From NCBI RefSeq assembly GCF_000814025.1, contig NZ_JWLL01000006.1, forward strand, positions 372,001 to 436,000: a stretch of DNA of 64,000 nt, read 5' to 3'. Each line of letters opens with the position of its first letter. Position 1 is the stretch's first letter. This document shows positions 1-64,000 of this stretch, one piece after another. The notes beneath the pieces were generated by a model. The model searched no databases, had not been told where the DNA came from, and saw only the letters and a list, made by a program, of their open reading frames with translations. Source of the stretch: Tateyamaria sp. ANG-S1. GTDB lineage: Bacteria; Pseudomonadota; Alphaproteobacteria; Rhodobacterales; Rhodobacteraceae. Both the position numbers and the translations under genes were made by a program.

Positions 1-422
1 ACGACTGTGTGCGTCTTGCATTCAAATGACACCGGCGCATCGGCGATGCGCGGCGGTCGAACATGGTTTGATGGAGAAGATTGCAGCCCCGCGATCTCCA
101 TCTCGCTCACCTCGACCGGCGCGTTCATGCAGGTTTGGTTCATCGCGCCTGCCATCTCCTCTGAGACCAGGTTCACGACAAACTCTCCGGTATCGAGGAT
201 ATTGCGCGCGGTGTCTTTCCACCCTTTTTCTGGATCAGCGAGAATACCAATCGCCACCGTGGGCGGCTTATGGCCCATGGCGTTGAAGAAACTGTATGGT
301 GCGGCGTTGATGACGCAATTGAGGCCCAGACTGCTCACCCACGCGATCGGGCGCGGCGTGACGCAAGCCGCCAGTAGCTTGTAGCTGAGTTGGGGGGTGG
401 CCGGATCAAGATCAAACCGCAT
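1..422 (-). CDS. flavin reductase-like domain protein (3' end cut by window edge)
   Basis: The reverse strand has an open frame from an ATG at 422 to the window edge, about 140 codons with no stop. The translation begins MRFDLDPATPQLSYKLLAA and contains TPRPIAWVSS and NAAPYSFFNAMGHKPP, the FMN-binding core of the flavin reductase-like/flavoredoxin family, followed by GEFVVNLVSEEMAGAMNQTC. Such proteins reduce or carry FMN, often for an oxygenase partner. The start lies 23 nt after the FAH hydrolase stop, so it is probably the third gene of the gentisate operon. The substrate is unknown and the C-terminus is outside the window. Confidence 0.8.
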   Translation of the reverse strand, partial: MRFDLDPATPQLSYKLLAACVTPRPIAWVSSLGLNCVINAAPYSFFNAMGHKPPTVAIGILADPEKGWKDTARNILDTGEFVVNLVSEEMAGAMNQTCMNAPVEVSEMEIAGLQSSPSNHVRPPRIADAPVSFECKTHTV

Positions 423-445
423 TTAACGCAGCCTCTGTGCCGCGC

Positions 446-1369
446 TCATGAAAAGGATCTGCCATCTATGATCGGGTGGCGAATGGTCCCGATACCCTCC
501 ACATGCGCTTGCATCACGTCGCCGGGCCAAAGCCATTCCTGCGGCTCGCGCCCTGCGCCAACGCCTTCGGGCGTGCCAGAGGCGATGATGTCTCCAGGCT
601 CCAGGGTGATGCCTTTCGACAGGTCCGAGATTAGCTCATCCACCTTGAACAGCATCTTCGCGGTGTTCGAGCGCTGTTTTTCAACCCCGTTCACTGTCAG
701 CCAAAGGTCTAGAACCTGCGGGTCTGGGATTTCGTCCGCGGTGACGATGCAGGGCCCGAACGGAGCATAGGTGTCCATCCCCTTGGAGAAAATCCACTGG
801 CCCGCGCGTCTGTTGTCGCGGGCAGAGACATCGATCATCACGGAATACCCAAACACGTGCTTCAGCGCGTCTTCGCGCCCGATCCGGGTTGCCGTCGTGC
901 CGATGATAACGGCCAGTTCCACTTCCCAGTCGAGTTGCTGTGTCATGTTGCCATCGTGGCGCACAGCATCCCCGGGCCCGATGACGGCTGTGGGTGGTTT
1001 GGAAAAAACCACTGGTTCCTTGGGCAGCGCATCGTCCGTGTCGAGCGCCTTGGCGCTTTCGGTGACGTGATCAAGGTAATTGAGCCCGATGCCAAAGATG
1101 TTCTTGCGCGGTTTGGGGATGGGGGCCAACAGTTTGACTGTTTCAATGGGCAGGGCAAGGGCGCTTCCCCAGTGACCGTCTGCTTCTGAAAGCGCCTGTC
1201 CCAATTGACGGACGGCAACGGGACCGAGGTCAATAAAATCCAGCATGCGGTCGGGAAAATCCATGTCGACAGCTTCGCCAAAGCCAGCAACATCGACCAC
1301 GATCCCGTCTTCGACCACACCCAATCGTGCCGCGGCTTCCACGTCGGTTTTATACGTTACAAGTTTCAT
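446..1369 (-). CDS. fumarylacetoacetate hydrolase (FAH) family protein, probable maleylpyruvate/fumarylpyruvate hydrolase
   Basis: This 307-residue protein has the FAH fold signature: an N-terminal cap, then IFGIGLNYLDHVTESAKA, the metal-ligand region (LDWEVELAVIIG, residues about 146-157) and SGTPEGVGAG near residue 268. The family cleaves C-C bonds of beta-diketo acids using Mg2+ or Mn2+. Its ATG overlaps the TGA of the gentisate dioxygenase gene, which points to the gentisate ring-cleavage product as substrate. No glutathione-dependent maleylpyruvate isomerase is visible beside it, so direct maleylpyruvate hydrolysis is possible, though an isomerase may lie outside the window. The family call is firm and the substrate is inferred from context. 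Confidence 0.9.
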   Translation of the reverse strand: MKLVTYKTDVEAAARLGVVEDGIVVDVAGFGEAVDMDFPDRMLDFIDLGPVAVRQLGQALSEADGHWGSALALPIETVKLLAPIPKPRKNIFGIGLNYLDHVTESAKALDTDDALPKEPVVFSKPPTAVIGPGDAVRHDGNMTQQLDWEVELAVIIGTTATRIGREDALKHVFGYSVMIDVSARDNRRAGQWIFSKGMDTYAPFGPCIVTADEIPDPQVLDLWLTVNGVEKQRSNTAKMLFKVDELISDLSKGITLEPGDIIASGTPEGVGAGREPQEWLWPGDVMQAHVEGIGTIRHPIIDGRSFS

Positions 1370-2484
1370 ATCCGTCCTTGGTCTGCAGTCAGTTGGTGGC
1401 CGCCATTGTCGCCCAGGGCCTCCTCGCGGTAGAGGCCCATCGCCCGGATCACCGGCAGATCATTCAGGCAGAACAGAACTGCGTCGTCCCGATCTGACGT
1501 ATTGCCATGTTCGTGCCAGGCCCAGGAGGGGACGCAGAATGTGTCTCGTTCGGTCCAGTCAAATCTTTGTCCGTTGATAACCGAATAGCCCGATCCCTTT
1601 ACCACCTGGTAGAGATAGCTGCCGGTGTGCCGATGCGCTTTGGTCTGCATGCCGGGTGCCAAAAGTTGCATGCTCGCGCCAAGGGTCTTCATCACCGGGC
1701 CATTATTGATCGGGTTCACGTACTCCATGAGGGTCCCGTCAAAGGGGGAAGGCTCCGCGCTCGCGGCATAGGCCTGCAAAGCTTCATAGGTGCGGCCCCA
1801 TTCATATTTGAACATCGGGCTATAGCCTTTGTCCCACGTACCTCCGCCGGGGGTCAGCCCCGGATTGCCCCAGGTTTTGCTCATGTCATCAACCGGGTAG
1901 GCCACAGGTTCACTGAGGTCGGGATGCACTTCGAAGAAATTCGCCTCCATCGCGTTTACGAACGGGATGTCCAGACCATCCTGCCAGATACAAGGGGTGC
2001 CCGTGTCTTCCACCGCGTGTTCGTGCCAGGTGCCGTTCGGGGTCAGCACAAAGTCGTTCCGCCCAAGCGTCATCTTGTGCCCATCGACAACCGTGTATGC
2101 CCCAGTACCCTCCATGATGAAACGTATTGCAGAGGCAGAGTGGCGGTGCGCCGTGGCCTTCTCTCCGGGGTGCATCACTTGCAGTCCGGCATAGATCCAG
2201 CCAACCGCAGCGGACACGTCTGTCCGACCCGGGTTGTTGAAATAGATGACGCGCCTGCCAGCCTTCTCGGGCGTCACCAATTCAACCGAGCGCAGGACCT
2301 TTCCCCGCAGATCCTGATAGCGCCAAAGCACCGGCACCGATTGGGATTGCGGCTCCCACGGTTCGATCTTGTTGGCGACCGTCCAAAGCGCGCCGGTGTG
2401 ATGGCCGCTGAGTTCATCGTAGTATTGCAGCAGTTCCGGCGTGTCTTCGACATTGGCCCGTCCTACAACGTCTTCGCGTGTCAT
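1366..2484 (-). CDS. gentisate 1,2-dioxygenase (bicupin)
   Basis: The product is about 372 residues with two cupin domains. The first holds the Fe(II)-ligand pattern HRHSASAIRFIMEG...NGTWHEH typical of gentisate 1,2-dioxygenase; the second cupin has KAHRHTGSYLYQVVKGSG and SWAWHEHGN. The enzyme opens gentisate between C1 and C2 to maleylpyruvate. I chose the ATG at 2484 rather than an upstream GTG at 2514, because a TATAAT-like -10 at 2522-2527 would put the transcript start at about 2515, and GAGG precedes the ATG. It is the first gene of an operon with the FAH hydrolase and the flavin reductase. Confidence 0.9.
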   Translation of the reverse strand: MTREDVVGRANVEDTPELLQYYDELSGHHTGALWTVANKIEPWEPQSQSVPVLWRYQDLRGKVLRSVELVTPEKAGRRVIYFNNPGRTDVSAAVGWIYAGLQVMHPGEKATAHRHSASAIRFIMEGTGAYTVVDGHKMTLGRNDFVLTPNGTWHEHAVEDTGTPCIWQDGLDIPFVNAMEANFFEVHPDLSEPVAYPVDDMSKTWGNPGLTPGGGTWDKGYSPMFKYEWGRTYEALQAYAASAEPSPFDGTLMEYVNPINNGPVMKTLGASMQLLAPGMQTKAHRHTGSYLYQVVKGSGYSVINGQRFDWTERDTFCVPSWAWHEHGNTSDRDDAVLFCLNDLPVIRAMGLYREEALGDNGGHQLTADQGRI

Positions 2485-2521
2485 ATCTTGGGTCCCTCGG
2501 GGGGCGTGTCTCACCTTTAGG

Positions 2522-2550
2522 ATTATAATGTTTTAGGTTTAAAGTAAATC
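2522..2550 (-). promoter_or_regulatory. candidate promoter of the gentisate operon
   Basis: On the reverse strand TATAAT reads from 2527 to 2522 inside an AT-rich stretch between the MarR stop and the dioxygenase start. The -35 is poor. An imperfect CTTTA...TAAAG inverted arrangement brackets the -10 and could be the binding site of the adjacent MarR protein. No consensus could be tested. Confidence 0.4.
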
Positions 2551-2562
2551 TGTGATAGCGCG

Positions 2563-3012
2563 CTAGTCGCGGGCTTCGGCTTGCCGCAGCAAATCGCGGA
2601 TGACGTCCAGTTGCGGATGGTCAAGGGTTTCAAATATCTCGTTTATGACAATCTCGTGTCCGCGCGCCTGTTCTTCAAACTCGGCTCTGCCTTTCTCCGT
2701 CAGGGCCACATTCACCACGCGGCGGTCGTGTTCGGTTGGCTCGCGGGTGACCAGGCCATCGCGCTCCAGCATGTTCACGATGGTCGAGGAGTTGCCGTTT
2801 GAAACCAACAGCAGCTTGCTGAGATCCCCGATATTGAGCGGCTCATCACTGCGATAGAGGGCCGCCATGACATCGAACCTTGGCAGGGTCGTATTGTGCT
2901 CCACCCGCATGTATTCGCGCAAACGCTTCTCGGTCGCACGGGTAAGGCGCAGCAGGCGCAACCAGGTGCGAAGCCTGCGGCGGGCGAGGGGCGTCTGTTC
3001 AGTCAAAAGCAC
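2563..3012 (-). CDS. MarR family transcriptional regulator
   Basis: This is a winged-helix MarR protein: LRLTRATEKRLREYM, then TLPRFDVMAALYR, the recognition-helix region LLLVSNGNSSTIVNMLERDG and the wing RDGLVTREPTEHDRRVVNV. MarR proteins usually repress neighbouring catabolic genes and are released by a phenolic ligand or its CoA ester. It lies just upstream of the gentisate dioxygenase on the same strand and is the likely local regulator. It is clearly paralogous to the MarR gene at 39004, sharing TLPRFDV and KVSNGN/LVSNGN motifs. The start is uncertain: no ATG is available; GTG 3012 gives 149 residues, and TTG 3063 is the alternative. The stop is TAG. Confidence 0.85.
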   Translation of the reverse strand: MLLTEQTPLARRRLRTWLRLLRLTRATEKRLREYMRVEHNTTLPRFDVMAALYRSDEPLNIGDLSKLLLVSNGNSSTIVNMLERDGLVTREPTEHDRRVVNVALTEKGRAEFEEQARGHEIVINEIFETLDHPQLDVIRDLLRQAEARD

Positions 3013-3279
3013 GGTCCGTTCGTTCGGTTGCCGTAAGTTACCTAGGCAAAATCCGCGTTTCAAGCGATGGTGGAACCGGCGCCGTGCTCAATCTGTTTTG
3101 GGTTCAAGCTGGTTCGTTGGTTTTCTGGGAGTGCCTTGCTCTGTCGATAAGAGTTCCTGGTCCGCAAGATCAGGCATGGCAATGCAGGTCTGATCACAAA
3201 TGCTACGAAAAGGTGGCCGATGCCCAAGTGGCGTCAACTGCATCCAAGCCAGATCAATTCGGGGTTCAGTGAGGCGGGT

Positions 3280-3969
3280 CTAACGGACTGGCGTGAGCCG
3301 CTGCGCAATCTCATCGACGGTGTAGACATCGCCAAATTGCTGAATGATCGTTTCAAGCGCGGCGCGATGTTCTTCGTCTGATAGCGCCGCGGTGGCGTCG
3401 GATACCATGACCACATTGAAATCCATCATCATGGCATCGCGCGCGGTGGACTCGCAGCAGACATTTGTCTTGGTCCCGGTGATGAGCAGTGTGTCGATCC
3501 CCAAAGATCGCAGGATCCGCTCCAGCGGCGATGATCCAGGGATCAGTGCAGAGTAACGGTTTTTCATGATTTTCAGATCGTCTTCCTGCACATCCAGACC
3601 TTGCCAGATCTCCTGACCCGGGCTGCCGGGCGCCATGCTTTGGATCGTGCGGGCGCGGATGTCGTCAGAGACGAAATTGTCGAAAAAGCCTGCCCAGTCA
3701 CTTGCGCCGTCCTTGTTCTGGTTGGCGTGGTTGACCCAAATGACATGGCCGCGCTGTGCGCGCATGATCGCGTTGAGACGGTTGATCGGCTCCAGCAGCC
3801 CCCTTGACGCCGGGACCTCCGCCGGCCCGCCCTCGGCACAGAATGTCGCCTGCATATCAATGACAATCACCGCTGTCCTGGCGGGATCAAAGCTGTCGAA
3901 GAGGTGCACCTTCCCACGCCGCGCGATCACGCGGTCCTTGATTTCCTGGCGTATCCCTGTGGTGTGCAT
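3280..3969 (-). CDS. cysteine hydrolase, isochorismatase-like family
   Basis: The 229-residue protein carries the isochorismatase-fold triad in its usual order: Asp in VIVIDMQATF (about residue 38), Lys in DLKIMKNRYSA (about 137), and Cys in TGTKTNVCCESTARDA (about 172). Relatives hydrolyse amides, N-carbamoyl compounds, ureido compounds or enol ethers, so the family does not fix the substrate. It is divergent from the TetR-reductive-dehalogenase operon, and its upstream region holds one copy of the 37-bp element also found before the CoA ligase operon. It probably belongs to that regulon. The stop is TAG. Confidence 0.85.
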   Translation of the reverse strand: MHTTGIRQEIKDRVIARRGKVHLFDSFDPARTAVIVIDMQATFCAEGGPAEVPASRGLLEPINRLNAIMRAQRGHVIWVNHANQNKDGASDWAGFFDNFVSDDIRARTIQSMAPGSPGQEIWQGLDVQEDDLKIMKNRYSALIPGSSPLERILRSLGIDTLLITGTKTNVCCESTARDAMMMDFNVVMVSDATAALSDEEHRAALETIIQQFGDVYTVDEIAQRLTPVR

Positions 3970-4071
3970 TGCAGGTGCTCCTGTTTTGCTAATCCTTGCG
4001 TAAACGAAGGTACGTTCCCTTGTTCTATCTTAGATGGATCAAGGGTTTAGCACAGGGGGTCAACAAATATG

Positions 4072-4108
4072 TTAAGCTTGACGTAATCTATACAAAAACG
4101 TATACAAA
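4072..4108. promoter_or_regulatory. 37-bp putative operator, copy 1 (hydrolase/TetR divergent promoter)
   Basis: This 37-bp sequence matches 12557-12593 at 33 positions. It opens with TTAAGCTT and ends with TATAC, six bases, then GTATACAAA, so it contains a TATAC/GTATA inverted repeat and two TATACAA direct repeats. It lies about 100 bp upstream of the hydrolase start and about 255 bp upstream of the TetR start. Spacing and conservation in non-coding DNA suggest an operator, probably for the adjacent TetR protein. Confidence 0.6.
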
Positions 4109-4187
4109 ATCCCATCGAAGCTTTTTCCAGCCCTTGCCGCGCAGGTTGCGCGCCATTCAGGACGCCTTGATGCTGACAATTTTCTTT

Positions 4188-4199
4188 ATTGGGCCCAAT
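4188..4199. promoter_or_regulatory. 12-bp perfect palindrome upstream of the TetR gene
   Basis: ATTGGGCCCAAT is a perfect palindrome about 165 bp before the TetR start, in the 394-bp intergenic region. It may be a second regulator site. Nothing beyond its symmetry and position supports this. Confidence 0.25.
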
Positions 4200-4363
4200 G
4201 GTGTTGCCAATGAGGCTGAATTCAACGGCGTTGTAGCTCCAATAGGGGCTGCTAGCGCCAATGGTATTCCTCAGATTGATGCGGGGCACGGTGTCGCGAT
4301 GGCGAGCCAGGCCACCAAGCCCGATGGGCTGAGCGGCGTTCGCATCCGGTCGCGTAGCTGATC

Positions 4364-4975
4364 ATGGCGCAAGCGAAAACCTCCACTGCGACGAGAGCGT
4401 ACACCCGCAGCGGTCGGGATGGTGCGCGTGTCTGGATCATTGGCGCGCTCGATATGCTGGTGCGCGGTGGCGTTGGCGCGATCAAGGTCGAACGGCTGGC
4501 GAGTGAGATCAACGTCTCTAAGGGCAGCTTTTACTGGTTCTTCCGCAACACCGATGAGTTGCTGCGCCGGAGCCTGGAACACTGGCGGGAACACCTGAAC
4601 AACGCAGTGTTCGAAGAGGTGCGCGCCTCGCAAGGGCCGGTCCAGGATCGACTCTGCGATATGGTGGATATGGTGCTTCAGTCGCGGCTCGGGCGCTATG
4701 ACGCTGCCATTCGCGCGTGGGCCACGACGGATCAGAACGTGCAGGCGATTGTGTCCGAGGTTGATCAGGAACGGCTTGCATTTCTGGTAGAGCTTTTCGA
4801 AGAAGCCGGGCTGGCACCTGATCTTGCGGCGCAAAATGCGCATCTTTTTTACCGAGCTTTCATCGCGGAATCCTACCTTCGTATGTATCCCGGCGCGGCC
4901 AAGAAGGGGGCCTATCTGAAAGACCTGCTTGGGATTCTTCTGACTGCACCCGCGTCGCAAAACTATCGGGAATGA
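4364..4975 (+). CDS. TetR/AcrR family transcriptional regulator
   Basis: The 203-residue protein has a TetR DNA-binding domain (residues about 20-70): ALDMLVRGGVGAIKVERLA, then the helix-turn-helix INVSKGSFYWFFRNTDELL. The C-terminal half is an all-helical ligand/dimer domain. The gene is followed after 9 nt by the first reductive-dehalogenase-like gene on the same strand and is divergent from the cysteine hydrolase. It is the obvious candidate to bind the shared 37-bp element at 4072 and 12557. Its ligand is unknown; an aromatic acid or its CoA ester would fit the context. Confidence 0.9.
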   Translation: MAQAKTSTATRAYTRSGRDGARVWIIGALDMLVRGGVGAIKVERLASEINVSKGSFYWFFRNTDELLRRSLEHWREHLNNAVFEEVRASQGPVQDRLCDMVDMVLQSRLGRYDAAIRAWATTDQNVQAIVSEVDQERLAFLVELFEEAGLAPDLAAQNAHLFYRAFIAESYLRMYPGAAKKGAYLKDLLGILLTAPASQNYRE

Positions 4976-4984
4976 TGCCGCGCG

Positions 4985-6013
4985 ATGGATGCTCTTGAGG
5001 TCAAATCCATCGCCAAGACCCTTGGTGCAGACCTTGTCGGGATCGCCAGCGCAGAGGTGTTGAATGCACATCCGCCTGACCCGAAGGTCCCCCAGACGCC
5101 GGACCGTATTTCCCCGCACTGCAAAAGTGTGATCGTCATCGCCAGCCGTATCCCGGTTGCGGCCTTTCGGGCCAAGTCCAGCGTGGCCGTGCAGTACATG
5201 GACATGCTGGTGTTGCGGCGCATGGACAAGATATCCCATCGGCTTGCGACGCGATTGGAAGAGGCGGGGCATCCCAGCTTTGTCACGGCCGCGCAGGAGA
5301 CTGACTGGGACTATAAGCGCGCGAGCTACGGCAGGCTTTCGACCCGCCACCTTGGGGTGGAGGCTGGTCTGGGCACACTTGGCCTTGATGTGAATATACT
5401 GACGCCCGAATACGGGCCGCGCGTCTACCTGACCGGCATTCTGACGGAGCTGGAACTTGAGCCCGACGGCAAGACGACCGAGCAGGTCTGTATCGGAGAA
5501 AGCTGCTCGCGCTGTTTGCATTCCTGTCCCACCGACGCGGTCGAGCATTTCAATCTGAACAAACGCGCTTGCGCGCAGGCTGCTCAGGAGTTCGGCTTCA
5601 TGACGTCGCTTGCACTGTGGGAAGCCATGGTCGACGGCGATGCGACGCGAAAGAAGGAGTTGATCGCAAGCCGGGATATGTTTGGTTTCTGGCAAGGCAT
5701 GCTGCGGGTCGTGGGGTCTTTCGGGGACTGCCCGCGCTGTCTGGCCGTGTGTCCGGTGGGCAATGACTACCATGCCTTTTTGGCCAAGCCGCAGAAGGTG
5801 ATCCCGGAAAAGACGCCCGAGAAAGTGGCCAAAGCCCAGGCATTTAAAGCCGCGCGCTTGGCGGGCGAGCCTGTGACCGGCTTGTCGGATCACAACAAAC
5901 GTTGGGTCGGCGAAGAGGGGTATCAGGGGATCGTCGCGCGCCAGTTAAAGGGCTTCAAAGCGGCGCAGAAAAAGCGCGCCGAAGACGCAGAGCAGCCGGG
6001 TGCTGATACATGA
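4985..6013 (+). CDS. QueG/reductive-dehalogenase-like double-[4Fe-4S] protein 1
   Basis: The 342-residue protein resembles the catalytic module shared by epoxyqueuosine reductase and reductive dehalogenases. It has KTLGADLVGIA near the N-terminus, the cobamide-region signature VEAGLGTLG...TPEYGPRVYLT (residues 125-150), a first Fe-S motif with Cys169, Cys174, Cys177 and Cys181 (CIGESCSRCLHSC), and a second with Cys249, Cys252 and Cys256 (CPRCLAVCPVG). No Tat or Sec signal is visible, so it should be cytoplasmic. Its stop overlaps the start of the next paralogue. The reaction is not known; it could be reductive removal of a halogen or another leaving group, or an accessory electron-transfer role. 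Confidence 0.75.
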   Translation: MDALEVKSIAKTLGADLVGIASAEVLNAHPPDPKVPQTPDRISPHCKSVIVIASRIPVAAFRAKSSVAVQYMDMLVLRRMDKISHRLATRLEEAGHPSFVTAAQETDWDYKRASYGRLSTRHLGVEAGLGTLGLDVNILTPEYGPRVYLTGILTELELEPDGKTTEQVCIGESCSRCLHSCPTDAVEHFNLNKRACAQAAQEFGFMTSLALWEAMVDGDATRKKELIASRDMFGFWQGMLRVVGSFGDCPRCLAVCPVGNDYHAFLAKPQKVIPEKTPEKVAKAQAFKAARLAGEPVTGLSDHNKRWVGEEGYQGIVARQLKGFKAAQKKRAEDAEQPGADT

Positions 6014-7002
6014 CGGTGATGTTCCAGGAACCGATCGCCGCCTCGGACATCAAGGACAAGGCGCGCAGCCTCGGGGCGGATTTGGTCGGTATTGCCGATG
6101 GTCACATCATGAACGCGCATCCGCCCAATCCGCGTGTGCTGCAAACACCAGAACGGATCACGGATCATGACGGCGACCGCTGCATCGTGATGGCGAAACG
6201 GTACAGCGTGGGCACGACCCGGCTGCCGCGCGTGGATGAGCGACACAAATACTACAACGACGAACTGACCCTGACAGAGCTTGAAAGCATCTCGCTTGAA
6301 ATGGTGCTGTGGCTGGAGGACCGGGGATATCCGGCGTTTATCATTCCGCCAACCCATGTCGACCCTTGGGTCTATTTCGGAGAGCCGGATCAGCATGTAG
6401 AGACGATCCTGTCGCTGACCCATGCCGCGGTTGAGGCGGGCCTTGGCACTTTGGGCATGGCCGAGCAATTGATTACTCCCGAATATGGCCCGCGCGTTCT
6501 GCTAACCGCCGTTCTGACCTCCGCACCCGTTGAAGCAGATACCAAGCGGACGGACGCCCTATGTCTCGGGGCCTCATGTGGGCGCTGCGTGCAAACCTGC
6601 CCGGCCGACGCCGTGCATCATTTCGAACGCGACTGGCAGGCCTGTGACACCCATCGCTCGCCACATGGGTTTCGCGCACTGGCAGACCACTTGTCGCGCA
6701 TTATCGACGAGCCGGACCCGGCAGAGAAAAAGAAGATGCTGCGCAGCAAGGATCAATTCTACATCTGGCAATCCATGTTGCGCGGTGCCGGTGTGGTGAC
6801 GGGCTGCAGGCGGTGCCAGGACGTGTGCCCGGTCGGTGAAGACTATACGCGCCTGTCTGACGTGTTGGACGATATACCAGAAGCCACGCCCGAAAAGGCC
6901 GATCGGGCCGCAGCCTACTACATGGCAGAGCAGGCCGGTGAACTGCCCCCGAGTTATCACAAAGCCGCACGCTGGATGGGTGCCTTCCCCTCCAAAGATT
7001 GA
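6010..7002 (+). CDS. QueG/reductive-dehalogenase-like double-[4Fe-4S] protein 2
   Basis: This 330-residue paralogue of the preceding protein starts with ATGA overlap. It shares ARSLGADLVGIADGHIMNAHP, HAAVEAGLGTLGMAEQLI and TPEYGPRVLL, a first cluster motif CLGASCGRCVQTCP, a second CRRCQDVCPVGEDY and the same C-terminal TPEKADRAAAY pattern. It diverges strongly from its neighbour in the middle, as expected for subunits or enzymes with different substrates rather than a recent duplication. There is no signal peptide. Co-translation of two similar Fe-S proteins suggests they work together, possibly as a heteromer, but that is inference. Confidence 0.75.
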   Translation: MTVMFQEPIAASDIKDKARSLGADLVGIADGHIMNAHPPNPRVLQTPERITDHDGDRCIVMAKRYSVGTTRLPRVDERHKYYNDELTLTELESISLEMVLWLEDRGYPAFIIPPTHVDPWVYFGEPDQHVETILSLTHAAVEAGLGTLGMAEQLITPEYGPRVLLTAVLTSAPVEADTKRTDALCLGASCGRCVQTCPADAVHHFERDWQACDTHRSPHGFRALADHLSRIIDEPDPAEKKKMLRSKDQFYIWQSMLRGAGVVTGCRRCQDVCPVGEDYTRLSDVLDDIPEATPEKADRAAAYYMAEQAGELPPSYHKAARWMGAFPSKD

Positions 7003-7031
7003 CGTGCGCATCTGAAAGGAGCGGCACACTC

Positions 7032-8390
7032 ATGAACAAGGTCGCAGATACCAAACCAGCAAAGCTGCTGTTTCCCGAGCAAGCCCAAGCGCCTGCGCAG
7101 AACGAGCCGTTTGCAAACTCCAAGAACATCGAGATTACGCCGGAGTTCAGCGGGTTTCATCAGCACAACGATATGTTCAGCCGGGGGTTTTGGGACAAGG
7201 GCTTCGCCAACAGGATAACGATGCGGTTCTTTCGGTCTTTTGTTAAGCCCAAGGAGCGGATGCGCGACGAAGAGGGTTTTGGGCAGGAGGACTTTGCCGT
7301 GCGCAACGGCCCCTGGGTCGTAACCGAGATGTTTGCGGAGATGAAAAAGCACGATGACCGCCGGGAAGGCTTCACCGATGATTTCAGCCCGCATATCCCG
7401 CCTAAGGTCGAGCCCATGGACATGGGCAGTCCGGCCAAAGCCACGAAGCGCGTCAAGAAAGTGGCCAAGCTGTACGGGGCTGATCTGGTGGGCATTACGG
7501 CATATGATCCACGCTGGACCTATCGGTCGAAATTCAGCGCGCGCAAGATCGCCTCAAAACCGGTCGAGATCCCTGCGGAAGTGACCAATGTGATCGTCCT
7601 GGGCAAAAGTATGCGGCACGACGTCGTGCGCATGTCACCAACAGCCACGGCGGCGACCTCATCTGCTGCGGGGTATGCCGAGGATGCGATCACCTTGCTG
7701 GCGTTGGCGCAGTACATTCGCAGTCTCGGCTACATCGCCATTGCCAATCAGAACGACACGAACCTTGCCATTCCTTACGCTATTCAGGCGGGGTTGGGCG
7801 AATACGGGCGAAACGGGCTTTGCATCACGCGGGAATATGGTCCCCGTGTGCGCTTTGGGCGTATCCTGACGAATATGCCGCTGGACCACGACAAACCGAT
7901 TGCCTTCGGGGTTGAGAAAACCTGCGAAATATGCCGTCGCTGCGCCAACAATTGCCCGCCTCAGGCGATAGATCACGGCCCTCCCAGTACGTACACGTTC
8001 AACCGCTCAAATACGCGGGGCATCAAGAAATGGACCACGGACGGCGAGAAATGCTTCAAGTTCTGGGTGTCGCGCGGCAGCGATTGCGCCAATTGCATCC
8101 GCACCTGTCCCTACAACAAGGAGTTCGACAAGCTGTGGTCGAAGGTCCTGCGCTTTTTGCTGTCGACCCGGCTGCGCAAGCTTGCCCTGCATCTGGATGA
8201 CAAGACCCGGATGCATGATCAGATCAAACCCTCCAGCTGGTGGGCGTCTGAAAAGGGGCCGTTCACCGTACTGGAGCGTGCGAAAGATCATGCGTTGATG
8301 CCGGATCTGAAGGGTCAGCAGGATCGCATAAAGGCCATCCGCGATGCCAAGCGCGCCAAGGCTGAGGCGGAAGCGGGCGCTGCCGATTAA
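7032..8390 (+). CDS. reductive dehalogenase-like (RdhA family) iron-sulfur protein
   Basis: The product is about 452 residues from the ATG at 7032, chosen because AAAGGAG sits 11 nt upstream. The C-terminal 310 residues look like RdhA: KLYGADLVGITAYDPRWTY, then AGLGEYGRNGLCITREYGPR (residues 253-272), a cluster motif with Cys298, Cys301, Cys304 and Cys308 (CEICRRCANNCP), and a second with Cys341, Cys352, Cys355 and Cys359 (CANCIRTCPYNK). RdhA enzymes use a base-off cobamide for reductive dehalogenation. No twin-arginine signal and no RdhB anchor are seen, so this would be a cytoplasmic type. It is the last gene of the TetR operon and ends 9 nt from the converging TRAP gene. Confidence 0.8.
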   Translation: MNKVADTKPAKLLFPEQAQAPAQNEPFANSKNIEITPEFSGFHQHNDMFSRGFWDKGFANRITMRFFRSFVKPKERMRDEEGFGQEDFAVRNGPWVVTEMFAEMKKHDDRREGFTDDFSPHIPPKVEPMDMGSPAKATKRVKKVAKLYGADLVGITAYDPRWTYRSKFSARKIASKPVEIPAEVTNVIVLGKSMRHDVVRMSPTATAATSSAAGYAEDAITLLALAQYIRSLGYIAIANQNDTNLAIPYAIQAGLGEYGRNGLCITREYGPRVRFGRILTNMPLDHDKPIAFGVEKTCEICRRCANNCPPQAIDHGPPSTYTFNRSNTRGIKKWTTDGEKCFKFWVSRGSDCANCIRTCPYNKEFDKLWSKVLRFLLSTRLRKLALHLDDKTRMHDQIKPSSWWASEKGPFTVLERAKDHALMPDLKGQQDRIKAIRDAKRAKAEAEAGAAD

Positions 8391-8399
8391 CAGGTGGCC

Positions 8400-9716
8400 C
8401 TAGCGTTGTATGAGGCTGGGCAACCACAGGGCAATCTGCGGGACAGCCAGCAAAAGCAGCAGTACCATCACTGACATAAGCAGGAAGGGAAAGACCGAAG
8501 CCACGATCTGGCCTAACGTCGTGCCCTTGGGCGCTGCGCCCAGCATGACGAAGAGCAGCAGGCCAAAGGGAGGCGTCGCAAGGCTGATCTCAAGCACGAG
8601 CAGCATCAGGACGCCGAACCAAACTGGGTCAAACCCAAGGGCGCTGACAAGTGGCAGATAGAGCGGCACGGTCAGCAGGATCATACTCACCTGATCAATG
8701 AAACACCCCAGCAGCAAGGTCAGCCCAAGCATCCCGAGAAGGATAATGTAGGGTGCCAGATCAGCGGAGAGGATCAGGCTGGACAGCCCCCGTGTTGCAC
8801 CGGAGAACGACAGGATTTGCGAAAACGTGAGCGACCCTGCGACCACGAACAGGGTGAGGGTTGAGTATTTCAGCGTCTCAACCAGCGCCCGTTTTAGCCC
8901 CTCGATGCTTAAGGCGCGATAGGCTGCCGCCGCGATTAAAGTGGCCAGAACGCCCAGGGCCGCGCTTTCCGTGGGTGTTGCAAGCCCCGTGATGATGGAG
9001 CCCACGACGACAAAGAAGATCCCCAGAAGCGGTACAACATCTCGGAAGAAGGGCACCCAACGGTCACGCAGGCTTATCTCTTCAACCGGGTAGGCGGGCG
9101 CAAGCGTCGGGTCGATCGTACAGCGCAGGATCACGTAGAAGAAGTATAGCGCGGCCAGGATCAGGGCAGGGATGATGGATGCCAGCAGCAGCTCTGCGAT
9201 AGGGATGCGAGCGACCGAACCGAACAGCACGGCCAGAGCCGAGGGCGGGATCAGCATCGCGATCCCGCCGACAGCCACGATGGGGCCGATTGCAATGGCG
9301 GGTTTATAGCCGCGCTTGAGCATTGCGGGCAGCAAGGTTGAGCCAAGCATGGCTGTGTTGGCAATGGTACTTCCGGACAGGGAGGAAAAGACGGTGCCGC
9401 CCAGGATCGCAAGGATGGAGAGCCGGCCAGGGACCCGGGAAATCAGCCGATCCATTGCCGCGATCGCGCGACCTGCGACGCCGGTGTGAAACATCACCTC
9501 ACCCATCAATATGAACAGGGGGATCGGCAACAGGGAAAAGGACTGCACCCCATCGACCATGGAGCGCAGGAACTGCAGCACCCCCGGATCGCCGCGCATG
9601 AACACGACCGCGCCCAGAATGTTGACGCCAAAAAACGCGAATGCCACAGGCAGTCCGGAGGCCATGAGCACCAGCAAACAGCCGATCAGCATCGACAGCG
9701 CCCAATACCACTCCAT
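8400..9716 (-). CDS. TRAP transporter large permease (DctM family)
   Basis: The 438-residue membrane protein begins MEWYWALSMLIGCLLVLMAS at the ATG at 9716, which overlaps the TGA of the small permease. I reject the in-frame extension upstream because it lies inside that gene. It has about 12 hydrophobic segments and DctM features such as SGSTIANTAMLGSTLLPAM and IPPSALAVLFGS. It couples substrate import to the sodium gradient together with DctQ and DctP. The operon with a CoA ligase suggests that the cargo is an organic acid that is activated on entry. The stop is TAG. Confidence 0.92.
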   Translation of the reverse strand: MEWYWALSMLIGCLLVLMASGLPVAFAFFGVNILGAVVFMRGDPGVLQFLRSMVDGVQSFSLLPIPLFILMGEVMFHTGVAGRAIAAMDRLISRVPGRLSILAILGGTVFSSLSGSTIANTAMLGSTLLPAMLKRGYKPAIAIGPIVAVGGIAMLIPPSALAVLFGSVARIPIAELLLASIIPALILAALYFFYVILRCTIDPTLAPAYPVEEISLRDRWVPFFRDVVPLLGIFFVVVGSIITGLATPTESAALGVLATLIAAAAYRALSIEGLKRALVETLKYSTLTLFVVAGSLTFSQILSFSGATRGLSSLILSADLAPYIILLGMLGLTLLLGCFIDQVSMILLTVPLYLPLVSALGFDPVWFGVLMLLVLEISLATPPFGLLLFVMLGAAPKGTTLGQIVASVFPFLLMSVMVLLLLLAVPQIALWLPSLIQR

Positions 9717-10183
9717 CAGGCGGTCTTTCTTGCGGCGTTGCGCAGAAACACCAGCGCCATCAAGGCGAAGGTCACGGGCGGCAGCACGAACAGCCACCAT
9801 TGCGGATAGACCAGCATCCTGTAGACCTGTGTGTCCGCCGTATAGGAGCCGACGAGAACCCGCACCGCATAGACGCCAAGCAGGGCGCAGATCGCGCACC
9901 CCAAGAGGTTCACGAGCCGTTCCACAAGCGCGCGTAGTCGGTCGGGCAGCGTCATGACCAGCGAATCTACTGCAATGTGCGCCCCTTCGCGCAGCACCCA
10001 CGGAGCGGCGAGGAACGTCATCACAAAAAGGGATACGGAGGCGATGTCACCGATCCAGGTGATGTTTATGATCTGCATGTACCGCACCGCCACATCAACG
10101 CAGAGCAATAGTGTCACCACCACAAGCAGAGCCCCTGCCAGCACGGCAAGTGCATCAATCACCCTGTCGAGCGCGCGTGCCAC
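9716..10183 (-). CDS. TRAP transporter small permease (DctQ family)
   Basis: The 155-residue protein has four predicted membrane helices and the DctQ pattern: LLVVVTLLLCVDVAVRYMQI, then ITWIGDIASVSLFVMTFLAAP, WVLREGAHIAVDSL and a C-terminal hydrophobic helix. It overlaps the large permease gene by an ATGA junction and follows the binding-protein gene by a few nucleotides. It bridges the large permease in the inner membrane. Nothing is unusual. Confidence 0.9.
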   Translation of the reverse strand: MARALDRVIDALAVLAGALLVVVTLLLCVDVAVRYMQIINITWIGDIASVSLFVMTFLAAPWVLREGAHIAVDSLVMTLPDRLRALVERLVNLLGCAICALLGVYAVRVLVGSYTADTQVYRMLVYPQWWLFVLPPVTFALMALVFLRNAARKTA

Positions 10184-10186
10184 AGG

Positions 10187-11140
10187 CTATTCCGTGCTGA
10201 CCAATGGGCGCAGCGCGCTCACGTCCTCTTCGTTCTGCTCCAGCAGGAATTGCCAGTAGCTCTCATGCGCGGCGCGCCGGAACTCCGGCCCGAGGTCGAT
10301 ATACTCGATGCCAGCCGCCCTGATCTTGTCGTCTTCCTGCGCGTTCCGCTCTTCCAGCCAAAGCGGCCATTGCGCCTCCATCCAGAGCGCTTGTTCGTTC
10401 AGGCAGGCGCGTGCCGGTTCTGGCAGGGTGTTCCAGCGGTCAAGGTTGCTTAGGATTGATATCGATACGTTCATAAAGCCGGGACCATGCTGGTACTTCA
10501 CGATCTCTTCCCAGCCAAAATCAGTGACGCCCCAACTGGGCCAGCCGAGCCCGTCAACTGTGCCGCGCTCAAGGGCGGTGTAGACATCCGGGGGCGGGAT
10601 CTGGACCGTGGTGGCCCCAAGCGACTGAAAGAACGTCTCGAACAAGGGCGAGGTGCGCAGGCGGGCATTGTCAAAGCGACCATCGTCCGACGGTTCTTTT
10701 GTCCAGGCGAAGAAGCTGATGCCGTCGCCATATGCGGTCAGGAATTGCGCGTTCATTTTTTGATTGTGAAGCTTGTTCAGCAGCTCCCACGCGCCATTGG
10801 TGCGTTGTTCGGCCATTGGCACGTTGCCCAAGACCAGCGTGTCCACCTCAATCATATCACCCTTGTAGTAGGTGCCGGGTGAGGCCAGCAGATCCAGCAC
10901 GCCGATCTTGAGCGCATTGGGCTGTTCGAACGATCCGATGGCGTCCGGGCCGGTTACCTCAATAGCCACGTGATCCGCGCAGACGTCGTTGACATGATCA
11001 ACCCATCGTATGAAGGGGACAGAGAACGCCGCTTGTGGTGGCAGGAATACACCGGCTGTCAATGTCACCGGCTCGGCAGTGGCCGAGGCGGCCGCCATTG
11101 CTGTCAGGGCTGTGGCTGCAAATGTCGTTCTCATCGTCAT
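10187..11140 (-). CDS. TRAP transporter substrate-binding protein (DctP family)
   Basis: The 317-residue precursor has a cleavable signal peptide (MRTTFAATALTAMAAASATA, then EPVTLT). The mature part has DctP features: QPNALKIGVLDLLASPGTYY, and LRTSPLFETFFQSLGATTVQ followed by PPDVYTALERGTVDGLGWPS, which contains the region of the conserved substrate-carboxylate Arg. It is periplasmic. Two ATGs (11140 and 11134) are possible; GGGA before 11140 favours the longer form. It is encoded between the CoA ligase and the two permeases in one leftward operon. Confidence 0.9.
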   Translation of the reverse strand: MTMRTTFAATALTAMAAASATAEPVTLTAGVFLPPQAAFSVPFIRWVDHVNDVCADHVAIEVTGPDAIGSFEQPNALKIGVLDLLASPGTYYKGDMIEVDTLVLGNVPMAEQRTNGAWELLNKLHNQKMNAQFLTAYGDGISFFAWTKEPSDDGRFDNARLRTSPLFETFFQSLGATTVQIPPPDVYTALERGTVDGLGWPSWGVTDFGWEEIVKYQHGPGFMNVSISILSNLDRWNTLPEPARACLNEQALWMEAQWPLWLEERNAQEDDKIRAAGIEYIDLGPEFRRAAHESYWQFLLEQNEEDVSALRPLVSTE

Positions 11141-11196
11141 TTTTCCCGTTGTTGAGTGTTGGCAGATGTTGGTGGGCGGTCTCCTTCAGGATCGTG

Positions 11197-12501
11197 CTAG
11201 CCGCGCAAATCCTGAACGCGCTGGGGCTTAAAGGCGCCTTCAAACGACTTGGCGATGGCACCCGGAGCGCTGACAACAATCCGGGGAGCCACACCAAACA
11301 CCCGACGGATTTGTGCCTTGATGCGCTCCTGACCCGTGGTGTCATCCGCCGCGCCGGTCAGTTCGACGTGGATGTCAAGCTCGTCCCGGTCGTCTTGCCA
11401 GACCACTTCGACGCGGAAATCAGCGACATCGTCGCTGTTGAACATTAGATCTTCCAGATCGCCGAAGGAGATGTTCACGCCCCGGACTTTGACGAAACCG
11501 GCAGTGCGGTGGGTATGCTTGATCAGGGGAAAGACGTCATAGGCCGTCCCCCGTTCGATGCCGGTGCGCATGGTGACGATGTCGCCGGTATTCCACCGAA
11601 TAAAAGGTGTGGCGTTGTTGGTGACCAAGGGCGTGACCACCAGCAAACCCGGCTCTCCCTGGGGCACAGGCTCCAGTGTGGTTTCGTCCAGAACCTCCGG
11701 GTAGCAATAGTCCGACCAAAAGCGGAAGCCGTCACATGCATCGTCTTCAGCGCCCAGCATCATCACCTCTGTCATGCCGTAGCAGTCGCGCACCTGCGCG
11801 TTCCACAAGCTGGACAGTTTGCTGCGTTTCGAGGGCGACAAGGGCTCGGCCGAGCAAAGGATGCGCTTTACGCTGGCACTGGCCAGGTCGAACCCATCAG
11901 CGCGGGCAAGGTTTGCAAGCTGGATCCCGTAGCTTGCCATTCCGATCCAGGCAGAGGGTTCAAACATGCGCAGCAGATCAAGCTGACTGTCCGAGCGAAG
12001 GGTATTTCCGCCCCCGGCCCAGACCATTCCGATGCCCATATCCGAACCCGACCGCGCCATCATGTGGCCAGCGGGATGAATGCCAAGCGGCATCGACATA
12101 TGCGCCACGTCATCGGCAGTAAATCCGGCCAAATCCAGTGCACGCTTGAAACCGATTTGACCGTATTTGATGTCTTCTGCGGTGCGGGGATAGAACAGCG
12201 GTGTTCCAGTTGAGCCGCCAGAGCGCCAGAACTCGGTTATGTCGCGACGGTCACCAAGGCAGAAATTGTCGTAGAAGGACTTGGGCGACAACGCGCGCAG
12301 TTCTTCCTTGTCCAATATCGGAATTTTTGCCCATTCGTCATCATCGGTGACGGCGTCTGGATTTATGCCGTCCAACCTACCTGCAAAGAACGGCGCCCTG
12401 CGTGCCTGTTCGAATGCGGTTCGGCGCCTTTCTTTTTGTCTTGTCTGTAGTTCAGCTTGCGCTGTTGGGAGGTCCAATTCAGACCGCTGCGCTGACGTCA
12501 C
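11197..12501 (-). CDS. PaaK-like AMP-dependent aryl-CoA ligase
   Basis: The protein is about 434 residues, close to phenylacetate-CoA ligase. It has the P-loop FWRSGGSTGTPLFYPR (about residue 95), YGMTEVMMLG and FIRWNTGDIVTMR (the adenylate-binding Asp), and a C-terminal RHTAGFVKVRGVNISFGDLE-type segment. It would convert a carboxylic acid, ATP and CoA to acyl-CoA in the cytoplasm. I chose GTG 12501 because GGGGAAG lies 8 nt upstream; TTG 12531 is the alternative. It heads the operon with the TRAP transporter, so it probably activates the imported substrate. The stop is TAG. The substrate is unknown. Confidence 0.85.
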   Translation of the reverse strand: MTSAQRSELDLPTAQAELQTRQKERRRTAFEQARRAPFFAGRLDGINPDAVTDDDEWAKIPILDKEELRALSPKSFYDNFCLGDRRDITEFWRSGGSTGTPLFYPRTAEDIKYGQIGFKRALDLAGFTADDVAHMSMPLGIHPAGHMMARSGSDMGIGMVWAGGGNTLRSDSQLDLLRMFEPSAWIGMASYGIQLANLARADGFDLASASVKRILCSAEPLSPSKRSKLSSLWNAQVRDCYGMTEVMMLGAEDDACDGFRFWSDYCYPEVLDETTLEPVPQGEPGLLVVTPLVTNNATPFIRWNTGDIVTMRTGIERGTAYDVFPLIKHTHRTAGFVKVRGVNISFGDLEDLMFNSDDVADFRVEVVWQDDRDELDIHVELTGAADDTTGQERIKAQIRRVFGVAPRIVVSAPGAIAKSFEGAFKPQRVQDLRG

Positions 12502-12556
12502 TGTGTCTTCCCCATCATTGCGTCCAGCCAACAGGCTGGTGTACCGCGAAACTATA

Positions 12557-12593
12557 TTAAGCTTAAACTAATCTATACAATAACGTATACAAA
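12557..12593. promoter_or_regulatory. 37-bp putative operator, copy 2 (CoA ligase-TRAP promoter)
   Basis: It is 33/37 identical to 4072-4108 in the same orientation relative to a leftward gene, and lies about 55 bp before the GTG of the CoA ligase. The four differences fall in the spacer after TTAAGCTT (three) and between the TATACAA repeats (one). The strict core suggests one shared DNA-binding protein, most simply the TetR protein at 4364. Confidence 0.6.
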
Positions 12594-12599
12594 GCAAGG

Positions 12600-13085
12600 A
12601 ATTCCTCTGAAAGCCTTGCCTTTGGCAATCGCACTCCGTGGCCGCGCGTCCACAAAGCACATGACTTAATCACCATGCACCAACTCGGCGTCTTCAGATG
12701 CTGAAGCAATGGTGGCGCTTGATGCAAAAAACACGCAGATTATGGCCTCACTGCTGGGCGCAGGGATGGCGTTTGCCTTAAAAACGGCAGCCGCAATTGC
12801 AGCTGATGCGACGCTGAAAAACTCTACATCGCCGCCGCGAAGCTTGCGGGGCTACGCCCCGACCTTGTTTGGCCTCATCGTTGTCGTGCTGACCGAGACA
12901 CGTCTGATCACTCCGCTTGTGGGGCTAATGTCTTTGTGCTGAAAGGTGCTGTCGGCGATGTGCTTGCGGGGAGGAGTTGCCGCGGTGTAATGCCGTTCTG
13001 GGTTGCTGACATCACTCGGTTTATCCAGTTGCTCGCGGTGCCCGCTGTCGCACCGTATTTGCCGACGCAAATGCGACGGCAGGTG
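12600..13085. other. 486-bp stretch without a recognisable gene
   Basis: Open frames here are short, do not resemble any family I recognise and lack convincing ribosome sites. A GGGGC-TAC-GCCCC hairpin lies at about 12848-12860. The stretch may hold promoters for the ligase operon or eroded coding DNA downstream of the thioesterase. I see nothing more definite. Confidence 0.4.
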
Positions 13086-13517
13086 CTAGAAACCCAACTC
13101 TTCTTGCGGAGTGACCCAACCTTGAAGCGTGTCACGCACGGCATCCGGCCAGGGGATCGAGCTGTGCTTGTCCAGATCGCTGGCGGCCAGAACCTGTGTG
13201 CTGGTCCAGCGTTGCTGTCCCTCGCAGCTGATCTGGTGGCGCAGTGTGACTGAAGACCTGCCCAGACGGATGACGCCAAGGTCAAAGGTCAGGGTTTCGC
13301 CAAACATGGACGGTTTTGAGAAGTCGCAACTCAGGTGCACGGTCGGTGTGCCCCAACGCTCGTTCCAAATAATGTCATGCCACGGGAAGCCGATATGGGT
13401 CCAGAACTCCTCGTTCACACCGTTCAGGATATTGACGTAGGCCGGGAAGTAAGCGGTGCCGGAAATGTCGCAGTCGCCGAACCGGAGTGCGCGGTCTGTG
13501 CTGAAGATCTTTGTCAT
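13086..13517 (-). CDS. acyl-CoA thioesterase, 4-hydroxybenzoyl-CoA thioesterase-like (hot-dog fold)
   Basis: From the ATG at 13517 the product is 143 residues, a single hot-dog domain. It starts MTKIFSTDRALRFGDCDISG, with the conserved Asp in FGDCDISGTAYFPAYVN at the position of the catalytic Asp of 4HBT enzymes, then WGTPTVHLSCDFSKPSMFGE and a central beta-strand region. It would hydrolyse an aryl- or acyl-CoA in the cytoplasm. It is the last gene in the leftward run that begins with the FAD oxidoreductase and ABC genes, and it lies about 580 bp upstream of the CoA ligase start on the same strand. Its partnership with either cluster is unproven. Confidence 0.85.
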   Translation of the reverse strand: MTKIFSTDRALRFGDCDISGTAYFPAYVNILNGVNEEFWTHIGFPWHDIIWNERWGTPTVHLSCDFSKPSMFGETLTFDLGVIRLGRSSVTLRHQISCEGQQRWTSTQVLAASDLDKHSSIPWPDAVRDTLQGWVTPQEELGF

Positions 13518-13599
13518 GTACGAAATCGACTTTCGAAGTGGTTTTGACCGCAAGAGGATGTGCAAATTGCGCGGATGTGAACCCCAAAATGCGCAAAAT

Positions 13600-13880
13600 C
13601 GGTAGGGCGGGTTCGTCCTGTCTTTGCTCCGGTATCTTTAGAAGGGTCGTCAATGTAAGTTTCAGCGTACTCACCCGGTCGCTGTTGAACCGGGCTGGCA
13701 GTCGCGTGTCATGCGCGGCAGCCTGCTCAATCAGATCCTGCGCCAGCTTGCGCCCAAAATCGGTCAGATAGATGTAGACGCGACGACCATCGGCCTTATC
13801 GCTCCGGCGTTCGAAAAGGCCACGTTTGACCATGTTTTCGATAAAGTGCGCCAGACGGGATTGCAGGCAATGGCCACATG
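13600..13880 (-). pseudogene. MarR family regulator remnant (N-terminus missing)
   Basis: One reverse frame carries the second half of a MarR protein: QSRLAHFIENMVKRGLFERR (recognition helix and wing start), SDKADGRRVYIYLTDFGRKL and a helical C-terminus to about 13600. The first half of a MarR fold is absent. The open frame continues upstream as unrelated sequence and downstream into the thioesterase gene in another frame. It lies between the ABC ATPase stop (13994) and the thioesterase start. It is probably a truncated regulator; boundaries are approximate. Confidence 0.55.
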
Positions 13881-13993
13881 AACCACCGACACATTTTTGT
13901 TCTCTGCTGACCGAGCCAAGAGCTTTGTCAACGGGCAGACGCGTTACGTCCTCGGTGGGGTCCGCATTGGCGCAATGCCACTCTGGGAGTCGC

Positions 13994-14785
13994 TCACGCC
14001 CATTCCTGATACGGATCGGGCAATGGGATCGCCGCCAGAAGCTCTCGGGTATAATCTGCCGCGGGCGCGTCGAAGAGCGCTGCCGTCTCCGCCTGTTCCA
14101 CGATCTTCCCGTGATGCAGCACAAGCACTCGCGTACACAGACGCCGGATCACCGATAGATCGTGGCTGATGAAGGCGAGCGTCATCCTCAGCTCATCCAC
14201 GAGTTGGCTCAGCAGGTTTAGCACCTGCGCCTGAGAAGAAACGTCGAGGCCCGAGACAATCTCGTCCGCCAGAATGAAGTCGGGCTCCAGCGCCAGGGCG
14301 CGTGCAATCCCGACCCTTTGGCGTTGCCCGCCGGAAAGCTCATGCGGATAGCGGGTCGCAAAGTTCTGCGGCAGGCCAACCATGTCGAGCGCCCGCGAGA
14401 CGCGCCCTGTCACATCCTCCATCCCATGCAGGCGCAGTGGCCCTGCGATCAGGCCGTGGACCTGCCGCCGCGGGTTCAGGGACGACATGGGATCCTGAAA
14501 GATCATCTGGAAGCGACGTCGCAGCGGGCGCAGCTCGGGCTCTGACAGGTGGGTGATGTCGGTGCCGTCAAACCGGATGGTGCCGGAAGACGGCTCCAAC
14601 AGCCGCAGCATGGCCCGCCCCAGCGTGGATTTGCCGGAACCGGAGCCGCCGACGATGCCAAGGACGACACCTTTGGGGATGTCGAAGCTCAATCCTTTCA
14701 AGATCTCGATCTGCGGCGGCGCGCCGAATAGTGGTTTGTGCGCCATGTCCGGGAACGACAGCCGAAGGTTACGGATTTCATACAT
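13994..14785 (-). CDS. ABC transporter ATPase, peptide/opine/nickel type (DppF/OppF-like)
   Basis: The 263-residue ATPase has Walker A GGSGSGKST, a Q-loop in FQMIFQDPMSSLNPRR, signature LSGGQRQRVGIARALA, Walker B FILADE and switch His in ISHDLSV. I prefer the ATG at 14785, preceded by AAAGGG, over the ATG at 14806. It pairs with the next ATPase to energise the two permeases. The QDPMSSLNPR motif places it in the dipeptide/oligopeptide family. Confidence 0.9.
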   Translation of the reverse strand: MYEIRNLRLSFPDMAHKPLFGAPPQIEILKGLSFDIPKGVVLGIVGGSGSGKSTLGRAMLRLLEPSSGTIRFDGTDITHLSEPELRPLRRRFQMIFQDPMSSLNPRRQVHGLIAGPLRLHGMEDVTGRVSRALDMVGLPQNFATRYPHELSGGQRQRVGIARALALEPDFILADEIVSGLDVSSQAQVLNLLSQLVDELRMTLAFISHDLSVIRRLCTRVLVLHHGKIVEQAETAALFDAPAADYTRELLAAIPLPDPYQEWA

Positions 14786-15653
14786 CGTATCCGGCCCTTT
14801 GCGCATGCTGATGGACTTCGGTTTCGACCTCCTGAATCACCTCCGCTGGTACGGGTTGCAAGCTACCGTCAGGGTCCAGATAGGTGGGTGTCGCCGCAAG
14901 CAACGCGCGCGAATAGGGGTGAATGGGTTGGGTGAAAAAACGGTGCATCTGCGCCTCTTCCACCACCTTGCCAGCATACAGCACCGACAGTGAGTTGCAG
15001 ACCTTGGACACCACCCCCAGGTCATGGGTCACAAACAGAAGTGCTGTGCCATGGCGCGCCCGCATCTCATTGATAAGGCGGAGGATCTGTTTCTGCACCG
15101 TCACATCCAATGCTGTCGTGGGTTCATCCGCGACAATCAGCTTTGGCTCGGCTGCGAAAGCTGAGGCGATCAGCACCCGCTGCCGCATCCCGCCAGACAA
15201 CTCATGCGGATAGCTCCGCATCACGCGGGCGACATCGGGAATATGCACTTCGTCCAGAATATCCCGCGCGCGGCGGTTCGCATCAGCTTTGGACCAGCCC
15301 AGAATGTCGATCAGGCGCCGGGTGATCTGGGGGCCGATCCGCTTTGAGGGGTTGAGCGCTGTCAATGGATCCTGCGGGATCAATGCCGCCGTGGCTCCGA
15401 TCCGCCGCCGCCGCTCGCGCGGGGGCAGGGCCAACAGGTTGACCCCGTCCAGCCAGATCTCGCCACCCGTGATTTCAATCGCGCGGGGCAGGGTACCCAG
15501 CACAGCCTTGCCGATCGTCGATTTGCCCGCACCGGACTCTCCCACCAGCCCGTGGACCTTGCCTGATGCAACCCGCAGTGAAACGGAACGCAGGATCGTC
15601 GGCCCGCCGCGCAGGCGCAGTGTCAGACCTTTGATATCGAGGAAACCGCTCAT
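14778..15653 (-). CDS. ABC transporter ATPase, peptide type (DppD/OppD-like)
   Basis: The product is 291 residues from the ATG at 15653 (MSGFLDIKGLTLRLRGG). It has Walker A GESGAGKST, IPQDPLTALNPSKR, signature LSGGMRQRVLIASAF, Walker B LIVADEPT and FVTHDLGVVSKVC. Its C-terminal ends with the oligopeptide-type tail rather than a full HELP-type extension. It overlaps the permease gene upstream by ATGA and the second ATPase downstream. It is the second motor subunit of the transporter. Confidence 0.9.
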   Translation of the reverse strand: MSGFLDIKGLTLRLRGGPTILRSVSLRVASGKVHGLVGESGAGKSTIGKAVLGTLPRAIEITGGEIWLDGVNLLALPPRERRRRIGATAALIPQDPLTALNPSKRIGPQITRRLIDILGWSKADANRRARDILDEVHIPDVARVMRSYPHELSGGMRQRVLIASAFAAEPKLIVADEPTTALDVTVQKQILRLINEMRARHGTALLFVTHDLGVVSKVCNSLSVLYAGKVVEEAQMHRFFTQPIHPYSRALLAATPTYLDPDGSLQPVPAEVIQEVETEVHQHAQRAGYDV

Positions 15654-16501
15654 CGCAGCACCGGGTCGAACCGGTCTTTCAGCCCTTCGCCCAATTGCGA
15701 AAAGCTGAGCACCGTGAGGAAGAGCGTAAAGAGGGGGAAGACCAGCACCCACCATGCCTGATGCACTGACGTGCGGCCTTCGGCGATCATCCCGCCCCAG
15801 GTGGGGCTGTCGGTCGAGATGGAGAGGTTCACGAAACTCAGGATGGCTTCGACAATCACCGCGATGCCCATCTCAAGTGTCAGCAGCGCGATGACTGTCG
15901 GCAGGATGTTGGGCAGAATCTCGGCGATCATGGTGCTGAACCGGGTGCGCCCGGCCACCTGGGCGCTTGCGACGTAGTCCATGGCACCTTGGCTCAGCGT
16001 CTCGGCGCGGATGACACGGGCAAAGCGTGTCCAGTCAATGATCACAATGGCGAGGATGATCGACAGCAAGCCCGGCCCAAGGACCGCAATCAGCAGGATG
16101 GCAAAGAGCACCGGCGGAAAGGCCATCCAGATATCCACCAGTCGGCTGATGATCCGGTCAGACCAGCCGCGATAGAAACCGGCGAGCACCCCAAGCGTGG
16201 CGCCGATCAGGCAGGTGAGCGTCCCCGCGATGAGCGCCACCATAAGGGCGATGCGCGCGCCGTGGATCATGCGCGACAGCACGTCCCGGCCGAGGCTGTC
16301 GGTGCCCAGCCAATACCCCGGCTCCGCCCCGTCCATCCAGAAGGGCGGTAGGCGGCCCAGAAACAGATCCTGGGCCAGCGGATCATGGGGCGCGACCCAA
16401 GGGGCGAAAAGCGCAGCCAGCGCCAGCAGGCCCAACCATGTCCCCGAGAGCCAGAGCCGCGCACCCAAGGGTCGCCTGATCTGTGTCCTTGCGTCACGCA
16501 T
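15650..16501 (-). CDS. ABC transporter permease (DppC-like)
   Basis: The 283-residue inner-membrane protein has an N-terminal helix followed by the BPD_transp_1 domain. It shows the family motifs GTDSLGRDVLSRMIHGAR near residue 67, LVDIWMAFPPVLFAILL and the EAA-type loop ASAQVAGRTRFSTMIAEI. It starts inside the last codons of the partner permease gene. It forms the channel with DppB. Ordinary for the family. Confidence 0.9.
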   Translation of the reverse strand: MRDARTQIRRPLGARLWLSGTWLGLLALAALFAPWVAPHDPLAQDLFLGRLPPFWMDGAEPGYWLGTDSLGRDVLSRMIHGARIALMVALIAGTLTCLIGATLGVLAGFYRGWSDRIISRLVDIWMAFPPVLFAILLIAVLGPGLLSIILAIVIIDWTRFARVIRAETLSQGAMDYVASAQVAGRTRFSTMIAEILPNILPTVIALLTLEMGIAVIVEAILSFVNLSISTDSPTWGGMIAEGRTSVHQAWWVLVFPLFTLFLTVLSFSQLGEGLKDRFDPVLR

Positions 16502-17504
16502 GGCGCAGCTTGGGGTTCAGGATCACGCAGAGCATGTCCACCACCAGATTGATGACCGTAAAGAGCGCCGCAAAGAGCAGCACGATCCCCTGGATCAGCG
16601 GTAGATCGCGGTTGATCACCGCGTCGATGGCCATATTCCCCAGCCCTTCGTAGCTGAAAAGACGTTCTATGATGACCGTGCCACCGATCAGAAAGGTGAA
16701 CTGCACCCCGATCAGCGTGAGCGTGGGCAAGACCGCATTGGGCAACGCCTCGCTTAGGATCACCCACGTCTCGCTATACCCTTTGGTGCGGGCCAGCGTG
16801 ACGTAATCCAGATGCATGGTTTCCTTAAGCGATTGTTTCAGCAGTTGCGCGATGATCGCCGCCAGCGGGATCGCCAGCGCCAAGGCGGGCATGAAGGAGC
16901 GGCCAAGCAAATGCCCCACCACATCGAACCGCAGGCGCAATGCCGCCTCGATGATGTAGAAGTTGGTCGCAAAATCGAAGTCGAGCGAGGGTGAGACCCG
17001 GCCCGAGATGCTGAAGACCGGCCAGAGCACACCGAAGAGCAGGATCAGCACCAGCGCCCAAAGGAAATCCGGCACCGACAGCGCCGTGCCGGACGTCACA
17101 TCCACCGCCGCTTCTGCCATCGAGTGGCGATAGAGCGTGCCCAGAAAGGCCATGAGCCCGCCGAGCAGAATGGCGATCACCAACGCAAAGAGAGACAGTT
17201 CCAGCGTCGCGGGCAGGCGGCCCAGCACAAGCTCGGACACCGGCTGGCGCAGGGAGATCGAGGTGCCGAAGTCCCCGCGCAGCACGTCACCGCCCCAGAT
17301 CAGGAACTGCTGAAAGAGCGACTTGTCGAACCCATAGAGCGCTTGCAGCCGGGTGATGTCCTCCTCTGTCGCGCCGGGCGGCAGCATCATCGCGATGGGG
17401 TTGCCGGGCACGACGCGGATCAGGAAAAACACGACAACCGCCACGCCAAAGAGCGTGATCGCCATTGTCAAAAGCCGCATGAAAAGCGCGCGCAGAAGGG
17501 TCAT
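16494..17504 (-). CDS. ABC transporter permease (DppB-like)
   Basis: The 336-residue permease has the DppB N-terminus LFGVAVVVFFLIRVVPGNP, a periplasmic segment, LPATLELSLFALVIAILLGG, then the EAA region DYVTLARTKGYSETWVILSE and the C-terminal FSYEGLGNMAIDAVINRDLP. It overlaps the downstream permease gene by 8 nt and follows the binding-protein gene by 55 nt. It is a channel subunit in the inner membrane. Confidence 0.9.
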   Translation of the reverse strand: MTLLRALFMRLLTMAITLFGVAVVVFFLIRVVPGNPIAMMLPPGATEEDITRLQALYGFDKSLFQQFLIWGGDVLRGDFGTSISLRQPVSELVLGRLPATLELSLFALVIAILLGGLMAFLGTLYRHSMAEAAVDVTSGTALSVPDFLWALVLILLFGVLWPVFSISGRVSPSLDFDFATNFYIIEAALRLRFDVVGHLLGRSFMPALALAIPLAAIIAQLLKQSLKETMHLDYVTLARTKGYSETWVILSEALPNAVLPTLTLIGVQFTFLIGGTVIIERLFSYEGLGNMAIDAVINRDLPLIQGIVLLFAALFTVINLVVDMLCVILNPKLRHA

Positions 17505-17559
17505 GGGGGCGGTCCAGATTGGACAGGGCGGTTTGCGCCGCCCCGTTTGCTCATGCCGA

Positions 17560-19083
17560 TCATGCGCGGGTCATCAGATAGGGTTGCAAGGCACCCGAGC
17601 GGTGCGGTGTCACCTTGACGCCAGAGGCATGCAGGATCGGCTGCACATACTGCAGCAGCGGGATCACCTCGGCATTTTCGGCAATGCTGCGGTCCACCGC
17701 TTTCCAGCCCTCGATACGTTTGTCCTCGTCCGCCTCTCCCCACAGCGGCAGGATCTTGTTGAACGTCTCCTCACCATCCCAAACCGAATGCGGTGAGGGG
17801 CCGAACATCGCAAACCCGGTCGAGGTGGTGGGGTCGCCCACCGAATTGCCCCAGTTATAGAAGGCCGCCGGTGCCAGTTGGTCGGCTGCGCGCAGCTCGA
17901 AATGTTTGGCGATCTCATAAACCTCGATCTCGGCCTCGATCCCCACGCGGCGCCATAGACCAACGATGGCCTGGATCATCTCATAGTCTTTGGGCTTGAA
18001 GCCACGCGTGGTCTGGATCTTGAAACGCACCGGGTTGTCGGGGCCATAGCCGCTCTCCGCCAGCAGCGATTTCGCGAGGTCCGGATCGTAAGGCACCTTG
18101 ATGTTTGGGTCGAAGGCGATGTAGTCAGGCGTTTGCAGCGTGTCGATGGCGATCCCGTAACCCGACAGCAGCCGGTCGATAATCAACTGCTTGTCGATGG
18201 CATGGGCCGCCGCCTTGCGCACGTTGGCATCTTCCATCACCTCAATGTCGTTCAGAAAGATCATCCCGATGTCGGAAATGGGGGAGGCTGTGCCTTCGAT
18301 ACCATCCTGTTCGCGAAGGCGGTCGTATTCCTCATAAGGCACCTCGAGTGTCACATGGGCATTGCCGGATTCCACCTCTGCCACTCGGCTGGCGGAATCT
18401 GTTACGAATTTGATGGTCACCGTTTTAAACTCCGGCGCGCCGCCCCAGTAGTCTTCGTTTGCGACCAGACGGACAAAGGCGTTCCGTTCGAACCGCTCAA
18501 CCTTGTAGGGGCCGGAGCCTATGGGCGCGGCCTCAAAACCCTCTGCGCCGACTTCTTCAAAGTATTTCTTGGGCATCACATAACCGGTGAGGAATGACAT
18601 CCACTTGAAGATCGTGGGTTCAAACTCCACCACATCGGCGGTCACCCGGTTTCCGTCAGCGGCGATATTTGTGATCTTGCCCCAGATGAATTGAATAGGA
18701 TTGCCGGTGTCGGGATTGGCCGCACGTTGCAGCGACCAGGCGACATCTTCGGCGGTCAGCGGATCGCCATTGTGCCAGGTCACGCCTTCGCGCACATTGA
18801 GGAAAATCTTGGTGTTGTCATCGGTCCATCCGTAATCAGTCACGATCCCCGACCCAAAGCTGAGGTCCGGGTTCTGCGGGATGAAGAGATCGAAGACCGA
18901 CAGGTAGTACCCTTGCAGCGTCGGGTTCACAGCCGAAGGGCCCACGGTCGGGTCCCAACTGGGCAGGGTGACGTTGTAGGCGATGACAAGATCATCGATC
19001 GCGGCCAGCAACGGCATTCCGACCGTTGCAAAAGTGGTTGCTGCAACCGTGGTTTTAAGAAGTGTTCTTCTGGAAAGTGTCAT
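17560..19083 (-). CDS. ABC transporter substrate-binding protein, SBP family 5, Tat-exported
   Basis: The 507-residue precursor starts with a twin-arginine signal, MTLSRRTLLKTTVAATTFAT, and then a hydrophobic stretch. The mature part is a family-5 peptide/opine-binding protein with the typical VREGVTWHNGDPLTAEDVAW (about residue 108) and AFDPNIKVPYDPDLAKSLL. It lies in the periplasm and delivers cargo to the two permeases. It is encoded 21 nt after the CrtI-like oxidoreductase gene on the same strand. The cargo is unknown, and family 5 covers peptides, opines, sugars and amino-acid conjugates. Confidence 0.9.
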   Translation of the reverse strand: MTLSRRTLLKTTVAATTFATVGMPLLAAIDDLVIAYNVTLPSWDPTVGPSAVNPTLQGYYLSVFDLFIPQNPDLSFGSGIVTDYGWTDDNTKIFLNVREGVTWHNGDPLTAEDVAWSLQRAANPDTGNPIQFIWGKITNIAADGNRVTADVVEFEPTIFKWMSFLTGYVMPKKYFEEVGAEGFEAAPIGSGPYKVERFERNAFVRLVANEDYWGGAPEFKTVTIKFVTDSASRVAEVESGNAHVTLEVPYEEYDRLREQDGIEGTASPISDIGMIFLNDIEVMEDANVRKAAAHAIDKQLIIDRLLSGYGIAIDTLQTPDYIAFDPNIKVPYDPDLAKSLLAESGYGPDNPVRFKIQTTRGFKPKDYEMIQAIVGLWRRVGIEAEIEVYEIAKHFELRAADQLAPAAFYNWGNSVGDPTTSTGFAMFGPSPHSVWDGEETFNKILPLWGEADEDKRIEGWKAVDRSIAENAEVIPLLQYVQPILHASGVKVTPHRSGALQPYLMTRA

Positions 19084-19104
19084 GAAAATCTCCCTGATTT
19101 TTTG

Positions 19105-20673
19105 TTATTTTCCAGCCAGTTTTTCGGCCAGCATCATGCCTGAGCCTGCACCCGTTCCGCCGCCCGGCCAGACGGCGGCACCGGTGTGAAAGAGATTTCG
19201 CAGCGGCGTGCTGCCATCCGCGTAGCCGCGTGCTGGGCGGTTCAGGAAATGCTGATGAAGGTGGTGGCTGCCGCAGACCTGATCGCCGCCGACGAGGTTG
19301 GGGTTGTCTGCTTCCAGCATGTCCGGGGTCACCACATGGCGGCCTAAAATACTTGCGCTGGTGCCGGGTGCGTAGCGATCCAGGATGCCCAGTACACGGT
19401 CCGCCATGGCAGGTCCTGCTTCGGTCCAGTCGGTTGTGGATATCGAGCCGCCGGCGTCTCCTTTGATCTGGCCGGGCACCATGCGGACCTGCAGCCACAG
19501 GACATGCTTGCCGTCCGGCGCACGTGATGGATCGACGACCGTGGGTTGCCCGCAGACAATCACGGGCTCGTCAGGCAGCAGCCCGGCTTTCGCCTGCGCA
19601 TAGGTCCGCGCCATCTGGTCCATGGAAGGGGCGAGATGAACATACGCAAAGCGTTTGAGTTCAGGCGCAGTCCAATTCGGAAGTGCTTCCATCGCCACGT
19701 GGATCATCATTGTCCCCGGGGCATGTTGGAACGTGTTCAGCTTCTGATCGTAGCCCACATCGCCGGTGCCACCGGTCAGCCGGACCAACGCTCCGGGGGA
19801 CACGTTGGCAATCACGGCACGGCTGGCACGGACCTCTCTGCCATCGGCGAGGCGAATGCCGGTGGCAGAGCCGCCCTCATGCAGGATTTCGGCGACATCT
19901 GCGTTGCAATGCACCTTGCCCCCATGCGCTTCGATCATGCTCACCATGGCGTTGATCATCGTGTCGGCACCACCAGCGCCGAGAACCATGCCAAAGGCTT
20001 GTCCGGCCATGCCTTCGAGATACGGAAACACGGCGCCACCGGCGACATCGGGCGCAAAATCAAGATGCATACCCCAAGCGGCCAGCAACGCCTTTACATG
20101 CGGCGACGTGAAGGTCTCGTCGAGCCATGCGCGCGGGGACATCGTCAGAAATCGCGCCAGATCGAGTGCGCCGCTGGTGCCAAGTTTGCGGTGTGCCTTC
20201 CAGGAGAAAGATGCAAATGCACGAAACTTCATGGGTGAGCCAAGTAGGCCAAGAATTTGCTCTGCTTGCCCACCGAAAGCTGCGGTCAACTCTGACCAGG
20301 CCTTCGCGTCCGCCTCGGAAAAGCCGCGAAGGCGGGCAGTCGTCAGAGCCGCGTTGGCTGACACCCCAAGCCAGCGTCCATCGGGAAATGCAGATGCGAA
20401 TGGATGGGCCGTTGGTGCGAACTTTAGACCATGCTGGGCCAGTTCGCCTGCATTTGATGTATGAAATTTTGATCCCGCAAAGAGCGAAAGGTTCATTGCC
20501 GCCCAGTCATGGCGAAAGCCGGGCACTGTGTATTCACCGGTCTTTACCGCTCCGCCCGGAGTTGCGGCCTGTTCAAACAGCTCGACCGTCCATCCCAGTT
20601 TGGCCAGGTGACAAGCACATGCCAGGGCGTTGTGGCCAGTTCCCACAAAAACAGCATCTGGTTGCCTCGTCAT
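19105..20673 (-). CDS. FAD-dependent oxidoreductase, phytoene desaturase (CrtI)-like, copy 1
   Basis: The 522-residue protein has an N-terminal Rossmann FAD motif (VGTGHNALACACHLAKLGW) and the C-terminal GGGTGAGSGMMLAEKLAG segment that closes the FAD site in the CrtI/amine-oxidase superfamily. About 150 central residues form the substrate domain. There is no signal peptide. It is the first gene of the leftward operon with a peptide-type ABC transporter. A paralogue of the same length lies at 21576 in the divergent operon. Carotenoid genes are absent around it, so a catabolic substrate (amine, cyclic or polar unsaturated) is more likely than phytoene. Confidence 0.85.
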   Translation of the reverse strand: MTRQPDAVFVGTGHNALACACHLAKLGWTVELFEQAATPGGAVKTGEYTVPGFRHDWAAMNLSLFAGSKFHTSNAGELAQHGLKFAPTAHPFASAFPDGRWLGVSANAALTTARLRGFSEADAKAWSELTAAFGGQAEQILGLLGSPMKFRAFASFSWKAHRKLGTSGALDLARFLTMSPRAWLDETFTSPHVKALLAAWGMHLDFAPDVAGGAVFPYLEGMAGQAFGMVLGAGGADTMINAMVSMIEAHGGKVHCNADVAEILHEGGSATGIRLADGREVRASRAVIANVSPGALVRLTGGTGDVGYDQKLNTFQHAPGTMMIHVAMEALPNWTAPELKRFAYVHLAPSMDQMARTYAQAKAGLLPDEPVIVCGQPTVVDPSRAPDGKHVLWLQVRMVPGQIKGDAGGSISTTDWTEAGPAMADRVLGILDRYAPGTSASILGRHVVTPDMLEADNPNLVGGDQVCGSHHLHQHFLNRPARGYADGSTPLRNLFHTGAAVWPGGGTGAGSGMMLAEKLAGK

Positions 20674-20695
20674 ACCTTCACCGTCCGATCTCCCT

Positions 20696-20725
20696 CAAAT
20701 ATAATTGCAAACGCATATAAATTTG
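20696..20725. promoter_or_regulatory. imperfect 30-bp inverted repeat between divergent operons
   Basis: CAAAT...ATTTG are the outer arms, with inner TGC...GCA and TA pairs; 10 of 15 positions pair. It sits in the 96-bp gap between two divergent starts, where it could overlap both promoters. The MarR gene at 23141 in the rightward operon is the obvious candidate binder. The site is not proven. Confidence 0.45.
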
Positions 20726-20769
20726 TCTAGCTTTGAATCGTTAGGGCCAGGCAGCGTGACGGCTTCGGC

Positions 20770-21579
20770 ATGCAGGGAGATGAAAAATTGAGCGCAACAG
20801 ACGTAGTAAAGAGCTTGGGCGGGCTGCTTGCCTCGGGCGGCATCAAAGTGGTGGATTGCTCGGGCGTTTTGGGGCCTGAAACGCCGATTTTGCAGCTTCC
20901 GCCTGACTTCGCGCGCAACACGCCGAAAGTCGAAATTCACAAGATTTCGGAATATGATGAGGATGGCCCATTCTTTGCGTGGAACTGGATGGTGCTGGGT
21001 GAGCATTCAGGCACCCACTTTGACGCGCCGCACCATTGGATCACGGGCAAGGACTATGAGGATGGCTATACAGACAGCCTTGATGTGCAGCGCCTCGTGG
21101 CCCCTGTAAACGTGCTCGATTGCTCCAAAGAAGCGGCTGAGAATGAGGATTTCCTATTGACCGCCGACCATGTGAAAGCCTGGGAGGCCGAGCATGGTGA
21201 GATTGAGGCGGGTGACTGGGTTGTCATGCGCACCGATTGGGATGCGCGGGTCGGTGATGAGGCGAAGTTCCTGAATGCGGATGACGCCGGGCCGCATTCG
21301 CCCGGTCCGACACCTGATTGCATCGAATATCTGTTGAGCAAAAAGATCGTCGGTTGGGGAACGCAGTGCATCGGCACAGATGCCGGGCAGGCCGGGGGCA
21401 TGGAGCCGCCGTTCCCAGCACACAATCTGCTTCACCGCGACAACTGCTTTGGGCTCGCCTCTTTGGCCAACCTTGACAAGTTGCCCGCCAAAGGCGCGAT
21501 CCTGATTGCGGCGCCTCTGAAGATCGCAAAGGGCACCGGAAGCCCGATCCGCGCGCTGGCGCTTGTTCCCAAAGGATGA
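20770..21579 (+). CDS. cyclase-family metal-dependent hydrolase
   Basis: The product is 269 residues from ATG 20770; TTG 20788, with AGGGAG at 20773-20778 as its ribosome site, is an equally good start. It holds the Zn/Mn motif HSGTHFDAPHHW (about residues 79-90), shared by bacterial kynurenine formamidase (KynB), isatin hydrolase and related enzymes of the cyclase fold. Its length is greater than that of typical KynB (about 210 residues). It could hydrolyse a cyclic amide, lactone or formamide. It is the first gene of the rightward operon with an FAD oxidoreductase. It may stand in for the broken formamidase at 33548, but this is only a possibility. Confidence 0.85.
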   Translation: MQGDEKLSATDVVKSLGGLLASGGIKVVDCSGVLGPETPILQLPPDFARNTPKVEIHKISEYDEDGPFFAWNWMVLGEHSGTHFDAPHHWITGKDYEDGYTDSLDVQRLVAPVNVLDCSKEAAENEDFLLTADHVKAWEAEHGEIEAGDWVVMRTDWDARVGDEAKFLNADDAGPHSPGPTPDCIEYLLSKKIVGWGTQCIGTDAGQAGGMEPPFPAHNLLHRDNCFGLASLANLDKLPAKGAILIAAPLKIAKGTGSPIRALALVPKG

Positions 21580-23144
21580 CCGAAGACCGTGTTGATCATT
21601 TGGTCATCGGGTCGGGCATCAACGGGTTGGTGGCCGCCGCCATGCTGGCCAAGTCCGGTGCGCGGGTTCTGGTGATCGAGCGTGAGGACCGTATCGGAGG
21701 GTGTCTTTACACCTCCGATGAGGTGACCTTGCCGGGCTTTCATCATGACGTGATGGCGGCGACCTTTGTGCTGTTCCTGACTGGGCCGGCGCAGGCTGCT
21801 CTGGGGGATGATCTGGCCGCCCATGGCATGGCCTATTGCAACGGCGCGCACCCAACGGCCGTACTGCGCCCGGACGGGTCCATGCTGGTGCTGACGACAG
21901 ATCGCGCCGCAAATGTGGCGGCGTTCAATGCGCGTGCAGACGGCGATGGGGACCGGCATGCGCAGGATGTCGGCGCCGTTGAACAGGATGCCGAATTCCT
22001 GTTCGCGCTGTTGGGTCAGCCTTTGTGGTCGCGGCGCATCGCGTGGTTGATGGCGCGCAGGGCATGGAAGGTCGGACTTGGCCCTATGAAGGCGTGGTTT
22101 GGTCAGGCATTGCAACCCGCACGCGGATGGTTGGAGGCCAGCTATCGCAGTACGGATGTGCAGGCACTCTGGGCACCCTGGGTTCTGCACACCGGTCTCA
22201 CGCCAGAGGCGACTTACTCCGGACAGATGGGGCGAGTGATTGCCTTCGCGTTGGAGGCAGCGGGGGCACCGGTCATTAAGGGCGGGGCGGGGCAGGCCGC
22301 GGAAGCGCTTCGCAAGGTGATCGAAACCCAGGGCGGAGAGGTCCGAACCGGCGTCGAAGCCCGCCGCGCGATTATCGAGGCGGGCCGCTGTGTGGGTGTC
22401 GAGACCGCAGCAGGAGATACGCTGCGTGCGACCAACGTCATTGCCAGCACGTCCCCCGCCCAGCTGTACGATGGCCTTATCTCCCGAGAGGAAGGCGCGC
22501 CATCGGCGCGAACATATCGCTATGGCCGCGGGAATTTCCAACTTCACTTCGCCTTAGACGGTCCGATTGACTGGGCAGCCGAGGGTTTGGAGGACGTCGC
22601 ACTCATCCATCTGGCTGACGGGATCGATTCAGTGTCGAAGTCAGCGAATGAAGCGGAGCGCGGCATGCTGCCCGTAACGCCAACGCTTTGCGTGGGGCAG
22701 CCACATAGGCTGGACCCCACTCGGTGCCCCGAGGGTAAGGCAATCCTGTGGGTGCAAGTCCCTGACGCGCCGCGCATGATCAAAGGGGACGCAGCAGACC
22801 TCATAGAAACGACGCCCGATTGGACAGATGAACTACGCGAGGCATTTGCGGATCGCGTGGAAGACATGCTCGCGCGGCATATTCGCAACTGGAATGCGAT
22901 CCGCCTCAAGCGGCGCGCCTATTCTCCGGCGGATCTGGCCAAGATGAATGTCAATCTGGTTGGAGGCGATCCTTACGGCGGGGCGTGCACTCTGGACCAG
23001 TCTTTTGTATGGCGCCCTCATGCAGGGCAGTCGAATTACAACACGGGCGTGAAGAACCTTTATCACATAGGCGCGTCCACTCATCCCGGGCCTGGCCTGG
23101 GCGGCGGCTCTGGCTTTAATGTGGCAAAGGAGCTGGGCGCGTGA
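21576..23144 (+). CDS. FAD-dependent oxidoreductase, phytoene desaturase (CrtI)-like, copy 2
   Basis: This 522-residue paralogue of 19105 has the same N-terminal FAD motif (VIGSGINGLVAAAMLAKSGA), SARTYRYGRGNFQLHFALDG in the centre and the closing GPGLGGGSGFNVAKELGA. Its start overlaps the cyclase stop (ATGA), and its stop overlaps the MarR start. Two equal-length, clearly related enzymes in divergent operons around one promoter region suggest successive or stereospecific dehydrogenations in one pathway. The substrate is unknown. Confidence 0.85.
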   Translation: MTEDRVDHLVIGSGINGLVAAAMLAKSGARVLVIEREDRIGGCLYTSDEVTLPGFHHDVMAATFVLFLTGPAQAALGDDLAAHGMAYCNGAHPTAVLRPDGSMLVLTTDRAANVAAFNARADGDGDRHAQDVGAVEQDAEFLFALLGQPLWSRRIAWLMARRAWKVGLGPMKAWFGQALQPARGWLEASYRSTDVQALWAPWVLHTGLTPEATYSGQMGRVIAFALEAAGAPVIKGGAGQAAEALRKVIETQGGEVRTGVEARRAIIEAGRCVGVETAAGDTLRATNVIASTSPAQLYDGLISREEGAPSARTYRYGRGNFQLHFALDGPIDWAAEGLEDVALIHLADGIDSVSKSANEAERGMLPVTPTLCVGQPHRLDPTRCPEGKAILWVQVPDAPRMIKGDAADLIETTPDWTDELREAFADRVEDMLARHIRNWNAIRLKRRAYSPADLAKMNVNLVGGDPYGGACTLDQSFVWRPHAGQSNYNTGVKNLYHIGASTHPGPGLGGGSGFNVAKELGA

Positions 23145-23620
23145 GCAAACAAGATGATACGGATCAATTGGACCTTCCGCTTGGGGAAATCGGTCTTGGC
23201 AACTATGCGCCCTATCTGATGAACCGGATCATGGGCCGGTACAACGCATCCCTGCGTGACGAGATGTCGGCCATGGGCCTCACCACGGTCAAGATGCGGA
23301 CGATCGCCGTTCTGGCCGTAATCGATGGCCCCTTGATCCGCGATCTTGCGGTATATGCTGTTGCCGAGCAATCCACGCTCAGTCGCGCGTTGGACACGTT
23401 GGAAGAGAGCGGGTTGATCCGCCGCGAAGCGGACAGCACTGACAACCGCAGCACGCGCATCTTTCTCACGAATGAGGGTCGCGAGGCGTTTGAACGCATC
23501 TGGCCACGCATGTCGGCCTCGTACGCGGCCATGTTCAAAGGCATCAGCGACGAGGAGCAGCGCGCCTTTGTTTCAACGCTGCAGACATTGTTGCGAAATA
23601 TCCGAAAGCACAACTTCTAG
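23141..23620 (+). CDS. MarR family transcriptional regulator
   Basis: The 159-residue protein has the MarR winged helix: LTTVKMRTIAVLAVIDGPLI, the recognition helix AVAEQSTLSRALDTLEESGL and the wing RREADSTDNRSTRIFLTNEG. It is translationally coupled to the preceding oxidoreductase gene and lies 8 nt before the indolepyruvate-oxidoreductase pair. It probably represses both divergent operons in response to a pathway intermediate. The stop is TAG. Confidence 0.9.
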   Translation: MSKQDDTDQLDLPLGEIGLGNYAPYLMNRIMGRYNASLRDEMSAMGLTTVKMRTIAVLAVIDGPLIRDLAVYAVAEQSTLSRALDTLEESGLIRREADSTDNRSTRIFLTNEGREAFERIWPRMSASYAAMFKGISDEEQRAFVSTLQTLLRNIRKHNF

Positions 23621-23628
23621 GAGGACGT

Positions 23629-25779
23629 ATGGCTGAGAGGTCGTTCAAGGCGGAAGTAGAACATCTGCGCAAGGGCGATGGTGATGTGTTCACCGGTGAG
23701 GGTATTCTGGCGATCACCAAGGCTCTGCTGGAAAACGGCGTCGGCTATGTCGGCGGATACCAGGGTGCGCCGATCAGCCATTTGATGGATGTCCTGGCGG
23801 ATGCCGAGGACCTGATGACCGAACTTGGCGTGCGGTTTGAGGCCAACGCATCGGAGGCCGCTGCGGCGGCGATGCTGGCGGCAAGCGTGCATTATCCGAT
23901 CCGCGGCGCGGTCACCTTCAAGGGCCCGGTGGGGGTGAATGTCGCCTCGGATGCTTTGGCGAACCTGTGTTCGTCAGGTGTGAACGGCGGGGCGCTGATC
24001 ATTGTGGGCGAGGATTATGGCGAAGGCTCGTCAATCATGCAGGAGCGCAGCCACGGGTTCGCCATGAAGTCACAGTTCTGGCTGCTCGACCCGCGTCCGA
24101 ACCTGCCCAGCATCACGAAGGCGGTGAAGGACGGCTTCGAGCTGTCCGAGGCCAGCAATACACCCGTGATGCTGATGATGCGCATCCGGTCCTGCCACGT
24201 GACCGGTAGTTTCATGACAAAGGATAACGTGTCCCCGCCGTTGACGGTGAAAGAGGCTATCGCCAACCCGCAATCGGACTTCAAGCGTGTGGTCTTGCCC
24301 CCGGCCAGCTACACCCACGAAGTTGAAAAGATCGAAGAGCGCTGGCCTGCAGCAGAAAAGTTCATTGTCGAAAACGAGCTGAACGAAATGTTCGGGCCGC
24401 AGGATGCCAAGGTTGGCATCGTGGTGCAGGGCGGGATGTACAACGGGGTGATCCGGGCGCTGCAGCGTCTTGGCCTTGCGGATGTCTTCGGCAGCACGGA
24501 TATAGCAATCTATTGCCTGAACGTCACCTACCCGCTGGTGCGGTCAGAGTTCGACACCTTTTGCGAGGGCAAGGACCATATTCTGGTGGTCGAGGAAGGT
24601 CAGCCCGAGCATATTGAGCAGGCCCTTGGTAACTTCCTCTACAAGGCCGGGCAAACGCTCAAACTGTACGGCAAGGGTGTTCTGCCGATGGCGGGGGAGT
24701 ACACCGGCCAGGTGATGCTGGATGGGATCACCGATTTTCTGAAAGAGGCGGCACCCGATCTTCTGCCCAGTCAGGTGCGCGCGCCAAATCAGGACGCGCC
24801 GCTTATCCCGGATCTGTCACAAACCGTGCCCGGGCGTCCGCCAGGTTTTTGCACAGGCTGCCCAGAGCGTCCGATCTTTGCCGGGCTAAAGCTTGTCGAG
24901 CAGGAACTGGGCAAAAGTCAGATCACTGCTGATATCGGCTGCCACCTCTTTGGTTCTCTGCCTCCGTTCGAAATCGGCGGCGCGACCATGGGCTATGGCC
25001 TGGGCCCAGCAGCGAATGGCGCCTTTGACGGTGGCGGCGACCGGCGCGCCATCTCGATCCTTGGTGATGGCGGTTTTTGGCACAACGGGTTGAGCTCCTC
25101 CATCGGCAACATGGTGTTCAACAAATCCGACAATGTCGTGGTGATCGTGGACAATTACTATTCTGCGGCGACCGGGGGGCAGGACATCCTGTCGTCGCGC
25201 GCACAGAACAAGACCAAGGCGACAAACAATCCGATCGGTGATGCGCTCAAAGGCGTTGGTGTCGAATGGATACGTCAGATCGACAACACCTATGACGTTG
25301 GTCACGTGCGCGACACGGTGCGGGAGGCGCTGACCACCGATTTCAAGGGCCCCAAAGTCATCGTGGCGTCCTCGGAGTGTATGTTGAACAAGCAGCGCCG
25401 TGAGAAACCGATCCGTAACAAGGCGATCAAGGATGGCAGGCGCGTCGAGATCCCGCGCTTTGGCGTAGATGCGGATGTGTGTACGGGCGATCACGCCTGT
25501 ATTCGTTTGTCGGGCTGCCCTTCGTTATCGCTGAAAAAGCTCGATGATCCGCTGCGCGATGATCCGATTGCGCATATCGACCAGACCTGTGTCGGGTGTG
25601 GCAATTGCGGCGAGGTGGCGGATGCCGCGGTTCTCTGTCCATCGTTTTATCGTGCCGATGTGGTCCACAACCCGACCGGATTTGAAAACTGGCGCGCGAG
25701 GATGCGCAGCCGTTTGATTGGCTGGCTGCAAACCAGACGGGATGGCAAAAGACTGCGGTTCGAGGATGCGCCCGCATGA
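23629..25779 (+). CDS. indolepyruvate ferredoxin oxidoreductase-like alpha subunit (TPP and ferredoxin domains)
   Basis: The 716-residue protein is preceded by AGGAGG. It has an N-terminal pyrimidine-binding domain (GYQGAPISHLMDVLADAED), the TPP motif GDGGFWHNGLSSSIGN...VDNYYSA around residues 483-515, and a C-terminal ferredoxin-like part with CTGDHACIRLSGCP and CVGCGNCGEVADAAVLCP (about 620-665). The family oxidatively decarboxylates aryl-pyruvates with CoA and transfers electrons to ferredoxin. It overlaps the beta gene. The aryl substrate is not fixed by sequence; indole-3-pyruvate or another arylpyruvate would suit an aromatic island. Confidence 0.88.
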   Translation: MAERSFKAEVEHLRKGDGDVFTGEGILAITKALLENGVGYVGGYQGAPISHLMDVLADAEDLMTELGVRFEANASEAAAAAMLAASVHYPIRGAVTFKGPVGVNVASDALANLCSSGVNGGALIIVGEDYGEGSSIMQERSHGFAMKSQFWLLDPRPNLPSITKAVKDGFELSEASNTPVMLMMRIRSCHVTGSFMTKDNVSPPLTVKEAIANPQSDFKRVVLPPASYTHEVEKIEERWPAAEKFIVENELNEMFGPQDAKVGIVVQGGMYNGVIRALQRLGLADVFGSTDIAIYCLNVTYPLVRSEFDTFCEGKDHILVVEEGQPEHIEQALGNFLYKAGQTLKLYGKGVLPMAGEYTGQVMLDGITDFLKEAAPDLLPSQVRAPNQDAPLIPDLSQTVPGRPPGFCTGCPERPIFAGLKLVEQELGKSQITADIGCHLFGSLPPFEIGGATMGYGLGPAANGAFDGGGDRRAISILGDGGFWHNGLSSSIGNMVFNKSDNVVVIVDNYYSAATGGQDILSSRAQNKTKATNNPIGDALKGVGVEWIRQIDNTYDVGHVRDTVREALTTDFKGPKVIVASSECMLNKQRREKPIRNKAIKDGRRVEIPRFGVDADVCTGDHACIRLSGCPSLSLKKLDDPLRDDPIAHIDQTCVGCGNCGEVADAAVLCPSFYRADVVHNPTGFENWRARMRSRLIGWLQTRRDGKRLRFEDAPA

Positions 25780-27311
25780 ACCTCGCTCTTGCTCCGAAAC
25801 CGTCAGATCCGGCCGTCGATCGTATTCTGAAGATCGCCATCATCGCTGTGGGCGGACAGGGCGGCGGTGTGCTGACCAATTGGATCGAAAGTCTGGCCCG
25901 TGCCGAAGGCTATGCCTGTCAGGCGACCTCGGTCGCTGGCGTGGCACAGCGGACAGGTGCCACAATCTATTACATTGAGATGATGCCCGCATCAGATCGG
26001 ACGCCTGTATTCTCACTCGCCCCGGCGCAGGGTGATGTGGACGTCGTGATTGCCGCAGAAATGATGGAGGTCGGTCGCGCGGTCATGCGCGGTTTCGTGA
26101 CCCCTGATCGTACTGTTCTCATCGGATCGACGCACAGGGCGCTTGCAGTATCGGAGAAAACCGCACCGGGTGACGGTATTGCAAAATCTGACGAGGTCCG
26201 GGCCGCCGCTGAGGTCGCTGCGCAGACATTGATTTTGGCGGATATGGACCGGTTGGCGGTCGAGCAAGGATCAGTTATTTCCTCCAGCCTTTTCGGGGCT
26301 TTGGCAGGGGCAGGCGTGTTGCCTTTTGCGCGTGACGCTTTTGAGGAAGCGATCCGGAGAAGCGGTAAGGGTGTGGATGCTTCCTTGCGGGCGTTCAGCG
26401 CAGGATTTGACGCGGCAGTTACCGGCGTGCCTGCGGCGGAGGTGCCCTATGCGCCGCCTAAAAGGAAAATGATTGGCCCGCCAGCGCTGATCCGTGAATG
26501 GCAGGGTCTCGAAAAACGTCTCGAAAACATGCCAGCGTCAGTACAGTCTATTGCGCAGGCTGGGCTCAAGAAAGTGATCGACTTTCAGGACGTGGCCTAC
26601 GGCGCGCTTTATCTGGACCGGCTGTCCGAGGTTCACGCGCAAGATAGCTCGGATCACATGTGGGAGCTGACCCAGACAGCCGCCAAATACATCGCCAACG
26701 CGATGGTCTACGACGATATTTTTCGTGTTGCCGATCTGAAAACAAGAAGCTCTCGCTTTCAGCGCATTCACGAGGAGATGGGGACGTCTGACGACAAAGT
26801 GCTGGAGTTGACGGAGTTCTTTCACCCGCGTGCCGAAGAAGTCGTTAGCCTCTTTCCCGCCAAAATGGGCGCGCGGTGGGAGGCGAGCGCAAGACGGATG
26901 GCACTGCTGAACCGTCTCTTTTCCAAGGGGCGTCGATTGAGAACACACAGTCTACGTGCTTTTCTCATGCTGCATATCCTGGGCGGCATGAAGCGCTATC
27001 GTTTGCGAACGCTGCGGCACTCGGTTGAAGTGAAACACCTGGAAGATTGGTTTAAGGCTTGCATGCAGGTGCGCGCAGAAGACTACGCGCTCGCGGTCGA
27101 ATTATTCAAAAACCGGCGGCTGATCAAAGGGTACTCCGACACCCACGCGCGCAGTATTACAAAGTTCGCCAAAGTCATGTCCACCGCGGAGCTTCTTAAA
27201 GGTCGCGACGACGCTGCCGAGTGGGTCGCGCGTCTGCGCGAGGCCGCGCTACAGGATCCGGATGAGAAAGCGCTCGACGGGGCGATTGCTACGGTAAAGA
27301 GCTTTGTGTGA
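25776..27311 (+). CDS. indolepyruvate oxidoreductase-like beta subunit with C-terminal extension
   Basis: The 511-residue protein begins with the POR-gamma type domain: IAIIAVGGQGGGVLTNWIES, then ATSVAGVAQRTGATIYYIEM. Residues beyond about 200 form an extra helical domain (DUF6537-like by length and position) rich in Arg and Leu, absent from short archaeal IorB. It is translationally coupled to the alpha subunit, so the pair should form one complex. It lies at the end of the rightward operon. Confidence 0.85.
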   Translation: MNLALAPKPSDPAVDRILKIAIIAVGGQGGGVLTNWIESLARAEGYACQATSVAGVAQRTGATIYYIEMMPASDRTPVFSLAPAQGDVDVVIAAEMMEVGRAVMRGFVTPDRTVLIGSTHRALAVSEKTAPGDGIAKSDEVRAAAEVAAQTLILADMDRLAVEQGSVISSSLFGALAGAGVLPFARDAFEEAIRRSGKGVDASLRAFSAGFDAAVTGVPAAEVPYAPPKRKMIGPPALIREWQGLEKRLENMPASVQSIAQAGLKKVIDFQDVAYGALYLDRLSEVHAQDSSDHMWELTQTAAKYIANAMVYDDIFRVADLKTRSSRFQRIHEEMGTSDDKVLELTEFFHPRAEEVVSLFPAKMGARWEASARRMALLNRLFSKGRRLRTHSLRAFLMLHILGGMKRYRLRTLRHSVEVKHLEDWFKACMQVRAEDYALAVELFKNRRLIKGYSDTHARSITKFAKVMSTAELLKGRDDAAEWVARLREAALQDPDEKALDGAIATVKSFV

Positions 27312-27613
27312 TGGGCGACGACACTGCGGTGGATATGCGCGTCCAACCGAGCAATATCCGTATGTCCGATCTGCTCCGGGCACCGTGCTCGCGACGTCAC
27401 TTTACATGGTACTGAGAACACTTGCACATTTTCGTTGAATGTAGCCCGATAGGTTTCAATGCTGCAAGCCAGACACTTGATGCCCCGGTTGGGTGTTCGG
27501 GTGCGGCTAACGCAGTTATCTCAACACTCGGATACGGAAGCGCTTGAGTTTTTTGGCGTCAGACTGGACCGCGCGGCGGAGCATATCGCCGGCTGGTAAA
27601 AGGAGAACTGGGC
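27312..27613. other. 302-bp gap with a small ORF remnant (27459-27599)
   Basis: Nothing clearly functional. A 46-codon frame, 27459-27599 (+), ending FFGVRLDRAAEHIAGW, stops 14 nt before the DsbA-like pseudogene, and AAAAGGAGA lies between them. It looks like the 3' tail of a lost gene once upstream in that operon. I could not identify the family. Confidence 0.3.
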
Positions 27614-27880
27614 ATGCCCAGCATCACATATGTTTACGATCCCTTGTGCGGGTGGTGCTTCTGCCTTGTGCCTACATTGCGAGCCTTTGCAAAGGCACAT
27701 CCGGAAATCGAGATCAACGTGTTGCCCGGCGGTCTTGTGACTGGCAGTCGGGTCGGCCCGTACGGGCATATGCTGGATTAGATTACCAACGCCGCGCCGC
27801 GCATCACTGCGATCACCGGCCAGGCTTTGGGATAACCGTTCTTTGAGATGATGCTACGAGACCCGAGCCCATTGAGCATT
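27614..27880 (+). pseudogene. DsbA/FrnE-like thioredoxin-fold protein, truncated and with stops
   Basis: After AAAAGGAG the frame begins MPSITYVYDPLCGWCFCLVP, the N-terminal strand and CxxC-like motif (CGWC) of FrnE/DsbA-family oxidoreductases, and continues TLRAFAKAHPEIEINVLPGG. In-frame stops follow: TAG at 27779-27781 and TAA at 27833-27835. Similarity resumes between and after them. The frame then runs into LivM-like sequence near 27870, so the C-terminal two-thirds are missing. Broken by nonsense and deletion. Confidence 0.7.
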
Positions 27881-28631
27881 GCCGATTGCGGTGGGCTGGT
27901 TGGGTGCGGCTATGATCAGCGCGGCGGTCTCTTTCCTTGTTGGCGCGCTGACATTGCGATTGCGGGCCAACTACCTCGCTATTACCACCTTTGGCATCGC
28001 GATTGCCTTGCAGCTGTGTTTCCAGAATGTCGAGGTCCTGACCGGTGGCGTGTTTGGGGTGGGTTTCGTCCCCCGTGCCTTCGGGGACGTGCAGTCCAAT
28101 GCGCTGCTTTTCAATTATGCAAATCTGGCGCTCGCCGCGACGCTGGTTGTCGCGCTTTATCTGTTGCTTGAGCATCTTGCGTCTTCGCCCTGGGGGCGCG
28201 CGATGCGCGAGGACGAGACGGCGGCGCAGTCGTTGGGTAAGAATCCGGCTGCGCTGCGCCTGTAGGCCTTTACGTTGGGTGGTGGCATCATGGGCCTCGC
28301 CGGTGCAGTTCAGGCGCATTTCGTTGGCTTCATCTCACCACCAAATTACCTGCCCATGCTGACCTTTCAGGTCTGGGCGATGCTGATCGTGGGCGGATCA
28401 GGCAACAACAAGGGCGCGATCCTCGGGGCAGTGCTCGTATGGGCGATCTGGGCGCTGTCAGGCAGCCTGATTTCAGAAGTCTTTCCGGCAGACCAGCAGG
28501 CCCGTGCGGCCTCGCTTCAGATCGTAGTGATCGGTGTGATGCTCTGCCTGCTGCTGCTTTGGCGGCCACAGGGGCTGCTGCCCGAACGCCAGACAATCTC
28601 GAAACATCTGGGAGCGCGTCATGACACCTGA
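27879..28631 (+). pseudogene. livM: branched-chain amino acid ABC transporter permease (LivM-like), N-terminus deleted, in-frame TAG
   Basis: The frame shows LivM features: GALTLRLRANYLAITTFGIA, then WGRAMREDETAAQSLGKNPA, a TAG at 28263-28265, then AFTLGGGIMGLAGAVQAHFV and FQVWAMLIVGGSGNNKGAIL, followed by a normal C-terminal helix. The first hundred or so residues of a normal LivM are absent, replaced by the DsbA-like fragment. The stop at 28629 overlaps the start of the aldo/keto reductase frame. Apart from the TAG the remaining frame is clean, so the loss looks recent. Confidence 0.75.
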
Positions 28632-29586
28632 CCGAACGGATTTGACCCAAGAGCTGACGATCTCGCGTGTTCTCACCGGGCTCTGGTAGGTCGCGGATCA
28701 GGAGAAAGAGGGTCAGACCTCTGACCTCACCGCCGCTGCTGACGCCTTGCAGGACTATGCCAAGGCGGGCTTTGATACCTTTGACACGGCCGATCACTAT
28801 GGCAGTGCAGAACTCATTGCCGGTGAGGTTCTCAAACGGGAGCCGGAGGCGCGTGCCTTCACCAAATGGTGCCCGGAGCCCGGCCAGATGACAGCGGATG
28901 TCGTGCGGGCAGGCATTCAGGAGCGTTTGGATCGCCTCGGGGTGCAGTCTATCGACCTGCTGCAGTTCCATTAGTGGAGCTTTGAACATCCCGCCTGGCT
29001 GGACGCGCTGCAGGAGATGAAAAAGCTGCAGGACGCGGGGTTGATCAAAGCCATCGGCGTGACAGACTTCGACGCGGCTCATCTGGAGCTTGCGCTGGCC
29101 GAAGGCATCCCGCTCGTTTCCAACCAAGTGTCATTTTCCCTCATGGATCGCCGCGCCGCCGGTGAAATGGCCGATCTGTGCATGGCAAAGGGGATTAAGC
29201 TTCTGGCCTACGGGACGCTTTGCGGTGGCTTTTTGACGGATAAATCGCTGGGTCAGCCGCAGCCTGCGGACATCGCTGACTGGAACCCCACGAAATATAT
29301 GCGCTTTATCGAAACCGCTGGCGGATGGGACGCCTTTCAGACTGTGCTGCAGGCGGCCGCCCAGGTGGCGCGCAGGCATGGTGTATCGCTTTCGAACGTT
29401 GCCTCTCGCTGGGTGCTTGAGCAGCCCCATGTGGCCGGTGTGATCATCGGCGCCCGGCTGGGCGAGGCAGAGCATCGTGCGGACAATCTCAAGCTCTTTC
29501 AATTCAGCCTTGATTCCGACGACCACGCGCTGCTCGACGCGGCCTTTGCCCAAACCAAGCCGATCCCCCGGAGATTGCTGCGATGA
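28621..29586 (+). pseudogene. aldo/keto reductase with two in-frame TAG codons
   Basis: The frame reads through as a 300-residue-class aldo/keto reductase: ISRVLTGLW-TAG-VADQEKE, AGFDTFDTADHYGSAELIAG (catalytic Asp/Tyr region), RAFTKWCPEPG, IDLLQFH-TAG-WSFEHPAWL, IKAIGVTDFDAAHLELALAE and VAGVIIGARLGEAEHRADNL. The TAGs are at 28687-28689 and 28972-28974; single transitions from CAG and TGG would explain them. Everything else is intact. It overlaps LivM upstream and the Rid start downstream. The native function was probably NADPH-dependent carbonyl reduction. Confidence 0.8.
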
Positions 29587-29653
29587 ATACCGCCAGCCAC
29601 CCTTTCTGACGGCAAGCGGTGATCTGTCCCATCACCTGGAACAGATCCCATCC

Positions 29654-30076
29654 GTGCTGAAGGTGCAGACAGACGCACGGGGCCGACAATGGGCTTTCTC
29701 CGGTTCGAAGTGGGAGCCTATTGCGGGCTACTGTCGTGGAATGCGTGACGGCAACCGCATCGTCGTCTCGGGAACGACTGCGACCCACGCTCATGATCAC
29801 GATATCGCCCCCGGCAATGCCAGGGCACAAACGACCTATATCCTTGACAAGATCGCGGCCACGCTCACAGCCCTTGGTGCCGGGCTTGAAGATGTGATCC
29901 GAACACGAACCTACCTGACCGGGGAAGAAGACGCAGAAGCCGTCAGCCGTGCGCATTGCCGTGTCTTTGGAACGTATCCGCCCACAAATACCACCTATGT
30001 CGTTGGCAAGCTGGTTGGCGACTTCCGCGTCGAGATCGAGGCAGAAGCCCTGGTGGCCGACACAGGAGAGACTTGA
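29654..30076 (+). CDS. Rid family (YjgF/YER057c/UK114) protein, 5' end damaged or uncertain
   Basis: The frame contains a Rid domain: EPIAGYCRGMRDGNRIVVSG, LDKIAATLTALGAGLEDVIR, TRTYLTGEEDAEAVSRAHCR and DFRVEIEAEALV. The ATG at 29583 that overlaps the reductase stop gives only eight codons before TGA, in another frame; a one-base deletion near 29605 would explain this. GTG 29654 is a possible but weak start. The Arg that binds the imine carboxylate in RidA is not at its usual place (YPPTNTTYVVG), so it is not a classical RidA deaminase. It may be non-functional. Confidence 0.55.
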   Translation: MLKVQTDARGRQWAFSGSKWEPIAGYCRGMRDGNRIVVSGTTATHAHDHDIAPGNARAQTTYILDKIAATLTALGAGLEDVIRTRTYLTGEEDAEAVSRAHCRVFGTYPPTNTTYVVGKLVGDFRVEIEAEALVADTGET

Positions 30077-30077
30077 G

Positions 30078-30503
30078 ATGATCGAGAACCAAGACGAAAT
30101 GAACGCCGCGCGCGCCACCCTGACTGCATGGTTGGCCGCGTTCAATGGCAAGGACCTCGACGCGCTCTTTGCGCTTTATACACAGGACAGCGTCTACGCG
30201 AATGCCAAGGCACCGCTGAAACTGGGGTTGGACGCCGTGAAGCCCTGGTATGCGGGGTCGATCCCGAACCTCAAGGGACGGCTTTTGCACAAGGAAGAAG
30301 CGGCCTGGCAGTCCGGCAATCTCGCCGGAATTCTGGGGTCCTACTATTTTGAGCCGCCCACCGCAGAAGCAGGCACTGGCAAGGAAGGGTCCACAGGCCG
30401 CGTTTTCCTGCTGTTCCGCAAGGAAGACGGTGCATGGCGCATGGCATTTGACATGGATAACACGCCCGAAGACGTGTCACCTGATTGGTTGAAAGGCGCC
30501 TAG
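30078..30503 (+). CDS. SnoaL-like / NTF2-fold protein
   Basis: The 141-residue protein starts at ATG 30078 after AGGAGAGACTTGAG, one base behind the Rid stop. It has the NTF2-like pattern: ALTAWLAAFNGKDLDALFA-type first helix, LYTQDSVYANAKAPLKLGL, and a sheet-rich C-terminus with GRVFLLFRKEDGAWRMAFDM. SnoaL-like proteins are small isomerases, cyclases or ligand-binding proteins, often near aromatic-degradation genes. It looks intact although its upstream neighbours are decayed. The stop is TAG. Confidence 0.75.
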   Translation: MIENQDEMNAARATLTAWLAAFNGKDLDALFALYTQDSVYANAKAPLKLGLDAVKPWYAGSIPNLKGRLLHKEEAAWQSGNLAGILGSYYFEPPTAEAGTGKEGSTGRVFLLFRKEDGAWRMAFDMDNTPEDVSPDWLKGA

Positions 30504-30512
30504 CGAACGCTA

Positions 30513-30539
30513 TGTCAGCGCCCTGTCGCGGCGCTGACA
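30513..30539. terminator. hairpin between convergent genes
   Basis: TGTCAGCGCC at 30513-30522 pairs perfectly with GGCGCTGACA at 30530-30539 around a 7-nt loop. It lies between the SnoaL-like gene and kynureninase, which converge. No long T-run follows on either side, so termination is likely but not certain. Confidence 0.6.
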
Positions 30540-30551
30540 GTCTCGCGTGCC

Positions 30552-31754
30552 TCAGGTTACACGCGCTTTGCGCTTGTATTCGGGTGTATCCCAACGGCGG
30601 TTTTTCAGCACGTCCTCAAGCACATCGACTGCCGCAACGACATCATCATCGTCGATATAGAGTGGCGTAAAACCAAACCGCATGATGTTGGGTGCGCGGA
30701 AATCTCCGACAACACCGCGTGCGATAAGCGCCTGCATGGCGGCATAGCCATTCCCGAACGCGAAGGACACTTGGCTGCCACGCTCATTCGCGTTGCGTGG
30801 GCTGACCAGCGTAAGGTCGGGGCAGCGCGCCTCAACCTCTTTTATGAACAGATCACAAAGCCGGATCGACGCTGCGCGGATGTCGGTCATATCTACGTTG
30901 TCCCAAACAGACAGCGCGTGTTCCAGCGCGGTCATTTGCATCACAGGCGGTGTCCCCACACGCATGCGTCCGATCCCGGGGGCAGGGCGGTAGTCGGGTT
31001 CGAACGCAAAAGGCGCATCGTGGCCCAGCCAACCGGCAAGGGCTGCGTCCATCGTCTTTGCCACGTCGGTGCTTGCATAGATAAACGCCGGGGCACCCGG
31101 GCCGCCGTTGAGATACTTATAGGTGCATCCCACCGCAAATTCGCAGTTTGAGCCGACCAGGTCGACCGGAACCGCGCCTGCACTGTGGGCGAGGTCCCAC
31201 AGCATCACCGCACCAGCATCGTGTGCTGCCTTGGTGATGGCGTTCATGTCGTGCATGCGGCCCGTGCGGTAGTCAACTTGTGTGATCATGGCGACGGCCA
31301 CGGTGTCATCCATCGACATCGCGACATCCTCTGGGGCGACCACGCGCAGTTCATAGCCTTGGCCAAGTTGCTGGATGAGCCCTTGCGCCATGTAGAGGTC
31401 AGATGGGAAATTGCCGCTGTCGGAAAGGATCACCCGGCGGTTTGGGCGCATCTTCAGCGCGGCAGACAGCGCCTGGTACACCTTGACGGAAAGCGTATCA
31501 CCCATGGTCACGCTCCCCTCCGGCGCACCGATGAGACGTCCCACCATATTCCCGACCCGTTCTGGCTGCGCCATCCAGCCATCCCGGTTCCAGCCGGTGA
31601 TCAGGTGACTGCCCCATTCCTCGGAAACCATGGCGGCCAAACGCTCGTTTGTTCCTTTTGGCAGAGGGCCAAGCGAGTTGCCGTCGAGATAGATCATACC
31701 CTCGGGCAGGTGGAACTTCTCCTTCACGGGAAGGGTATAAACCGCGTCTTTCAT
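30552..31754 (-). CDS. kynU: kynureninase
   Basis: The 400-residue PLP fold-type I enzyme has [20 protein letters not shown] at the N-terminus, the cofactor Asp region [15 protein letters not shown] and the Schiff-base Lys in [17 protein letters not shown] (about residue 223). It cleaves L-kynurenine to anthranilate and alanine in the cytoplasm. Its ATG overlaps the TGA of the tryptophan dioxygenase gene, so the two are co-translated. Its product feeds the anthranilate-CoA ligase at 41433. Full length and intact. Confidence 0.95.
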
Positions 31755-32581
31755 AGCTGACCTCTCAGGTGCCAGAGTTCGGGGAACAGCTCGACCTCGA
31801 GCATTTTGCGAAGATATTTGACGCCGGACGTGCCGCCGGTCCCGCGTTTGAAGCCGATGATCCGTTCCACTGTTGTGACGTGGTTAAAGCGCCAACGGCG
31901 AAAGTAATCCTCGATATCGACCAGCTTTTCGGCCAGTTCGTAGAGTGACCAATACGTCTCCGGGTTCTCATAGACCGTCGTCCAGGCATCAATGACAGCC
32001 TGGTCCGCCTTATGCGGCTGATCCATTTTGTAGATGCCCGGATCAAGGGTTATGCCAAGACCGTTGGCCAGTTGATCGAGTGCCACATGGTACATGGATT
32101 TGCGCCGCATCTCTTGACCCAGCATGGTGTACAACTCCGGCCGGTGTTCATGAACCTTCATCATTGCAGCATTGCGGTTGCCGAAGATGAATTCGATCAG
32201 TCGGTACTGGTGTGACTGAAAGCCCGACGATTTGCCCAACTCATCGCGGAAGGCGGTGTATTCGCTTGGCGTCATGGTGCGCAGCACGTCCCACGCGCTG
32301 TTCAGCTGCTCAAAGATCCGTGCCACGCGTGCGAGTTTTTTGAAGGTGGGCGCGAATTGTCCGGCGGCGAGCTCTTCCCGCGCTATTGCTAACTCATGCA
32401 GGGCCAGTCGCATCCACAGCTCCGACGTCTGATGCTGGATGATAAAAAGCATCTCATCGTGGGCATTCGACTGGCGGTGCTGGGCCCCGAGGATCGGATC
32501 AAGCGCAAGGTAGTCGATATAAGACATGTCCTTGGCGAAAGACATCTGCGCGCCGTCGGAAGAGGGGTCATAGGCGGTCAT
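31751..32581 (-). CDS. kynA: tryptophan 2,3-dioxygenase
   Basis: The 276-residue heme dioxygenase has [20 protein letters not shown] (distal His region), [35 protein letters not shown] and the C-terminal [16 protein letters not shown]. It opens the indole ring of L-tryptophan to N-formylkynurenine. It overlaps both the GntR gene upstream and kynU downstream. No intact formamidase gene accompanies it, which leaves the second step of the pathway unassigned. Confidence 0.95.
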
Positions 32582-33357
32582 AGCTGCATCTCCGGATCTG
32601 GGTGTCGCAGGATTTCGGCAACATGTGTGTTGGCGGGGACAAGTGTGCTCAGCTTTTGGAAGGCGTCGATCGACAAATTCACGTGGCGTTCCATGACCCT
32701 ACGCGCTGACGCGAGATCGCGGGCCATGGCTACGTCATACAGCGTGGTGTGGGGCGCGGCGGCAAGCGCGGCTGCGTAGATCTCGGCCGCTTGCGGTGCA
32801 GAGTCGGGATGGCTTTGCGACAGATCGCGCAGTCCGGTCTGGATGAAGGTCTGGTAGCGCAAAAGCTGATCGGTCAGTTGCCTGTGGAAATGTAGCATCC
32901 AAGGCGCATCCACATGGGCTATGAGTGCCATGTGGAATGCGGCATGGCGGCGGTTCCAAAGCGCAAGCTCCGCATCAGTGCCAAGAAGGGAAACCGGCTG
33001 CAGGGCGGAGAGCTGGTGATAGGCCCCTATGACACCCGCCTCCCACACATCGCTGCCTTGTTCCATGGCGCGCAGGAAAAGATCGCCCTCAATGGTACTT
33101 CGGCTCCGCTCCAGATCGAGAAGGTCCGTCAAAGACAATGCCGCGACGCGGAAGCCCTTGTTGTGTTCCATCTCCACGAGTTTCTCGGTGGTGAGCCGGT
33201 TGAGGCAGTCACGGATCGGGGTCACCCCGGTATTGTAGCGTTCCGACAAGCCGGGCAGGCGCAGCGCACTTCCCGGTGGTAGTGACAAAGCCAGGATGTC
33301 GCCTCGCATTTGCGCATAGAGCGCGTCTGACTTCGATGGTCGCTGATTCATGGCCAT
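32578..33357 (-). CDS. GntR family transcriptional regulator (FCD/FadR subfamily)
   Basis: The protein is about 259 residues with an N-terminal winged helix ([20 protein letters not shown], then [18 protein letters not shown]) and an all-helical FCD ligand domain with [11 protein letters not shown] and [16 protein letters not shown]-type metal-ligand His residues. It precedes kynA and kynU in one operon and is probably their autoregulated repressor, with the AATCATATATGATT palindrome at 33399 as operator. ATGs at 33357 and 33351 are both possible; an upstream GTG or ATG gives 267 residues. Confidence 0.9.
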
Positions 33358-33398
33358 GTCTTTCTTCAGTGACACTAGCATCCATGTGTAATTCTGTA

Positions 33399-33412
33399 AA
33401 TCATATATGATT
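33399..33412. promoter_or_regulatory. 14-bp palindrome, candidate GntR operator
   Basis: AATCATATATGATT is a perfect palindrome about 45 bp upstream of the GntR start in an AT-rich stretch. FCD-type GntR proteins bind such short palindromes. Autoregulation of the kyn operon is inferred. Confidence 0.5.
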
Positions 33413-33547
33413 ATTTGTTTCGTGTTTAAGTTTGACTCTCTTCCAAAACCGTCCGCTACCCGCCTGAGGTCACGGGGTGTGTTAGATCAAAAGGGGTAGC
33501 TTGCTAGCGCGATTATAGGCACTGCCGGACCGGCGGAGCGCTTTCGT

Positions 33548-34616
<1,069 letters not shown>

Positions 34617-34620
<4 letters not shown>

Positions 34621-35846
34621 GCGAAAGCCTGAAGTCCTGTAATACCGCGTCCGAGTATAAGTGCATGAACGTCGTGGGTGCCTTCGTAGGTGTTCACGGC
34701 CTCCAGGTTCATAACGTGGCGGATCACGCCGTACTCGTCGCTGATACCGTTGCCGCCATGCATGTCACGCGCGTCTCGGGCCATGGTGAGCGCCTTACCG
34801 CAGTTATTGCGCTTCATCAGGCTGATGAGTTCCGCAGGCGCTGTGTGGTCGTCGAGCATCCGGCCAAGTTGCAGGGCACCCTGAAGGCCAAGGGCGATTT
34901 CAGTTTGCATATCGGCCAGCTTTTTCTGGATCAGTTGGGTTTGTGCCAGCGGCTTGCCAAACTGCTTGCGGTCAAGAGTATACTGTCGCGCCGCATGGAA
35001 ACACGCTTCTGCTGCACCCATCGCGCCCCAGGCGATGCCATAGCGCGCCCGGTTCAGACAGCCGAAAGGACCGGCAAGGCCGGACACCTGGGGAAGAAGG
35101 TTCTCTTCGGGTACAAAGACGTCATCCATCTGGATCATGCCAGTGATCGAAGCGCGGAGGGAGAATTTGCCTTCGATCTTTGGCGCGTTGAGGCCCTTCA
35201 TACCTTTTTCAAGAATGAAACCTTTGATTTTGCCATCATGTGCCTCGGACTTCGCCCACACCACGAACACGTCCGCAATCGGCGAATTGGTGATCCAGTT
35301 CTTGGCGCCAGAGATGCTGTAACCCCCATCCACGACTTTCGCGCGGGTGTTCATGCTTGCGGGGTCCGAACCGGCATCGGGTTCGGTCAGGCCGAAACAA
35401 CCAATCCACTCGCCGCTTGCGAGTTTGGGAAGGTATTTCTTGCGCTGGCCCTCGGTCCCGTAAGCATAGATTGGATGCATGACCAAAGAGCTTTGCACCG
35501 ACATTGCAGAGCGGTAGCCGCTGTCGACGCGCTCCACCTCACGCGCGATCAGGCCGTAGGACACATAGTTGGCGCCGACACCGCCGTACTCCTCCGGGAT
35601 CGTGGCCCCAAGCATTCCAATTGCGCCCATCTCAGCCATGATGTCGCGATCGAAAACTTCGTGGCGGTTCCCTTCAACCACCCTGCGCATCAGGCCATCC
35701 TGCGCGTAGGCATAGGCTGTGTCGCGGATCATACGCTCTTCTTCGGTCAGCTGCTGGTCCAGCAGAAAAGGGTCATCCCATGAAAGCGGCGCGGGCTTGG
35801 CGCGGGCCATTTCGGGACCAGTTTTCATAAGTGTCGGCGCATTCAT
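34617..35846 (-). CDS. gcdH: glutaryl-CoA dehydrogenase
   Basis: From the ATG at 35846 (preceded by AGGAG) the product is 409 residues. It has the acyl-CoA dehydrogenase fold with [19 protein letters not shown] and [17 protein letters not shown], and the glutaryl-CoA-specific C-terminus with catalytic Glu in [18 protein letters not shown]. It oxidises and decarboxylates glutaryl-CoA to crotonyl-CoA. It is divergent from the anthraniloyl-CoA operon and shares an inverted repeat with it, which suggests that this pathway ends in glutaryl-CoA or a close relative. That end product is inferred. Confidence 0.9.
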
Positions 35847-35896
35847 CGGTGCAACTCCTATCCTTGTCTGCGCGCAAACTATCGGCCCACCCATTT

Positions 35897-35927
35897 ATTT
35901 CAAGTATAAAATATTTGACCTTGAAAT
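35897..35927. promoter_or_regulatory. inverted repeat in the gcdH / anthraniloyl-CoA divergent promoter
   Basis: ATTTCAAG at 35897-35904 and CTTGAAAT at 35920-35927 are perfect 8-bp inverted arms around 15 nt. The site lies midway between the two divergent starts (35846 and 35982). It is a candidate operator for the MarR regulator encoded at 39004 in the rightward operon. Confidence 0.55.
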
Positions 35928-35981
35928 GTTTGGCGCTGAAACATATCGTCCGGATATGACTTCGAACGAGAGGCGTTTGGG

Positions 35982-38276
35982 ATGAGAATAGCTTGTCTTG
36001 GTGGCGGTCCGGCCGGGCTCTACTTTGGAATTTCGATGAAGTTGCGCAACCCGTCCGCCGAGGTCGTCGTGTTCGAGCGCAACCGCGCCGACGATACGTT
36101 CGGCTGGGGCGTCGTTCTTTCGGACGAAACACTCGATAACCTGGCGCAAAATGACGCGGTGAGTGCGGCGTCCATCCGCAAGCACTTTGCATATTGGGAC
36201 GATGTCGCATTGATCCATCAGGGCAAGCGCACGGTATCCGGCGGGCACGGCTTCTGTGGCATTGGTCGCAAACGTCTTCTTCTTCTGTTGCAGGAGCGGG
36301 CGCTTGAGCTTGGCGTTGAGGTGCGCTTCGAGACTGAAGTCGAAAGCGCCAGCGCCTACAAAGACGACTTTGACGTTGTCATTGCGTCTGATGGCCTGAA
36401 TTCAAAGACCCGCATCGAGTTTGAAGATGTCTTTAAGCCCGATATCGACCGCCGTCTTTGTCAGTTCGTCTGGCTGGGCACACATCAGAAATTCGACGAC
36501 GCCTTCACCTTTATTTTTGAGAACACTGAGAAGGGCTGGGTCTGGGCGCATGCCTATCAGTTCGACGATGAGACCGCGACATTCATCGTGGAGTGCACGC
36601 AAGAGACGTTCGATGCCTATGGTTTTGGTGAGTTGAGCCAGCAAGAGAGCATCGCGACCTGCGAGGACATCTTCAAGGATCACCTGGGGGGGCATCCCCT
36701 GATGACCAATGCCAATCACATCCGTGGTTCTGCCTGGCTGCGCTTTCCGCGTGTGTTGTGCGAACAGTGGCATCACGAAAACATCGTGCTTCTGGGCGAC
36801 GCCGCCGCGACGGCGCATTTTTCCATCGGTTCGGGGACAAAGCTCGCACTGGAAAGCGCGATCACTCTGGCCGACCTGATCCACACCGAAGACACGCTTG
36901 AGGCCGCATTCAAGCGCTACGAAGAGGAGCGTCGCCTCGAAGTGCTTCGCCTTCAGTCGGCCGCACGAAACTCGGTCGAGTGGTTCGAGGATGTGGAGCG
37001 TTACCTTGATCTCGATCCCGTGCAGCTTAATTACTCGCTGCTGACGCGCAGCCAGCGGATCAGCCACGAAAACCTGCGCGAGCGTGACGCCAACTGGCTG
37101 GGCGAGGCCGAGGCGTGGTTCATGGCTCAAGCAGGGGCAGGCAGCAACACACCGGCACGCGCGCCGATGTTCGCACCATTGCGCTTGCGCGACATGGATT
37201 TAAAAAACCGTATCGTCGTCTCGCCTATGGCCCAGTACAAGGCGGTGGATGGCTGCCCTAAAGACTGGCATCTGATCCACTATGGTGAGCGGGCCAAGGG
37301 GGGAGCGGGCCTCGTCTATACGGAAATGACCTGCACGTCGCCCGAGGGACGTATCACTCCGGGATGTCCGGGCCTCTATGCACCTGAACATGAAGCGGCG
37401 TGGAAGCGGCTGACAGATTTTGTGCATGCTGAGACAGAAGCCAAGATATGCTGCCAGATCGGCCATTCGGGGCGCAAGGGGTCCACGCGCCTCGGGTGGG
37501 ACGGGATGGACCAGCCGCTGAAAGAGGGGAACTGGCCGCTCGTGTCCGCCTCTGCGATCCCGTGGTCGGATGAAAATGCAACGCCTACTGCGCTCGACCG
37601 TGCAGGCATGGACAGGGTGCGCGATGAATTCGTAGCTGCCGCTGAAATGGCTGACCGCGCCGGTTTCGACATGATCGAACTGCATGCGGCCCATGGCTAT
37701 CTGATCTCTTCCTTCATCTCGCCGCTGTCGAACACCCGGGATGATGACTACGGCGGCCGCCTGGAAAACCGGCTGCGCTTCCCCCTTGAGGTGTTCCGCG
37801 CCATGCGTGCCGTTTGGCCTGAGCAAAAGCCGATGTCAGTGCGCATCTCTGCCAGCGACTGGGCCGGTGATGATGGGGTGACGGCGGAAGAGGCGGTTGA
37901 AATTGCAGCCAGGTTCGAAGCCGCAGGGGCAGACATCATTGATGTGTCTGCTGGCCAGACCTCGACACAGGCCAAACCGGTCTATGGCCGCATGTTCCAA
38001 ACGCCGTTTTCTGACCGCATCCGCAACGAACGCGGCATCAAGACAATGGCCGTGGGTAATATCTATGAGCCGGATCACGTCAATTCGATCCTTATGGCCG
38101 GACGCGCGGACCTCGTCTGCTTGGCCCGTCCGCATCTGTCTGACCCTTACTGGACATTGCGTGCCGGCGCTGAGATTGGCGACCGTCAGGAAGCTTGGCC
38201 CAAGCCCTATGAGGCTGGACGGGATCAGGCCTGGCGCCTTGCCGACCGGGCGGCGGAAGCGGCAGGCAGGGTCTGA
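35982..38276 (+). CDS. anthraniloyl-CoA (2-aminobenzoyl-CoA) monooxygenase/reductase
   Basis: The 764-residue fusion has an N-terminal FAD monooxygenase (residues about 1-375) with [29 protein letters not shown] and [19 protein letters not shown], and a C-terminal old-yellow-enzyme reductase (about 395-740) with [20 protein letters not shown]-like FMN start, [20 protein letters not shown] and [11 protein letters not shown]. This layout and length match anthraniloyl-CoA monooxygenase of Azoarcus evansii, which hydroxylates and reduces the ring of 2-aminobenzoyl-CoA with O2 and NAD(P)H. The operon with an anthranilate-CoA ligase and the adjacent kynU support this. Salicylyl-CoA 5-hydroxylase is the main alternative for the first domain alone. 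Confidence 0.88.
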
Positions 38277-38278
38277 TC

Positions 38279-39007
38279 ATGCATGTGATTGTCACCGGCG
38301 GCGGAACGGGCGTGGGGGCCGAGATCGCGCAGACCCTGTCACGCGAGGGCCATACCGTAACGATCATGGGTCGAACACAAGCGCCTCTGGAAGCGCAAGG
38401 TTTGCCATATCAGATCTGCGACGTCACAGATCCGGGCGCCGTCCATGCTGCATTCGAAGCGGCGCGGGCGGATGCTGGGCCCATAGACGCCGTTGTGGCA
38501 AATGCCGGGGCCGCTACTTCTGTCCCGTTTCACAAGATGACGGCCGCCGATCTTACCGCCATGACCGACGTCAATCTTGGCGGTGTTTTCAACGTCTGGC
38601 AGGCTGGCTTGCTCGATATGCAAGAGGCCAAAGGCGGGCGCTTGGTGGCTGTCGCCTCAACAGCTGGTCTCAAGGGATACCCTTATGTGTCGGGATACTG
38701 CGCGGCCAAGCATGGTGTCATCGGATTGACCCGCGCCTTGGCGCTGGAGCTTGCACGTAGCGGGATCACCGTGAATGCCGTTTGTCCGGGTTTTGTCGAA
38801 ACGCCGATGCTCGACCGCTCCATAGACAACATCGTTGAGAAGACCGGGATGAGCCGAGATGACGCCGCGAAATCACTGGCGGCGAATAACCCGCAAAAAC
38901 GTTTCGTGCAAACAGGTGAAGTGGCGGACGCCGTGCATTGGCTGCTGTCTGATGCCGCGAAGTCCGTCAACGGTCATGCGCTGAGCCTGTCGGGAGGTGA
39001 GATATGA
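38279..39007 (+). CDS. short-chain dehydrogenase/reductase (SDR)
   Basis: The 242-residue classical SDR has the nucleotide motif VTGGGTGVGAEIA, the NAGA motif (VVANAGAATS), the catalytic Ser in VAVASTAGLKG and YxxxK in YCAAKHGVIGLTRA. It starts 2 nt after the monooxygenase gene and its stop overlaps the MarR start. In the anthraniloyl-CoA operon it probably reduces a keto or oxidises a hydroxy group on the alicyclic CoA ester. NAD(P) preference is not clear. Confidence 0.88.
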   Translation: MHVIVTGGGTGVGAEIAQTLSREGHTVTIMGRTQAPLEAQGLPYQICDVTDPGAVHAAFEAARADAGPIDAVVANAGAATSVPFHKMTAADLTAMTDVNLGGVFNVWQAGLLDMQEAKGGRLVAVASTAGLKGYPYVSGYCAAKHGVIGLTRALALELARSGITVNAVCPGFVETPMLDRSIDNIVEKTGMSRDDAAKSLAANNPQKRFVQTGEVADAVHWLLSDAAKSVNGHALSLSGGEI

Positions 39008-39489
39008 CATCGACACCCGCGACAACACCGCTTGAGAGTGCATCAAAAGAGCGTTTGCGCCTGTGGCTGCGCTTTTTGAAAACCAGCCGCGCGATCGAAG
39101 CGACGCTGCGCGAAAACTTCAAGACAGAGTTCGATAGCACATTGCCGCGCTTCGATGTACTCGCAGCACTCTCGCGCTACGAAGGTGGGCTGAAGATGAG
39201 CCAGATTTCAGGGGTGCTGAAGGTCTCCAATGGCAATGTGACGGGCATCGTGGACCGTTTGGCCGAAGAAGGGCTTCTGGTGCGGGTGCCTGTGCCCGGT
39301 GATCGTCGCGCATCATTGGTCCGGCTTACCAAAAATGGGCGAGAAGAATTCGCGCGGCAGGCCGATGCGCATGAGGCGTGGATCGACGAGATGCTCTTAG
39401 GCTTTGACGCGCGCGCGGCGCGTGCCTTTGCAGACGACCTTCAGGCCCTGGAAGCAAGCCTACCCGAGGAGCGGAATACCAATGTCTGA
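39004..39489 (+). CDS. MarR family transcriptional regulator
   Basis: The 161-residue MarR protein has [38 protein letters not shown], recognition helix [20 protein letters not shown] and wing [19 protein letters not shown]. It is a paralogue of the gentisate-linked MarR at 2563 and sits inside the anthraniloyl-CoA operon, overlapping both neighbours. It is the likely regulator of this operon and of gcdH, probably responding to an aryl-CoA. Confidence 0.9.
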
Positions 39490-40282
39490 CACCCCAAAAC
39501 ACTTCTTGTGCCGCATGGAAGGACGTATCGCCCACGTGGCCCTTGATCGGCCAGACCGGAAGAACCCTCTGACATTCGAAAGCTACGCGGAAATGCGCGA
39601 CTGGTTCCGGGGCCTTGTCTATCGCGATGATTTGGATGTGGTGGTCTTCGGCTCGAATGGCGGCAACTTTTCGTCCGGCGGTGACGTGCACGACATCATC
39701 GGGCCGCTGACGCGGATGAATATGAAGGAGCTTCTGACCTTCACCCGCATGACCGGTGACCTTGTGAAAGCCATCGTCAATTGCGGCAAGCCCGTGATTG
39801 CGGCGGTTGACGGGGTTTGCGTGGGGGCCGGGGCGATCATTGCCATGGCCTCAGACCTGCGCATTGCCACGCCTGAGGCCAAATGCGCATTCCTGTTTAC
39901 CCGAGTGGGCCTTGCGGGCTGTGACATGGGGGCCTGCGCAATCTTGCCCCGGATCATCGGTCAGGGGCGGGCGGCTGAGCTACTCTATACCGGGCGCTCA
40001 ATGTCCGCGGATGAGGGCGAGAGGTGGGGGTTTTACAACAAAATCGTTGCGCCAGACGCGCTGGAAAGCACCGCCAACGAGATGGCAGAGCGCATCGCGG
40101 CAGGACCAAACTTTGCCCATATGATGACGAAAACGATGCTGGCGCAGGAATGGTCCATGTCGATTGAGCAAGCGATTGAGGCTGAAGCGCAGGCGCAGGC
40201 GATTTGCATGCAGACCGGTGATTTTGAGCGCGCATACAACGCCTTTGTCGCCAAAGAAAAAACTGTCTTCGAGGGAAACTGA
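39482..40282 (+). CDS. enoyl-CoA hydratase/isomerase (crotonase) family
   Basis: From the ATG at 39482, inside the MarR 3' end, the product is 266 residues. It has the crotonase oxyanion segments [20 protein letters not shown] (about residue 60) and [20 protein letters not shown] (about 105), then [20 protein letters not shown] with a Gly/Cys-rich variant in place of the usual Glu-containing P(E)xxLG motif. The absence of a clear second catalytic Glu suggests a ring hydrolase or isomerase rather than a simple hydratase. It overlaps the acyl-CoA dehydrogenase start. Confidence 0.85.
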
Positions 40283-41433
40283 TGGCAGATCAGAGCTTTC
40301 TTTCCTGGCCCTTTTTCTCTCCCGAACACGCGGCTCTTGCAGCCCGCGTTGAAAACGTTGCGCAAAGCCTCACCATCGATCACAGCGACACTAACCGCGC
40401 CTGCAAGTCATTGGTCAAGGCACTTGGTGAAGCGGGTCTTCTTGAACATACGGCGAGCATTGAGGGCAGACTGGATGTGCGCAGCCTGTGCCTTTGCCGC
40501 GAAATCCTGGCGCGTCATGACGGGCTCGCGGACTTCAGCTTTGCCATGCAAGGGCTTGGAACCGGTGCGATTTCCCTGTTTGGATCGCCAGAGCAGCGGC
40601 AGGACTGGCTGCCGAAAACCCGTGCGGGTGACGCCATCTCGGCGTTTGCTCTGACAGAACCCGGTTCGGGGTCGGACGTGGCCAACAACACAATGACCGC
40701 GGTGCTCGACGGCAACCATTTTGTTCTGAACGGTGAAAAGACCTGGATCTCGAACGGTGGGATCGCCGATCTTTACACGGTGTTTGCCCGCAGCGAAGAC
40801 GCGCCCGGCGCTAAGGGCATGTCGGCTTTCATCGTGACGCCGGATTTGCCGGGTTTTGAGGTGGTGGAACGGCTTGATACGATTGCACCGCATCCGCTTG
40901 CCACACTTCGGTTTTCGGATGTCCGCGTTCCTGCCACATCCATGATCGGCGCGCCCGGGCAGGGCTTCAAAATCGCGATGTCCGTGCTTGATGTCTTTCG
41001 GTCCACCGTTGCTGCAGCCGCGCTGGGGTTTGCCCGCCGCGCGCTCGATGAGGCCCTTGCACGTGTAACCTCCCGACACGTGCAAGGTGCGCCTCTGGCG
41101 GATTTGCAACTCGTGCAGGGACACATCGCTGACATGGCACTTGATATCGATGCGAGTGCGCTGCTGATTTACCGGGCTGCCTGGGCCAAGGACAGTGGCG
41201 CCCCCCGCGTCACACGCGAAGCCGCGATGGCCAAGCTCTTTGCGACGGATCAGGCCCAACAGGTCATTGACAAGGCCGTGCAGCTTTTTGGTGGAGACGG
41301 AGTGCGTGCCGGCAGCACCGTCGAAACGCTCTACCGGGAGATCCGTGCCTTGCGCATCTATGAAGGTGCCTCTGACGTTCAGAAAGTCATCATCGCACGC
41401 CAGGCCCTGGCGGCCTATGGGGGAGGTTCCTGA
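40282..41433 (+). CDS. acyl-CoA dehydrogenase
   Basis: The 383-residue flavoprotein has [20 protein letters not shown], the FAD/substrate segment [20 protein letters not shown], and [20 protein letters not shown] at the C-terminus, with Glu in YEGASD at the usual catalytic position. It starts on the hydratase stop (TGATG) and ends on the ligase start. It would introduce a double bond into an alicyclic or open-chain CoA ester in the anthraniloyl-CoA pathway. Substrate not determined. Confidence 0.9.
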
Positions 41434-43055
41434 TGCTTGGACATACTGCGCATGTAGACACTTTCGCGCGGGACAACCTGCCGCCTGAGACGTTGCAACC
41501 TGACTTTCTGCTTGACGGATTTGACTACCCGGAAACGCTGAACGCGGGTTATGAGCTGACCGATGCCATGGTCGAAAGAGGCTTTGGCGACAACACGGCC
41601 CTCGTCGGAAACGGCCGGATACGCACCTACAAAGAGTTGAGTGACTGGACCAACCGCATAGCCCATGTGCTGGTAGAGGATATGGGCGTCGTGCCGGGCA
41701 ATCGTGTGATGGTACGTTCCGCCAACAACCCGGCCATGGTCGCCTGCTGGCTTGCTGCGACGAAGGTTGGTGCGGTGGTGATCAACACGATGCCGATGCT
41801 CCGCGCCATTGAGCTTCAGAAATACGTCGAGGTGGCAGAGATTGATTTCGCGCTCTGCGACACACGGCTGATGGAAGAAATGGAGGACTGCGCGGCGCAA
41901 TGCCCGAACCTGAAAGTCCTCGCATTTGACGGCACCTCAAATCACGATGCCGAACTTGACCGGCTCGCACTGGAAAAACCTGTGAGGTTCGGTGCCGTGG
42001 CCACGGGACGCGACGACGTGGCCTTGCTTGGGTTTACCAGCGGTTCAACGGGTGAGCCGAAGGCCACGATGCACTTCCATCGTGATCTGATGATCATCGC
42101 AGACGGCTATGCCAAGGAAATTCTGGGTGTGACGCCCGACGACGTCTTTGTCGGCTCGCCTCCGCTGGCCTTCACGTTCGGGTTGGGTGGTCTCGCGCTT
42201 TTTCCCCTGCGCTTCGGGGCAACAGCCACGTTGCTTGAGCAGGCAACACCACTCAAAATGGTTGAGATCATTGAGAAATACGGAGCAACGGTCTGCTTCA
42301 CCGCACCCACCGCTTACCGCGTCATGTTGCGCGCAATGGACGAGGGGGCCGATCTGTCCAGCCTGCGCGCTGCGGTATCGGCGGGGGAAACGCTGCCGCA
42401 ACCGGTCTACGATGACTGGATGTCAAAGACCGGCAAGCCGATGCTGGATGGCATTGGTGCGACCGAGATGCTGCACATCTTCATCTCCAACCGCTTTGAT
42501 GATCATCGTCCGGCGTGTACGGGCAAGACGGTAAGTGGGTACGAAGCGAGAGTTCTGGCCGATGATGGATCGGAAGCACCGCGGGGCGAGATTGGGCGGC
42601 TCGCTGTGCGCGGGCCCACGGGCTGTCGCTATCTCAGAGGTGATCGGCAGAAGGGCTACGTGATCGATGGCTGGAACATCACTGGCGATACGTTCATGCA
42701 GGACGAAGATGGCTATTTCCACTTCGCAGCACGCAATGACGATATGATCGTATCGGCTGGCTACAACATTGCAGGACCCGAGGTCGAGGCAGCGCTGCTG
42801 AGCCATGAGGTCGTTGCCGAATGCGCCGTCATTGGCACACCGGATGAGGAGCGGGGGCACATCGTTCAGGCCCATATCGTGCTCGCCGAAGGCGCCGCCC
42901 GGGATGACGCGCAGGTCAAGGCGCTGCAGGATCACGTCAAGCTCACTATTGCGCCGTACAAATACCCGCGTTCCATCATTTTCACCGACGCATTGCCAAA
43001 GACCCAAACGGGTAAGATCCAGCGCTTCAAGCTCAAAGAGGCGCAGCCGTCATGA
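41433..43055 (+). CDS. abmG: 2-aminobenzoate (anthranilate)-CoA ligase, benzoate-CoA ligase family
   Basis: The 540-residue adenylate-forming enzyme has P-loop LGFTSGSTGEPKATMHFH (about residue 195), LDGIGATEMLHIFISNRF, the hinge DMIVSAGYNIAGPEVEAALL and the C-terminal catalytic Lys in KTQTGKIQRFKL. It joins CoA to an aromatic acid. The family is benzoate/anthranilate-CoA ligases; the adjacent monooxygenase/reductase and kynureninase argue for anthranilate. It is translationally coupled to the acyl-CoA dehydrogenase. Benzoate or a hydroxybenzoate is the main alternative substrate. Confidence 0.85.
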   Translation: MLGHTAHVDTFARDNLPPETLQPDFLLDGFDYPETLNAGYELTDAMVERGFGDNTALVGNGRIRTYKELSDWTNRIAHVLVEDMGVVPGNRVMVRSANNPAMVACWLAATKVGAVVINTMPMLRAIELQKYVEVAEIDFALCDTRLMEEMEDCAAQCPNLKVLAFDGTSNHDAELDRLALEKPVRFGAVATGRDDVALLGFTSGSTGEPKATMHFHRDLMIIADGYAKEILGVTPDDVFVGSPPLAFTFGLGGLALFPLRFGATATLLEQATPLKMVEIIEKYGATVCFTAPTAYRVMLRAMDEGADLSSLRAAVSAGETLPQPVYDDWMSKTGKPMLDGIGATEMLHIFISNRFDDHRPACTGKTVSGYEARVLADDGSEAPRGEIGRLAVRGPTGCRYLRGDRQKGYVIDGWNITGDTFMQDEDGYFHFAARNDDMIVSAGYNIAGPEVEAALLSHEVVAECAVIGTPDEERGHIVQAHIVLAEGAARDDAQVKALQDHVKLTIAPYKYPRSIIFTDALPKTQTGKIQRFKLKEAQPS

Positions 43056-43117
43056 GCATCCGCCATCTTGTTCAGGCTTTATGGATCCCGGTCACAATCA
43101 CGCTCAATGTGTTTTAG
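43052..43117 (+). other. 21-codon ORF overlapping the ligase stop
   Basis: An ATG overlaps the ligase TGA and gives MSIRHLVQALWIPVTITLNVF, then TAG. It fills the space before the thioesterase ribosome site AGGAG. It may be a coupling leader or the remnant of a lost gene. No homologue is recognised. Confidence 0.2.
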
Positions 43118-43130
43118 GAGAACGGATGCC

Positions 43131-43538
43131 ATGGCGTTCGAGGTTCATCAACGGGTGCTTTTTCGGCACTGCGATCCAGCCGGGATAGTGTTCTATCCGC
43201 GATATTTTGAGATGATCAATGACGCGTTGGAGAGCTTTTTTGATCAAGCCATCGGCGCGCCATGGGATCAGATGCACCAAAATGCCGGTGTACCGACAGC
43301 GGAAATCAGCGCACGCTTTACCGCGCCAAGCCGTCAGGGGGACGAACTGACCATGCGGCTTGAGGTCAACAGAGTCGGGCGGTCATCCATGGACTACACC
43401 ATGGGCGCGTCGGCGGCAGGAGAGCTGCGCTTCGAAGCAAAGGGCACCATGGTTTTCGTCAATCACGCCGGTAAGTCGACACCATGGCCGGACAAGATGC
43501 GTGCAAAACTGCAAGAACAGAAGGAATTGGCGGCATGA
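43131..43538 (+). CDS. acyl-CoA thioesterase, 4HBT type (hot-dog fold)
   Basis: From the ATG at 43131 (AGGAG 11 nt upstream) the protein is 135 residues. It has the classic 4HBT motif VLFRHCDPAGIVFYPRYFEM with the catalytic Asp, then EISARFTAPSRQGDELTMRL. It probably releases CoA from stalled aryl-CoA esters such as anthraniloyl-CoA, as a similar gene does in the known anthraniloyl-CoA clusters. Its stop overlaps the Rid start. Intact. Confidence 0.9.
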   Translation: MAFEVHQRVLFRHCDPAGIVFYPRYFEMINDALESFFDQAIGAPWDQMHQNAGVPTAEISARFTAPSRQGDELTMRLEVNRVGRSSMDYTMGASAAGELRFEAKGTMVFVNHAGKSTPWPDKMRAKLQEQKELAA

Positions 43539-43930
43539 GCCACACGACAATCCATCCAGAAGGTTGGCTGCCGGCAAAGGGCTATGCCAACGGAATGCTC
43601 ACCAAGGACGGCACGCTCCATATCGGCGGACAGATCGGATGGGATGGGAACAAGAAATTTGTCTCTTCTGACTTTATCGGTCAGATGCGCCAGGCGCTGC
43701 AAAACATCAGGGACATCGTCGAAGCCGCGGGTGGGCAGGTCAGTGATGTGACCCGCTTGACTTGGTTTGTCACGGACAAGGAAGAATACGCGCGCAGACA
43801 GGCCGAGGTTGGCGCTGCATATCGCGAGGTTTTTGGCCGCCACTTCCCGGCCATGTCTATGGTCGTTGTCTCCGCTCTTGTCGAAGACGAAGCAGTGGTT
43901 GAAATCGAAGCGACCGCGCATCTTGCATGA
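43535..43930 (+). CDS. Rid family protein (YjgF/UK114-like) of the anthraniloyl-CoA operon
   Basis: The 131-residue protein has the Rid fold: EGWLPAKGYANGMLTKDGTL, GGQIGWDGNKKFVSSDFIGQ, LQNIRDIVEAAGGQVSDVTR and EDEAVVEIEATAHLA. RidA-type imine deaminases need an Arg in the PARS/PARA motif; here the motif reads FPAMSMVVVSAL, so that Arg is replaced. It is therefore not a classical RidA. Within this operon it may act on the enamine/imine intermediate formed from the 2-amino group, but that is inference. The ATGA overlaps upstream and downstream show tight coupling. Confidence 0.85.
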   Translation: MSHTTIHPEGWLPAKGYANGMLTKDGTLHIGGQIGWDGNKKFVSSDFIGQMRQALQNIRDIVEAAGGQVSDVTRLTWFVTDKEEYARRQAEVGAAYREVFGRHFPAMSMVVVSALVEDEAVVEIEATAHLA

Positions 43931-45135
43931 GCCTTTCGCGCGTTTTTATCTGCGATTACTAGCGCACACCCATCGGACGCTACGGAGGCGCGTTGTCGTC
44001 GGTCCGCACGGATGATCTGGCCGCTTTGCCGATCACGGCGCTGATGGACCGAAACGCCAGTATAGATTGGTCAGCACTCGATGAGGTTGTACTTGGCTGC
44101 GCCAACCAAGCTGGAGAGGACAATCGCAACGTCGCGCGCATGGCGGTGCTTTTGTCCGGCTTGCCGGATACGGTCCCGCCGGTCACGGTTAATCGGCGCT
44201 GCGCCAGCGGCATGGACGCGGTGATCGCTGCGGCGCGACGCATCCAGGTGGGCGAGGCCGAGCTTGTCATCGCGGGTGGGATCGAAAGCATGTCCCGTTC
44301 GCCGTTGGTGATGCCCAAGGCTGATACCCCGTTCTCGCGCCGGGCAGAGATCTTTGACACGACCATCGGGTGGCGCTTTGTGAACCCAAGGATCGAAGCC
44401 GACTTTGGCACTGACTCGATGCCCGAAACCGCAGAAAATGTCGCAGCGCAGTGGGATGTGACGCGCGAGGACCAAGATGCGCTTGCATTGTCCAGCCAAA
44501 CTCGCGCCTTTGCCGCGCGTGCCGCGGGGCGGTTTGCCCAGGAAATCACGCCTGTCACGGTACGAAACGGGCGAAGAGGCGAGGCTGTGATCTCTGACGA
44601 TGAGCATATCCGACACACGACGATTGAAACGCTCGCTTCGCTTCCCACGCCCTTCCGAGAGAACGGAACGGTTACCGCCGGCAATGCGTCTGGCGTCAAC
44701 GACGGTGCCGCCGCATTGCTGTTGGCAAGCGAACGAGCCGTCGAAAGATGTGGCCTGACACCGTTGGCGGAGTATGAATGTGCAGCCCATGTTGGCGTTG
44801 CCCCGTGTGTCATGGGGATTGGCCCGGTGGATGCCATGCGCCAGGCTGCTGCGCGTGCCGGGCGTGATCTCAACGACTACCACCTCATCGAGTTGAACGA
44901 GGCCTTTGCCGCGCAGGCAATTGCAGTATGCAGGGAACTCTCCCTTGACCCAATGGATGCTCATATCAACCCCAATGGCGGCGCGATTGCCTTGGGCCAT
45001 CCTCTGGGAATGACTGGCGCGCGTCTCATCGGAACCGCTGCGCGCGAGCTTAAGATCACAGGCAAAGACAGCGCTCTTTGTTCACTCTGCGTTGGCGTGG
45101 GGCAAGGCGTGGCTGTGTCACTGCGTTGCGCATAG
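43927..45135 (+). pseudogene. beta-ketoadipyl-CoA-type thiolase with in-frame TAG at codon 12
   Basis: The frame starts at an ATG overlapping the Rid stop: MSLSRVFICDY, TAG (43960-43962), then RTPIGRYGGALSSVRTDDLA, the standard thiolase N-terminus. The rest is intact: nucleophile Cys in VNRRCASGMDAVIAAARR, NPNGGAIALGHPLGMTGA and the second Cys in CSLCVGVGQGVAVSL. Only the amber codon breaks it. TTG 43993 could give a 380-residue protein lacking the first strand. It would perform the final thiolytic step of the pathway. It could be newly inactive, read through or reinitiated. Confidence 0.75.
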
Positions 45136-45359
45136 GCTTCGGTTCAGCGCCTCATAGAGCTTTAAACTGCTGTTCAGTTCGACACATCTAAATGCTCTAA
45201 ACAAAGATCCCAGCTGCACCTGATGCCAATAGGTGTCTGATCTCATGCACTCTGGCAGCGCATGCAAAATGACCATGTCCTTATGACACGCTCTTTTTCC
45301 GATTGACCTTCGACGCGGCACCGACACGGTAGGGCAGCAGGTACAACGTGACATGAGCG

Positions 45360-46322
45360 ATGAAGACTGACCTTTCCTTCCCCAAGATGAACCGGGCTTA
45401 CAATGCCACGTTCCAACCCGGTCGCCTGAGTATCGGGCTGTTTCTGCCCATTGAGGAATACGGACCCGAAGACGTCCCCACCTTGCAGCGGCACATCGAG
45501 CGGGTGCAATTGGCAGAGAGCCTTGGCTTTTCTGCTGTCTGGCTGCGCGATGTTCCATTCAACGTGCCTGCATTTGGGGATGTCGGCCAGATCTTTGATC
45601 CGTTTGTCTATCTCGGGGCATTAGCGGCATGTACGTCATGGATTGGCCTGGGCGTGGGCAGCGTCATCCTGCCCTTGCGCCACCCTGCGCATGTGGCGAA
45701 AGCTGCCGCTTCTGCGGACGTTTTGTCCGGAGGGCGGGTCATGTTGGGCATCGCCTCCGGGGACCGGCCCGAGGAATACCCGGCGCTCAACATGAGCTAT
45801 GACAACCGCGGGGCGCGGTTCCGGGACAGTGTGAGCTACATTCGGACGTGTTTTGAGCATTTCCCCAAACTTGATGCAGCTCAGGGGAGGTTGAACGGGC
45901 ACTTAGATATGTTGCCGAAGCCCATCGCGGGCCAGGTGCCGTTGCTGATCACTGGGGGCAGCCAACAAACGCCGGAATGGGGGGCGGAACACGGGGACGG
46001 CTGGATCACCTATCCTCGAAATGCCGAGAACCAAAGGGATCTGATAAGCTCATATCGCCGCCACGTGGCGGCGGTGTGTGGCGCGGACAAGCCTGTAATG
46101 CAATCGCTCTATGTCGATGTGGTAGACAGGCCCGCTGCCCCCACGCGCCCCATTGTTCTGGGGTATCAAACGGGCACGCCCTTTCTGCGGGACCATCTAC
46201 ACAGTTTGCAAGAGATGGGCGTGAACCACGTGGCTCTCAACCTGCGCTACAATTTCGATGATGTCGAAGATACGTTGAAGCGGATCGCGGACGATCTGCT
46301 CCCGCATTTCCACACGACCTAG
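45360..46322 (+). CDS. LLM-class (luciferase-like) flavin-dependent oxidoreductase
   Basis: The 320-residue TIM-barrel flavoprotein has LSIGLFLPIEEYGPEDVPTL, WIGLGVGSVILPLRHPAHVA (about residues 95-114), DVLSGGRVMLGIASGDRPEE and GWITYPRNAENQRDLISSYR. It belongs to a single-component luciferase-like group of unknown substrate and uses FMNH2 or F420-like flavin chemistry. It stands alone after a 224-bp gap and overlaps the convergent TetR gene by 4 nt. That TetR may be linked to it, but nothing in the sequence proves it. Confidence 0.85.
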   Translation: MKTDLSFPKMNRAYNATFQPGRLSIGLFLPIEEYGPEDVPTLQRHIERVQLAESLGFSAVWLRDVPFNVPAFGDVGQIFDPFVYLGALAACTSWIGLGVGSVILPLRHPAHVAKAAASADVLSGGRVMLGIASGDRPEEYPALNMSYDNRGARFRDSVSYIRTCFEHFPKLDAAQGRLNGHLDMLPKPIAGQVPLLITGGSQQTPEWGAEHGDGWITYPRNAENQRDLISSYRRHVAAVCGADKPVMQSLYVDVVDRPAAPTRPIVLGYQTGTPFLRDHLHSLQEMGVNHVALNLRYNFDDVEDTLKRIADDLLPHFHTT

Positions 46323-46936
46323 CCGTCGGGTTTGATCAGACCAAGACCGCGTAAATAAATCCCGATCCCGGTTTCCAAAAGATCATCCGGCGGGAAGGGG
46401 GACGCCTTTCCGGGTGAGTTGCGCGCGAACAGTTCCACCACGCCGTGGCTCAATGCCCAGATATGTGCCGAGAACATGGACGCCGGTGGCCGTTTGTCTT
46501 CCGGAATATGCTCGGACAAGTCGCCGGCTGCCTTTTCCAAAACCACGTTGGCGCGGCTGACCACATCGGCAAGTTCAGGCGTCCGGTTGGTGGAAATGCC
46601 GCTTTCGAACATAGCGATGTAATGACCCGGGAAGCGACGGGCAAATGCGAGATAGGCCCGCCCCGTGGCCTCGAACGCCGCGAGGGCCGAAGGTTGCCCG
46701 GATTCGTAGGCATGCTCCATCAGATCCGCAAAGATACCGTAGCCTTGCCGCGCGCATTCTGCGATCAGGTCCTCGCGCCCCTCGTAGTGCCGGTAGACCG
46801 CCGCAGGGGTCACGCCCGCCTGCTTGGCCGCTTCGGACAGGGTGAACCCTGTCGGGCCCTTTTCCTCGATCAGCTTCAGCGCGGCTTCGATGAGGGCCTG
46901 ACGCAGATTGCCGTGGTGGTAGCCGCGTTTAGGCAT
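46319..46936 (-). CDS. TetR family transcriptional regulator
   Basis: The 205-residue regulator starts [20 protein letters not shown], with the helix-turn-helix [20 protein letters not shown] at residues about 30-50, then a C-terminal TetR_C-type domain ([20 protein letters not shown]). I chose the ATG at 46936, which overlaps the end of the polyphosphate kinase gene. It may be read from that transcript. The stop is TAG. Target unknown. Confidence 0.88.
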
Positions 46937-47798
46937 CCCAGATATCCGGTCCGCCACAGATGGATTTGCTTATTTTGCCAATGGCTTGCGGGTCTTTGTT
47001 CGTGTAATCAAGCCCGTGCAGCAGCGTGCGGATGGCGTTCAGACGCGCACGTCTTTTGTCGTCCGAGCGCACGATTGTCCACGGCGCATGGGGGGAATGG
47101 GTCCGATCCAGGGTTTCGCGGATTGCATCGGTGTAGGCGTCCCACCTCTTTAAGCCTTCAACGTCGATCCAACTCAGCTTCCACTGTTTCAGGGGATCGT
47201 TCTCGCGGGCGAGGATGCGGCGCAGCTGTTCCGCCCGGCAGACGTTCAGCCAGAATTTGAATACGTGCACGCCATCGTCGATTAACATAGATTCAAATGG
47301 GTTCACCTGGACAAAAAAGTGCTCGCGCTGTTGCGGTTTGCAAAATCCGAACACATGCTCGACCACACCACGGTTATACCAACTTCGGTCAAAGAACGTG
47401 ATCTGACCGGCTGTCGGCAAATGCCTGATATAGCGTTGAAAATACCACTCAGCGGCCTCTTTCTCCGTAGGCTTCGAAAGAGCGACAACACGTGCGCCGC
47501 GCGGGTTCAGGTTCTCGCGGAACCGCTTGATCGTGCCGCCTTTGCCAGCCGCATCGCGCCCCTCGAAGACGCAGACAATGCGCGCGCCGGTCTCGGCCGC
47601 CCATTTCTGCATTTTGACCAGCTCGATCTGCAGCGCCTCAATCTGCGGCTCATAGTCCTTGCGCCGCATCCGCTCGGCATAAGGGTATGTCGGGGTCAGG
47701 ATATCACCCTTGTCTGCGCTGCTGATCTTGTCACGAATATCATCCGGCGCGCCGGTCTCGTAGAATTCCGTGATCGCGCCGTCAAAGGGAAGGCTCAT
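46929..47798 (-). CDS. ppk2: polyphosphate kinase 2 family protein (PPK2)
   Basis: The 289-residue kinase has Walker [21 protein letters not shown] (about residues 77-96), the Walker B/lid motif [17 protein letters not shown] and [23 protein letters not shown]2 enzymes transfer phosphate between polyphosphate and nucleoside diphosphates. A single-domain class I type is likely from length and motifs. It precedes a TetR gene whose start lies in its last codons. Confidence 0.92.
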
Positions 47799-47850
47799 GG
47801 TCTTAGCCTCAAGTTACTGCTCTTAACATCAATATGGGTCAGAGAAGCGC

Positions 47851-48822
47851 TTAACGCAAACCCGCACGTGCAGCGACACGGTCGATCGCTTCAATAACGT
47901 CCTGAGGATGCGTGTGTTGTGGCATATGACCAACGCCCGGTAGCACGGTTACGTTGGCGCCCTCGATCTGGCCCGGCAGTTTGGCCGAATGCACGTCGAG
48001 CGGCACAATGGTGTCTGCATCCCCATGCACGACTTCAACCGGGACGGTGATATTGCCGTAACTCTTTGACATCTCGACCACATGAGGACGCAGCCAGTTT
48101 ACCTGCCGCGCATTGGCCCGCATGGACGCCCGGCGCAGGATCAGGGCAGGGCCGACGTGATCGGTGTAGCCTTGGGGTGCCGTCTGCGGGGCAAAGATGC
48201 TGGACACCGCGTTGTCGATGTAGCTGTCCGGGACAAAGGCGGCCAGAACCGGCACCATCAGCCCGCCACCCCAGGCCGAGCCATTGACCTGATAGGTCCA
48301 ATCAAGCTCTCCCGGCCACGGATTGGCAACACCAGCGACGGACACGATCCCGGCAAGCTCATCGAATTCCAGCGCCCATGCCAGCGCAACAATGCCGCCA
48401 AAGGAATGGCCCAATACTATAGGCCGCTTGACCCCCAGCTGATCCGTCGCCGACTTGAGCAGGCGGGCCTGCTCGGTTGGATTAGCGTGTGTCGTGGTCC
48501 AGGCTGATCGGTGCTGCGGCAAGATCTGGTCCGTCCAGCCCAGCCCGGGCCGATCAAGGATCGTCACCCGGTAGCGGTCCTTGACACGGTCGGCAAAGGC
48601 AAAGGTGAAATCGCGTGTGTTGCCGGATGCCCCATGGATCAGCACCAGATCGGGGCCTTCGCCCATCTGCTCGACATGCACGCTAACGCCGTCCACGTCG
48701 ATGATCTGCCCCGTCGGAGGAAAGGCGGCAGCCGCGTCCCGCTCGCGCTTGGCTGCCAGAACCTGCACTACCACAAGGCCCAGGGCAACGAGGCCCAGAA
48801 CCACGTAAAACGCTGTTTTCAT
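47851..48822 (-). CDS. alpha/beta-hydrolase with N-terminal membrane anchor
   Basis: The 323-residue protein starts with one hydrophobic helix, MKTAFYVVLGLVALGLVVVQ, which probably anchors it in the inner membrane facing the periplasm. The hydrolase domain has LVLIHGASGNTRDF (oxyanion region), nucleophile Ser in VLGHSFGGIVALAWA, Asp in VVHGDADTIVP and His in GVGHMPQHTHP. The triad is complete. Substrate unknown; epoxide, ester or lactone are possible. It follows metA closely on the same strand. Confidence 0.88.
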   Translation of the reverse strand: MKTAFYVVLGLVALGLVVVQVLAAKRERDAAAAFPPTGQIIDVDGVSVHVEQMGEGPDLVLIHGASGNTRDFTFAFADRVKDRYRVTILDRPGLGWTDQILPQHRSAWTTTHANPTEQARLLKSATDQLGVKRPIVLGHSFGGIVALAWALEFDELAGIVSVAGVANPWPGELDWTYQVNGSAWGGGLMVPVLAAFVPDSYIDNAVSSIFAPQTAPQGYTDHVGPALILRRASMRANARQVNWLRPHVVEMSKSYGNITVPVEVVHGDADTIVPLDVHSAKLPGQIEGANVTVLPGVGHMPQHTHPQDVIEAIDRVAARAGLR

Positions 48823-48826
48823 TCCC

Positions 48827-49774
48827 TTACCCCCGAAGGTCGGTGCGGTCCTGCCCGATCCGTTCCATGTCGTACGGGGTGGTGAGATAAATCTCGCTCA
48901 GCCAATTGCCATAGAGAAGATGCGCATGGCTGCGCCACCGGTTGGTGGGGGTCTGCGTCGGATCGTCGCTTGGGAAGTAGCCGACGGGCAGAGCAATCTC
49001 GGCCCCTTCGACCTGCACCGAGGCGAGGTCGCGGTCATATTCCTGTTTCAGCGTGTCGCTGTCGTATTCAAAGTGGTTGAGGATGTAGAGCGCGCGGTGG
49101 TCCGGGTCTTCGATCAGGCAGGGCCCGGTTACGTCCGAGCCCAAGAGGATCGGTAGACCCGCCGCTTCGACCTCGGGCGCGCGCACTTCTGTCCAGCGAG
49201 AAACAGGCACCACGCAGTCGTCCGAAAACCCGCGCAGATAGGGCGATGCGGGTGACAGGTTTGCGTGCCGATACGTACCAAATTGCTTCGATTCCAGAAG
49301 ATGTTTGGGCACCTTATGGAAGTGGTGCAGCATCGCCATGCCGCCCCAGCACACGCCAAAGGTCGAATGCACGTTGGTCTGGGTCCAGTCCATGACCTCC
49401 TGCAGCTCACCCCAATAGTAAACGTCTTCGAAATCGAGATGTTCGATGGGCGCACCGGTGATGATCAAGCCGTCGAACTTCTCGGCCTTCACGTCCTGAA
49501 ACGGACGGTAGAAGCTCTCCATGTGCTCGGCGGCAGTGTTCTTGGTCTCATGCTCTGACATGCGGATCAGGCTCAGCTCGATCTGCAAGGGCGTCGCACC
49601 GATCAGCCGGGCAAACTGAGTTTCGGTCTGTATCTTCTTGGGCATCAGATTGAGCAGCCCGATCTTGAGCGGGCGGATGTCCTGATGCGCGGCCAGTTCC
49701 TCGTCCATGACCATCACACCCTCGTTCGTCAGAACGTCATAGGCGGGCAGGGTGGATGGCAATTTGATGGGCAT
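48827..49774 (-). CDS. metA: homoserine O-acyltransferase MetA, predicted acetyl-CoA type
   Basis: The 315-residue enzyme has the catalytic Cys in [16 protein letters not shown], and His and Glu in [14 protein letters not shown]. It acylates homoserine in methionine synthesis. At the acyl-specificity position, residue 111 counted from the first Met, it has Glu ([15 protein letters not shown]) where E. coli MetA has Gly (GAPLG). In characterised enzymes Glu there goes with acetyl-CoA use. It is therefore probably a homoserine O-acetyltransferase despite the usual succinyltransferase label. Intact. Confidence 0.92.
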
Positions 49775-49807
49775 AGGTCTGGTCCGAATGAAGTTTGAAG
49801 GCCGGAC

Positions 49808-50695
49808 TTAGGCCGACACAGCCCGACGCTCAAGGGCCGTGGCAACAAGTTGGATGAAATCCGCTTCACCTTTGAGCGAGGCAACCCCGTCCGCTGTGAC
49901 CGTCACGCCCCAGCGCGCCATCGCCTCGTATCGCGGTTGGCGGTGCGCGAGCGCGCGGGCATAGGTCCAGCGCACAAAGGCATCGGGGTCGACCTTGCCC
50001 TCGGCCAAACCTGTTTCGGCCAAATAGTCGGTCCAGCAGGACAGCAGGAATTCCGGCTGATAGGCCATCGGCTTCGGCGCTTTGTCGAACCGTGCGATCA
50101 GGGCTGCCGTGTGCGCCTCATCTCCCTTGATCCAGATCGGTAGTGCAACGGCGCTGAGCGTTGTCATGAGCGGATCGTGGTCATTCGCCGGATCAACCCA
50201 TTCACAGATTGAACCGCCGGTGTCGCAGATGAAATGCGGATAACCGTAAAGCTGTTGCGCCCGCTCCGCGAAATGTCCGGTGTCGTTTAAGGCCGCGATC
50301 TCTGATTGGCGGAACTGTTCCTGCCGCTTGCGGTATTCGGCGATGGGCAGACCGCCCTTGGCCGGATCACCGGGCTTTCCAAGATAGGTCGAAACCGGGC
50401 TGAGATTGTGGAACGTGATGTTCGAGCCGATGTAGATGCTGTCGGACATCAAAAGGTCGCGTAAAAACGGCACCTTCATCGCCTCAGCCTTGGCGTTGTC
50501 GGTGATGCGCTCGCCCATATAGCGGGTGCCGATGCGGTAATCGATCGAGTAGTGAAACCAGTTACCACTGTCGCGCACTGTGGTGGACATATGTGTCTTG
50601 CCCAGGCCCGACATGCCAAAGACGAGCACACGCTTGGCTGGTGCTGCGCGCCACGCATCCGCATCGCGATAGAGCAAAGTATTCATGGTCCCCAT
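49808..50695 (-). CDS. P-loop ATPase of unknown function
   Basis: The product is about 292-295 residues; ATGs at 50695 and 50686 are both plausible. It has a Walker A motif VFGMSGLGKTHMSTTV near the N-terminus, then HYSIDYRIGTRYMGERITDN and ICDTGGSICEWVDPANDHDP, which looks like a Walker B/switch region. No DNA-binding or membrane segment is seen. Relatives are widespread in roseobacters as I recall, but I do not know a function. It lies alone between metA and an EamA gene on the same strand. Confidence 0.75.
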   Translation of the reverse strand: MGTMNTLLYRDADAWRAAPAKRVLVFGMSGLGKTHMSTTVRDSGNWFHYSIDYRIGTRYMGERITDNAKAEAMKVPFLRDLLMSDSIYIGSNITFHNLSPVSTYLGKPGDPAKGGLPIAEYRKRQEQFRQSEIAALNDTGHFAERAQQLYGYPHFICDTGGSICEWVDPANDHDPLMTTLSAVALPIWIKGDEAHTAALIARFDKAPKPMAYQPEFLLSCWTDYLAETGLAEGKVDPDAFVRWTYARALAHRQPRYEAMARWGVTVTADGVASLKGEADFIQLVATALERRAVSA

Positions 50696-50716
50696 GTCCC
50701 CGTTTTTCGGGCTGTC

Positions 50717-51652
50717 CTAGCGGCGCCGGGTAGGGCGGTCAACGCTCGCCCGTCTGAGAACTGTCAGGATGCGGCCATCAAGGATGACCAGCCCCAGCGC
50801 CAGGAGGGCAAAGCCGACAAAGGCGTTGGGTGACAGGGCCTCGTCCCGAACCAAGGCGCCGAGGACAATGGCAACCGGCGGGATGACAAGTGTGACCAGC
50901 ATCAGGTTTCCCGAACCCGCCATGGCCAGCACGCGGTAGTACAAGAGATAGGCGCCAGCCGTGGCGACAAGTGCGTAGTAAGCGATGGCAACGATTGTAT
51001 CGCTTTGGAGGTTAAGGACGATTGGCCCGTCTACAAACCATGCGAGGGGTACCGTGATGATCGTCGATCCGGTCAGCATCCCAGCCGCGGCCACTTGCGG
51101 TGGCAAGTCACCTAAAAACCGCCGTGCCCATACGCCGGCCAGCGCATAGCTGATTGTCCCCGCGACCACGGCCAGTTGCGCGAGGCTGCGCAAGTCAAAG
51201 GATCGGAAGTTGTCGAGCCCAATTGCTGTTGCGACACCGAAAAAGCCCAACAAGACCCCGAGAGCCTTGCGCAGAGTGATGCGCTCGTCCGCAAAGAACA
51301 GAGCTGCCGCAATGACGCCAAAGATGGCGGTCGCCGCATTCAGGATTGAGGTCAGGCCGGTTTCAATATGCAGCTGACCCCAGGCCATCAGGCCAAATGG
51401 GATGACGTTGTTCAAAAGCCCCATACCGATGAACGCCGCCCAGATGCGCGGATCGCGTTGGATCGTAAGGCGCGAGGCCAGCACAATAATCCAAAGCGCG
51501 CACATGGCCCAGAACGTGCGGTGTGCAACGCTCGTCAGGGGATCGACCTCATCCAGCGCGATGCGAATGGACAGGAACGACGCGCCCCAAATCGTGCCGA
51601 GCAGGATCAACTCGACCCAAGCGCGACCGGACAATGTTTTTTGCGATGTCAT
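50717..51652 (-). CDS. EamA/DMT family transporter
   Basis: The 311-residue membrane protein has ten predicted helices in two EamA repeats: WVELILLGTIWGASFLSIRI at the start, ALGVLLGFFGVATAIGLDNF in the middle and LVIPPVAIVLGALVRDEALS near the end. Family members export amino acids, nucleosides or drugs. The stop is TAG. There is no operon partner that would specify cargo. Confidence 0.88.
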   Translation of the reverse strand: MTSQKTLSGRAWVELILLGTIWGASFLSIRIALDEVDPLTSVAHRTFWAMCALWIIVLASRLTIQRDPRIWAAFIGMGLLNNVIPFGLMAWGQLHIETGLTSILNAATAIFGVIAAALFFADERITLRKALGVLLGFFGVATAIGLDNFRSFDLRSLAQLAVVAGTISYALAGVWARRFLGDLPPQVAAAGMLTGSTIITVPLAWFVDGPIVLNLQSDTIVAIAYYALVATAGAYLLYYRVLAMAGSGNLMLVTLVIPPVAIVLGALVRDEALSPNAFVGFALLALGLVILDGRILTVLRRASVDRPTRRR

Positions 51653-51707
51653 GCCAGTACCCTGTCAGGCTTGACCGTTCCAAGCCACCCGGAACCTGCG
51701 CAAAGAA

Positions 51708-51735
51708 AAACCCCGCCCGGTGAGGGGCGGGGTTT
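51708..51735 (-). terminator. Rho-independent terminator downstream of the FadL-like gene
   Basis: AAACCCCGCCC at 51708-51718 pairs perfectly with GGGCGGGGTTT at 51725-51735 around a 6-nt loop. On the reverse strand it is followed by TTTTTCTTT. It lies 29 nt beyond the porin stop. Confidence 0.85.
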
Positions 51736-51763
51736 CCATGATCTGTCCCCGCGGGGACAAAGA

Positions 51764-52951
51764 TCAGAACTTGTATGTGAACTTGATCCCGAAAGACATA
51801 GCACTGTTGTCTTCGAATATTGCTGCCGGGCGGCCCCCAGGAGCCGAAAATGCATCACCCAGCATGGTGTAACGAACACCGCCAGAAATGGCGAAGTCAT
51901 CATTCACATCGTATTGCGCACCCACTGCAACGTGCCGCGATCCATTGTTTGGCCCTAAAGGTGATACGATGTTGTCGTCGCCAACGGTCGAAAAGCCAAC
52001 AGCTACTGAACCGGACCATTTTTCGTTAAAGCGGCGACCGATACCGATTTCGAAATCATATCCATCTTCAAGATCGGTCAACGCGGACCCATTTGTCAGG
52101 AGTGCAAAGCCGGCGGGGCGGACGACGGTGTCGCTATAACGGGCATAACGAAGGCTACCGAAAACGAGCGTGTTGGCAGCGATGCCTGTTTGGAAATCCA
52201 GATTGATGGTTTCAGGTGTGTCAACGGTGGTTGTAGTCAGATCAGCAACAGCGCCGCGGGTTGCAAGCGAAATAGGGATACCGCGAATTGTTTCTGTCGT
52301 CGGCAAATCGTGTGTTGTTCCTGAGTTGTACGTCAGAGCTACGCGAAGCGCTATCGCCGGGATCTCATAGGCAGCGCCAACCACGTATCCGAAGTCGCCA
52401 TCGGATGAAAAGTTGCTCTCGTATCCATTTACGCCGCTTGTCGTAAGTGGCGAAGCTGATGAGTTAAAAGCGACACCACCCAGCGTAACATTGGCAGAGA
52501 CTTCTTGGTAGCGCAGGCCGCCATGTACCGACCAGTTGTCATTGAACTTATACCGAAGCAATGCGGTGACCGCGTTGCTGTCAACAGTTGCACCAGTGCC
52601 GCCAAGAATTGTGGTGGCGTTCGAGCCAGGATACAGCACATCAGAACCGTAGGGCTCATCCGATATTACTGCAAAGGACAGCTTGTCTGTCAGATCGTAT
52701 TTCAGACCCAGATTCCAGATCAGAAAATCTTCGCCGACATTGTCAATCGGTTGGCCTGACAGTGGGCCAAGGGCCGGGCTGGTGATTGCTGCGCCGTCAA
52801 GCGACGGTTCGCTGTAGCCAAAGCTTAGCTCAACGCGGTTGCCTTCCTCAAACAGAATGCCAATCCGTTGACCGGAGCGGTCGAGGCCGACTGCGTGTGC
52901 GGAGACTGTGGATGCGAGCAAAGCCGCAACCGTCAGTAGACGGGTTTTCAT
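51764..52951 (-). CDS. FadL/OmpP1-like outer membrane transport protein
   Basis: From the ATG at 52951, preceded by GGAGGAAAC, the precursor is 395 residues. It has a Sec signal (MKTRLLTVAALLASTVSAHA) and a beta-barrel with alternating aromatic strands ending in Phe (SFGIKFTYKF). The start of the mature part and QRIGILFEEGNRVELSFGYS match the FadL/TodX family, which takes up long-chain fatty acids or hydrophobic aromatics across the outer membrane. A terminator follows the stop. A palindrome lies upstream. Confidence 0.85.
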   Translation of the reverse strand: MKTRLLTVAALLASTVSAHAVGLDRSGQRIGILFEEGNRVELSFGYSEPSLDGAAITSPALGPLSGQPIDNVGEDFLIWNLGLKYDLTDKLSFAVISDEPYGSDVLYPGSNATTILGGTGATVDSNAVTALLRYKFNDNWSVHGGLRYQEVSANVTLGGVAFNSSASPLTTSGVNGYESNFSSDGDFGYVVGAAYEIPAIALRVALTYNSGTTHDLPTTETIRGIPISLATRGAVADLTTTTVDTPETINLDFQTGIAANTLVFGSLRYARYSDTVVRPAGFALLTNGSALTDLEDGYDFEIGIGRRFNEKWSGSVAVGFSTVGDDNIVSPLGPNNGSRHVAVGAQYDVNDDFAISGGVRYTMLGDAFSAPGGRPAAIFEDNSAMSFGIKFTYKF

Positions 52952-53031
52952 GATGTTTCCTCCCAAAAGCGCGCGGCGTGAATGTCGAGTGGATGCGCCT
53001 TGGGCTCTTATAAGCCGGTTTCAAGGGGGGT

Positions 53032-53047
53032 GCGTCAATATTGACGC
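53032..53047. promoter_or_regulatory. 16-bp perfect palindrome upstream of the FadL-like gene
   Basis: GCGTCAATATTGACGC lies 81-96 bp before the porin start. Two further imperfect GTGAC/GTCAY pairs follow within 60 bp (53065-53080 and 53085-53104, the latter CTGTGAC...GTCACAG). The repeated GTCA/TGAC theme suggests an operator cluster. The binding protein is unknown. Confidence 0.45.
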
Positions 53048-53098
53048 TAGGGCACATCAGGTCATGTGACGGAGCGTCATAAGCCTGTGACATTCAGG

Positions 53099-53968
53099 TC
53101 ACAGCGCTTTGGACGCCCGCGATTCCGCCCAGATGTTCACATAGTTTCCGGCAAAGATGATCGCCGCACCGACGAAAACCCAGATGTCGATCACTTCTCC
53201 GTAGACCAGCATGCCGATCACGGCGATGGTCGGCAACCGTATGAAATCAATGGGCACGACCACTGTCGCAGGCGCAATCGCAAGTGCATTGGTCAGGCAG
53301 TAATGTGCCAACAGACCGGCGCATCCGATCAGGAACACCCACGGCCCGGTTTGCCAGTCGGGCAGGGCGATGTCTCCGTCATAGCCTGCCATGACCACCC
53401 CCATGACCAACTGCATCGTGGTAAGCCAAAAGAGGATAGAGGCGATTCCCTCGTGCCGCGTCAGCCGCTTGGTCAGCATGATTGTCAGCGCAAAGAAGAT
53501 TGCCGACGACGCTGCGGTGATGACACCGGCATTCAGGCCCGCCATGTCAGGTCGTGCCACGATCAGGATACCGATGAACCCCATGATCGCCGCGAACGCG
53601 CGTACGGCGGTCAGGCGCTCGCCCAGGACAAGCGGGCTTAGAACGATCACCCAGATCGGCGAAGTGAACTCAAGGGCAAAGACCTGCGCCAGCGGGATGA
53701 CGGTGACCGCGTAGAACCATAGGTTTTGTCCAGTGAAATGCGCCAGGTTGCGCACCACATGAGTGCCCAACCGGTCGGTGCGGATGCTGCGCCATGCGCC
53801 CGTCATTGCGACCAGGGCACAGACCACAACCACGCCAACCAGGCTGCGGTACATCATGATTTCAAATGTATCGAGGCTGTCTGACACCTCGCGCCCGGCC
53901 ACGGCCATGGCCGAGAAGGACGCGATAGAGCCTGTCATCCAAAGGGCCGCCTTCAGAACTGGGCTCAT
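53099..53968 (-). CDS. EamA/DMT family transporter
   Basis: The product is 289 residues from the ATG at 53968, with ten helices. It starts [20 protein letters not shown] and contains LVLGERLTAVRAFAAIMGFI and FIRLPTIAVIGMLVYGEVID, typical for the second EamA half. It is distinct from the copy at 50717. Its start overlaps the stop of the small monooxygenase gene upstream, and it forms a short operon with that gene and guaA. Cargo unknown. Confidence 0.88.
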   Translation of the reverse strand: MSPVLKAALWMTGSIASFSAMAVAGREVSDSLDTFEIMMYRSLVGVVVVCALVAMTGAWRSIRTDRLGTHVVRNLAHFTGQNLWFYAVTVIPLAQVFALEFTSPIWVIVLSPLVLGERLTAVRAFAAIMGFIGILIVARPDMAGLNAGVITAASSAIFFALTIMLTKRLTRHEGIASILFWLTTMQLVMGVVMAGYDGDIALPDWQTGPWVFLIGCAGLLAHYCLTNALAIAPATVVVPIDFIRLPTIAVIGMLVYGEVIDIWVFVGAAIIFAGNYVNIWAESRASKAL

Positions 53969-54243
53969 TCCATGCCCTTGATCGTGTAGTCGCGGGCAAT
54001 CCCGGCGGTCTGTTGCGCCCAATCGGACGCGCCCGCGCGCGCTTGATGTGCCTCGAACGCAGCTTGGTCGGTAAACGCCTCTGACACCGTCCAAACCAGA
54101 GGATCATCGGTCGGCACAACGTCGAAGCGGATGCAACCCGGTTCAGCGCGGGTCAGGCGCATATGCTCGGGCAGGGCGGCGCGCACCCGAGCAGCCTCTT
54201 CTTCCGACGCGCAGCGCAGAAACCCGTCCAGCGTCACTCCCAT
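53965..54243 (-). CDS. antibiotic biosynthesis monooxygenase (ABM) domain protein
   Basis: The 92-residue protein has the ABM dimeric ferredoxin-like fold: [20 protein letters not shown], then [40 protein letters not shown]. Members are quinol monooxygenases or heme/aldehyde-processing enzymes; many have no known substrate. It starts inside the 3' end of guaA (overlap of 10 nt) and overlaps the transporter downstream. Confidence 0.85.
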
Positions 54244-55808
54244 TCGATGGTGCCTGGAGGTTTCGAGGTGATATCATAGGTCACGCGATTGATTCCCGGC
54301 ACCTCGTTGATGATCCGGGTTGCAGTCTCGCCCAGGAACTCATGGCTGAATGGATAGTAGTCGGCCGTCATCCCATCCACAGACGTCACCGCACGCAGGG
54401 CGCAGGCATAGTCGTAGGTCCGGCCATCCCCCATCACGCCGACTGTGCGCACGGGCAGGATGGCACAGAAGGCTTGCCAGATGTCGTCATAGAGCCCGTG
54501 CTTGCGGATCTGGTCGATATACACTGCGTCGGCTTCGCGCAGAATGTCGAGCTTGGCGCGCGTGATCTCTCCGGGGCAGCGGATGGCAAGGCCCGGGCCA
54601 GGGAAGGGGTGACGCCCGATGAAATGGTCCGGTAGACCCAGTTCGCGACCCAAGGCGCGGACCTCATCCTTGAAGAGCTCGCGCAGCGGTTCGACCAGTT
54701 TCAGCCCCATTTTTTCCGGTAGGCCGCCGACATTGTGGTGCGACTTGATGGTCACCGACGGTCCGCCGGAAAAGCTGACGCTTTCGATGACATCGGGATA
54801 AAGCGTCCCTTGCGCCAGGAACTCCGCCCCTTCGATCTGGTCTGCGTATTTCTGGAACACGTCGATGAAGAGGCGACCTATGATCTTGCGTTTGGTTTCA
54901 GGGTCGGATTGGCCCTCAAGCTCGCCTAGGAAGAGTTCCGTTTCATCCGCGTGGATGACTTGCAGGTTCATATTGTCGCGGAACATGCCCACAACTTCTT
55001 CCGCCTCATTCTTGCGCAGGAGGCCATGATCCACGAACACGCAAGTCAGCTGATCTCCAACCGCTTCGTGGATCAGGGCAGCAGCGACGGAGCTATCGAC
55101 ACCGCCCGACAGCGCACAGATCACTTTTTTGTCGCCGACCTGCTCACGGATGCGTTGCACCGCTTCTTCGCGATAGGCGCCCATGGTCCAGTCGCCACTG
55201 AACCCTGCCAGCCTCACGAAGTTTTCGTAAAGCTTCGCGCCCTTGGGTGTGTGATGCACCTCGGGGTGGAACTGTACCGCGTAGAAGTTGCGCGACGTGT
55301 CTGCTGTGATCGCGTATGGCGCATTGGGGGAGGTGCCATAGACCTCGAACCCCGGGGCCAGCTTCGACACGTGGTCGCCGTGGCTCATCCACACTTGCTC
55401 GCGCCCGTCGTCAAACCAGCCCTGGAGCAGGTCAAGTTGCCCCTCCGGTGTGACGAAGGCCCGGCCAAATTCGGCCGTCCCGCCGCCGCCCGAGATCTTG
55501 CCGCCGTCCACCTGGCCACCGAGCTGCTGCATCATCGCCTGCTGACCGTAGCAGATGCCCAGTACAGGAACGCCCATCTCCCACAGCGCTTCGGGTGCAC
55601 GGGGTGAGCCAGGGCGCGTCACGCTATCCGGGCCGCCGGACAGGATCACGGCCTTGGGCGCTATTTCTGCAAGGCTTACGCCGGTGATGTTCTGGTAGGG
55701 GTGGATTTCGCAATACACATCCAGCTCGCGCAGGCGACGCGCGATGAGCTGCGTTACCTGGCTGCCGAAGTCGATGATGAGGAGGCGGTCGTGGCTCTGA
55801 TCGGTCAT
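54234..55808 (-). CDS. guaA: GMP synthase (glutamine-hydrolysing)
   Basis: The 524-residue enzyme has an N-terminal class I amidotransferase with nucleophile Cys in [18 protein letters not shown] and His/Glu in [13 protein letters not shown], the ATP pyrophosphatase loop [20 protein letters not shown], and the C-terminal dimer domain ending [17 protein letters not shown]. It converts XMP to GMP. Full length and standard. Confidence 0.97.
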
Positions 55809-55851
55809 GTCGCTGCAATAGGCGTGCGTGCGGGTGGTGGCAAGCGTTGGA

Positions 55852-55896
55852 CTGGGGCGCTGCCCCAGACCCCGTGGTATTTTTGGTCAGAAGAAA
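55852..55896. repeat. GC-hairpin intergenic repeat of Rhodobacteraceae type
   Basis: CTGGGGC-GCT-GCCCCAG is a 7-bp hairpin with 3-nt loop (55852-55868), followed by ACCCCGTGGTATTTTTGG and CAGAAGAA. I recall similar GC-hairpin plus TATTT...AGAAGAA modules scattered between genes in Rhodobacteraceae genomes. Only one copy is seen here, so the repeat status rests on recall. Confidence 0.45.
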
Positions 55897-56000
55897 CGGA
55901 CATGTCGCTTTTTTCTCTCGGGGGGCGCTATGAGCCTGCCTGCGATGCTGCGATGCGGTAATCACAGGTGCACCCAGTGATATGAAAAGGGGGATAGGTC

Positions 56001-57545
56001 ATGGCCGAGGCAGCGATACGCAGACGGGGACGCGGGGGCGGTGGAGCCGCGCGCCGGGCCGAGCGCAGTGCGGTGTCCTTCGAGACGGCCCGCTTTATTG
56101 AGCGCAATATTCCCAACTTCGAGGTGCTGAATGAAGAGGCGCTCGAGATCATCGAGTACAACGCAGAGACGGTGCTCGAAGAGATCGGTGTGAACTTTCC
56201 CGACAATCCGGCAGCCTTGCAACGTTGGCGTGACGCTGGTGCCGATGTGGACGGCGACCGCGTGCGCATCCCGCGTGGTCTGGCGCGCACTTTGTGCAAG
56301 ACCGCACCTTCATCCTACACCCAGCACGCCCGCAACCCGGCCCGGTCGGTTGAGGTGGGTGGCAAGAACCTTGTCCTCGCACCCGTGTATGGTCCGCCCT
56401 TTGTGCGTGATGCTGATGGCGGGCGTCGCTATGCGACGATGGAGGATTTCCGCAACTTCGTTAAGCTTGGCTATATGTCGAAATGGCTGCACCACTCGGG
56501 TGGGACCGTTTGCGAGCCGACCGATGTTGCCGTGAACAAGCGACACCTCGACATGCTGCATGCCCATATGACCCTGTCGGACAAGCCTTTTATGGGATCG
56601 GTCACCGAACCCAGCCGTGCGAGCGATTCGGTCGAAATGGCCGAGATCGTGTTTGGCAAAGATTTCGTACAGCGCAAGACGGTGATGACATCGCTCATCA
56701 ACATCAACTCGCCCATGACCTTTGACGATGTGATGATGGGCGCGCTTGAGGTCTATGCCCAGGCGAACCAGGCGTGCATCATCTCTCCGTTCATCGTCGG
56801 TGGGGCAATGGCGCCCGTGTCTGTCGCCGGTACGCTGACGCAGGTGCTGGCCGAGGTGCTTGCCGGGATCGCCTATTCCCAACTGTGCCGCGCAGGCGCA
56901 CCGGTGATCATTGGGGCGTTTGTGACGTCCATCGACATGAATTCGGGTGCGCCGACATTTGGCACGCCGGAAGCGGCACACATCACGTATGGCGCTGGCC
57001 AATTGGCACGCCGGTTGGGCTTGCCTTACCGGTCCGCGGGATCGTTCTGTGGATCCAAACTGCCCGACGCGCAAGCGGCCTACGAGACGGCGAACTCGCT
57101 CAATATGGGGCTGCTTGCTGGTGTGAACTTCATGTTGCACGCCTGTGGCTGGCTCGAAGGCGGCTTGGTCAGTTCCTATGAGAAGTTCGTGATGGATGCC
57201 GACCAGCTGGGCACGCTGCACCATCTGGCGGCAGGCGTGCAGGTGGACGAGAACGCGCAGGCGCTTGATGCCATACGTGAGGTTGGTCCGGGCGGACACT
57301 ACCTGGGGTGCGCCCATACGCAGGCGAATTTCAAGGAGGCGTTCTGGAAGTCCGACCTGCTCGACTACAAACCGTTCGAGACCTGGGAAGACGAGGGCGC
57401 GCGTGACACAACGCAGCTTGCCACGCTTCGGGTCAAAAAGCTGCTGGCGGACTATCAGCAACCGGCCATGGACCCCGCGATACGCGAGGCCCTGGACGCC
57501 TACGTGGCCGAAAAGAAGGCGGCAGAGCCCGACAGCTTCATGTGA
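56001..57545 (+). CDS. trimethylamine methyltransferase (MttB) superfamily protein, non-pyrrolysine
   Basis: The 514-residue protein belongs to the MttB/COG5598 family: FETARFIERNIPNFEVLNEE, IEYNAETVLEEIGVNFPDNP, SYTQHARNPARSVEVGGKN and GWLEGGLVSSYEKFVMDADQ. Members transfer a methyl group from a quaternary amine to a corrinoid protein. The frame has no amber codon, so it is the non-pyrrolysine type, whose substrates include glycine betaine in other bacteria. There is no corrinoid protein or MtgA-like partner next to it. An Arg/Gly-rich N-terminus (RRRGRGGGGAARRAER) is unusual. Confidence 0.88.
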   Translation: MAEAAIRRRGRGGGGAARRAERSAVSFETARFIERNIPNFEVLNEEALEIIEYNAETVLEEIGVNFPDNPAALQRWRDAGADVDGDRVRIPRGLARTLCKTAPSSYTQHARNPARSVEVGGKNLVLAPVYGPPFVRDADGGRRYATMEDFRNFVKLGYMSKWLHHSGGTVCEPTDVAVNKRHLDMLHAHMTLSDKPFMGSVTEPSRASDSVEMAEIVFGKDFVQRKTVMTSLININSPMTFDDVMMGALEVYAQANQACIISPFIVGGAMAPVSVAGTLTQVLAEVLAGIAYSQLCRAGAPVIIGAFVTSIDMNSGAPTFGTPEAAHITYGAGQLARRLGLPYRSAGSFCGSKLPDAQAAYETANSLNMGLLAGVNFMLHACGWLEGGLVSSYEKFVMDADQLGTLHHLAAGVQVDENAQALDAIREVGPGGHYLGCAHTQANFKEAFWKSDLLDYKPFETWEDEGARDTTQLATLRVKKLLADYQQPAMDPAIREALDAYVAEKKAAEPDSFM

Positions 57546-57845
57546 TCAGGTCGCCATTTCGGTCTGTGCCGCGCGTAGGATGCGGGCTTCGCCGACGATG
57601 GCGATCAGAATATCGATGTGGCGCAACAGGCTGTAGGACGAATCGTCCGTCATGCGTTGCGCGTTCAGCTCGCCTTCGATCTCGATCAGGCGCATGAGTG
57701 CTGCGCCGTGGCGCGGCAGCTGGCCATAGCCCAATAGGCGCGGCAGGTGCGCGCCGCGGCGATAGTCCTCGGCCCCGATTCGTGCCGCGCGCATCAACAG
57801 GCGTGGGCGGCGTAGGGTGCTGAGCATGGTCAGAATATCTTGCAT
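57546..57845 (-). CDS. small conserved protein, DUF6477-like
   Basis: The product is 99 residues from the ATG at 57845 (AAGGAG upstream). It begins MQDILTMLSTLRRPRLLMRA and is helical and Arg/Leu-rich, with LPRLLGYGQLPRHGAALMRL. I recall a similar family in Rhodobacteraceae as DUF6477. It is convergent with the MttB-like gene, touching stop to stop, and divergent from the DUF6456-like gene. Function unknown. Confidence 0.65.
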   Translation of the reverse strand: MQDILTMLSTLRRPRLLMRAARIGAEDYRRGAHLPRLLGYGQLPRHGAALMRLIEIEGELNAQRMTDDSSYSLLRHIDILIAIVGEARILRAAQTEMAT

Positions 57846-57926
57846 TTCCGGTCTCCTTTTTGGCCCGTCGCTCGTTCCCCGAGAGCGGCGTTGCAAGAAC
57901 CATTGCACAACCTGAAGATGTGTTGC

Positions 57927-57953
57927 GCGTCTCCGGAGACGCCCGAACGTTCG
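57927..57953. promoter_or_regulatory. two adjacent palindromes in a divergent promoter region
   Basis: GCGTCTCCGGAGACGC (57927-57942) is a perfect 16-bp palindrome, followed at once by CGAACGTTCG (57944-57953). They lie between the DUF6477-like and DUF6456-like genes. A CtrA-like half pattern, TTAA-N7-GTAA, is at 58004-58018. Roles are unproven. Confidence 0.35.
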
Positions 57954-58116
57954 TTTAGCAACTGTTTATCTTTTAGAAACAATGCTGCTCATCACGACGA
58001 ATGTTAACGATCCGGTAATCAATGCAGCTTTAGGTTGTGTGGAAAATTCTGTGGACAACCCGCTGCGAATATCACGACACGCGGGGCCCCAAAGGGAAGA
58101 AGGACGGACACTACCG

Positions 58117-59262
58117 ATGCGCAACAGCAATGCATTCTGCGCCACGGACCTGAACCTGCCTGCTTGGGTTCCGGACGCGGCCGTACACTATCTGGCTCAT
58201 ACCGAAGCGGGGCTGCCAATTCGCGAACTGGCGCGCAAGTCGGGGTGTCACGCTTCGACTGTGTTGCGTCAGATCAGGCGGTTCGAGACCCGGCGGGACG
58301 ATCCCCTAGTGGACGCGGTGTTGCGCAAACTGGGTGCCTCTGTGGGTCGTGCGCGTTCGTCGGCTGACCATCGGCCCAAAAAGGATGACGCTGATATGCA
58401 AACTGCTTTCGCACTTGATCACGACACGCCCCCCGAAACCGCCGCCATGACCCAGGACATGGTGCGCATCCTGCGCCGTCTTTGCGAAACCGGCGCTGTT
58501 CTGGCCGTCGCGGTCGATATGCAAAAGGCGGTCGTGGTGCGCGATGGCGTCACGGGCAGCAGCACCCGAACAGCGGTGGTGGACCGCAAGGTCGCAGAAG
58601 CAATGGCGCTGCAGGACTGGATTGCTGCTGACCAGACCGGGCGCATCACCCGTTACAAGATCACTCCGGCAGGGCGTACAGCGCTGGCCGATATGATGGG
58701 CGAGGTGGAGCAGGAACAGCCCGGCTTTGCCGAGGCAGCAACGCCGTTCGCCGATCAGCACCGCCAATGGGGCGAACGCACCATACGGGACACCGATACA
58801 GGCCAGCCGCGCAAGGTGCGTTACAACCTTGCTGAATCACCACTCACGGCGCTGGCCCGGCGGCGAGACAAGGGCGGGCAGCCCTTTTTGTCGGACGATC
58901 TTGTTACCGCAGGGGAACGGCTGCGCGAGGATTTTGAGCTGGCCCAAATGGGCCCGCGTGTCGCCCAGAACTGGGACCGTTTCCTGACCGGTGGCGGACG
59001 TGGAAGCTTTGCCATGGACAGTGGTGTCGGCAACGGGCCAGAGGGCGCGCGCAATCGGGTCGCCGCGGCGCTTCGCGATCTGGGACCCGGTCTGTCCGAT
59101 GTCGTTCTGCGCTGCTGCTGCTACCTTGAAGGGCTCGAAAGCGCCGAAAAGCAACTGGGGTGGTCGGCCAGGTCGGGCAAGATCGTACTGCGCATCGCGC
59201 TGATGCGGCTCAAGCAGCACTATGATGAAACAACAGGACCAGGCGGCGGTATGATCGGCTGA
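58117..59262 (+). CDS. helix-turn-helix protein, DUF6456-like
   Basis: The product is 381 residues from the ATG at 58117, with AAGGA upstream. The N-terminus has a helix-turn-helix-like AGLPIRELARKSGCHASTVL. The C-terminal third has AESPLTALARRRDKGGQPFL and DVVLRCCCYLEGLESAEKQL, which I recall as the DUF6456 family of Rhodobacteraceae. It probably binds DNA; the target is unknown. A strong terminator follows. It lies beside the DUF6477-like gene, an association I have the impression is common in the group. Confidence 0.7.
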   Translation: MRNSNAFCATDLNLPAWVPDAAVHYLAHTEAGLPIRELARKSGCHASTVLRQIRRFETRRDDPLVDAVLRKLGASVGRARSSADHRPKKDDADMQTAFALDHDTPPETAAMTQDMVRILRRLCETGAVLAVAVDMQKAVVVRDGVTGSSTRTAVVDRKVAEAMALQDWIAADQTGRITRYKITPAGRTALADMMGEVEQEQPGFAEAATPFADQHRQWGERTIRDTDTGQPRKVRYNLAESPLTALARRRDKGGQPFLSDDLVTAGERLREDFELAQMGPRVAQNWDRFLTGGGRGSFAMDSGVGNGPEGARNRVAAALRDLGPGLSDVVLRCCCYLEGLESAEKQLGWSARSGKIVLRIALMRLKQHYDETTGPGGGMIG

Positions 59263-59283
59263 TTGCCCCGCCTGGTGACTGCG

Positions 59284-59318
59284 AATGGCGTCGCGCTCCT
59301 CCCGCGGCGCCATTTTTT
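59284..59318 (+). terminator. Rho-independent terminator after the DUF6456-like gene
   Basis: Arms 59284-59295 (AATGGCGTCGCG) and 59303-59314 (CGCGGCGCCATT) pair with one T-G wobble around a 7-nt loop and are followed by TTTTTT. Confidence 0.88.
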
Positions 59319-59430
59319 GTGCGGGGTTGACAGAAAGCGGCTCGCATTTGCGCTCGGTCAAAGAGAGCCGCAAATGTGCCGTGCATAAACGGGCAAAGAC
59401 CAATTCCATTTGAATCAGGCTTTGTTCAAG

Positions 59431-60006
59431 ATGCAGCATTTTCAAGTGCTCACGCGCATGGTTTCAACTGCCTGCCTGCTGATTTGCCAAGCGCCTACCG
59501 CTAATGCTGAATGGATCACGCATAGGTCTGTCGTGGTTGGCACGATGACCGAGGGCAGTTGGCACGAAACCGTAAGCCCTGATCGCTTGAGTTTCGCAGG
59601 ATCACATCTGGTTGGTGTGGCTGTGGGCACCGACCAACCACTCGGCCACAGCCAGTTCAGCCTGGGTGCCGAAGCGCAACTGGTGGCTCATTTCGGTCGG
59701 CAGGATCACCTGGAATTGAGCGTACCCATTGTCCTGCGCTACCATCTTGGGAGGCCGACGGGCGTGGCGTCGCTGGCTGCGGGTCTGGGGCTGTCCTACG
59801 CCACAAAGGTGCCGCAAGTCGAAATTGACCGCAATGGCGCATCCCAGCGGTGGTTCATACACTGGATGGCAGAGGTTGAATTCGACTTGCCCGATCCGGC
59901 GGTTACATCCTTTCTCCGGCTTCATCATCGCTCAGACGGGTATGGCATATTTGAAGTCGATGCCGGATCAACCGGCTTTGTTTTTGGCGTGCGACGGCGG
60001 TTTTGA
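59431..60006 (+). CDS. secreted beta-barrel-like protein of unknown function
   Basis: From the ATG at 59431 the precursor is 191 residues with a signal peptide MQHFQVLTRMVSTACLLICQ and a TANA/E cleavage-like site. The mature protein has alternating hydrophobic strands (QFSLGAEAQLVAHF, LELSVPIVLRYHLG) and ends GFVFGVRRRF with terminal Phe, as many outer-membrane barrels do. I do not recognise the family. No ribosome site is strong; TTG 59410 and ATG 59458 are alternative starts. Stands alone before lipA. Confidence 0.6.
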   Translation: MQHFQVLTRMVSTACLLICQAPTANAEWITHRSVVVGTMTEGSWHETVSPDRLSFAGSHLVGVAVGTDQPLGHSQFSLGAEAQLVAHFGRQDHLELSVPIVLRYHLGRPTGVASLAAGLGLSYATKVPQVEIDRNGASQRWFIHWMAEVEFDLPDPAVTSFLRLHHRSDGYGIFEVDAGSTGFVFGVRRRF

Positions 60007-60137
60007 TCGGGCGGGATCACCCGAATAACGCCATGTCCGACATGGCGTGTGCATAGCGGCCATGCGCCACGTGGTGTTTTTTGCAGTATCGCTTATGTTA
60101 GAAACAAGTTTAACGCTGAACCAATTGGCAGAGACCC

Positions 60138-61085
60138 ATGCGCGACCTGAAGATCCCCGAGCAGAGGCACCCGGAAAAGGCGCGGCGGCCCGACAACCCG
60201 CAGCCCAAGAAGCCTGATTGGATTCGGGTCAAGGCACCAGTGAGCGCGGGCTACAAAGACACCCACAAGATCATGCGTGACAACGGCCTTGTCACCGTGT
60301 GCGAAGAGGCCGGGTGCCCCAATGTCGGCGAATGCTGGAGCCAGGGGCACGCCACCATGATGATCATGGGCGAAGTCTGCACCCGCGCCTGCACCTTCTG
60401 CAACATCGCGACTGGCAAACCACCTGAGGCGCTGGATGCATTCGAGCCTGGCCGCGTGGCTCACGCCGTTGAAAAGCTGGGCCTGAACCACGTTGTGGTG
60501 ACGTCCGTAGACCGCGATGACATCGAAGATGGCGGGGCGGAGCACTTTGCCCAGACCATCCGCGCCATCCGCCACCGCAGTCCAGGCACGACGATCGAGA
60601 TCCTGACGCCCGACTTCATCCGTTGCGACCCGTCCGTGCTGGAGGTGGTGGTCGAGGCGCGACCGGATGTGTTCAACCACAACCTTGAAACCGTCCCGGG
60701 CCTTTATCCCGAAGTGCGACCGGGCGCGCGCTACTTCCACAGCCTGCGTCTTTTGCAGCGGGTCAAAGAGCTGGACCCGACCATGTTCACCAAGTCAGGG
60801 ATCATGGTGGGCCTAGGCGAGGATCGCCAATCCGTCATCCAGGTGATGGAAGATATGCGTGCGGCCGACATCGACTTCCTGACTATTGGCCAGTACCTGC
60901 AGCCCACACCAAAGCACCACCGCGTCGACCGGTTTGTGCATCCGGATGAATTCGCCTCCTACGAAAAGGCGGCTTATGGCAAAGGGTTCCTGATGGTATC
61001 AGCGACGCCGCTGACGCGGTCATCCTACCATGCAGGCGACGATTTCGCGCGTTTGCGAGCGGCCCGCCAGGCAAAATTCGGATAA
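60138..61085 (+). CDS. lipA: lipoyl synthase
   Basis: The 315-residue radical SAM enzyme has the auxiliary cluster motif [13 protein letters not shown], the SAM cluster [13 protein letters not shown] and the C-terminal [10 protein letters not shown] with the conserved Ser ligand. It inserts two sulfur atoms into octanoyl chains on lipoyl domains. N-terminal [18 protein letters not shown] is common in alphaproteobacteria. Intact. Confidence 0.97.
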
Positions 61086-61392
61086 GAAATCAGTATTCGG
61101 TATCGCGCGGTGTCGGGCATTGAGCCTTCGGCCTCTAGATCTTGACCGTGGGTGGCGCAACCTTTGGGTCTTGCATACAAATTCGCGCTGCGCGCTTGCC
61201 AGGGGCGCAGATATTTGTCACGAAAACAGTGATCCCGAAAACTGCTAAACCCTTCCTGACTAAAGTTTTAGTACCGTTTTTCGTGTGGCTTTACAAAGGG
61301 ATACCACCCTAGGGAGAGGCAATTCCGCTTGACAGTCTTGGCACCCGCGGCGCATAGCGAGAATGCGGGATAGACACCAAGGAGTGCGCCCC
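61086..61392 (+). promoter_or_regulatory. 307-bp intergenic region with a candidate promoter
   Basis: No gene is seen. TTGACA at 61329-61334 with an 18-nt spacing to CATAGC (61353-61358) is a candidate promoter for the small gene at 61393. The region also has an AT-rich ACTAAAGTTTTAGT palindrome near 61260, which may be a terminator of lipA or a regulator site. Confidence 0.35.
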
Positions 61393-61602
61393 ATGACCGA
61401 CCCGGCGGAGACCATCACCCTGCTCGAAGCGCTAATTGCAGGGCTTGATCCGCGCAAGAACGAGGTGGCGATTGCGCATCTGCAGGACGCCATCGACGCA
61501 CTTGATGCAACGTCTCAGGGCGGCGAAACACGCTATGCCAAATCGGGGCGTATCGTGGATGGGCAGGTACAGAAAAAGGGCAAAGTCCGCCTGTTCAAGT
61601 GA
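61393..61602 (+). CDS. small conserved hypothetical protein (69 aa)
   Basis: The ATG at 61393 follows AAGGAG and gives 69 residues: [34 protein letters not shown], then a Lys-rich tail (KKGKVRLFK). It looks like a short helical protein with a basic end. An upstream in-frame ATG at 61363 lacks a ribosome site. It converges on hpt with an 8-nt overlap. Function unknown. Confidence 0.6.
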
Positions 61603-62131
61603 ACCGAACCTTTCCGATAAAAGGCAGGTTGCGATTGCGCTGCGCGTAGTCGATGCCGTAGCCCACGACAAATTCATCCGGTATTTCAAAACCCGTCCAG
61701 TCCGCCTTGACCTCGACCTCACGGCGGCTGGGTTTGTCGAGCAACGCAATGGTGCGCAGCTTGGATGGTTTGCGGCCTTTCAGCAGGCGAATGACGTGCC
61801 GCATGGTGAACCCGGTATCGACGATGTCTTCGACCACCAACACGTCGCGCCCTTCGATGGCACCGCGCAAGTCCTTGAGAATACGCACTTCCCGGCTACT
61901 CTCCATCCCATCGCCATAGGAAGAGGCCTCGAGGAAATCGACCTCGATCGGCAGGTCCAGCTCGCGTACCAGATCGGCAATGAACACGAATGACCCGCGC
62001 AGCAGGCCTACGACAACCAGCTTGTCCGTGCCCGCAAACTCGGTCTGGATCTCGCCGCACAAATCCTCGATCCGCGCCGCGATGGCCTTGGCCGAGATCA
62101 TCTGGTCTATGACATATGGCCGCTCTGACAT
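61595..62131 (-). CDS. hpt: hypoxanthine phosphoribosyltransferase
   Basis: From the ATG at 62131 (AGGGGA upstream) the product is 178 residues. It has the PRPP loop [14 protein letters not shown], the PPi loop [18 protein letters not shown], and base/Mg contacts at [13 protein letters not shown]. It salvages hypoxanthine or guanine to nucleotide. Its 3' end overlaps the small convergent gene by 8 nt. Standard. Confidence 0.93.
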
Positions 62132-62205
62132 CTGCGTCCCCTTGATTTCATTGGGCGTTCGGGACACATGCCAGCAACACGTGTTCCTAGGTCACCTCTA
62201 TCGCA

Positions 62206-62649
62206 ATGCCGACCCACTCCGAAACCCGCTTCCTGCCTTACAGCCCGCAACAGATGTATGATCTGGTGGCGGATGTGGGAAAATACCCTGAATTCCTGCC
62301 TTGGTGCGCGGCCGCCCGCGTGCGCAAGGTTACGCCCAAGGGCGACCAAGAGGTGATGGAGGCCGATCTGGTGATCAGCTTCAAAGTGTTTCGCGAACGC
62401 TTTGGATCCTGCGTGGTGCTGTACCCTGAGGCGAAGAAGATCGACACGGAGTATCTCGACGGTCCATTTCGTTACATGAAATCCAACTGGTCCTTTGCCG
62501 AAGCAGATGGTGGCTGCGATGTGTCGTTTTTCGTGGACTTCGAGTTCAAGAATGCGATCCTGCAGGGCATTATCGGTGTGGTGTTTAACGAGGCTATGCA
62601 GCGCATCGTGCGGGCCTTTGAGCGGCGGGCGGCAGCGCTTTACGGATAA
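62206..62649 (+). CDS. coenzyme Q-binding protein COQ10/RatA family (START-like)
   Basis: The 147-residue START-like protein has YSPQQMYDLVADVGKYPEFL near the N-terminus, PWCAAARVRKVT, VISFKVFRERFGSCVVLYPE and a C-terminal helix NEAMQRIVRAFERRAAALYG. COQ10-like proteins bind ubiquinone or related lipids; bacterial RatA proteins are labelled after a toxin, but many are quinone-related. Nothing here supports a toxin-antitoxin pair. Divergent from hpt. Confidence 0.88.
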   Translation: MPTHSETRFLPYSPQQMYDLVADVGKYPEFLPWCAAARVRKVTPKGDQEVMEADLVISFKVFRERFGSCVVLYPEAKKIDTEYLDGPFRYMKSNWSFAEADGGCDVSFFVDFEFKNAILQGIIGVVFNEAMQRIVRAFERRAAALYG

Positions 62650-62691
62650 AGTGTAGGCTTCGCTGCCAACCGGCCCTTCGGGGAGGATTTT

Positions 62692-63939
62692 TTGAAACAG
62701 GGAAGCATGGACATCACCGCGTTGGTTTTGGCCTATGCGCATGCAGAACCGCCAGAGGATGTGTGCGCCGTCATGCGGCTGTCGGTGCTGGATTGGGCCG
62801 CGTGCGGTATTGCGGGGCATCAGGACGGTGCTTTTGACAGTTGGGCCGCGACGCTGACGGGGCAAGGCGCCGCGACGCGATTTGATGGGCGTGGTAGTGC
62901 ACTGGCCGAAGCGGCGCTCGTCAACGGCACGCTGTCTCATGCGTTGGACTACGACGACACGCACTTTGCCCATATTGGGCACCCCTCTGTCGTTGTCATT
63001 CCGGCGGCCTTGGCGGTTGCCGAGGCGCGGGGCCTGCCCCTTGAGCAGATGGTTGACGCGGCGCTTGTTGGCGCAGAAGCATCGGTGGCCGTTGGGCTTT
63101 GGCTGGGGCGCGATCACTATCAGGTCGGGTTTCATCAAACTGCGACCGCCGGTGCCTTTGGGGCAACGGTGGCCGCCGGTCGGCTGCTTGGTCTATCGGC
63201 AAAGCACATGCGCGCGGCGCTTGGCCTGTGCTCGACCATAGCGTCAGGTTTGAAGTCCCAATTCGGAACCATGGGAAAGCCGCTAAACGCTGGACTTGCG
63301 GCACGGACGGGTGTCGAGGCTGCGCTTTGGGCGCAAGCCGGTCTGACATCGGCAGAGGATGGCTTGGCAGGCCCGCTGGCCTTTGGCGCAACGCATCACG
63401 GCGCGGGGGCGGATGTGCCATTTGCCTGGCGCATGGGATCGGTCAGCCACAAGTTCCACGCCTGCTGCCACGGTCTGCATGCGGTTTTGGAGGCTGTGCG
63501 TGACGTTGACCTGTCTGGTGCGGCGCAGATCACGGTGCACACCCACCCACGCTGGATGACGGTGTGCAACCAGCCCTCCCCAGACACAGGGCTGGGTGCG
63601 AAGTTTTCCTACCGGCATGTATTGGCCATGGCGGCGCATGGCCATGACACGGGCGACATCACCGCGTTCTCGGACGCAAATGCGCAGGATGCGGCGCTTG
63701 TAGCTTGGCGGGACAGAGTGGGGGTCGAGGCTGATGACACCCTGACCGAAATGCAGGCGCGTGTCGTCGTTGATGGCGTGGTCTACACCCATGATCTCGA
63801 TGCCCCTTTGCCGTTTGATATGCGACAAGATCGCATCCACGTAAAAGCCCGCGCGCTGGTCGGCGCACGGGCGGATGAGATTGCGCAAGCCATCGAAGAC
63901 GACGACTTGCCGCGTTTCGCTCAGCTGCTGACGTCGTAG
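62692..63939 (+). CDS. MmgE/PrpD family protein
   Basis: The 410-415-residue protein has the all-alpha MmgE/PrpD N-terminal domain with AEAALVNGTLSHALDYDDTH and HPSVVVIPAALAVAEARGLP, and the mixed C-terminal domain with FKFHACCHGLHAVLEAV-like His/Cys residues. The family includes 2-methylcitrate dehydratase and aconitate decarboxylase; the substrate here is open. TTG 62692 has GGGGAGG at a good distance, and ATG 62707 is the alternative start. It overlaps the convergent Amt tail by 19 nt. The stop is TAG. Confidence 0.85.
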   Translation: MKQGSMDITALVLAYAHAEPPEDVCAVMRLSVLDWAACGIAGHQDGAFDSWAATLTGQGAATRFDGRGSALAEAALVNGTLSHALDYDDTHFAHIGHPSVVVIPAALAVAEARGLPLEQMVDAALVGAEASVAVGLWLGRDHYQVGFHQTATAGAFGATVAAGRLLGLSAKHMRAALGLCSTIASGLKSQFGTMGKPLNAGLAARTGVEAALWAQAGLTSAEDGLAGPLAFGATHHGAGADVPFAWRMGSVSHKFHACCHGLHAVLEAVRDVDLSGAAQITVHTHPRWMTVCNQPSPDTGLGAKFSYRHVLAMAAHGHDTGDITAFSDANAQDAALVAWRDRVGVEADDTLTEMQARVVVDGVVYTHDLDAPLPFDMRQDRIHVKARALVGARADEIAQAIEDDDLPRFAQLLTS

Positions 63940-64000
63940 GCGCGCTCGCCATGAACGGCGAGGTCGAGACCGTTGACTTCCGTCTCTTCGTCCACGCGCA
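63921..64000 (-). CDS. amt: ammonium transporter (Amt), C-terminal end only
   Basis: On the reverse strand 25 codons precede a TGA at 63921: RVDEETEVNGLDLAVHGERA, then YDVSS. This matches the cytoplasmic tail of Amt/AmtB transporters, where E-x-GLD-x-x-HGExAY is conserved and is the GlnK-contact region. The rest is outside the window. The call rests on this tail alone. Confidence 0.7.
   Translation of the reverse strand, partial: RVDEETEVNGLDLAVHGERAYDVSS

Follow-up and report, generated by a model that had tools for sequence, protein, structure and literature searches.

The 4-chlorobenzoate pathway combines a CoA ligase with a crotonase-type hydrolytic dehalogenase and a thioesterase. The locus of Tateyamaria sp. 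ANG-S1 described here shares the ligase and a 4HBT-type thioesterase with this pathway, but a reductive, cobamide-type candidate takes the place of the hydrolytic crotonase-type dehalogenase. This candidate, F3, is encoded last in a row of three genes for iron-sulphur proteins (F1, F2 and F3). Like NpRdhA and the fused NADPH-dependent reductive dehalogenases (RDases), F3 would be non-respiratory and of related fold, but it has no C-terminal reductase domain.

A second point of comparison is Ros_A3X954 of Roseobacter sp. MED193, a proven debrominase whose substrate is a free phenol and which is highly sensitive to oxygen (PMC13101508). A relative at locus L035, which is 44% identical to F3, carries both cluster motifs printed for Ros_A3X954, and by way of these motifs F3 can be placed in the same unfused, TAT-less catabolic RDase family (PMC13101508). 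Different from Ros_A3X954 however, F3 lies near a CoA ligase gene and belongs to a clade of six that stands apart (support 100, branch of 0.92), and the 12 loci of Roseobacter type contain neither the ligase, nor the gentisate-type ring-cleavage dioxygenase (GDO), nor the tryptophan genes. A further possible relative is T7RdhA/A6RdhA of Acidimicrobiaceae, proposed for PFOA from docking in PMC10008544. Eight pocket residues given in that paper map to aromatic or Arg positions of F3 with a constant offset of 13, six of the eight being identical when compared by hand, which suggests, from residue numbers rather than from its sequence, that T7RdhA may be a member of the F3 family. Finally, the cysteine set for two clusters and, by eye, the active-site Tyr of the epoxyqueuosine reductase QueG recur in F1 and F2. 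The two proteins reach, however, no more than 58.0 and 39.3 bits with the QueG model TIGR00276 (cut-off 200), and their genes form an operon-like run together with that of a CoA ligase, whereas the genome's own QueG is encoded separately. The QueG structure paper (PMC4646009) points out that there may be more families dependent on B12 and [4Fe-4S], though they lack a recognisable motif.

Results

The window, that is the whole stretch of DNA analysed, comprises 64,000 nt (assembly GCF_000814025.1, contig NZ_JWLL01000006.1, positions 372,001-436,000 of the forward strand). All genes named in the original prediction exist as placed there, with open frames at or near the given positions and matches to the expected families in profile searches. 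A TetR-family regulator (4364..4975, PF00440), a 60% relative of which stands directly ahead of F1 in L044, is followed on the forward strand by F1 (4985..6013; superfamily similarity and conserved Cys), F2 (6010..7002; superfamily similarity) and F3 (7032..8390, in a frame open from 6999). Converging on these from the reverse strand are the TRAP transporter genes for the large permease DctM (8400..9698, start approximate; PF06808, and TIGR00786 above cut-off), the small permease DctQ (9716..10183, PF04290) and the solute-binding protein DctP (10187..11140; PF03480, and NF037995 above cut-off), a PaaK-like aryl-CoA ligase (11197..12531; PF00501, PF14535) and the 4HBT-type thioesterase (13086..13565, PF13279). 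On the other side, and again on the reverse strand, lie a fumarylpyruvate hydrolase-like member of the FAH family (446..1369), 79-80% relatives of which adjoin GDO in L044, L045 and L048, the GDO itself (1366..2514), a MarR-type regulator (2563..3063), whose 62% relative adjoins F3 in L045, and an isochorismatase-family cysteine hydrolase (3280..3969; PF00857, 145.6 bits) with relatives in L044 (81%) and L048 (74%).

The start of F3 is more likely the ATG at 7032 than the TTG at 6999, because AAAGGAG precedes this ATG. Alone among the three proteins F3 scores above the cut-off of the curated RDH model TIGR02486 (179.2 vs 160.35 bits); with Pfam PF13486 it stays below the cut-off (14.8 vs 24.3 bits). 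F3 matches 4uqu and 8q4h and contains two [4Fe-4S] motifs and a Tyr/Asn/Arg active site, its Tyr226, Asn252 and Arg285 aligning with Tyr246, Asn272 and Arg305 of PceA (positions counted by hand); the roles of the PceA-type residues are given in PMC4646009. F3 and 19 relatives, 20 sequences in all, share the eight Cys and the Tyr/Asn/Arg set without exception. Structure prediction, which had been proposed as a check, yielded for F3 a model of the RdhA fold (pLDDT 77.9, pTM 0.82) with 8q4h (E 2.5e-25, TM 0.65), PceA and NpRdhA as the best Foldseek matches. A respiratory RdhA was rejected, since no twin Arg was found by eye in the N-terminus of F3 and since the locus leaves no room for an RdhB gene beside it, F2 touching F3 ahead and the TRAP genes ending 9 bases behind. 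A fused NADPH-dependent catabolic RdhA was rejected as well, because in this protein of 463 residues the Fe-S match stops at 373 and no C-terminal flavin/2Fe-2S reductase domain lies beyond. Sequence and model support F3 as a cytoplasmic, non-respiratory, RdhA-type candidate dehalogenase, and for this protein the prediction of a cytoplasmic dehalogenase-type enzyme is supported.

The genome encodes a separate QueG (424 bits) and CobI/CbiL. A PF13486 search of the genome gave no match, but neither did it in any of 14 controls and it is therefore uninformative. None of 20 plasmid records matched F3 with 80% cover, the best reaching 34%. The F3 family is wide, one scan with a loose limit finding 350 stretches that encode a relative. 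The same family genomes also contain frames longer than 1,000 residues, part of which is RdhA-like and which are probably of the fused type.

F1 and F2 had been grouped with F3 as proteins of one kind, which holds for F3 as an RdhA but not for its two neighbours. As RdhA they were rejected because they remain below the TIGR02486 cut-off (34.5 and 38.0 bits) and lack the Arg at the PceA 305 position, where the alignment has Tyr148 (F1) and Leu165 (F2), and as QueG because they fall below TIGR00276 and the true QueG is encoded elsewhere; the QueG Asp is, by eye, also missing from F1-F2. The eight Cys and Tyr71 (F1 numbering), which by eye corresponds to the active-site Tyr of QueG and PceA, are invariant in 16 F1/F2 sequences. 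A model of F1 built from four sequences was too poor for a fold search (pLDDT 49.6). By sequence, F1-F2 belongs to the QueG/RdhA superfamily (class III B12 enzymes), within which it stands apart as a strongly conserved tandem. Of 190 genomes of the class, six others have it, F1 standing in tandem with F2 in all of them, and so it does in L044, where the pair adjoins F3. A ligase of 46-49% identity comes after F2 in five of these six genomes, in three of them with an overlap of 4-31 bases (frame or hit coordinates), and the run is once accompanied by kynureninase and once by RidA.

The ligase scores below the PaaK model TIGR02155 (155 vs 646 bits) and is thus PaaK-like only. At E <=1e-100 it is present in 2 of 394 genomes of the family, a count that depends on the E limit chosen, and these are the same two that have an F3 of at least 71%, so that no ligase kept without the Fe-S proteins was seen among them. 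It lies within 10 kb of F3 at four of the five loci with a close F3 (in L047 at 8 kb and in another unit), while in L046, with an F3 at 73%, no partner gene searched for turned up within 10 kb. The association of these genes goes beyond chance, as is evident from the F1-F2 tandem and from the ligase near F3, and the pairing of the Fe-S reductases with the ligase, as originally predicted, is real. The ligase is their best-supported link. Because F3 and F1-F2 each pair with this ligase type, F1-F2 doing so without F3 beside it, they appear to be reductases that either substitute for or add to each other around one ligase type.

Uptake genes do lie near F3 in close relatives, but in L044, L045 and L048 a branched-chain/urea-type ABC transporter stands in place of TRAP, which we therefore reject as a core part. 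Ring cleavage near F3 likewise recurs in close relatives; L045, for instance, holds ABC uptake genes, two thioesterase-like hits, ligase, GDO, FAH and F3 within about 11 kb. The enzyme of the window, however, remains below the curated gentisate cut-off (313 vs 442 bits), and GDO is found in 28 of the 394 family genomes, only two of which have a close F3; as a specific partner of F3 it was rejected. In L148 a related F3 lies 8 kb from a GDO.

Discussion

We propose, with about an even chance of being right, that the locus encodes a catabolic module of uptake, CoA activation, reductive substituent removal by cobamide/2[4Fe-4S] enzymes and ring cleavage. An aromatic acid would be imported into the cytoplasm and activated by the PaaK-like CoA ligase, and a ring substituent would be removed reductively by the cobamide/2[4Fe-4S] enzymes ahead of ring cleavage. 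F3 would most likely strip a halogen from an amino- or hydroxy-substituted benzoate. F1-F2 would be a new tandem pair of the same superfamily, working with the same ligase type and in other bacteria on its own; its task is probably to take a related group, be it halogen, hydroxyl or amino, off the acid, either free or as CoA ester. The product may enter a gentisate-type route or the neighbouring anthranilate-CoA route. Cofactor loading, substrate class, product, downstream route and the order of CoA activation and reduction are what we infer. Counting against the module are the use of a free phenol by the proven relative Ros_A3X954 and its marked oxygen sensitivity, the lack of partners in L046, the position of the ligase in another unit in L047, the missing RdhA Arg and QueG Asp of F1-F2, the dependence of the ligase count on the E limit and the frequency of GDO without a close F3.

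It is possible, though on balance unlikely, that F3 and perhaps F1-F2 instead dehalogenate halogenated forms of tryptophan, kynurenine or anthranilate for the kynurenine and anthranilate-CoA genes that lie farther along the window, and that the gentisate genes are mere neighbours. The window contains, on the reverse strand, kynureninase (30552..31754; TIGR01814 above cut-off) and tryptophan 2,3-dioxygenase (TDO; 31751..32581; TIGR03036 375.4 bits, cut-off 390.7) and, on the forward strand, a bifunctional aryl-CoA hydroxylase/oxidoreductase (35982..38276; NF006101 1302 bits, above cut-off) in an operon-like run with an enzyme of the benzoate-CoA ligase family (41433..43055; TIGR02262 350.5 bits, cut-off 375.25), anthranilate-type by our reading. 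This context, unnoticed in the original prediction, is a further hint. The hydroxylase/oxidoreductase adjoins F3 in L044 and L047 and is 6 kb away in L048; in L047 the hydroxylase/reductase operon follows F3 directly, and the opposite strand carries TDO and kynureninase 3-5 kb upstream. In the wider family F3 is followed by kynureninase and TDO in L078, L079 and L092, has kynureninase near it in L114 and a PrnB-family gene in L109, L112, L118 and L122 (PF08933 on L118, the others by similarity to L118), and L143 holds the run F1-F2-ligase-kynureninase. The linked state changes at least seven times on the tree. The kynureninase of the window is, however, 22 kb from F3; L044, L045, L046 and L048 have neither it nor TDO within 10 kb, and the 12 Rhodobacteraceae loci of Roseobacter type have no tryptophan genes near F3. 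In the wider family tryptophan or tyrosine genes lie near F3 at only 22 of 75 loci, the genes having been chosen after inspection and counted without a random-stretch background; these loci include at least three same-genome pairs (L082/L086, L055/L063 and L113/L121), and many contigs end near the locus. Kynureninase is present in 35 of 50 genomes searched anyway and near F3 in four of these, against 0.23 expected (Poisson, P 1e-4), a figure to be taken with care since the four true kynureninase neighbours form one clade. The open-access literature searched showed no record of a link between reductive dehalogenases and tryptophan.

We are more doubtful that F1-F2, or all three proteins, are no dehalogenases and would take a hydroxyl or amino group off an aryl-CoA, by analogy with QueG, which takes an epoxide oxygen. 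That F1-F2 miss both curated cut-offs, have Tyr or Leu in place of the PceA Arg and share an operon-like run with a CoA ligase, joined once by kynureninase and once by RidA, is consistent with this; for all three proteins it is at odds with F3, which is itself dehalogenase-like. Quite improbable is a single dehalogenase complex in which F1-F2 would serve F3 in electron transfer or maturation. The overlapping genes of the window and the adjoining F1-F2 and F3 in L044 would fit such partners, but in none of the six other genomes did the 5.5-19 kb retrieved around F1-F2 contain an F3, four of these genomes give no full-length F3 match at E 1e-10 (only partial matches in three, nothing in the fourth), and F3 is without F1-F2 at four of the five close loci. 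That RdhA, ligase and gentisate operon came together by accident is hardly credible: TRAP and GDO are indeed not tied to F3, which stands alone in L046, but the presence of ligase and close F3 is matched across the 394 genomes, the neighbourhood is repeated at four of five loci and F1-F2-ligase runs recur.

Conclusions

Beyond the proposed module there is a wider, rather speculative reading in two parts, which we consider unlikely to hold as a whole. F1-F2 would form a third branch of B12/iron-sulphur reductases, acting on aryl-CoA thioesters from the partner ligase and stripping halogen, hydroxyl or amino groups, and the wider F3 family would be aromatic amino-acid dehalogenases across many phyla that clean up halogenated tryptophan or its degradation products. 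The conserved run of F1-F2 and ligase offers a concrete candidate for a further B12/[4Fe-4S] family of the kind mentioned above, and it comes with a clue to the substrate. One group of the F3 family includes a proven debrominase, and the literature searched names no natural substrate for the family; its repeated place near tryptophan/tyrosine genes allows a natural role to be tested directly. Should T7RdhA belong to this family, the findings would also bear on the RdhA discussed for PFAS.

Results

The genes of the original prediction are in place. A TetR gene is followed by F1 (4985-6013, plus strand) and F2 (6010-7002, plus strand), tandem proteins of the QueG/RdhA superfamily, and by the RdhA-type F3 (all within 4364-8390, F1-F3 touching or overlapping); the likeliest start codon of F3 is the ATG at 7032, which is preceded by AAAGGAG. 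Facing F1-F3 and converging on them are TRAP transporter genes (8400-11140) and the gene of a PaaK-like aryl-CoA ligase (11197-12531), and upstream of the TetR/F1-F3 genes the minus strand carries a gentisate-type dioxygenase (GDO), an FAH-family hydrolase (FAH), a MarR gene and an isochorismatase-type hydrolase. Further along the window lie tryptophan 2,3-dioxygenase (TDO; 375.4 bits, slightly below the cut-off), kynureninase, and an operon-like run holding a bifunctional aryl-CoA hydroxylase/oxidoreductase (1302 bits, above the cut-off) with SDR, enoyl-CoA hydratase, acyl-CoA dehydrogenase and benzoate-type CoA ligase genes, after which come a thioesterase and RidA. The window also contains a two-gene indolepyruvate-type oxidoreductase (23629-27311) adjoining genes for an FAD oxidoreductase and an arylformamidase-like protein (20770-23144), an MttB-family methyltransferase (56001-57545) that scores 786 bits with PF06253 but, with the trimethylamine-enzyme model, only 272 bits where the cut-off is 525, and that possibly has a corrinoid link, and a radical SAM protein matching the lipoyl-synthase N-terminal domain (60138-61082).

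F3 is a genuine RdhA of the cytoplasmic, unfused sort. Its score exceeds the cut-off of the RDH model TIGR02486 (179.2 bits, cut-off 160.35) and misses Pfam PF13486 (14.8 bits, cut-off 24.3), and its predicted structure (pLDDT 77.9, pTM 0.82) matches 8q4h, PceA and NpRdhA first and QueG after them. By an alignment counted by hand, Tyr246, Asn272 and Arg305 of PceA (4uqu), whose active-site roles are taken from PMC4646009, correspond to Tyr226, Asn252 and Arg285 of F3, and these residues as well as eight cysteines are unchanged in all 20 sequences compared (F3 and 19 relatives). A 44% identical relative from a Rhodobacteraceae genome (L035) carries CDICTKCADACP and CAICMRVCP, the motifs printed in PMC13101508 for Ros_A3X954, which converts 2,6-dibromophenol to 2-bromophenol and is reported there to be very oxygen-sensitive. 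Eight pocket residues that PMC10008544 prints for T7RdhA can be placed on F3 by shifting their numbers by a constant 13, and six of the eight are identical, a correspondence that we infer from residue numbers. The putative activity of F3 is most likely to take off a halogen. The six window-type F3 proteins form one clade in the tree (support 100), whose branch measures 0.92 changes per site; this would fit a changed substrate. The family sample commonly contains reading frames of more than 1,000 residues that include an RdhA-like part and probably represent the fused NADPH-dependent type.

F1 and F2 differ in kind from F3. Both fall below the QueG cut-off of 200 bits (58.0 and 39.3, respectively) and score 34.5 and 38.0 bits with the RDH model; the genome encodes another protein that is its QueG (424 bits), and also cobI/cbiL. 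Eight cysteines and one tyrosine (Tyr71 of F1) are unchanged across 16 F1 and F2 sequences, the position of the PceA arginine is held by Tyr or Leu, and the QueG aspartate is, as judged by eye, missing; the predicted F1 structure is poor (pLDDT 49.6). At E 1e-40 or less F1 occurs in one of 394 family genomes, its own, and at 1e-30 or less in seven of 190 alphaproteobacterial genomes, the other six being from five other families. In all six, F1 (67-71%) stands immediately 5' of F2 (58-61%), and in five a ligase 46-49% identical to that of the window comes after F2, the two genes sharing 4 to 31 bases in three of the genomes (frame or hit coordinates); the contig of the sixth shows no ligase in its remaining 2.4 kb. 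Within 5.5-19 kb around these six tandems F3 is absent. Two of the genomes have a full-length F3-family gene (41-46%) on other contigs, three have partial matches only (E 1e-24 to 1e-29) and one has none at E 1e-10. L142 has RidA in front of F1 and an ABC transporter behind the ligase, and in L143 the ligase is followed by kynureninase.

The window-type ligase also accompanies F3 and ties it to F1-F2. It is found in two of 394 family genomes (E 1e-100 or less), the same two that have F3 at 71% or more; among the matches listed F3 has 54 places in family genomes at E below 1e-40, of which all but these two, 52 in number, show 33-51% identity. The best 80 of 350 stretches encoding an F3 relative in named genomes included five loci at least 69% identical (Aestuariivita L044, Sulfitobacter L045, alphaproteobacterium L046, Rhizobiaceae L047, Rhodobacteraceae L048). 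Judged by length and position, the contig of L048 is identical with the one in genome G250. Within 10 kb of F3, four of these five have the ligase, three GDO with FAH, three the hydroxylase/oxidoreductase, two the isochorismatase-type gene, one F1-F2 and none the window-type TRAP transporter (L047 has a DctM at 33%); in L046 F3 stands alone within that distance, and L044, L045 and L048 share a branched-chain/urea-type ABC transporter (74-89% alike). The hydroxylase/oxidoreductase is common, exceeding the cut-off in 10 of 12 such genomes, and GDO, present in 28 of 394 family genomes (E 1e-150), is therefore not specific to close F3. In one GDO-bearing stretch (L148:2758-9396 and 17804-18923) the arylformamidase-like, indolepyruvate-type oxidoreductase and GDO genes resemble those of the window, and 8 kb from the latter two stands a gene of the F3 family (two hits at 40-50%). 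At the remaining 75 F3 loci (41-49%) neither the ligase nor F1-F2 was found at the limits used.

Discussion

F3 and F1-F2 each occur with the same ligase type and mostly apart from one another, so the reading that fits best is that they serve as alternative or additive reductases of the acids activated by the ligase. The ligase would activate the acid, and F3 and/or F1-F2 would reduce it before or after CoA activation; Ros_A3X954, the proven relative of F3, acts on a free phenol (PMC13101508). The original proposal, in which an imported (halo)aromatic acid is reduced as its CoA ester by three RdhA/QueG-like proteins and passed to the gentisate route, is supported in part: the tie between ligase and Fe-S reductases holds, but the three proteins are not of one kind, F3 being an RdhA and F1-F2 lying below the cut-offs. 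Its uptake and ring-cleavage steps fare unevenly: both gene sets are nearby in the window and GDO/FAH recurs at three of the five close loci, whereas the TRAP transporter recurs at none and GDO is unspecific.

A further lead is that the wider F3 family may be linked to tryptophan genes. An F3-family gene directly precedes kynureninase and TDO on the same strand, operon-like, at L078:3279-6536, L079:10001-13232 and L092:4817-8031, and directly precedes kynureninase in the same manner in L114. At L109, L112, L118 and L122 MarR precedes F3 and a PrnB-family gene adjoins (PF08933, 598 bits on L118, the others by similarity to it), a family whose name comes from an enzyme that takes part in converting chlorotryptophan; three of these four loci, and L123, also hold a distant kynureninase relative. 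A Trp/Tyr permease lies close to the F3-family gene in L095, L099, L104, L109 and L112, and a PALP enzyme (PF00291, run on L055 alone), in our own reading of the tryptophan-synthase-beta type, adjoins it in Binatota L050, L052, L055, L058 and L063 and in L121. In L082, L083, L086 and L107 the neighbours are homogentisate 1,2-dioxygenase (Pfam run on L082), likely tyrosine catabolism genes and an SNF transporter. At least one of these genes occurs at 22 of the 75 loci (24 counting the SNF transporter), a count for genes picked after inspection and without a random control, and the linked state requires at fewest seven changes on a tree made by a quick method with many weak forks. However, all four true kynureninase neighbours belong to a single clade, kynureninase exceeds the cut-off in 35 of 50 such genomes anyway (against two of 14 control genomes), and none of 12 Roseobacter-type loci has any of these genes. 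The strongest hint in the window's own clade is L047, where F3 directly precedes the hydroxylase/oxidoreductase operon and TDO and kynureninase lie 3-5 kb upstream on the opposite strand.

Taken as a whole, the system would vary a known theme, and F1-F2 are possibly a new enzyme branch.
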